Assembly (NCBI GenBank): GCA_947172415.1
Contig: OX359195.1
Coordinates: 6,795,501 to 6,859,500 of the forward strand
DNA from: Chondrosia reniformis
Taxonomy: Eukaryota > Porifera > Demospongiae > Chondrillida > Chondrillidae
DNA length: 64,000 nucleotides
Reading direction: 5' to 3'
This document shows positions 1-64,000 of the stretch, one piece after another (the stretch's first letter is position 1; every line of letters starts with the position of its first letter). The notes below the pieces were generated by a model. That model had not been told where the DNA came from. It searched no databases and was given only the letters and a program-made list of their open reading frames with translations. A program made the position numbers and the translations under genes.

Positions 1-432
1 TTAGATTTTTTTTCTAGATAGTTTTATCTTTTTAAAGCATCTTCCTAGACATTGTTTTTGCCAATGTTGAACATTTAGAAGAAGGAGATAGGGTCTTTGG
101 TAATTTGTAGCAATTCACTGAATTATTCACTAGAGCTAAATATATTTTTTTCAGATACATTAGTTTAGCAGAGCAATTACAAGAAGGAATAGTAAAACAG
201 TTTGTTTTGTTTAAGGTGTAACCAATTAGTATCAGCTGAAGAAGGTCTATGGACTGAAACGTTCTGAAATATTTGATTATTTCTCTCTGCTACTAAAAGC
301 TCACTATTCCTTCTTGTCATAGACTCAACGTAGCAATGGATCTATTTTCTATCAATTACTCTGTATATTAACCTGTATGTATGCCTTTAATTCTCTGATA
401 TCAATGGTTGCCATGGTTACCTCTTAATACAG
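1..432. other. left edge, no exon seen
   Basis: AT-rich sequence upstream of the first recognisable exon of paralog A. It reads as intron: a polypyrimidine/AG acceptor ends it at about 432. I see no earlier exon matching the CHPGY-type exon that precedes this position in paralogs B and C, so that exon probably lies outside the window. Confidence 0.4.
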
Positions 433-4970
<4,538 letters not shown>

Positions 4971-5270
4971 CATGTATATATACTGTAACTATAATTATTA
5001 TGCAGCGAAACACCATGCAACATTCATTTCTTCAAAATGTTGTTGAATGTATATATTTTTTCAAGCCAATGAATCTTTCTCTTTACTGCATGAATGGATA
5101 TGACCAGCTGCATACACATTCTACATGTGTGCATATAATATTATACATATCAGAGAGTACATTTACGTATAGAAATTGATATGGCACGAAAATTAAACAT
5201 GGCCTCCCTATTCAATGTAATTTTTATACAAAATGATTTAATATAAATGCAAAAATAGACTAGATAATGT
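4971..5270. other. convergent intergenic gap
   Basis: 300 bp between the stop of paralog A (+) and the stop of PDCL3 (-), holding both 3' UTRs. A copy of dispersed repeat family 2 lies at about 5190-5245. On the minus strand an ATTAAA-type signal lies about 30 bases past the PDCL3 stop. Confidence 0.6.
5190..5245 (+). repeat. dispersed repeat family 2 copy
   Basis: AAACATGGCCTCCCTATTCA followed by an AT-rich tail. It resembles the copy near 63,033 over about 50 bases. Confidence 0.45.
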
Positions 5271-7158
<1,888 letters not shown>

Positions 7159-7215
7159 TTACACTATACGTACGTATTACCCAATAAAATATTCAATCAA
7201 TAAGGGCTGGCGGTT

Positions 7216-8593
7216 CTAGACTGTAATGTCATACTGAACTCCTAGGGTAGATAAAGCTTGATCTAGAATGTCTGCAAAGAGTTGTGTCTCTGCTAGGGGC
7301 ATCCCCTCACTCTCCCTCTGTCCCCCCTCGATGCACCTCCGCACCTCCTCCGCCTCATACATGAGACCCCAGCTGTGATACAAGTTAAACTTTTCGCCAT
7401 TTATTTCCTCTGGAAGCTCGGGGAAAGACAGTTCTCCTTCTGGTGTGATGAGCTTCACGGGTGACCAGCAAGGATAGGGGATCTTAATCATCCCCTTTGT
7501 ACCAACAATGGTGGCTTCTCGCCCACCCTCAAAACCAATTCCCACTGATATCTGAGCAGTACCGTTCGGATACTTGAGATTCAATGCTGCATATTCATCA
7601 GCTCCTGTTTCCATCAGCTTTCCAACAGTTTGGACTGTTTCCGGCTTAATGCCCCCGAAGGCAAGGGAGACCAGTTGAAGTGGATAGACACCAACATCAC
7701 ACAGCGCCCCTCCTCCTAAGACTGGGTTGTACAATCTTTCAACATTCCAACCATCAGTGTTTGGCTTAAAGGAGAAGTCACAACGAACATATCGCACCTC
7801 GCCAATAGCTCTACTAGACAGGAGCTCTCTCAGTTTGATGATAGCTGGGAAAAACCTGGTCCATACAGCCTACATCAAAGAACATCAGAACATGAGATAT
7901 GTAACAACCACAACCATTTTCTGATCTCTAATGAACCAAATGCACATGCATTAATGATATAGCATCATTGACTCTGAATTTACTCTATCCACTCCAGAGT
8001 ATTAGTTCAATGAAGAATACTCATCTCATAGAATTAATAATACATAACTGACATCATCATTGTTATTGTGTATCTATGCTAACATGCAGTTAGACCATTT
8101 GGAATGTAGACAAACTTCCATTTGAGAAAAAAAACAGTATTAAAACCTTTGAGCCATAGACTATGTTGTACCCATCTCAAACATCTACACCATATCATTA
8201 TGGACAGACACTTACTTCCATCAAGAAGACTCCATTCTCTTCTGCTGCCCTGATCAGTGCTGCCGTTTGCTTGCCACTTAACGTCATGGTCTTTTCGCAC
8301 AGAACATGTTTCTTTCCCTTAATCATCATTAATGCACACTTGTAATGCGCTGAATTGATAGTGTTTACGTATACAACGTCTACTTCGGCATCGCTTGCCA
8401 GCTCTTCGTAGGAACCTACTGCTTTTGGTATGTTGAATTTAGCAGCAAATTCCACAGCGCGCTCAAGACTTCTAGCAGCTACCGCCACCACTCTGTGTTT
8501 GTCCCTCGTGTCCTCTGGCAAGGCGCTTAGGGCAAGACCAAACTCGCGTGCCATGATCCCTGCTCCACAGAACCCCCACTTCAACACAGCCAT
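7216..8593 (-). CDS. DHDH: trans-1,2-dihydrobenzene-1,2-diol dehydrogenase-like oxidoreductase
   Basis: Two exons (8593-8216, 7869-7216) give 343 residues; the human protein has 334. Gfo/Idh/MocA family: an N-terminal Rossmann NAD(P)-binding motif (GFCGAGIMAREFG), then VVAVAARS, GSYEELASD and the catalytic-lysine region VLCEKTMT. The C-terminal alpha/beta domain includes FLMEAVWTRFFPA (spanning the splice junction), GGGALCDVGVYPLQ and GTKGMIKIPYPCW. The family oxidises dihydrodiols of aromatic hydrocarbons, or D-xylose, with NADP+. Unusually, the normally conserved proline after Glu-Lys in the EKP motif is threonine here. Start chosen at MAVLKWGFCG because the Rossmann strand begins at once, as in homologs. 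Confidence 0.93.
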
Positions 8594-8917
8594 TTTGAAA
8601 ACAACAATGACCGTTCATTACGTGACTTTTAAAAATCCCCCTTGAGTTAATGGTGGTGGGTCGAAACAATGCTTCATTGAAAATTAATCAAAAAGTACCA
8701 TTTAAAAGATAAGTGTATTATGCCTTGTAGCTGTAAGGAAAGTATAATCTCGCCTAGAGCAATAGCTCTTAATACGAATGGGAGAGTGGTGAATAAAGTA
8801 TACTTTGCAATTAAATAACATGTACACAATAAACAGTTGCAATCCAATTTCTCACAACTTGACCATAAAAGTTACATACATAGCAATACTGGACTAGTTA
8901 TAGTTAAGCAGATATTG
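8594..8917. other. intergenic, UQCRB 3' / DHDH 5'
   Basis: 324 bp between the UQCRB stop and the DHDH start, both on the minus strand. It must hold the UQCRB 3' UTR and the DHDH promoter. I see no further gene or clear motif. Confidence 0.5.
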
Positions 8918-9706
8918 CTACTGATTTTCCCAAGCCTCTCTCTCCTTTTTCTCCTTGTGAACCTGCTTGATGTATGGAGTTAGGTATAGAATATCCTATG
9001 CAGAGTAGAGGCACATTTGAACCAGTAGAAGGCGCACATCAGATCAGTCTACACTATTTAGCATACGTACATACGTACATGTAAGAAAATGTCTGAATTA
9101 GTAAAGTTTAAGGTCCTCAGAGATTTGACTATCCGCACTCCACTGTATGTACATTAGAGATAAGTTCCACTTTTAATCTCATGCAATAAGTTTACTTTGA
9201 CACTTGTGGACAAGTTGACCAACAATCCTCCAATGTGTTTTAGGTTAATGCTTTCTATCAACAAATACGTAGCCTCACCTCTTCTGGTTTTGTCCACTCC
9301 TCTTTTGGTAGAATGGTCTTTTTCAAGCTGCAGTCCATGGCTCTCTTGAGTCTAAACAGTCTCAAGTCCTGTTCCTCTGCCGGTAGCCTACGAATGGCCT
9401 CAGCAACAAGAGGATCTTCTTCCATGTACAAATCTTCTCGCCTTAGCCCTATTGGAGATATATTGCTGTCTTAAACACTTTCAAAAGCATATCTATATAC
9501 TAATTACTAGCACGCCAGTTTGTCCAAGAGTAATAACACTACAAGAACACTCAGTTTGGGAAGAGATAAAATTAGCTCGAAGAACATTTCACTTAGTAAA
9601 CCAATTAACCTATTTTCTGAAATCCAGCTTGTCGTAAAGTCCAAGCTGAAAGGGAGTTCCATATTCGTTGCCCTAAGCTAAGAGCAGTTTTAGCCTGACC
9701 AGCCAT
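8918..9706 (-). CDS. UQCRB: cytochrome b-c1 complex subunit 7 (complex III)
   Basis: Three exons (9706-9610, 9448-9279, 8995-8918) join in phase to 114 residues; the vertebrate protein has about 111. Diagnostic family stretches are AGFQKIGLRREDLY, EAIRRLPAEEQDLRLFR, LKRAMDCSLKKTILPKEEW and the C-terminal YIKQVHKEKKEREAWE. This nuclear-encoded subunit sits on the matrix side of the mitochondrial bc1 complex, contacts cytochrome b and supports ubiquinone-site function and assembly. The gene is divergent from SCRIB, with 259 bp between their start codons, which suggests a shared promoter region. Confidence 0.95.
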
Positions 9707-29123
<19,417 letters not shown>

Positions 29124-29921
29124 CTAAGTGAGTACTAGTTGAACACTATAAAACTGGCACTTTCTCACTCCACACCTATTTCCTACTACTGTGACAGAGA
29201 ACGTAAACTACTGTTTACTGTTTCAATACTAGTCACTGTCTTTCTGTAATTCAATTGGTCACTTTGGTTGGGTGATAACATAATTTAAATATTTTGGTTG
29301 TCATGGAAGCAATAATTGACCAACAGTTTCAATGTTTAATTCTTTTCCTTTTTTTCTTTCAGGCAATGTAACTCAATCATCTGCATGCTTCTATTGAACA
29401 CAAATGCACATCATGTTAAGTTATGATTGTAATAAAATACTTTATTTTAGATAAACAAAAGTTCAACTTGATTACAAATATTTTTGTTGTTTAGTGTATA
29501 TGTAAATTTTTATGTTTTTTTGTCATAATGTCCATGCATACCATATTTGGAAACTGGAGCATGTGTAAAGTCTCATCATCATTTATTCAACAACTACAGT
29601 ACGTACGTAGGCAAGTTGCAGGATGTTACCACTGATATGTACATGCTAAGTCAGACACATATATAGTGATAACTGTGCTAATCACACTTGGATTACACGT
29701 GTCAGTTAAAAGATATGTAATTAAGTATATAACTGCATGCATGGTGTTCTCCATTCAATTCCAATCAAAAAGTTTTGTAACATAGATTCTCTATAATCTA
29801 TGATACCATTAACAAAGCAATCAAATGTACACACGTACGTATATATATTTGTACATATTTATAAAATAAACAAAACAGGCCAATATTAATAGTGGAAGCA
29901 TAAGAATATATATTTAGAGAC
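29124..29921. other. convergent intergenic region SCRIB / paralog B
   Basis: 798 bp of AT-rich sequence holding both 3' UTRs. A canonical AATAAA on the plus strand at 29431-29436 is the likely SCRIB polyadenylation signal. No gene is seen. Confidence 0.6.
29431..29436 (+). promoter_or_regulatory. SCRIB polyadenylation signal
   Basis: AATAAA 308 bases after the SCRIB stop codon, followed by a T-rich stretch (TACTTTATTTTAG). Confidence 0.55.
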
Positions 29922-32900
29922 TCAGTCATCAGTAAAGAGTAATTCATTTCTGTACTGTTCTACATCAGCTACATTAACATTTTCATTTAAGTGTACATTT
30001 GTCTCTGATGCCTCATTCTTGACGTAGAATACAGACATTGGAACAGCTGTATCCTCTTGATCTTCGGGTTTCTGATCAGCAATAAATTTCATTATCTTCT
30101 CACAACATGAGATGAATGGCCCCAAGAATACTAAGATCCTTTCCTTGTATTTATTACTCAAACTGTGATGGCTGCAGGAGAGAATAAATAAAATAAAATA
30201 AAATAAAATCTAATCATAACATTCATATTGGAAAATAATGCAGATACCAAATGAATAACAATCTAATACAAATACATATACGAACATTGCCATTCAGCGC
30301 AATTGATTGAGGAGCCTCTTTAAAAAACAGAAATAAATAAGCTACGTAGATTAAATACGTAAATCAAGTTCAGAAGTTACATATAATATAACCTAGGGCA
30401 TAGCAGCCCACAATTCAAAAACAATAGGGCACAAGAAAAAATGAATTAACAGGTAATTTGAAGTCCTTGGCATCATAGTGAGATTGTAAGACTAAGGAAA
30501 CTACATTAAGTACATATGTATACACTTACTATATATACTTTAATATGAGATACAGAGTCATAGGAATAGCATAAATAAAAGGTAGAAGAGCAAAGACTCC
30601 AGCAAGGCCATTGGGGAAATAGGGGTCGCTTGGCTGCAGGATTGCGACAGTTACCAGAAAGAGATCCAACAAAATTAGAGACTCTATAAAGTTAATCCAG
30701 CTCTTTTCATAAGGCTTAGCAATGCAGTGGACTATAAGCATTATTACTTCAAACAATGCCATGGCCAGCTATATAAAACAGCAAAATTCACATACATAAA
30801 TTATAAATATGTGATATTCAGTAAACTGAAGTACAACCAATCAAAAAACTGACCACTCTAGTTGGAGGGAGTAGGAAGGGAATCCATAGGGCAAAAAGTA
30901 TGAAATAGATTCGTCTTGCCAGATCCCACGCAGCGTACCACCTAAACTTGGCTTTTAAACCATCTGACAGGGCATCACTAAAGTGCTTTGTTTTCTAAAA
31001 TGGATAAATATTATACACATAATATGGTACAGGAACTATCAGCACAAAAAGTATAAACATCACCAGATGCAGCATACAAATTTATGTATCTATATGAAAA
31101 CTTACTGAAAACGTCTTTAGTGTGATCACAGTGAGTAGGATCGGGACAGGAATTACAAGAATAACTAATAGTAGAAGTGCGATCACCAAGAACACAACAT
31201 AAGGGGCTTCAAAGCAGGGGAGTCCGGTAAACCGGCTTCTCTGCACATAGACAGAATGAAATATAGCATTATGATTACAGTGATGGCTTTCTATTGAAAT
31301 CAACATGCATTACTGAAACCTACCCATATATTTCCACCGTTCTGCCGATCAGCTACACGAACACAGGTTAACAGGATCACTGTATTGTCAGTGACATATT
31401 TGTAGACAAAGAGTGAAATCAGAGTAATTCCAGCCAAGGTGGAGTGATTAGCAAGACGAGGGATACAGTAGGTACTGAAACGAGACAACATAGTTCAGTG
31501 AATGAATAGTGATGGATGGATGGATGGATGGATGGATGGATGGATGGATGGATGGATGGATGGATGGATGGATGGATGGATGGATGGATGGATGGATGGA
31601 TGGATGGATGGATGGATGGATGGATGGATGGATGGATGGATGGATGGATGGATGGATGGATGGATGGATGGATGGATGGATGGATGGATGGATGGATGGA
31701 TGGATGGACGGTTGGATGATGGTTGATTTGTGAGTGAGCACGAAGATGAATAAATGAGAGACAACACAGAATTGAACCAACCTTCTTACAAAGACGATAA
31801 CTGTGACTGCAGCTATGACAGATGGTATGAAGCCAAACATAGTCATTGTCAGTACTGATACCTCGATACCCATACAAATAGGGAAAGGCAAGCTTGTTCC
31901 CAAAAGGTTGGTAATAACAGTGAACTGAGGAAGACAAACAGATAAATAAATGATCATGCTACATGCAATACATAATGTTACTTCATCTTACAAATTCTGA
32001 GTCAAACTCTAAGAAAGAACTTCCTCTATACACCAAACCAATAACCTGGGTATATACATAATTGCATAATCATTTCAATACACTTAAATTTGATTGGCTT
32101 ATTCAACCTGTGCAAATAGGAGGAATCCTCTTAATTCATTGGGCACTCCAATGTTAAAGTACAAAACAAGAATACAGAATCCAACTGTAGCTATGCCTAT
32201 ATAACAAGAAGAAAAGAGGGAGCTATGTAATTACACAAAAACCTGTTCAGAGGATGATTTCCAGTGATTATTTGCAATTCAAAAAAGAATACATAATAAC
32301 AATTAGGGATTTACATATGCATGTATGCATATATAAATTTAGATAATTCTTACAAATTATAGCAAATAAAATGATTCCTCCAATTGATGTCGCCTCAGGA
32401 CACTGTAAGCACTTCCTTAGGTCCATTGTAATGGCATAACCATTGTCCACGTCACAGGAGCCACAAAGATCACCTCAAGTGGTGGAAAACATTCATACAG
32501 TCACACGCTGCACAAGAGAAAGTGCATCAGAAATGCCCTAACCAACTCTGCCTACAGCACACTGCTTTTCCTGCTGATCGAACTGTACCAGGCAACCAGA
32601 TTGACCCGCAGCAGTGGTGCAATTCAAGTGGAATAACGAGACATAACCAAATGTTATATCCTCAGTATTGTCAGCTATCACAGCCACTATACCTTCCTAA
32701 GAAAATGTAGAAAAGTACAAACAAGAATATATAGAGAAGCACACTCAGCTATATATAAGCTTGTGCTAACTCATTTTTAGGTCTTAAACTACACTTTAAT
32801 CAACTTATGTTTAGCCTATTAAGCCTTTTCTCAGCTTCGTATGACAAATGGTGGCTTAGATAAATGTTACAGACAAGTAAGAGAAGTGTGAGAAACTGAA

Positions 32901-35900
32901 TAGAAGGAGGAAGATGTAGGGCAATGGAAGAGCATATAATAAACTAGATGCTTTTGCTGTGTAACAGCAGCAGAGGGGGTCTAATAATAAACAGAGGGTT
33001 TATTTTTCAGACCAATAGAGGAATACTTACTGGGACATAGAAATATCTGTTGTCACAGCGAACAATCTCATAAAGCTCCTCATTACGACAGACACATTGA
33101 GTTAGAGCAGCATCATATCTGTATCCAGGGTGACACTGTTTGACTTCCAATTTAATAGTTTGAATAATTGGCTAGAGTTGGAAGATAAACCACACATTGT
33201 ACGGCTACATGTATTAGGCAAGATTACTGACCTGAGTAGGAATGCTGAAGGATATGGTGGCATTGACTCTTTCCACGCATGGCTGAGAGGTGATATTAAG
33301 ACACGCCCTCTGAAGTTCATCAGCTAGTTCATCATGTATAGTAAGTTCGTAGAATTGAGATTCTGTCCCTACAAAGCCAGCCTGACCAGTGTATCATAAT
33401 AATAACATATAAATTATCAGCTTCATTCAATGACTATATTACATGAATTACATAGAGACCTGGATATTGCAATGTAATGTCATGACTTTATAGATATTCT
33501 AATGTTCCAATTGCAGACATTTAATTATGACACACAAGAGTAGCATGCAATGTGAGTCAAGTATGGTTTAACTGGTACACTTAGGTGGTTGAATTACAAC
33601 TTAGTCTTCGTCAGCTGTGTAAATCAGAAACAAGTAATAAAAAGCTTCACTTTACCTCTAAATCTTGTGTTTCAGAGTCATCATTGACAACCTCCACTAG
33701 ATAAGCAGAACTGCTGACCTGGTGAAATTCATCAGTGCTATTTAACCTGAATGACACCCTTTCTCCCAGTGCTATATCAGCAGGTTCTATGACATTCTAC
33801 AAGTACGTACAGAACATCTATATTAGTCACACGTAAATGAAGCATCTAAGTATCTCCTTACTTCTCCAACTACAGAGAGGCTTTGGGTATCTGAAGCCAG
33901 GAGCTGTGAGATAGCAACAGAGTCATTGAGTCGCTTGCCTTCAGAATCTCTACAGTCATACAAAATTAACTATATTGTTATTTTATACTTACTCCAAATC
34001 ACCTAATAATGTATATAAAGTCTTCCCCATATGACAGCCATTTTCCAAGGACAGAATAGCTTACATATTATATCTCAATAGTACATGCAGGTAACAGTTG
34101 TTAAACTACAGTGATACATATATTATTATTATTATTATTATTAGAGTGCCCATGCATACAATAAATGTATAAAAAGCAAACCAAAAGTGGATAAGGGGCA
34201 CAGGGCTATACCTGGACATGTATATAATGCTTACAAAAACTTGAATGGTGAGCCAACAAAATTGAAGATGTTGTATGGGATATTATCATTTTCTGAAGAA
34301 TCAACACCAGTAAATCTACAATCTTTGAAGTCCGTGCTAAAAATAGCATCTCCTCCATCAGCAGCTGCATTTCCCTGAAATGTGGCATTAATTATCTGGA
34401 GAACACATTAACATTTAGCAAACCAACTTATATACTCTTAAATGAATAGAATGGCTAGAGATTATAAATTATATATAGTTCAGATACTATGATATGTACA
34501 TGTATGTATATGTACCTACCCAATCAATAGGGGGGAGGTCAACTTGATTCATACTGGGAAGATACTGTAAAAAACATTGACGATTCTGTGAGGGAAAATT
34601 GACATTTAATGCTGATTTTGTGGCATAAATGGCTCCTCCAAGATTTATAGCATTATTCTTCAAAAATACCATCTGAGATGTATTGTTACAAAATATCTGT
34701 CCGTTAGAAAAGGAATTTAAAGCATAAAAACATACAATAAACAAACACTGTATTTATTTAATACTGTAATTATAAGATTACTAGAAAAAGGTCACATTTA
34801 ATGAAAATATTTAATTTACTAACCACTGCTCTATTCAATAATCGAAGTCCTCCTCCATTTATAGCTGTGTTACTGATGAAATCTAAATCTCCTCTAGTCC
34901 TTATAACACCCTGAGATATCTCAATTCCACCACCAAAATTTCCTTCAAACTTCACATTATAAAGTGAGATTACTGATCTGTAACCATATAAAGCTGGAAC
35001 ATCATCCAAGCTACCAATCCTTTGGTTCTCAAGAAAGTTGCTGAACAGAACAGTGAGATAGTGAAGACCGCATTAAACCAATAATTATTAAAATCAACAT
35101 TTATAGTGCAAAATATATACACACGCATACGTTATCCACAATGTGATAACTATATACCCCATGTAAGGTGACTTAGGTCTCACCAATTATTGAGGGATAT
35201 CCTTGCTCCTGACCCTGTAATTGGTCCAAGATACAATGCCGTCATTGCAGTTGCATCAGCATCAGCCATGTTACTCTGGAAATAGCAGTTTTCCAAGTTT
35301 ACTACTTGTCTCACTAGTGTGAAACAACTAAAACCTCCACCAGTACCAGCCCTATTCCTTTTAAATGTAACGTTTTTCATATTAATATTGTTTGGAGAAG
35401 GACTGTCAGGAGCCGATACATCAAACAAGTCTGATCTTCCTGATTGGTAATGGATCCCTCCCCCTAAACAGTTGATAGTCACACATTCATTTTCTTCAAA
35501 AATGCAATCTTCAATATCGAGAACACCGTTTGCAGTTTGATCTGTCAGAGAGTATGCTAAGCCGCCGGCTGAAATTTCTGCACGATTTCCTATAAACTCA
35601 CAGCTAAAAATGCATACACGACTGTCCTCCGCGTTAACTAGTCTTATAGCAATTCCACCTCCGCGACCGAACGGTTGCAACCTCAATGGTAGCGTCTCGT
35701 TAACAAGGTTGGGACGGGCTGTATTGTTATAAAATCTGTTGTTTTCAATATAAAGGCTGACGTTATACCCAAAAACTGTTATCCCACCTGCAGTAGCAGC
35801 ATTAGAATCAAAGAAAAAATTCCGGGTAAATAAGAAGCTGCACTCGGAATTGTTATGAGCTACGTCCAGTTGCGTCAAACTATTAAAACGGAATATATTG

Positions 35901-36526
35901 TTGATTACATACAGAGTTTCTATTTCGCCAAGCAACATGGGAGATGCAGTATTACCCTCAAAGACACAGTTTTCGGTTATAAATTCGGTGGTTTGGGTAG
36001 CAAAGATGTTAGATGCAAAAGGCCCGCACCTTGTAAACGTTATGCTCGTAATCCTTAGGAAGTTACTCTTCGAAAAAAACAGGTTGTCAAATACACATAC
36101 AGTATCGTTAAATGGGAACTTTGAACAAGTTAGGAATGTCCTTGAGACGTTTAACCCACTGATTTGGATCCAGTTTGAACTGTTGAAAGTAATTGCGTAT
36201 TCTAACTGATGTATTCCTGGTAGTAGAATTATTTCTAAGGAAGATACTTCCACCATAAGTTTATTAGCTGTGGAATTGCTTGTTGAAAAGTTTCGCAAAG
36301 CATAGTTAAGAGTTTTGCAGGGATTGTCTTCATTTCCGCACGATTCGTTGTTGCTAGCATTTGCATCCACGTAAACTTTTGAAGAGAAATTGTGCTCCCT
36401 GAATTGCCTACTAAGATTGATATAACTGCCCTTTAATTGATCACATCCTTCAAGAGCCTCAGTAGAAAAAAACAATACTATAGAGGAAACCACGAAAACG
36501 TAGACACTCCTCTTGACTGTCTCCAT
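29922..36526 (-). CDS. beta-helix ectodomain/multipass membrane receptor-like protein, paralog B
   Basis: Eighteen exons from 36526 to 29922 sum to 3,894 nt, or 1,297 residues. A signal peptide ([20 protein letters not shown]) is followed by a parallel beta-helix entry motif (VYVDAN ... NPCKTLNYA). A long ectodomain follows with recurring glycine-turn rungs ([35 protein letters not shown]) and many N-x-S/T sites. A Cys-rich juxtamembrane region (CHPGYRY ... CVCRNEE ... GDLCGSC; about 760-880) precedes eight or so hydrophobic segments to about residue 1214. Signatures there are [33 protein letters not shown] and [10 protein letters not shown]. The cytoplasmic tail is acidic and unlike the tails of A and C. 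Exon 1 is one 1.3-kb block where paralog C has an intron. Function is unknown to me. Confidence 0.85.
31511..31707 (+). repeat. (GGAT)n microsatellite in an intron of paralog B
   Basis: About 49 uninterrupted GGAT units (ATCC on the transcribed sense strand), lying in the intron between the exons ending near 31782 and starting near 31474. All frames are open (Met-Asp-Gly-Trp or Ile-His-Pro-Ser), but this is not coding. Confidence 0.97.
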
Positions 36527-37111
36527 TTTTGACCATACCCACCCACTCGCGTGATATAACCATGTACTTAACCGGTCATACAAATCACATTATGACAACA
36601 CACACTTGCTAGTATAATACATGTACTAGTCAAGAAGGCCAACATCCATTTATACGAATCAATTAATAAATTGGTCATTTAAATCTATACAGTAGATCTA
36701 TATAATGCTAGTGTATAACTATATATATCACCCCCGCTTCTTTTCTTTAACACCCTAAAAGTGCCTTTTTACTCTATCATATCCTAGTAAACAAATCACT
36801 AATCTTATTTATGATATGTATTTAAAGCACAAATCCCTTAGCTAATTATCTATCACGGAATTTTTATAGAGCATGCACGTCCCCACCTCTCACCCACCCT
36901 ATATACGTAGATATACCTAGCTGTCAATTCCAGAAGAGCAATAAACTTCCAAGTACTATTTATCATGACTTTCCTTTGTAATGTGACTTATATACAAAAC
37001 CTGAACTGGTTGGGCCATCCTTATTAATCTTACTCTTTGTATATATATGGCATGTCACAATAATAAACAATCATTATGTACGTATGGTGCCTTGCTGAAA
37101 TAAACATGTAA
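36527..37111. other. intergenic, paralog B promoter / SRCR 3' end
   Basis: 585 bp of AT-rich sequence between the stop of the SRCR gene and the start of paralog B, both minus strand. It should contain the paralog B promoter. No specific motif is assigned. Confidence 0.5.
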
Positions 37112-40100
37112 TTATATATAGTCATTGCCTAGTGATGGATCAAATTTTGGATTTTCATATGACATGTCTTGATCAATGTGAGACCTTGGAAACCAGTCTG
37201 GCTCAGATAAAGTTTTTTGTTTTCTTCTAATCAACACACACAGAATTAGACATGTCATCACCACAAGAAGAAGTAGACAGATGATTCCAACTGTTATTCC
37301 TACTACTACTGGTAGTGGAGGAGTACTAGGTGAGGAAATTTCTACTATATAATAGAGAAATTAATAAAAATAATATAAACTTCAAAGGGACCAGCTACAC
37401 ATAGGGTTTGTTGTCATTTTGATCAACTAACTGTTGTAACAAATTATTCCAACATCTTGACTGTGATTGCAACTTCCAGGGTAAACCTCAAAAGGACAAT
37501 CAACAAGCCTTTTCTCATTTCCATGGCATTTGGTAGAATGAATATTAATGGGTAAGTCCAAATTTGAGATATTATAGCTATATAAGAAATTATTCAAGGT
37601 GACAAACAGATCATTATAGCATGGACATGCATATATTTTTATATATAATTAATACCTGTGGCTACACTTTAATAATGTACTGTATATATACGTACATATA
37701 AGGATGACCCTTAAGGGGGTAGTATTGGCTAAAGGGTGAATATCTCCTTTTGCAAAGTCCTTCTCATATATATGTGAATTGAATGTAATGTATTCAGCTA
37801 CGTATATACATTGTGATTGCTTAATGAATGATAGCTAGCTAAACCATACCATAGAGAAGAATTTACTTGTTGTGTTAGCATGGATACGACATGTGCTGAA
37901 CATGACTTTTTTAAATTAGTTTTGATTTTTACAGCAACTTAATTTCCCATTTAGTTGCAGGTTTGAAACATGTACTGTATATACATACGTATATGTGCTC
38001 ACAGAGTAGACAGAACTTATAAAAAATACATACTTGGAATTGGTTATAATATTTGCCCTCAAGCCAGCCTCAGGAAATTTCAACTGTCTGCATATAACTT
38101 TTGCCTCAGTTAGATGAAAATTTGTGCTGCACACAGTTCCCCATCTGTTGTAAAGATATATCTCAAGTCGTCCAGAGCTGTCTGATGGGCCTCCTGTTAA
38201 TCTAACAGTCCCTTCTTCTAGTGGGGGAGCATCACCTGATCATGAGTAAAGTAGTACGTATATATTAAAGTAAAGTCATATCATAATACTGGAAATGCAT
38301 GGCCCAGTGGAGAAGAAGAGAAGTAGAAAACTCTTGTATCCTCATCCAAAATTTCTTTTATTAACACAACCTGTCCTGGTTGTTTTACTTCTGTTTAATT
38401 CCTTTAGTTTACTACTATTTTCCATGCTCTAGCTCTTTCTGCTCTCTAAATAATTTACTTCTCATACAGCTATAAGCAATTTCTTTCCATAAGTATATTT
38501 ATATAAAAGAACAATATTAACTTAAAGAAGTAATGCATGTATAGCTTACTGCATTTAATGGCTACATCTTTATAGCAAACATCTTCCAATACAGGTTTGT
38601 AATGACAATCTAACAACTTTTCTTCTGAACCATGACAATTCAAAACTCTAAATACACCATTCTGGAAGTCACCAAATCTTAAAAAAAAACATAAACGTTA
38701 TGCATATACGTACGTATGTGCATCTATATAATGCCCAATAAAGATGTTTTTTGTATGTGAGTGTAAACATGTGCAACTTGACATTAGATTAATCTATATA
38801 TGGTAGTTTTGTACTTCCTTTCACTGAGTGCCTTAATAGTAGCCCATCTTGGCTAGTGGCCATCCCCAGTTTAAATAAGATACTCAAACCCATATTCATA
38901 GTTTTTATAGTGACTCATGGGCCCTAACTTGGCCTTGTACTTTTTTGTATGTGTCACTTTAATATATTATTTATTATTATTATATATGTACATATACACT
39001 TTATATGAATGCATATAAAGTACCTTCCATCCTCATAAACCTCTTCAGCTCCTACGTAGCCAATCTGTCTGCATGCAACATCAGCACCAGAGGAGGCTTT
39101 GAAGTTATTGGAGCATATGCCTCTCCATTCCCCATCAACAAAGATCTCAAGCCTTCCCATGGATGTATTTGTTGTATTGCCGTTGTTCAATCTAAGATTT
39201 CCATTTCTTTCAATTCCATCAGTACCTTTTTAATAAGGGGGATATACTAGCAAAAATACCATGCAATTGTATACATAGCATGTTTACATAGCATGTTTAA
39301 AGGAAAAACAATCATTTAAGACAATACAGTAAACCTCAATTAAAATACATTATAAAACATGTCCAATGAGTTTTAGAAATGTTGATGCATTTTATATTTA
39401 CCCTATAGCCTAGCATCATACATAAAGTCATATATTAGTAAATAATGTACATTTAGTGCTATATATGCAACTCTATCAAACGAACAGACATCAATTACAA
39501 CGTACTACATGTATGTATACAATGACACACAATTTAAATTGGCTATGTGTATTTGTCTGCAAATGCTGTAATACGTACCAAGTGATAGCTATGCAATTCT
39601 TACCACATTGCAGACATCAATTACAACGTACTACATGTATGTATACAATGACACACAATTTAAATTGGCTATGTGTATTTGTCTGCAAATGCTGTAATAC
39701 GTACCAAGTGATAGCTATGCAATTCTTACCACATTGCACTCCAATTTGGTTGAACACACATGAGTCATCCATAATGCTATGTTTACACTGAAAAAGGTGG
39801 CTTTCATTTCCAAGACACTTTATGTTGGTTATTGAGGCAGTATTAAGAATAGAACCATAGCTACATACGTATATATATATGTACATATACACAAACATGC
39901 AGGTTAATATATTGTAACCTGCATTGTATATATAGAGAGATTTAAAATTTTATATAGTAACTTACTAAGAATTCTTTTTAAATCCAATGGCATGTGTGTA
40001 ACCTAACTGCCTACAGGCCACATCTGCCTCCTTCTTCTCAAATCCTCCATCGCAGAGTGGAATAAATTTTCCTTTTTCAATAGTTATGACTAATTGTCCA

Positions 40101-43100
40101 CTTGCTCCACTCCCCTCAAATAGAGCCACACTCCCCCTAGCCGGCACTGTAGTACTTTCAGCTGATTAAAGCAAAGGCCACAATAACATGCATAATATAC
40201 TTGTATCTTAATTACACATATAAAAATATACATACGTATATGCCTCCATCTGATTCAGTTAATTAGTTAAGTCCATGCATTGTCATGCTACGTATATAAT
40301 TGGTCTAAATTAATTATTATTATTATGTCCATACGTATATATGAGCAATAAATGCAGTTGTTTAATTAGCCTATACAAAATAAGCCTCATATATATATAT
40401 ATATATTTCTGCTGTAGGTTTGCATGTGCATACTCACAGCATTCAACAATCAAGTTATGATGTTTCGTACATGATGTAAATGTGTCGTTTTTCAAGTCAC
40501 ACTCAAGAATGCTATTCTCACCGCCTTTGCATATGGCTTCCGTGACATGCCTCAAACCATCATGAGTCCCCCTATATAGTACGTACATGCATGAATAATC
40601 AATACACCATTTTCTTACATGCCCTATATATCTACTTTAGAGTGAAGTCCTATAAGGAACTAAACCAATAACTTTGGATGAGGATACAAGAATTTTCTCC
40701 TATACTTCTTCTCTTCTTCTCCACTGGCATATACGTATATGTATAGTGCTATAACTTTGACAATTGATATTAAATGCAGTCTTGATTAAAAGCAACTATC
40801 TTAAGCCACAAATCCTCTTGTACTATGATTTGTTCCTTTTTTCTCTATCATTTCATAACATACAGTAGTTAAAAAGCTTTTTGTATGTAGGGTTTTAGAA
40901 TAACAGAAAAATGTCATGCTTTTTGAAAGAAATATACTGCACTTCAGTTTATGTACATACCTATGGACTAGATTCAAAGTCCTCCATCCTAACTGTCGAC
41001 ATACAACATTTGCAACAGAACTAGCATCATTATCTGGTACACATATATTTCCCCATGTTTCATTCAAGTATATCTGAACAATGTCATCATCTATAATTCT
41101 GATGTCACCCAGAGATGGAGTGTTCTCCAGTTTACACAACTCAGAACTGGGCTCTCTGTTAAGCATATAATCCATATCTATTTTATCTGTATAGAATAAT
41201 GTAAATCGTTTAATATATTTTATGTATATGCAGCATATATAGATCAAAGAGTCGTTGTATATAATATTTTAGAAAACTCCTATATAAACATATGTCAAAT
41301 GGTCTCCTCAAATAACTAACAATTCTTTCCCAAATACACAAATCTAATATAATAGTCCCAACTAATATGGGGCAATGATATCAGAGTTTACACTCACTAC
41401 ATGTAAGAAAAATGGAATTAGTGCAATCTTTAACTTCCATAAGGTCTTCCAAAGTTGATAGACAGTCAATAATACAGACATCAAGTACATTACACTCTGT
41501 GTTGTTTAATCTCCACATTGGACTACATATTAAAAAATATCTAAATATATGCATATGACATGTACGTATAGTATAAATATCACTACACTACTGTGACTAA
41601 TTAGTTTGCCATGGTTACTTCTTCATAGGAATAGGAAATGGGTTGGGTCTCTGATTATCAGCTTGTTTTGTTGAATGAAATCACCACTAGTGTGAATGGC
41701 AACTATTATAACTATTAATATATTAATTATTATTATATATAAGCATGGTGCCTTCTACTATGTATGTTTGACTTGACATAGCTATTTATGTGTTGTTATA
41801 TATCTTTTTGCTTATAATTATGTACACTCGCATGTGTTGGTGCTACATTGGACCAGTATCGGTCCTAATGCCCTTGGGCATGGTGCACCTTAATCATTGA
41901 ATTGAATTGAATATATACGTACATATGATGGGAGACATGAATGCAATAAAATAAGGATTTCTTCTAACTGCATCGAACTTATCTTTTGGATGGTTTATCC
42001 TTCGACCTTTTGAGCATCTAGAGACATCACTAAAGAAGACCCTCAGGGTCGAAAAGTCTGACTAAAGTTTAAGAACAAAGCTGTGTCTCTAGACGCTCAA
42101 AAGGTTGAATAATGAACCATCCAAAAGAGAAACATGAATGATAAAGAAACATTGCTGTAGCAATAGTAGCTCAATATAACAGAGCACTAATGGTCCTATG
42201 GTCATAACCAGCTGTCCTGGGTTTGATTCTGAGTAATCGCTCTTTTGTATTTTGCTGGACCTTCTCTACTTCATGGACAAATGATTATTATAATCTGGTG
42301 GTTACCTATTTCCAATGTTACTTTAGTACTTTACCTGCTAGTCCTGTTAATGGTGTCAAGTGATAGCATGTCAGTATATCCTAGCTGTCTACAAGCCACA
42401 GCGTAAAAGTCATCAGGTTTAGCCTCTATGTGATCTCCAAGATAAACTCCACCCCATTTGCCATTATAAAATATCTGTAGTGCTCCTTCAGATGGGTATT
42501 CCCCTCCCACGAGCCTTACTTGACCAGAGTAGGGCTGTGGTCTGTAATCACCTGATGCATAACATATATATATACTTACTAAAGTATAATATATTTTACT
42601 ATATATACATATATATGTATTATTAAATGCTGCGAAAGTCAAGGATGTTAATATACCACTAACTAAAAACAATTAGTGTGATGTTAACTATAGTATTATA
42701 TTGTTTTCTCTTACTACATTGAACTTCCACTGTTTCATGAGGTGCACATGTATAATTCACCAGACGACAATCTAGGATGTGACTTTCGTTACCATGGTAG
42801 CATTCAAAAGCTGGTCCAACTATTCCACTATTCATTCCAAACCTGTGGTTTAATTTGTGCATAATTAAGCAGCCTACATTTTCATATACATTATGTTTAT
42901 ATTATTAATGTCACCATAGTACATAGTATAAATTAACATTTTGTAATTGCCCTGATACCTTGAAATTTTGCTAATATGTGGATCAGGTTTGACTTTGTAA
43001 CCTCTTATAATGCTCTGATCAGTTTTATAAAGATGAGCTAGATAGCCTAGGCCCAGTTGCCTACAAATGACGTTCCCTGTTTTATTATCAATATGATCAT

Positions 43101-43424
43101 CACATAGGTTAAACCAATCCAAATCTTGGGAATCATATCCTTCAGGTGGATAATAGTATACTTCAACTCGACCACTAAACTTTCCAGATTCAAAACCTGA
43201 AAGTCGCAGATCACCCAATTGCTGGCTGAAGCCTATGAGTTGGATCAATATATATGTACACTGTTAACTTTATAATATATATATACACATATAATACTCT
43301 GTACACGCTGTTTGACTGTCTGTATGCAGTGTATATACAGTATATAATCCTCACATTGTTCACAAATCCATAATGGTGATAGGAGAAACAAGATACAATA
43401 CTTGTCTAAGCTGCAATCCTTCAT
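37112..43424 (-). CDS. six-domain SRCR (scavenger receptor cysteine-rich) single-pass membrane receptor
   Basis: Fourteen exons from 43424 to 37112 sum to 2,409 nt, or 802 residues. A signal peptide (MKDCSLDKYCILFLL) is followed by six SRCR domains, each usually encoded by two exons split after the C-R-Q-L-G motif. Examples are GNVICRQLGLGY, AVACRQLGY, NVVCRQLGW, ADVACRQLGY, ADVACRQIGY and AKVICRQLKF. Each second half has C-x-G-x-E-x-x-L-x-x-C (CYHGNESHILDC, CLGNESHLFQC). A transmembrane helix (VVVGITVGIICLLLLVVMT) and a short basic-then-polar tail with SYENPKFDPS and a C-terminal DYI end the protein. SRCR receptors bind microbial and self ligands; sponges have many. The start could be 33 bases earlier (43457), but the signal peptide is best at 43424. 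It is divergent from paralog C. Confidence 0.9.
38295..38355 (+). repeat. dispersed repeat family 1 fragment
   Basis: GGCCCAGTGGAGAAGAAGAG ... TGTATCCTCATCCAAAA in an intron of the SRCR gene. Confidence 0.5.
39485..39736. repeat. 126-bp direct tandem duplication at an SRCR exon end
   Basis: Two adjacent, essentially identical 126-bp copies (39485-39610 and 39611-39736) beginning CAGACATCAATTACAACGTA and ending CTTACCACATTG. On the minus strand each copy contains the last bases of an SRCR exon (CAATGTG) and its splice donor GTAAG. The real exon (about 39860-39730) uses the copy adjoining it. Confidence 0.9.
40640..40730 (-). repeat. dispersed repeat family 1, inverted fragment
   Basis: AGGAACTAAACCAATAACTT, TTGGATGAGGATACAAGA and CTTCTCTTCTTCTCCACTGG are the reverse complement of the family's 3' half. 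It lies in an SRCR-gene intron. Confidence 0.5.
41980..42131. mobile_element. MITE-like inverted-repeat element
   Basis: About 47-bp imperfect terminal inverted repeats: left arm ATCTTTTGGATGGTTTATCC ... TTTTGAGCATCTAGAGACA, right arm its near reverse complement ending ATGAACCATCCAAAAGAG. A 55-bp middle contains a small palindrome (GACCCTCAGGGTC). Related single arms occur near 6,480-6,570 and 49,810-49,870. It is in an SRCR-gene intron. Confidence 0.6.
42160..42290 (+). mobile_element. tRNA-derived SINE-like sequence
   Basis: TAGCTCAATATAACAGAGC resembles a tRNA A box with D-arm (42167-42185). GGTTTGATTCT at about 42220-42230 resembles a B box at the expected spacing. The T stem and acceptor stem do not pair, so this is a decayed tRNA-derived repeat rather than a functional tRNA. 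Confidence 0.4.
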
Positions 43425-43694
43425 TTCTCCCCTCAATTGTTTGGTATATATCTCCAACTTGGAAGCTGCACAGTTACTCTACTAAAACAATTTAATAAAT
43501 ATGGGCTGTCTTGTGATATCTGAATTGGCTAGTACATTAGGCCAGATTAAGAATGTACAAACAAACATTGCATTAGACAAGCCATTTGAATTAAGGTCTC
43601 ATTAAAAGGCTTTTTATCACTTGATATAATCATGGATGTATTTTGTGTGTGTGCAACCATTTCGTCATTAGACATTCGACCACGCCCACACAAT
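43425..43694. promoter_or_regulatory. divergent promoter region SRCR receptor / paralog C
   Basis: 270 bp between the start codons of the SRCR gene (-) and paralog C (+). Both are surface-protein genes with signal peptides. A CCACGCCCAC stretch lies just before the paralog C ATG and could be a GC/CACCC-type site. Shared regulation is inferred from the head-to-head arrangement. Confidence 0.55.
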
Positions 43695-46600
43695 ATGGCT
43701 ACTATCATAATCTCGACGGTTTTTTTGATCATCTCTCTTGCTTTCTCTTCCTCCCCTGACAAAATATTAGTGGATCCAGCTTATGGAAACGATACAGAAG
43801 AATGTCTACGAAATCGTTCTGTCCCTTGTAGAACCTTGAACTACGCCTACTACAGAAAGTCACTAAACGACTCAGATCCGGTCTTCTCCACGACTCCAGA
43901 CACCAGTTCGGTTCAGAATCGCTCTAAAAATACTGAATTCCTCTTGAAACCTGGAAAATATGAAGTATCTCAACCTTTGGTGATCAGCGAATCAGATAAC
44001 CTCATTTTCAGTGCTGAATCCGAAAATGTCACTATCCGCTGTCCGGATCTTAGTAACAGGACTTTTGGACCAGATAATTATACGTTCTACGACATATCTG
44101 TTCATAACTCCAGCAACTGCACCTTTAAAGGGATAACTTTCGAGAGCTGTGGCCCTCGGAATTCGGCTTTGTTTGCTATAAACATTGAAGGATTTAATAT
44201 CATAAATTGCACATTTCGGTAAGTTTTTGTTACTCTTAGTCCTATAACCTATTAACTATTGTCCTAACTAACGTGACAGTAAAATATATAGTATAGCGAA
44301 TAAATAATATAAACAATTTACCAGTTCCAGTTTCTTCATTGCTTCGGCTTTTGTTTCTTAATTATTTCAGTAACAACACTGGATCAAGCCTTCAAATAAG
44401 GCATTGCAAAGACATCCTTGTAGATAGCACCATGTTTTGTGATAACTTCAATACGAGAACATTCAATGAAGATAGTGAGATTATCGATATTGACGCTGCA
44501 TTTGGTCGAGCCCTCACTGGTGGAGGAATGACTGTTATTAATAGGAGATCTTCCGGAGTAAATATCAAAGTAAAAAACTGCCGTTTTATAAACAACAGTG
44601 CAAACAATGACTCCATTTCCTCTGCCACACCTATTCTTCTGCGAAAGTATGGCCATGGAGGTGGATTGTTAATAAGGTGGATTAAGGTTTCTGAATCAAA
44701 TGTTATGATTGAAGACTCATTATTTCAAGACAATCGCGCACAAGTTGACGGTGCAGGGATTTTCATATCACTTTCCAATACTAGCATTAATAACAACCTA
44801 ACCATACGGAATACCACAATTGAAAACAATAATGTTGAAGATTCAGGAGGTGGCGGGGTTAGTTTGAATTCGTTTCAAGTTACTCACTCCAATAACTTTA
44901 GGATTGAAGATTGCATCTTTGCTAATAATTCCGCCAGTGCCGGTGGGGCATTTAGTCTAATTTTATACCAAAGAGATGCAGAAATGGAGGATCAGTTGAT
45001 TTTCATAAACTGTTCCTTCATACGTAACACTGCCGTCAATGATGGAACAGCAGTTGGCTTGTTTTCACTTTTGCATGTAGATGAAGTTGGATTTCCAGTA
45101 GAATTTGAAAACTGGTAGGTCACATGACTTTCATATGGATATCACATGACTATCACATGTATTTTGAATCAATTTTACTTTCAAATCCTTTGTAGTACAT
45201 TTGATGACAATCTCTCAGAGGATATCAATAGTGATACCAGTGCCTTAGCGGCTTTTAGGTACGCCTAGCCTACGAACTTATTAGTTTTTTCTGTACACAA
45301 CTTAAGCAATTTGGAATTAAGTCATGTACAGGCTTAATGTGGCTTAATGTAAGATATCTAAATCACTCAACTCTAATGGTGTACCAATTAGAGTAAACTT
45401 TCAAATGAAAGTACAGCATTTATTATTAAAGCTTTACCTTTAAATGGCATAGCCAAACTGGCTCTTTTTCCAAAGGAGCACGGCTAGTCAGTAATACTAC
45501 CTACCATTCTTAGCTCCTACGTATGTTCCACTGCTAGAATGATTATATAGGTCTACCTACCACTCTTAGCTCTCATGTTCCACTGCTAGAATGATTCAGT
45601 GTTGCAGTCAATCCCTTTCTTCTTGCTTCAGATTTCCGATTACTCTAAGAGGCACAAACTACTTTAGACGTAACGTAGGTGGGGGAATTACTCTATTAAA
45701 CACACAAATGGATGTATATGGAGTGGTAATTCTAGATAGCAATACTGCGGACTTTGGCGGTGGGCTTGCCATGGACGACAGGTGTCTGGTTAGTTGACAC
45801 TAAGAGCTGGAAGTGATAGAAGAATATGTATATTGTCAACCTTATCCCACTTGTTGCATTGTATCATTGTAACTACGTATAATCCATCCATGGCTATTAA
45901 CTATCATTTTCTTTGGTTAGGACATGCATACTCTATCATGATATAATTATGCGTGATTGTTTTGTCTCCATATAAACAAAAAAGATATCTTGAAATTCTT
46001 ATTTGTTTACTAATTACGTATGCGAGTCTTTCACTCTAACGTTTACCCTTTGACCACATACGTAAGTACATACATATATGTGGTAGTGTATAGTTGTTCA
46101 GTGTCGATTGTGTTGTTCTGTAGTTGAACCTTCATCCTGAATCACAGATAGACTTCACTAACAACCGTGTCAACGACTCTGGTGGTGGTATCTATGTTGA
46201 TTTTCCACCAATCAGATTTGTGATTGAGTTCTTCAATCGCCTCTGCTTTATTCAATATGTACCAGATAATGAACCAATGGACAGACCTCCGTCTGATTGG
46301 GTTCGTTACCATGCACATGTTATTAATGGAGCTAAATATTGCTCCTTATAAATATGAATATCCTCTATTTTAAACTGAATAAAATGTATATCATTTGTAT
46401 GTGTGTGTATATGTACATATGCATCAATGTATACATCATCCAAGATGTTTTCCCTAAGTAATTTAGTCTAAAAAACAGTCTATCCTTATATTGATATGTC
46501 AACCAGGATTTTATAGGAAAATATTTCAGAAATATATGTATCTGGCCTAAAACGTTTAAGTAATTGTTCACTTATGTAGCCTTTGTGCATGTACACATTA

Positions 46601-49600
46601 TGTAATTCACAAGCCCTATGGTGAGTCATATACAAGTAGAATACTGTGTAATCTGCAACTGTAAAGAGTGGCTTGTTTTTAAACCATTTCCACTTTTTGT
46701 TTCAAGCCTATTTAGTATTATGTTGTATGAGTATCAATCTATACTGTATAGAGCTTCCTTACATCAGTTTCATTCTAGTTTGGACTGTGTTTTCAAAATG
46801 TCTACTTTATGTAATGCAATTGGAAGAGGTGTTTTTTCAGTTTAATGTTTTCCTTCTGTTTTTAGCTGTATATATGCTTTCACATTCCAATTTTACAGTC
46901 TGCTAAAGTGAGGTTTATAAACAACACTGCTCGACTAAGTGGAGGGGCCATCTTTGCATCTGATCTCCATGGATGCCACTGGTTTGGTGATGTAGAGGAT
47001 GAACTGACTGAAGAGAGTATATTTACTCAAAACCCTCCAATTGCAGCTAATGGTTCTTGGCCATTTGTTTACAAGTAAGAATAGCTACATAATATACATA
47101 CGTACATACTATTGAAGTGTCTTAATCCTCTGTGTGAAGGAGTGTTGCTAATTGCTCTTTTTTCTTTATCATAATATGCATTTACTCCTTTTACATTTGT
47201 ATCTACTGATGACATTCATTTATCCATTTCATCAGTTTTTGATTTGTGCTGAATATAAAGATAAATTGTGAAGTTTCATTTTGAGTACTTAAATGTGATG
47301 CAGTATACAGTAATGAAGTCTATAAATCTATAAAGCTTGATGGCTTCTATGGATCCATATTTTGATGTATTAGAAATAATTACTTAACTGGAGGTAATGC
47401 GACTGGAGGAAATATTATGAATAAGACACTTGGAACTGCACCTTTGCAACTGAAAGTCACCCCAGAAGTAGGTTTTAGCTACAAAATATGATGAAATCAC
47501 ACCCTTTTATTGTGCAACCACTGCCCCCCTGCTTAAGGGATATGATAATTAATCCCTAACACTGCCAGATGTATTACAATGAGTACAGCAATTTGTGCAG
47601 AATCCAATATTTTGACTTACATATTGCATACAGTATCTCTCTTGTTTATTTATCATGTTTGCGTGGACCTACCTACGTAGTTTACTACAGTCCAACCTGG
47701 TGAACGGGTATCAATAGAACTGCATGCTCTGGATCAGCTGAACAACTCCAGGGAAGCTGTGTGGTCGGTCACAAGACCGGGGGAGGACACGGTAAGCTAG
47801 GGACAAGTAGGGGCAGACTAGGGGGAGGACATGGTAAGCTAGGGACAAGTAGGGGCAGACTAGGGGAAGGACACGGTAAGCTAGGGACAAGTAGGGGCAG
47901 ACCGGGGGAGGACATGGTAAGCTAGGGACAAGTAGGGGCAGACCGGGGGAGGACACGGTAAGCTAGAGACAAGACCCAGAAACTTGTTAGGGGGTTCTAA
48001 GTTATACAGGACTGTAACAGAGAAAGGGTATGAGATGATTTGGCTAGTAATTTGCCAAAACTTTGAAATAGGCCAGTATATACAAACTCAAACATGGAGG
48101 TGCTTCAACACTCAGAGCACCCCTTAAATCCACCACTGACATAAATAGCAATAATGAGATAATAGAATTTGTAAAATAGTACATTTGGTTCTTTATTCCT
48201 CACTTTTAGTTCCTTGGAGCTCTTGCAGCTGCTCCTGATAAGTATATTTATACTGTACCCTCTTTGAAAACTTTGGGAGAAACCAATTCTTCTGGAACAT
48301 TTAAGAAGACGTTGACTTTCTCACTTCTTAGGACACTGGTAGGTTTCATAAAAAACTGTATAGGATAAAATGGCTGCCAATCCTTCATGGACCCTTCATG
48401 CGCGTGTGATATAGAATATAGGGTTCACATGTATTTCAATTGAGACTTCCTTAGTTACCAATCAACCACTCACCTTCCCTTAGTAACCAAACCACTAAAT
48501 TGGTTGGTGAATTCATAGACTATCTAAACTACATACAGTAGTTTAGATAGTCTATGTTATGTTGAATCAGACTACCTTACTCAATTGTCTCAAATACAAA
48601 GTTCCATTGTATGAGTTGCTAGAGTATCTAACAGATCCATCACCAAGGTGGGATGGCTTAACTGATGCATATCTCACTGATCGTTTGTAGGCTGATAGTG
48701 TGAATGTAGTACTAACAGTTGATGGTAGTTGTCACCCTGGATATGTCTTACCAGATGTGAATAGTACCTGCCAAGTAGACACAGAGAAGGAAGACATTTT
48801 AAGAGCATCAGCAGCAGGCAGATACATATACATCAGGGTGAGTACTGAATAGGTTCAAAGGACTGTCTGGTTAAGGCACTCCACTGGTTTGTGTGGTGTA
48901 GCTTGTGTAATTAGGTAATAATTGGGTCATATGTATAGTGTATACGATGAAATAAGTAGTATTGACACATTTCTGTGTGCACAGGCTATGATATATCATC
49001 ATGCATCACTGTAGGGGTAATACCCTGTGATTATTCACCTCTTGTCGCTGAATATGTGTATACATACCGCCTTTAAGTTAATGTTGAGTGCATCATGTGA
49101 TCCTTAATTGGCATGCATACGTATGTTTGATAACCTGGAAATTAGACAATGTGTATATATTTACATCTAATATCAATTTCTGTAAGAGAGTATATACATT
49201 AAATCATTACTAACGTTTCGGCTGCATACTGCAGCCTTCCTCAGAGTACAATTAAGAAAATGAAAAGACTGCATAACATAAACACCTGCACTAATCATTC
49301 ACTGTCATTCATCAGTTGTAAACATTAATTCAGGTCTTGAACTCTAATTCAGTTTGATTGTTGACTCTGAATGAGGCACTACCACCAACTGTCAATCTCC
49401 ACACCCTGGTCTCTGTTCATTAGTTTGCTGTGGTTCCTTAAGGAGATATGAAGGGACTCCTTGATCCTGAGAATGTTGGTATTCCTTGCATGATCAGGAT
49501 TTTTTGGGGGTTCAAGCGAAAGAATCGATATGTTCCTATAAATAGTCACCCGAAATTATCCTCTCAAGTGTATATACATTGTTTACATTAATATAAGTGG

Positions 49601-52600
49601 CAGCCATTTTTGTTCTCTTCAGGAGGGAACCTATGCTTGGATGACTAAAGACATGGAACTTGAGATTATTATTATTTTACCTAGCTATGCGAACTGCACG
49701 AGAGAGGGGGGGTTAGCTGGTTGCCTGTTTGAGTTTGATAAAGAAGACAACCAGTGTATGGATAATCGTGAGGGTTAGTTGAAATTCTTTAGAAAGAGCA
49801 TTATTGTATCTTTGAGATGCTTTATCTTTAGTCTTTGGAGCGTCTAGAGGCGTAGTTTGTTTGTGAGACTTGGATGTTTACACCCCAGGGGTCTCTTCAG
49901 CGACCGAATTATTGCAATTACGTAGTTTAATGTTTATAAAGATTTTGCTAATAAACAGTATCTCTGTACTTAATATTTTCACAAATTTTGTTTAACTTCT
50001 AAGTGATGTATTCATAATTTGAACATTTACAGTCAGATTATATGTGTTTAGAATTTTCATTATTCATGTGGTTAAACACTTGTGGTTTGGTTAATTTTCA
50101 GATTGTTCATGCTCCCAATAGAGGCTAGCTTGACTTCATCTTCTCCATTCATTAGGTATCTTATGTGGTCGTTGTAAAAATGACAGCGGAGTACAGCTGG
50201 ATTTGCAGGCTTGTTCCAATGATTGTATTCTTGGGCAGGTTCTCTTTCCTATTTTTTGTGTCCTTGTTATAGTCTTCTCCTTCTTGGGTATGTTCTTCAA
50301 TGTCCACCTACCCAATGAACTTCAAGGGTTTCTCTTCTATGCACAGGTACAGTGATATAACTTATATATACATACATCGTCTTTTTATATACGTAATACT
50401 TATATATGAATACAAGCATATTATATAAGTGTGAGTGACAGGTTTTGGACAAGTGTTAATAGAAGTTCTTGCTGATGAAGACTCTTGATTTTAAAGATAT
50501 TTAATAACTTTTATAGTCTAGTATTTCATTTTCAAATAAGTTATAGTATCTCAAATTTCATTTTCTAATTAAACCTTTGGGGGGGTATTCACATGAACTA
50601 CAGAGAGTTGATTGAGTATATAACTTTCTTTTTTGTCCTTTCTAGTCATTGGGGCCATACACGAACATGCTATGTACATACATCTATTAATGTCTACATT
50701 ACCTAACAATGTACGTATGTAGGTGATTGGTCTCGTTTTCAGACAATTTAGTAGCATTGAGCCAACAAAAACAAATGTAAGTTTGACCTTTTAACACTTC
50801 CTGTGTTGTGTAATGTTGTCTTCCATTCCTAGGGATTTCGGTTTGTGGAATTCATTGCAAACCTCCTTGGGTTTAGCCTTCCCCTTCCTCTGTGTGTGGC
50901 TCCTGGGGTATGGGCTCACTGGATCATATTGATGTCATATGTTCCTCCTCTATTGGCGCTCATTACAGTCATTATTTATTCACTATGGTAAGTCGAGTGT
51001 TATTTAACTTATCTCTAGTACTGTAGCAGCAGCTGCTGTATAACTACACTTGTCACTCCAAAGGTGTCTGTTGTTGTAGAGGTCACATACATGGCAGTCT
51101 AGTAGTTACAGGGTATTAGGATGTGAACAATCACCTCTCTAGGACTACTTTGTGCTTAAAATAGTTACTCTATGTTAAACCAGAAAATGTACAGTCAATC
51201 TTTTTAACTTTATAGCTAGATGGATGACTGGGTTATCGAATATGAATATATGAACATGTATAAGAATGTCATGTATATATTTGGCTTCCTTTAATTGATA
51301 GCTCATCTTTTCCATAGTGCCTCCTATTCGAGTATTCTTGGCAAGAGGTCATCTTTGGGTGGCATTGCCCTAATTCTCCTATTTGTTTTCAAGTATGTCG
51401 CTGACACCAGTTTTGTGCTTGTTAGCTGTGTAGACACTCCTGATGTGAGTCTGTTATGATTCATTAAATAACTCTTAAAATATTTAGTCTCCTTGGTTAC
51501 CTTGTAGGGTTACCGATTCTTCTATGATGGAGAGACGCAGTGCACTAGTGCTCAGTTCCTTCCCTTCTTTATTATTAGCATTCTGCTTTTGATTGGTGTG
51601 TTCCTTACTCCCATTTTTGTGGGACTAGTACCATACAAATTCTATGGGGTGAGTCAATATACATATAGATTGGGTGTACACCTACTATATTGGATCTGAT
51701 TTTTCTTCTATTCAGCAATTTAGTGTGTTTTCTGATGTGGTTACCAAGGGGCTGAGGTCAAAGTACAGATGGTGGGGTGGATGGGACCTGGAGAGGCGAC
51801 TCATATTCATAGTGGTATCCTTCCTTGGACTTGTTGTAAGACCCTCCCTTGTTCTGGTAAGCCAGCCCAAATCTGAGGAACACCCTCTAATTAGCCTATA
51901 ATGTGAACTGAATGTGTACATAATACTTCTCTTTGCTTTAAAATGTCTTTGAAAATTTTAATATTTAAGTTTATGTATAAATTGAACATTTAAGTCACAT
52001 GTCTAACCTTACATACCATTTTCAATCTGTTTCTTTAGTTTTTTCAATCCCTCACTGCATTGCTTGTGCTGACCGTGCATTGCTTCACAAAGCCTTATTC
52101 CGAACGTTTCATCAACATCATTGAGGCATTGATTCTTTTAAACCTTCTCCTAGTGACGGGGCTCTTTATTGATCCTGATAATCAGGTTCCCGTTAACTTT
52201 AGCTTGTTCATGGTGATGCTTCCATTTGTGTATTTTGTACTTTACCTTGCATGGAGGCTTTTCCAATTTATATAGTAAGTGTACACTGGTATGTGTATTT
52301 TAACTTTATGAGAAATAAACATTTACAGTGCATTTTATATTTAGATAATTTGCTCTTTGTTTCATGGTATAGTAAAAGGATAACCAAGAAAACCCCTCCG
52401 AGAATAAGAGACCTTTTAACCAGACTAACAGGCTTCCTTCAAAATTTTGGTAGAAAGAAACCGGAAACCACTGAAGAGGAAGTAAGGGAAAACACTTATC
52501 ACCTCTATAGAGAAGGTAAGTCAGTAATCATTTCATAATAGATGTAAAGCAACCGCTTGTTGTGTTAAGATAAGTATACACACGCATGTATGTTATTGCG

Positions 52601-52764
52601 TAATCACTGTAGAAACCAAAGGCAGACCTAAGTCAGAGGAGAGAGCAGTTGACCGACCTTCAGGGGACACAGTGAAGACTTCTGACAGTGATCGTCCTGC
52701 TCCCAGCACAGATGAATCTGATCAGCAGTTCACCCAGCTTCGATTGCCTGATTATGATAACTGA
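43695..52764 (+). CDS. beta-helix ectodomain/multipass membrane receptor-like protein, paralog C
   Basis: Twenty exons from 43695 to 52764 sum to 3,813 nt, or 1,270 residues. A signal peptide (MATIIISTVFLIISLAF) is followed by the entry motif ILVDPAYGND ... VPCRTLNYAYY. The ectodomain has beta-helix rungs (TGGGMTVIN, GGGLLIRW, GAGIFISL, GGGGVSLNS, GGAFSLIL, GGGITLLN, GGGLAMD, GGGIYVD, GGAIFAS) and many N-glycosylation sites. A Cys-rich juxtamembrane region (CHPGYVLP ... GILCGRC; about 735-850) comes next. Eight or so hydrophobic segments follow, with LPNELQGFLFYAQ, KYVADTS, KYRWWGGWDLERR and CFTKPYSERF. The polar, acidic tail (about 1173-1270) ends LRLPDYDN. It is colinear with B but has two extra introns in the ectodomain. 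I chose the ATG at 43695 because the signal peptide starts there. Function is unknown. Confidence 0.87.
47779..47966 (+). repeat. 42-bp minisatellite containing repeated splice donors
   Basis: About 4.5 copies of a 42-bp unit with GGGGGAGGACACGGTAAGCT and AGGGACAAGTAGGGGCAGAC. The first unit carries the last bases and donor (GACACG/GTAAGC) of a paralog C exon (47681-47791). Each later unit repeats the same donor sequence inside the intron. Confidence 0.9.
48514..48556. repeat. perfect 19-bp hairpin in a paralog C intron
   Basis: CATAGACTATCTAAACTAC at 48514-48532 and its exact reverse complement at 48538-48556, separated by five bases. It may be a remnant of an inverted-repeat element. Confidence 0.8.
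48865..49255 (+). repeat. dispersed repeat family 3, copy in paralog C intron
   Basis: This stretch, from TTAAGGCACTCCACTGG through ATTATTCACCTCTTGTCGCT to TAACGTTTCGGCTG, recurs near 59,388-59,700 with small indels. Both copies have same-order follow-on homology around TTGTTTACATTAAT (49,580 and 59,758). Confidence 0.8.
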
Positions 52765-53877
52765 GAAGTTGACTATTTAGTAGTGGATACTACTAAGAGA
52801 ATTTCATCTTTAAATTGCTTGTACTGATATTATTTTTGTAGCTGCACGTACATTACAATTTTGTGTGTATAATAATATTGAAATCACTTTGCCAAACAAT
52901 TGACATTGGTCCATGAACTAAATATTAGGAATTGCTTAGAAGGCAAAGTGGTCAGCTGCAGGAGACAGTTCATTGCAATTGGCTACTGCAGAGTATGGAT
53001 GTCATATTATATATATATATTATGATAAAAGCATGCTTCACGCACCAATTGCAACCAAACTCTTGATAGTTGCCATGCAACATGTATGCAGGCACTTGGA
53101 AATTCAAATGCATTAACACTAAATATGCAATGTCTGAATTCACACTTTATGAAGCTGTATGTCTACAGTACATGTGTTGTCATTTGATTCAATGACCATT
53201 ATCTCAGCAGCATGTAGCAACTGTCTTTCTCGTCCACGTATATACGAATATCTGTTAATTTCTCAGTCAAATTTTGTTATCAAACACACTGCGAGTTATG
53301 CATAAGCTCACAAAGGAATACCAATCGAATTTGTCGACATTTAAGCAAAACAAATAAGTATATATACAAAATTGGAAGTGCGCGCGTATACATACGTTAA
53401 ATGAACAAGAAGACAACATTAATCGTTAAAGCAAATGCTCTACAATACAATTAAATTTATAAAATGAACTGTTTTTGTAAGCATGATAGCTTCATGCCAC
53501 AGGAGAATATGTACGAGTCAATGAAAAAGATATGGCTGCGTTGTTGTGACTTGACCCAAGATGTTCATTCTATGGAGAAGGTTGTACGTGATCATGAGCT
53601 TTGTGAATTGCTGAATAGCTGAATGGCTGAATACTAGCTCATTGTTGCCGAACTTGACATGAAGCAGAAGTATTCACATGGTAAATAGCTGAATGGATGT
53701 ACCATTTGTACAGCCATTATTCACGAACACTTATTTTGACGTACAGCAAAAATCCGGTATTACTAAAACGCGGAATACGGAATAGCGGAATAACGGAATA
53801 ACGGAATAGCGGAATAACGGAATACGGAGAGGAAGTAATAAGACGAAGAAAAATGGCCGCTCCACGGGCGCGGCTCC
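52765..53877. other. gene-poor spacer after paralog C
   Basis: About 1.1 kb with the paralog C 3' UTR and no ORF I would defend. From about 53,755 to 53,830 there is a short GGAATA(A/G)CGGAATA-type tandem array directly before the inverted-repeat element. CTGAATGG/CTGAATAG stretches near 53,620-53,700 recur just right of that element at 54,571. Confidence 0.5.
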
Positions 53878-54571
53878 ATTTCGACGTAAAATACGAACGT
53901 GAAAGCGAAAGTCGAACGAAACGGAACGTGTAAGGGTTAGAGATCATCTACAAGCGGCCTATATCTCCATCACACGGCTACGCGAACGGTTTAGGCCAAC
54001 GAATTGGCCAAGCGTGCATAGCTAGCCAGCTACCTACTTGGAACATAGCTAGATAGCTAAATGGCTTGATTGTGCGTGTCCTTCATGAATTGTAGCTAAG
54101 ACATTTGTTGAATAGTTACATAGCTAGCTAACATGTTATGCCTAGGTTTGCAAAGAGCAGGTGCTTATGTTCGGGCTGTAGTTTTGCCATGATGCCAGGG
54201 TCAATGACAAGTTCATTCCCTTTGAAGTCTGGCCAGTTGACTCTGAGGCAAGGCAGGTATACATGGTAGTAAGCATTGCCTGCTCTGCTGGTCGGCATGC
54301 CTGTGATTGGGCTATTGAACTGCCTTTCTTCCATGTGCTGAATGGCTATATTATATGGTGGAGCAGCATAGCAACCAGAAGGCATCCTGGGGAACTTCTG
54401 TCTACATCCATTACACATGCTGAGAAAATATGTATTAGTCATTGCGAAGTAGCCTAAGCCGTTACGCGTAGCCGTGTGATGGAGATATAGGCCGCTTGTA
54501 GATGATCTCTAACCCTTACACGTTCCGTTTCGTTCGACTTTCGCTTTCACGTTCGTATTTTACGTCGAAAT
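53878..54571. mobile_element. 694-bp element with 120-bp terminal inverted repeats
   Basis: The left arm 53878-53997 and right arm 54452-54571 are inverted copies. The outer 107 bp are identical (starting ATTTCGACGTAAAATACG; ending CACGGCTACGCG). The 454-bp interior holds a minus-strand ORF fragment with metal-binding-like Cys/His residues. I see no clear target-site duplication immediately outside the arms. A non-autonomous DNA transposon keeping a coding remnant is the best reading. Confidence 0.75.
54128..54442 (-). pseudogene. transposon-encoded zinc-binding-domain remnant
   Basis: 104-residue open stretch inside the inverted-repeat element, without a credible full gene. It has C-x2-C near the N-terminus (CNGCRQKFPR), then PPYNIAIQHMEERQF, AYYHVYLPCLR and VIDPGIMAKLQPEHKHLL. 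This C-C-H-H/C layout resembles C-terminal domains of transposable-element proteins in cnidarians and molluscs as I remember them; that link is uncertain. Confidence 0.4.
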
Positions 54572-54644
54572 AGCTGAATAGATGTACTACACGTACCTAT
54601 TGTTCCCGAACTTGCCACCAGAAAATCATTTACGAAAAAAATAC

Positions 54645-55000
54645 ATTTATTATAAATAGACCCTAGCAAATGTCATTCTTTGGCCTTCGGGCCCCGCTCT
54701 GTCCAGCGCCGGAGTATACGGTTCGCCAGCCTCCGGGAATTTGGTGCGACAACCATGGCTTGGAGTACGGTCATGGGACCATGTACTGCTGAAGGACTTG
54801 AGGTTTCTCTGAGGGGGATGGTCTTCTCCATTATGGCCTAGGATCCGGGGTTGTTCCTCCCTACAAACTCGCCTTTGTGCGTTTGTTCTCCCGAAGATCG
54901 AGGCTGATGGTCTGGAAGCAGTGCGTGGGACCAGTACCCACCGACTCGGCGAAGAGAAGCTCTGACCGGAGTCCCTGTTTTAGGCAGCCCGTTTTAAGGT
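54645..55000 (+). ncRNA. GC-rich island with TATA box; possible first exon of a noncoding transcript
   Basis: TATAAATAG at about 54,651 is followed about 25-30 bases later by a roughly 320-bp GC-rich stretch (GGCCTTCGGGCCCCGCTCTG onward) that contrasts with the AT-rich surroundings. It ends in a donor-like GTTTTAAG/GTAATT at about 55,000. No long ORF on the plus strand. I cannot match it to a known RNA family; treat as a hypothesis. Confidence 0.25.
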
Positions 55001-55099
55001 AATTGCATTGCATACACTTCAGGTATTTGCATACATTTGCATTGGTTTCTGAGGATTTTGGAGGATTTTGGTGGAATTTGGTTGTGTGCATTTGATAGC

Positions 55100-56515
55100 T
55101 TTTAAAGTATGTTGAAGGTAAGTTTTTTGTGTATGTGCATATAGGTTAAGGCATTTTTCAAGATTGGCTTTTTTCAATATTGCATGGCTTTTTCAAGATT
55201 GGCATTTTTTCAAGATTGGCATTTTTTCAAGATTGGCATTTTTTCAAGATTGGCATTTTTTTCAAGTTTCTAGCATTTTAAAGATTTTTGCAAATTTAAA
55301 TTAGCATTTTTTAATTTGTTGCATTCTGCAAAAAAACATAATCTCATAAATGTATTTTTCTCACTTAATGCAAAGAAATTTAACTTCAGAAAGAAATTTT
55401 TAACTTCAGAAATTTTGACTTCAAGAAAGAAATTTTTAACTTCAGAAATTTTGACTTCAAGAAAGAAATTATAACTTCAGAAATTTTGACTTCAGGAAAG
55501 AGATTTTTTTTAACTTCAGAAATTTGACTTCAGGAAAGATTTTTTAACTTCAGAAATTTGACTTCAAGAAAAAAATTTAACTTCAGAAATTTTGACTTCA
55601 GGAAAGAGATTTTTTAACTTCAGAAATTTGACCAAGAAAAATTTTTAACTTCAGAAATTTTGACTTCAGGAAAGAGATTTTTTAACTTCAGAAATTTTGA
55701 CTTCAGGAAAGAGATTTTTTAACTTCAGAAATTTGACTTCAGGAAAAATTTATAACTTCAGAAATTTTGACTTCAGGAAAGAAATTTTTAACTTCAGAAA
55801 TTTTGACTTCGTGTATTTGTTATATATAGCTTGTAAAGTATGTTGAAGGTAAGTTTGTGTATGCACGTATTATATGTGATTTTTTAGTATGTAGAGTTAA
55901 GGCATTTTTCAAGATTCAATTTGGCTTTTTTCAAGATTGCATTGCTGTTTCAAGATTAGTAGTTTTCAAGATTGGCATTTTTTTCAAGAGATTGGCATGG
56001 CATTTTTTCAAGATTGGAATTTTCTCAAGATTGGCATTTTTCCAAGATTGGCTAGATTTTTAGCATTTATTTGCAAATTTCAATTAATTTTGCTAACTTC
56101 AGAACAGAAATACACTTCAGAACTTTAATTTGACTTCAGGAAAGAAATGTTTAACTTCAGAAATTTTAAAAATGTTTATATAACTTCAGAAATTTTGACT
56201 TCAGGAAAGAAATTTTTCCTAACTAACTTCAGAAATTTTGACTTCAGGAAAGAAATTTTTCCTAACTTCAGAAAGGAAATGTTTAACTTCAGAATTGTTT
56301 AACTTCAGAATTATTTAACTTCAGAATTGTTTAACTTCAGAAATGTTTAACTTCAGAAATGTTTAACTTCAGAAATGTTTAACTTCAGAAATGTTTAACT
56401 TCAGAAATGTTTAACTTCAGAAATGTTTAACTTCAGAAATGTTTAACTTCAGAAATGTTTAACTTCAGAAATGTTTAACTTCAGAAATGAAATATTTAAC
56501 TTCAGAACAGAGCAC
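55100..56515 (+). repeat. two-copy higher-order repeat of TTCAAGATTGGC and CTTCAGAAA arrays
   Basis: Two successive blocks (about 55,100-55,815 and 55,830-56,510) each start AAAGTATGTTGAAGGTAAGT. Each then runs through TTTTTCAAGATTGGCA repeats and ends in an array of AACTTCAGAAATTTTGACTT / CAGGAAAGAAATTTTT units. In the second block the array degenerates into perfect 15-16-bp AACTTCAGAAATGTTT units (56,280-56,490). Noncoding. Confidence 0.9.
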
Positions 56516-56867
56516 CAAGCAAGCACATCTACTATCAGAGGTTTGAACGACTTTATATATGTAAATTATTCAGTCAGTGCATTTTATTTTTCCACATTCC
56601 ACAGGTTTTGCAAGCTTTTCATTCGGCATGATTTGACCTGGATGGATATCCCAATTGGGAGCATGATTTGACCTGGATGGATATCCCAATTGGGTATTTG
56701 CAACAATCAGCTGGCAGTCCCTAATTTCATCTTTTGAAAATTTACAACTAAAAGAATTCCTTAATGTCATATTGCTTTTAAAAGGTTTGCCATGTTTACA
56801 GTTTAAAAGTTCATTATTCAGTTGTATTATATATTTTCTTACATTCTACAGTTTGTGTGGTTCCTGG

Positions 56868-57815
56868 TCTTGGATTTACAGCTACGAGCTTGTCGGTTGC
56901 TGGTCACTTTGTGCTGGATGTTCCTGGTCTTGGATTTACAGCTACGAGCTTGGCAGTTCCTGATCACTTTGTGCTGGATGTTTCTGGTCTTGGATTTACA
57001 GCTATGAGCTTGTCGGTTCCTGGTCACTTTGTGCTGGATGTTCCTGGTCTTGGATTTACAGCTACGAGCTTGGCAGTTCCTGATCACTTTGTGCTGGATG
57101 TTTCTGGTCTTGGATTTACAGCTACGAGCTTGGCAGTTCTGTTTCTGGTCTTGGATTTACAGCTATGAGCTTGTCGGTTCCTGGTCACTTTGTGCTGGAT
57201 GTTCCTGGTCTTGGATTTACAGCTATGAGCTTGGCGGTTCCTGATCACTTTGTGCATGTTCCTGGTCTTGGATTTACAGCTATGAGCTTGTCGGTTCCTG
57301 GTACTTTGTGCTGGATGTTCATGTTCCTGCATGGTCTTGGATTTACAGCTATGAGCTTGGCGGTTCCTGGTCACTTTGTGCTGGATGTTCCTGGTCTTGG
57401 ATTTACAGCTATGAGCTTGGCAGTTCCTGATCACTTTGTGCATGTTCCTGGTCTTGGATTTACAGCTATGAGCTTGTCGGTTCCTGGTACTTTGTGCTGG
57501 ATGTTCATGTTCCTGCATGGTCTTGGATTTACAGCTATGAGCTTGGCGGTTCCTGGTCACTTTGTGCTGGATGTTCCTGGTCTTGGATTTACAGCTATGA
57601 GCTTGGCGGTTCCTGGTCACTTTGTGCTGGATGTTCCTGGTCTTGGATTTACAGCTATGAGCTTGTCGGTTCCTGGTCACTTTGTGCTGGATGTTCATGT
57701 TCCTGGTCTTGGATTTACAGCTATGAGCTTGGCAGTTCCTGATCACTTTGTGCTGGATGTTCTTGGTCTTGGATTTACAGCTATGAGCTTGGCGGTTCCT
57801 GGTCACTTTGTGCTA
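56868..57815 (+). repeat. 60-bp minisatellite, about 15 units
   Basis: Unit with TTCCTGGTCTTGGATTTACA, GCTATGAGCTTGGCGG and TTCCTGGTCACTTTGTGCTG GATG; unit lengths are mostly 60 bp with some 51-69-bp variants. Several frames on both strands are open because 60 is a multiple of three. I do not call a protein. Confidence 0.95.
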
Positions 57816-58060
57816 GTTGTCTGGGTGATTTTGTTCTACTGTCATATGAGTTGGTTGGTCTGTCCTATACTTGTCATGAGTTGGCTGGTCTGTCTTAGGC
57901 CAAGTGCATGCTACCTGTGTTAATTTAAGTTTTTGACATATAATGTACGTACATGCTTGATTAGTGTAGTGTTAATTAAGTTTTTGATATATGATTGTAT
58001 ATTTGTGTACTTGTAATGTATGTACATGCTTGATTAGTGCGATATTCTTTTCATCCCTAC

Positions 58061-58430
58061 AGTGGTCCCTATCTCATACGAAGGCAGGTCTGATTTGAGG
58101 TAAAGTGACGCGCTGTTCTCTGGTGCTACGCCGGCGTGTCATGATTCTCAATGAAGAAGGTTTGAGGTCCGCCAGGGTCGGGTCATTGTACACGTAGCAT
58201 TTGTACCTTGATCTAGTAACTGGTCACAGGGCGGCTAGGTACGCCGAGCCGTTCCCGCGCATCTTCCTCCCCTCCTAGCTGAGAACGTGGAGCACTACTG
58301 GGCAGAGTGGGGGGCACGATGTACTCCCACCTCCGCGTGGTGTGCCCCGGATTCAACTTTTTCATGGTTGGAAGTTGATACAAAGAGGAGTACAAAAACT
58401 AAGAGAACAGATTTCATTATTAAGTGAGTT
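58061..58430 (+). ncRNA. GC-rich island; possible second exon of the noncoding transcript
   Basis: A good acceptor (TTTTCATCCCTACAG/TGG) at about 58,060 opens a GC-rich stretch of about 350 bp (ACGCGCTGTTCTCTGGTGCT, GGTCCGCCAGGGTCGGGTCA, GGTGTGCCCCGGATTC). It has no meaningful plus-strand ORF. It is the only GC-rich sequence near the 54.7-kb island, and the repeat arrays between the two would form an approximately 3-kb intron. Another acceptor-like CCCTTTAG lies near 58,505. Unrecognised. Confidence 0.22.
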
Positions 58431-60023
58431 TACTTCCATATTAGTCAGATTTGTATGCCAAAAGAACACAAATGTAAACGAATTATTGTTTCTCTCCCTT
58501 TAGGCTATGACTGCAGTTCATTCAAGGTCCCATACTTCAAAGATTGCATTACATGGACCGTAAATCTAAAGTGCTAAACCTCAGTTTACCAGCTGCATTG
58601 CACTCACTAAGTGGAGAGATTGGAATCCCATTTTGTAGTAAGTGTGCATCAATTATATAGTTTGAGGAACAGAAAGCCTTTGGGTTAATTTTAATTAATG
58701 TGCTTTAGCTATAATCATGTATATACTTTGTATATTTGTCCCTATAGGCTATATTTTTAGTCATTCAGTCTAGCCATCAGTTTAAAGTAAGCTGTCCTAT
58801 AGGTTACAGCCATTTGTATCATGCCGGCTGTATTTGGAATTTTAGTCATTTTAATTATTTCTGTGTAGTTGAATCATTTGACAAGTAACTATAAAAGCAG
58901 TCAACAGCTTGACACACTGGACTTGATCTACTTGTATTGGATTACACATGCTTTGACAATGCATGGAACTTGCATTTTAACTGCATTATATTTAAAGTGT
59001 ATAAATTTAAGTTTAAATTTGAATTTAAATTTGAATTACTTGATTCCAAATTGAACATCACTAAAAATACATCTATTCCTACTTTAATTTGGCTTGTATA
59101 TAATAATACATTGAATTTTAAACTATATGCAAACTAGAAGTACTTTAAATTTATGGATTTGTTATGTACATGTTTCAATGCACATGTTTCACAATATGGA
59201 TAATTCTGTAGCTAATAAGGAGATGAGTGTGCTTTAAAAACCTTGTGCACTGCATGCATGCACTGGCATTTTGGAAATTACATCTCAATTTCCAGTTGGC
59301 ATTCAAGTTAAAGTATATACGTACATGTAGAATATTGAAAAAAGTTTTGGCATTTAGAAAATCCAGTATGAAAATGTATACGTTTGATTAAGGCATTCTA
59401 CTGGTTTGTGTAGCTTGTGAAATAAGTAGTATTTTCACTGCAACACATTTCTGTGTGCACAGGCTATATTATATCATCATGCATCACTGTAGGGGTAATA
59501 CTCTGTGATTATTCACCTCTTGTCGCTGAATATGTGCATATGTATATACTGCCATAAGTTAATGTTGAGTGCATCACGTGATCCTTGGCATGCATATGTT
59601 GATAACCTGGAAATTAGACAATGTGTATATATTTACATCTAATACCAATTTCTGTAGCAAGAGAGTATTAACGTTTCGGCTGTACGTATACTGCAGCCTT
59701 CACATTTTGTATTTTAATACATCTAGTACCATAGAAATGTTCTTTAGCAAAAGTACATTGTTTACATTAATAATAAGTGGCAGCCAATCTTTTGTTCTAT
59801 ATATTTTAGAGAGGGGAACCGCTTTTAATTATCTGTAACTAATATTATTTCTTGATTTTAATTTCTTGAACACTTTCATGATTGACTAACAAAAAGAGTT
59901 AGAATGTACAGATAATTTTTAAATACACATAAATGAATTGTTCGAGGCGTGACCACCTCAAGGGTGTGTTGGCCGTGGTTGCGTTGGATAATTGACAAAC
60001 ACCGTGACCTTTGCCGAAAGAAG
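58431..60023. other. AT-rich spacer upstream of ACOX1
   Basis: About 1.6 kb with no supported gene. It contains the second copy of dispersed repeat family 3 (59,388-59,825) and, at its end, the ACOX1 promoter and 5' UTR. The short ORFs here are in AT-rich sequence and show no family similarity. Confidence 0.5.
59388..59825 (+). repeat. dispersed repeat family 3, second copy
   Basis: Matches 48865-49255 from TTAAGGCATTCTACTGGTTT to AACGTTTCGGCTG. It then continues with TTGTTTACATTAATAATAAG TGGCAGCCA, which matches paralog C intron sequence at 49,580-49,605. It ends close to GAGGGGAACC, which resembles the first bases of the following paralog C exon. About 310 bp of the paralog C intron is absent. 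Confidence 0.8.
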
Positions 60024-63000
60024 ATGTCGGCTGACCTCAGGCGCGAGAGGCAGCGTTCGAAATTGAACGTGGAACAGCTTACAAACGTCTTCGATGGAGG
60101 AGAGGATGTCACGAATAAGAGAAGAATGATGGGTAGGGGCGATATTTTATGTCAGCTAAATTTGCAAAATTTACATATTTTCTATGTACATGTGTTACTA
60201 GTACTACAGTCTAGTAAGCGACTCTGTTATATGTTACAGTTTGCGCCTGTTTTGCCGCATATCTTTTTACGTATATATAGGGAAAACTCTATATAAATGG
60301 AGTTAGCTTTTCAATAATAGCCAATGCTATTTAGCTGATATTTCGTATGCAGTTACTTACTTTTGTTACGTATGATAATATGAAAGTCTATACTTGTCTA
60401 CTGAAGTTGATGTAGTTAAAAGTGATCCAGTGTTTGACATCTCAAGGCGTCACTTCATGTCTCGAGAAGAAGCTCTGGTTAATGCTGCAAAGAGAAGCAT
60501 GGGATTTGTTAAGCACATGAGGAAGATGGATCTTGTTCCGGAGAGTCTGAAGGGAAGATTTCTTATGTTGTATGTTGATCATGGTGTATGTATATACGTA
60601 TGGTTGGTTTGATATGATTTGAGCATCAGCAACACTTATTATTAATCAAAGAATTAGGACATTTCGACCTGTAGGTCTTCTTCAGCAATAAATGGGGAAC
60701 AAGGCATACAACCATATACGTATGTATGTATATTATTTATAGTCTATGTGTATAATGTACCACCCATACGTTACAGTGACAGACAGATTGTTGATGTATG
60801 ATGGGCAAAGTGTCATATTAAATGCAGCATTACAGAATAAAGGTAGACTATTATTTAATCTCTCTGCAGCCAATGCATGTTACTTTATGTATAGAGCTCT
60901 GAATGATGAATTACCGGTCAACCTTCAACATGTCATGTTCATACCAACATTGGAGGTATGTATGTACATAGTTAATTGGAGTGATAATCAAACCACAACT
61001 AGTTAAATAATTACTGAAAACTTTAACAATCAGTCCTCTGCCAGTATTGCTCCCCTTAGATTCCTCACATGTTGCCATGGTGAAGCAACTAATAGACTGT
61101 ATAGTATTGTGTATGTGCTTCTGCTGTGCTTGTTAGATAAGGTTTTGCATTTTGAGTGTCTGTGTACCTTCTTCTCTAGTCTCAAGGTACTGATGAACAA
61201 AGAAAAAAATGGCTGCCACTTGCACTGAACTACAAAATCTTGGGAGCTTATGCTCAAACTGAACTTGGCCATGGTAAAGCTTAGCAAATTAGTAGTTGTA
61301 TGAAGATGGTTATTAATTTATTCAAATTGGGTACTCCTTTATGTTGAGAATTAATATGAATATGTATGTGTATGGATACAATACATTTTTGTGAGAACAG
61401 TATGTAGGTATACATATATCCTGTGCATAGGTACTTTTATTAGAGGATTGGAGACTACTGCTACCTATGATCCCAATACTGAAGAATTTGTGATGAACTC
61501 ACCAACTCTGACAGCCATTAAGTGGTGGCCGGGGGCTTGTAAGTGTCTTGTTCTGGTGTTATATGGCATGTGAATGTCCCCTATATGGTTCCAGTGGGTC
61601 ATTTCTCAACTCATGCTGTTGTCGTGGCTAAACTGATCACTAAAGGAAAGGATCACGGCATTCACCACTTTGTGGTACAACTGAGAAGTCTGGAGGACCA
61701 TACTCCTTTACCAGGTCAATGCTAATATTATTGTGTGTGTAGACATACGTACTGTAGCTGTACATCTACATTTCTATACTCACTTTATAAGTACCATGTA
61801 TTTTAATCAGGAGTTACTGTGGGAGACGTAGGTCCCAAGTTTGGTTACAAGTTTAATGACAATGGATTTCTGAAGTTGGATAATGTGCGCATTCCAAGAG
61901 AACACATGTTAATGAGGCATTCAAAGGTCATTGTATATAAGAATAGTATAATATATGTGTACTGTGATAGAACTTTTCAATTGACCACTTCCACATACTT
62001 GGATCATAGATACATGAATAATCTAAGTCTCTATTTCCTATATTCCTATATGGTTTTCAAGACTAAGGAAACGTATACAATATAAACACAGAAGACTTAT
62101 GTATGAGACTTAGGGCAATCCTATAGAGCATTGAATGAGGATGCAATTAGGCTTACATGCACACTTCACATTATCATGAGTTTAGCATTCACTAGCATTC
62201 TGTATTCTCAGTTACTACCTATCAATGTATTAGGTTGAGAAAGATGGCACCTACATTACTCCTCCTGCTGATCGACTCAGTTATGGGACAATGGTGTTTG
62301 TTAGGAGTACACTGACACGATATGCCTCTGATGCCTTGTCAAGGTGTGCTACCATAGCAACCAGATACAGTGCTGTACGGAGACAGACTAAGATCAAGGA
62401 AGGGTGAGGATGGCCAACCACAAATGAATACATTTACGAGTAGTGGAAATAACCATAATTATTGTTATTGTAAACTTGAACAAGAGAAGTGGTTTTGATA
62501 TTCTGGTTAATGGTTGAGGGATTTCTTTCCAACTAACAATCTTCTCTCTCTCCTCCCACACTTGCAGTGAACCGGAAGTTCAGATCCTTGACTTTATCAC
62601 ACAGCAGTACAATCTCTTTCCTCAGATAGCCACTGCCTATGCTTTACGCTTTGCTGGCAACAATATGCTTAGAATGTATGTAGTTGCTAGAGGTGAAATG
62701 GAAGAAGGAAATATTGAGGCCTTACCAGAGCTGCACGCTACAAGTGCTGTTCTCAAGGCCTTCTCCACCGAAATAGCCTGCAAAGGAATGGAGGTGAGTG
62801 TCCAATCCTCCCCCACCCCTCCTGCCTGGTGGACTGTAGATCGCCTCTTTCCTAGTTGTGCCGACTGTCTTGTGGTGGACATGGCTACTCAGATGCCAGT
62901 GGGTTTCCATTCATATACTCCAACTTCACAGCAGCCCAGACGTATGAGGGAGAGAACACTGTTATGTACCTTCAAGCTGCTAGGTTTGTGAAGTATATAA

Positions 63001-64000
63001 TATATCTTGAGTAGGATAGCACAAAGGAAAAACATGGCCTCCCTATTCTACATGTTTATACATAATGTAAAATAAAGATGAAACAAAATTTGATACCTCT
63101 AAAAATACATTTTAATTTCTTTTATTCTATAGATATTTGTTAAAGTTGTATGAACAGAAATTGAATTCTTCATCTCTTCCATCAAATGTGCAATATTTGG
63201 CAGCTGATTACAGGTCCCATTTCAGATCTGCAGTTCAGAATGTGGACCAATGGTTGGACCCTCACAATCAGTTGGAAGCTTACAGAGAAAGAGCCAGGAG
63301 GTGGGTTGGCAGAAGCAAATGGTTGTGGTTTGACTGTAGCTTTGAATGTTATAGTGTATATTAGTCAACACTCATTTGAAGAATTATTTTCAATGTTCCT
63401 GCTACAGGATGGTGAGGAGAGCAGCCACTCTCTATCGTCAGCACATCAGTGCAGGTGAACATCCAACTGATGCTTGGAACCATTCTTCTCTTGACTGGAT
63501 TGCAGCTGCCAAGGTATGCAATTCGAATGCTCTCAGCTGCTACTGGAACAGACACTTTTCATTGCATAAAAGGACATATTGGTTGAGTGAAGTGTTGTCT
63601 TTATACAGGCTCACAGTCACTTGACTGTGGTAAAGTACTTCATTGAAGTACTGAATATATATGATCTGACAGCAGAGAATGAAGAAATTTTGAAGTCACT
63701 TTGTGATTTGTATGCTGTTCATGGTATTGTGGAATATGCAGCTGAATTCATGAATGTAAGTGTATATTTCTTTTCACTGAATCACCTGCAAGAATTAAAA
63801 CATGATCCATTTTGTGGTATTGCATCATAGGAAGGATACCTGGACACATCTCAAGTGGAACTGGCCCGAAAGCAGATTTACAAACTGCTGAAAGTTATCA
63901 GGTATGTTTTTTAGTAAGCCATAGTGTGTTTCTGGTACATATATGCATATGTAAGTGTGTACGTATATCAAAGAATAGGTTACTAAAAGAACATGGTATA
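60024..64000 (+). CDS. ACOX1: peroxisomal acyl-CoA oxidase (3' end beyond window)
   Basis: Fourteen exons are seen, from 60024-60132 to 63831-63901. They sum to 639 full codons; the last exon, about 20-30 residues, lies off the right edge, so any PTS1 signal cannot be seen. Family landmarks: N-terminus [15 protein letters not shown], the FAD-domain [57 protein letters not shown] and RIPREHMLM. The C-terminal part has [17 protein letters not shown] and [15 protein letters not shown], whose glutamate in EGEN corresponds to the catalytic base of the family. The enzyme oxidises very-long-chain acyl-CoA to trans-2-enoyl-CoA with FAD, making H2O2, as step one of peroxisomal beta-oxidation. A 62-bp intron (62794-62855) interrupts just before [11 protein letters not shown]. 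Start at 60024 matches homologs. Confidence 0.93.
63030..63095 (+). repeat. dispersed repeat family 2 copy in ACOX1 intron
   Basis: AAACATGGCCTCCCTATTCT followed by TTTATACATAATG. It parallels the copy at 5190-5245. Confidence 0.4.

Follow-up and report, generated by a model that had tools for sequence, protein, structure and literature searches.

Genes A, B and C of the sponge Chondrosia reniformis belong to one large animal family, and at a probability of about 0.5 we consider their products to be membrane glycoproteins that act as adhesion or sensing receptors at the cell surface, with a beta-helix mounted on a polytopic membrane module. B, C and the C-terminal part of A lie in the window, the whole 64,000-nucleotide stretch that was analyzed (G000:C7:6795501-6859500, from a genome of 117 Mb in 15 contigs). 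Wnt matches scoring over the family cut-off mark the genome as that of an animal. In the proposed mechanism, a presumably cleaved signal peptide would precede a stiff right-handed parallel beta-helix of the Pmp type, ~600 residues long and carrying putative N-glycans and loops. A short linker and a collar rich in Cys, with likely disulphides, would carry the helix, and the polytopic membrane module with its polar cytoplasmic tail would anchor it. Exposed on the surface, the helix and its loops may bind an extracellular partner, such as a glycan or protein of the matrix, of a cell surface or of a microbe, and this binding could be passed via the collar to the membrane module, which might signal as a receptor or channel. 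The find is a new architecture on a known fold. No description of this architecture was found in the literature surveyed, mostly outside subscription papers; a table in PMC3386278 has an 18-member sequence cluster, 2/18 with a pectin-lyase-like domain, that may or may not correspond to the family in the window. With at least 50 loci, which either place a Pmp-type helix on a multipass module or retain the module behind a short ectodomain, the family is a tangible and testable candidate for the means by which such an animal perceives or attaches to its environment.

Gene models were generated first with a small splice-aware dynamic program and then by hand-building with the paralogs in view. The stop codons of the complete B and C models fall at exactly positions 29922 and 52764, and all introns in both are GT-AG, with one B donor shifted by one base and one C acceptor shifted 10 bases upstream. 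The automatic model of B has 17 exons (exon 3 starts at 34696, exon 15 is cut early and exon 16 is skipped), and those of C drop several membrane exons. For gene A, an automatic model that misjoins membrane exons around 3180-4260 places the 5´ part, consisting of the hydrophobic N terminus and helix exons, upstream of the window. One B intron contains an ATGG tandem repeat of ~200 bases at about 31510-31710.

Table 1. Positions in the window of the three family members, their parts and the neighboring SRCR-domain gene.
Feature	Positions	Strand	Description
Gene A, C-terminal part (collar end, membrane module, tail)	433..4970	+	10 exons, 524 aa; open frame; profile match 3.3e-11
Gene B	29922..36526	-	18 exons, 1285 aa; open spliced model, GT-AG introns
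Gene B, exons 1-9	36526-35184, 35040-34824, 34672-34520, 34395-34235, 33949-33862, 33796-33656, 33381-33232, 33171-33031, 32696-32543	-	
Gene B, exons 10-18	32473-32354, 32196-32108, 32045-31992, 31924-31782, 31474-31324, 31240-31106, 30994-30857, 30768-30530, 30162-29922	-	
B exon 1	35184..36526	-	Hydrophobic N terminus, PCKTLNYA entry motif, first beta-helix part; 448 aa contiguous frame
B LCGxC collar end and membrane module, exons 10-17	30530..32473	-	Hydrophobic segments; intronless-relative profile match 1.1e-20
SRCR-domain gene, between B and C, outside the family	37112..43260	-	Pfam SRCR
Gene C	43695..52764	+	20 exons, 1270 aa; open spliced model
Gene C, exons 1-10	43695-44218, 44371-45114, 45196-45258, 45632-45788, 46124-46300, 46899-47074, 47374-47467, 47681-47791, 48210-48338, 48691-48837	+	
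Gene C, exons 11-20	49623-49773, 50156-50346, 50723-50776, 50833-50987, 51318-51444, 51508-51648, 51716-51856, 52039-52274, 52373-52515, 52613-52764	+	
C hydrophobic N terminus, PCRTLNYA entry motif, beta-helix ectodomain, exons 1-7	43695..47467	+	Ectodomain profile (six intronless relatives) 2.3e-67
C Cys-rich collar CHPGY ... LCGRC, exons 10 to start of 12	48691..50200	+	Read in model
C polytopic membrane module, exons 12-18	50156..52274	+	8 consensus peaks; profile match 8.5e-23

The complete open models of B and C have the domain order given in the original prediction: a hydrophobic N terminus (the signal peptide itself being predicted), the entry motif, a Gly/Asn-rich ectodomain, CHPGY, LCGxC, consecutive membrane segments and, at the end, a polar tail. 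The same order had been claimed for A, which has the collar end, the membrane module and upstream helix exons; PC-x-TLNYA is missing from its first exon, and the collar has CPPGQ in place of CHPGY. Intron positions and phases had also been said to agree among the genes. By order and phase, 16/17 of the B introns have a partner in C (10 share the alignment column and 6 lie at most 8 columns apart; 3/19 C introns have no B partner), and 9/9 introns in the C-terminal part of A have one in B (5 in a shared column, 4 at most 11 columns apart), in a comparison of exons picked partly by hand with the paralogs in view. B and C are 29.4% identical in the helix and 37.2% in the membrane part, and all three genes are anciently diverged.

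Single-exon relatives elsewhere in the genome provide the strongest evidence for this architecture, since they are independent of splicing. Frames of 1355 aa on contig C4 and 1279 aa on C11 each begin with a hydrophobic N terminus and continue without interruption into the tail, and the same domain order recurs in other single-exon genes, 1286-1385 aa long, on C14, C2 and C5; for a 1209-aa frame on C9, the N-terminal part is in a separate frame. Such members should clone easily. A profile of the membrane part, derived from 17 intronless members, matched A, B, C, D (a further paralog, E 8.4e-24) and the C11 gene with E-values between 3.3e-11 and 8.4e-24. The corresponding ectodomain profile, derived from six intronless members and searched against B, C, D and the C11 gene, matched all four between 5.5e-35 (D) and 2.3e-67, with 3.9e-48 for B. 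Shuffled controls, 1000 for each profile, gave no listed match with the membrane profile and a single one, at E 2.1, with the ectodomain profile. The domain arrangement is more than chance.

The ectodomain of B and C is predicted to be a beta-helix of the Pmp type, a fold class assigned by a structural model together with a repeat HMM. Structure prediction had been proposed as a check, and the AlphaFold2 model of B exon 1 adopts a right-handed parallel beta-helix fold, with nearly half of the model at very low confidence. Its structural matches include an adhesin, phage tailspikes and glycan-active enzymes, at sequence identities of only 7-16%. Chlam_PMP (PF02415, cut-off 20.6 bits) scored 31.1 bits in B exon 1 and 32.6 bits in whole C; on whole B it reached 15.5 bits, under the cut-off. 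The FxxN motif was clearly enriched over shuffles in B and C, and the looser turn GG[AG][ILVF] strongly so; strict GGA[ILV] occurs once in each, and 64 and 51 of 1000 shuffles had as many. N-glycosylation sequons were likewise enriched over shuffles. A PF02415 search of the whole genome gave no match at E 0.001, although B and C carry the repeat; we suppose that the 19-position model is too short for such a search. DUF7630 scored 12.5 bits at the collar of C and at best 19.6 bits (in L039), both under the cut-off of 27. Together, models, profiles and structural matches uphold the central claim, that a bacterial-type beta-helix is fused to a polytopic membrane domain in a protein with paralogs.

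In Chlamydia and trichomonads, beta-helices of the Pmp type are known adhesins. Passages of PMC10715098 describe chlamydial Pmps as autotransporters whose motifs are predicted to be buried and whose loops are predicted to be exposed. Like B and C, these proteins have FxxN and GGA-like turn motifs in a beta-helix, with the HMM passing in C and B exon 1. Unlike them, the window proteins have a Cys collar followed by an alpha-helical polytopic module, and their turns are mostly looser GGG/GGA variants; the C terminus of B and C is a run of hydrophobic segments, not an autotransporter beta-barrel, and no autotransporter family appeared in a Pfam scan of whole B and C. Trichomonad Pmp-like proteins, 48 of them in T. 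vaginalis, resemble the window proteins in being eukaryotic, in their Pmp-type repeat region and in membrane anchoring, and they raise adhesion when expressed, according to sections of PMC6701047. The same sections give them a C-terminal transmembrane domain with an ATPITK motif, and NPx[YWF] tails in the aligned T. vaginalis examples (PMC6701047), whereas eight or nine membrane segments are present in the window proteins, and the tails of B and C, read by eye from the models, contain no NPx[YWF]. Adhesion by the helix may draw support from the trichomonad and chlamydial parallels, by analogy only.

The expectation of about eight membrane segments agrees with eight consensus hydrophobic peaks in an alignment of 21 modules; GPCR-like receptors have seven membrane helices. 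A ninth, weaker crossing around a conserved FFYQ motif would leave the Arg/Lys-rich loops and the tail cytoplasmic, and we favor nine crossings because the basic loops and tail then fall in the cytoplasm. P, N, R and D positions are invariant or nearly so. Pfam scans of eight proteins found no family at cut-off in the module, the Pmp repeat being the sole family over cut-off, and no receptor family or PF06011 (Flc/Pkd2 TRP-like) up to E 1. Over the genome, PF06011 gave no match up to E 10, with controls equally silent. NCBIfam, run on four proteins, had nothing over cut-off except the Pmp repeat in one of the four, and no solved structure matched the module profile; single sequence matches to solved structures at E 0.81 and E 6.8 were taken as chance. 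Sub-threshold Pfam scores for DUF2834 (17.9 bits against a cut-off of 22.9), DUF2614 (15.8 against 21), SecE (15 against 22.7) and Tmemb_9 (12.9 against 28.6), and weaker ones for SRTM1 and DUF6040, were taken as chance or composition. Pattern matches to the module in viral contigs, and in bacterial or archaeal contigs, were set aside, as tblastn found no relatives there. The term receptor thus rests on the architecture, since the module matches no known receptor or channel family by sequence, and the data point to a common membrane module that reaches no Pfam family here. We presume that fungal Flc/Pkd2 TRP-like and protist multipass proteins are similarly laid out, with an extracellular domain before a polytopic module and a similar motif pattern near the C-terminal half.

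Counting paralogs in this genome, a further check that had been suggested, showed the family to be widespread. Searches gave 30 rows with the C module, 35 with L038 (35/76 candidates scored), 36 with L039 (36/82 scored) and 47 with an L033 protein. Merging 66 rows and dropping repeats left at least 50 module-bearing places on ten contigs, a lower bound because gene A and a second C11 gene are not among them; some of the genes form tandem arrays. The proposal of a local three-gene system was therefore rejected, the family being genome-wide. Intronless frames >1000 aa occur at 13/50 places (11 read; C5:5619230 and C5:5624027 unread; L045 interrupted), and 5/50 are intron-bearing. The other 32/50 have frames <=770 aa, with a separate upstream helix exon possible for the unread ones; some of these places probably are pseudogenes, as they have stops inside the frames. 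Six short members (L033, L034, L035, L037, L047, L048) carry the same membrane module as the window proteins, preceded by 63-173 residues with 0-1 FxxN and no GG[AG][ILVF] turn. An apparently intron-bearing member with the module was also seen on C3 (L036:3175-4290, profile match 1.5e-16). In a module tree of 26 rows, the A, B, C, D and C11 genes, which carry introns, fall into a single clade (100/99). Three changes are required between "helix" and "short" labels, so neither is one group; details of the tree are unsure, since A and Q1373 sit on long branches and less than half of the C11 row is filled.

These short forms bear on an alternative that we regard as unlikely but realistic, in which the membrane module is the functional core (e.g. 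an ion channel or mechanosensor) and the beta-helix a tether or stalk lost in several lineages. That many members keep the module with only 63-173 residues upstream suggests that the helix is dispensable for some family functions, and the number of places with frames <=770 aa, the three label changes and the invariant residues of the module all fit such a core. So does its DNA: blocks of ~30-170 codons within the module are 95-100% identical between otherwise diverged paralogs (G622 with G572 and G583; J504 with J512; H638 with H645), compared with about 35-70% in most other windows. Such blocks, noted for the L033, L034, L037 and L047 ORFs, suggest repeated gene conversion in the membrane module; the fifth pair, M727/M710, is uninformative, being alike nearly throughout, and between B and D or B and C there was no near-identical block (best 30-codon window 77%). 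Against a channel core, no Pfam channel family scored above cut-off, no solved structure matched by sequence and the fungal TRP family search was empty, though its controls were silent too. With somewhat greater doubt, we also entertain an undescribed class of animal surface receptor, in which a new-fold signaling or channel module would be repeatedly refitted with a long beta-helix or short ectodomains, gene conversion would keep the core uniform and the proteins would sense microbes or neighboring cells.

A dedicated self/non-self or microbial recognition system, the role originally proposed, seems to us improbable. A multigene family with tandem arrays would suit such a role, as would a fold common to a bacterial adhesin and phage tailspikes and an ectodomain that diverges faster than the membrane part, both between B and C and between B and D (identity 44.8% in the helix vs 61.3% in the module). 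Faster change outside the membrane is common, however, and no proof of recognition, and B and C are single, anciently diverged genes in no recent array. Moreover, gene F (L039) differs from five C14 genes at the same rate in helix and membrane parts (dN 0.27-0.28 and 0.29). Those five (K1-K5; L040-L042, G000:C14:5363001-5421000), near-identical single-exon genes with the full-length beta-helix, were compared with one another, K4 without its first residues; they belong to a subfamily other than that of B and C, and L045, a relative of theirs, is apparently interrupted: its 1037-aa frame stops inside the membrane module, and another piece comes after it. In the K1-K5 helix, dS was 0.038-0.083, dN 0.010-0.029 and dN/dS 0.26-0.43; in the membrane part, which is more uniform than the helix at silent sites, dS was 0.003-0.027 and dN 0.004-0.013. 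dN was below dS in the helix of 10/10 pairs and in the membrane part of 9/10, where the remaining pair differs by 1 silent change and 4 others. In 10/10 pairs the helix had a lower dN/dS than the membrane part. K1-K5 thus give no sign of diversifying selection on the helix, though a gene-wide average may hide a few selected sites.

The SRCR gene that the family members were said to surround does sit between B and C, an adjacency that could be read in favor of recognition. Four of its seven pieces score above the Pfam cut-off and two below (24.8 and 23.7 vs 26.1 bits); the last piece (membrane and tail) has no SRCR match. This neighbor carries little weight, because SRCR domains abound in this genome: a first look gave 893 candidates, and 150/150 of those scored pass the cut-off. 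Such abundance is in keeping with a sponge; an SRCR expansion in sponges is described in PMC4772301. The tail of the SRCR gene (37112-37360) contains NPKF, a possible NPxF endocytic signal of a kind absent from B and C. The observations in the original prediction are confirmed apart from the two gene A details; its interpretation is partly supported, and a local recognition system is not established.

It is very unlikely that the proteins are membrane-anchored enzymes that cleave or modify glycans: ranks 1-9 of the structural matches are polysaccharide lyases, epimerases or polygalacturonases, but the fold is shared in the same list by non-enzymes (the adhesin PfbA at rank 10, and tailspikes), identities are low throughout and the Pmp repeat is the only named family over cut-off. 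We reject the notion that separate ectodomain and membrane genes were wrongly spliced together, despite the hand-chosen exon ends in B and C and the membrane exons dropped by automatic models, because several single-exon relatives carry the whole order in one frame, and the automatic model of paralog D has a similar exon order.

Other features of the window were also noted. Five of ten ORF pieces given to Pfam (four at 54.1-55.0, 59.9 and 6.8 kb, one at 21.9 kb) had no match up to E 0.01. A GFO/IDH/MocA oxidoreductase gene lies at 7219-8614, and upstream of A is a look-alike judged by eye (L009:2981-4383), so that A is flanked by two such genes. A long pyrimidine-rich minisatellite at 16200-17530, open in several frames (GC skew -0.744 over 16001-18000), is adjoined by an LRR-coding piece at 17557-17949, and an acyl-CoA oxidase piece is found at 62518-62988 (ACOX_C_alpha1, 72.9 bits).
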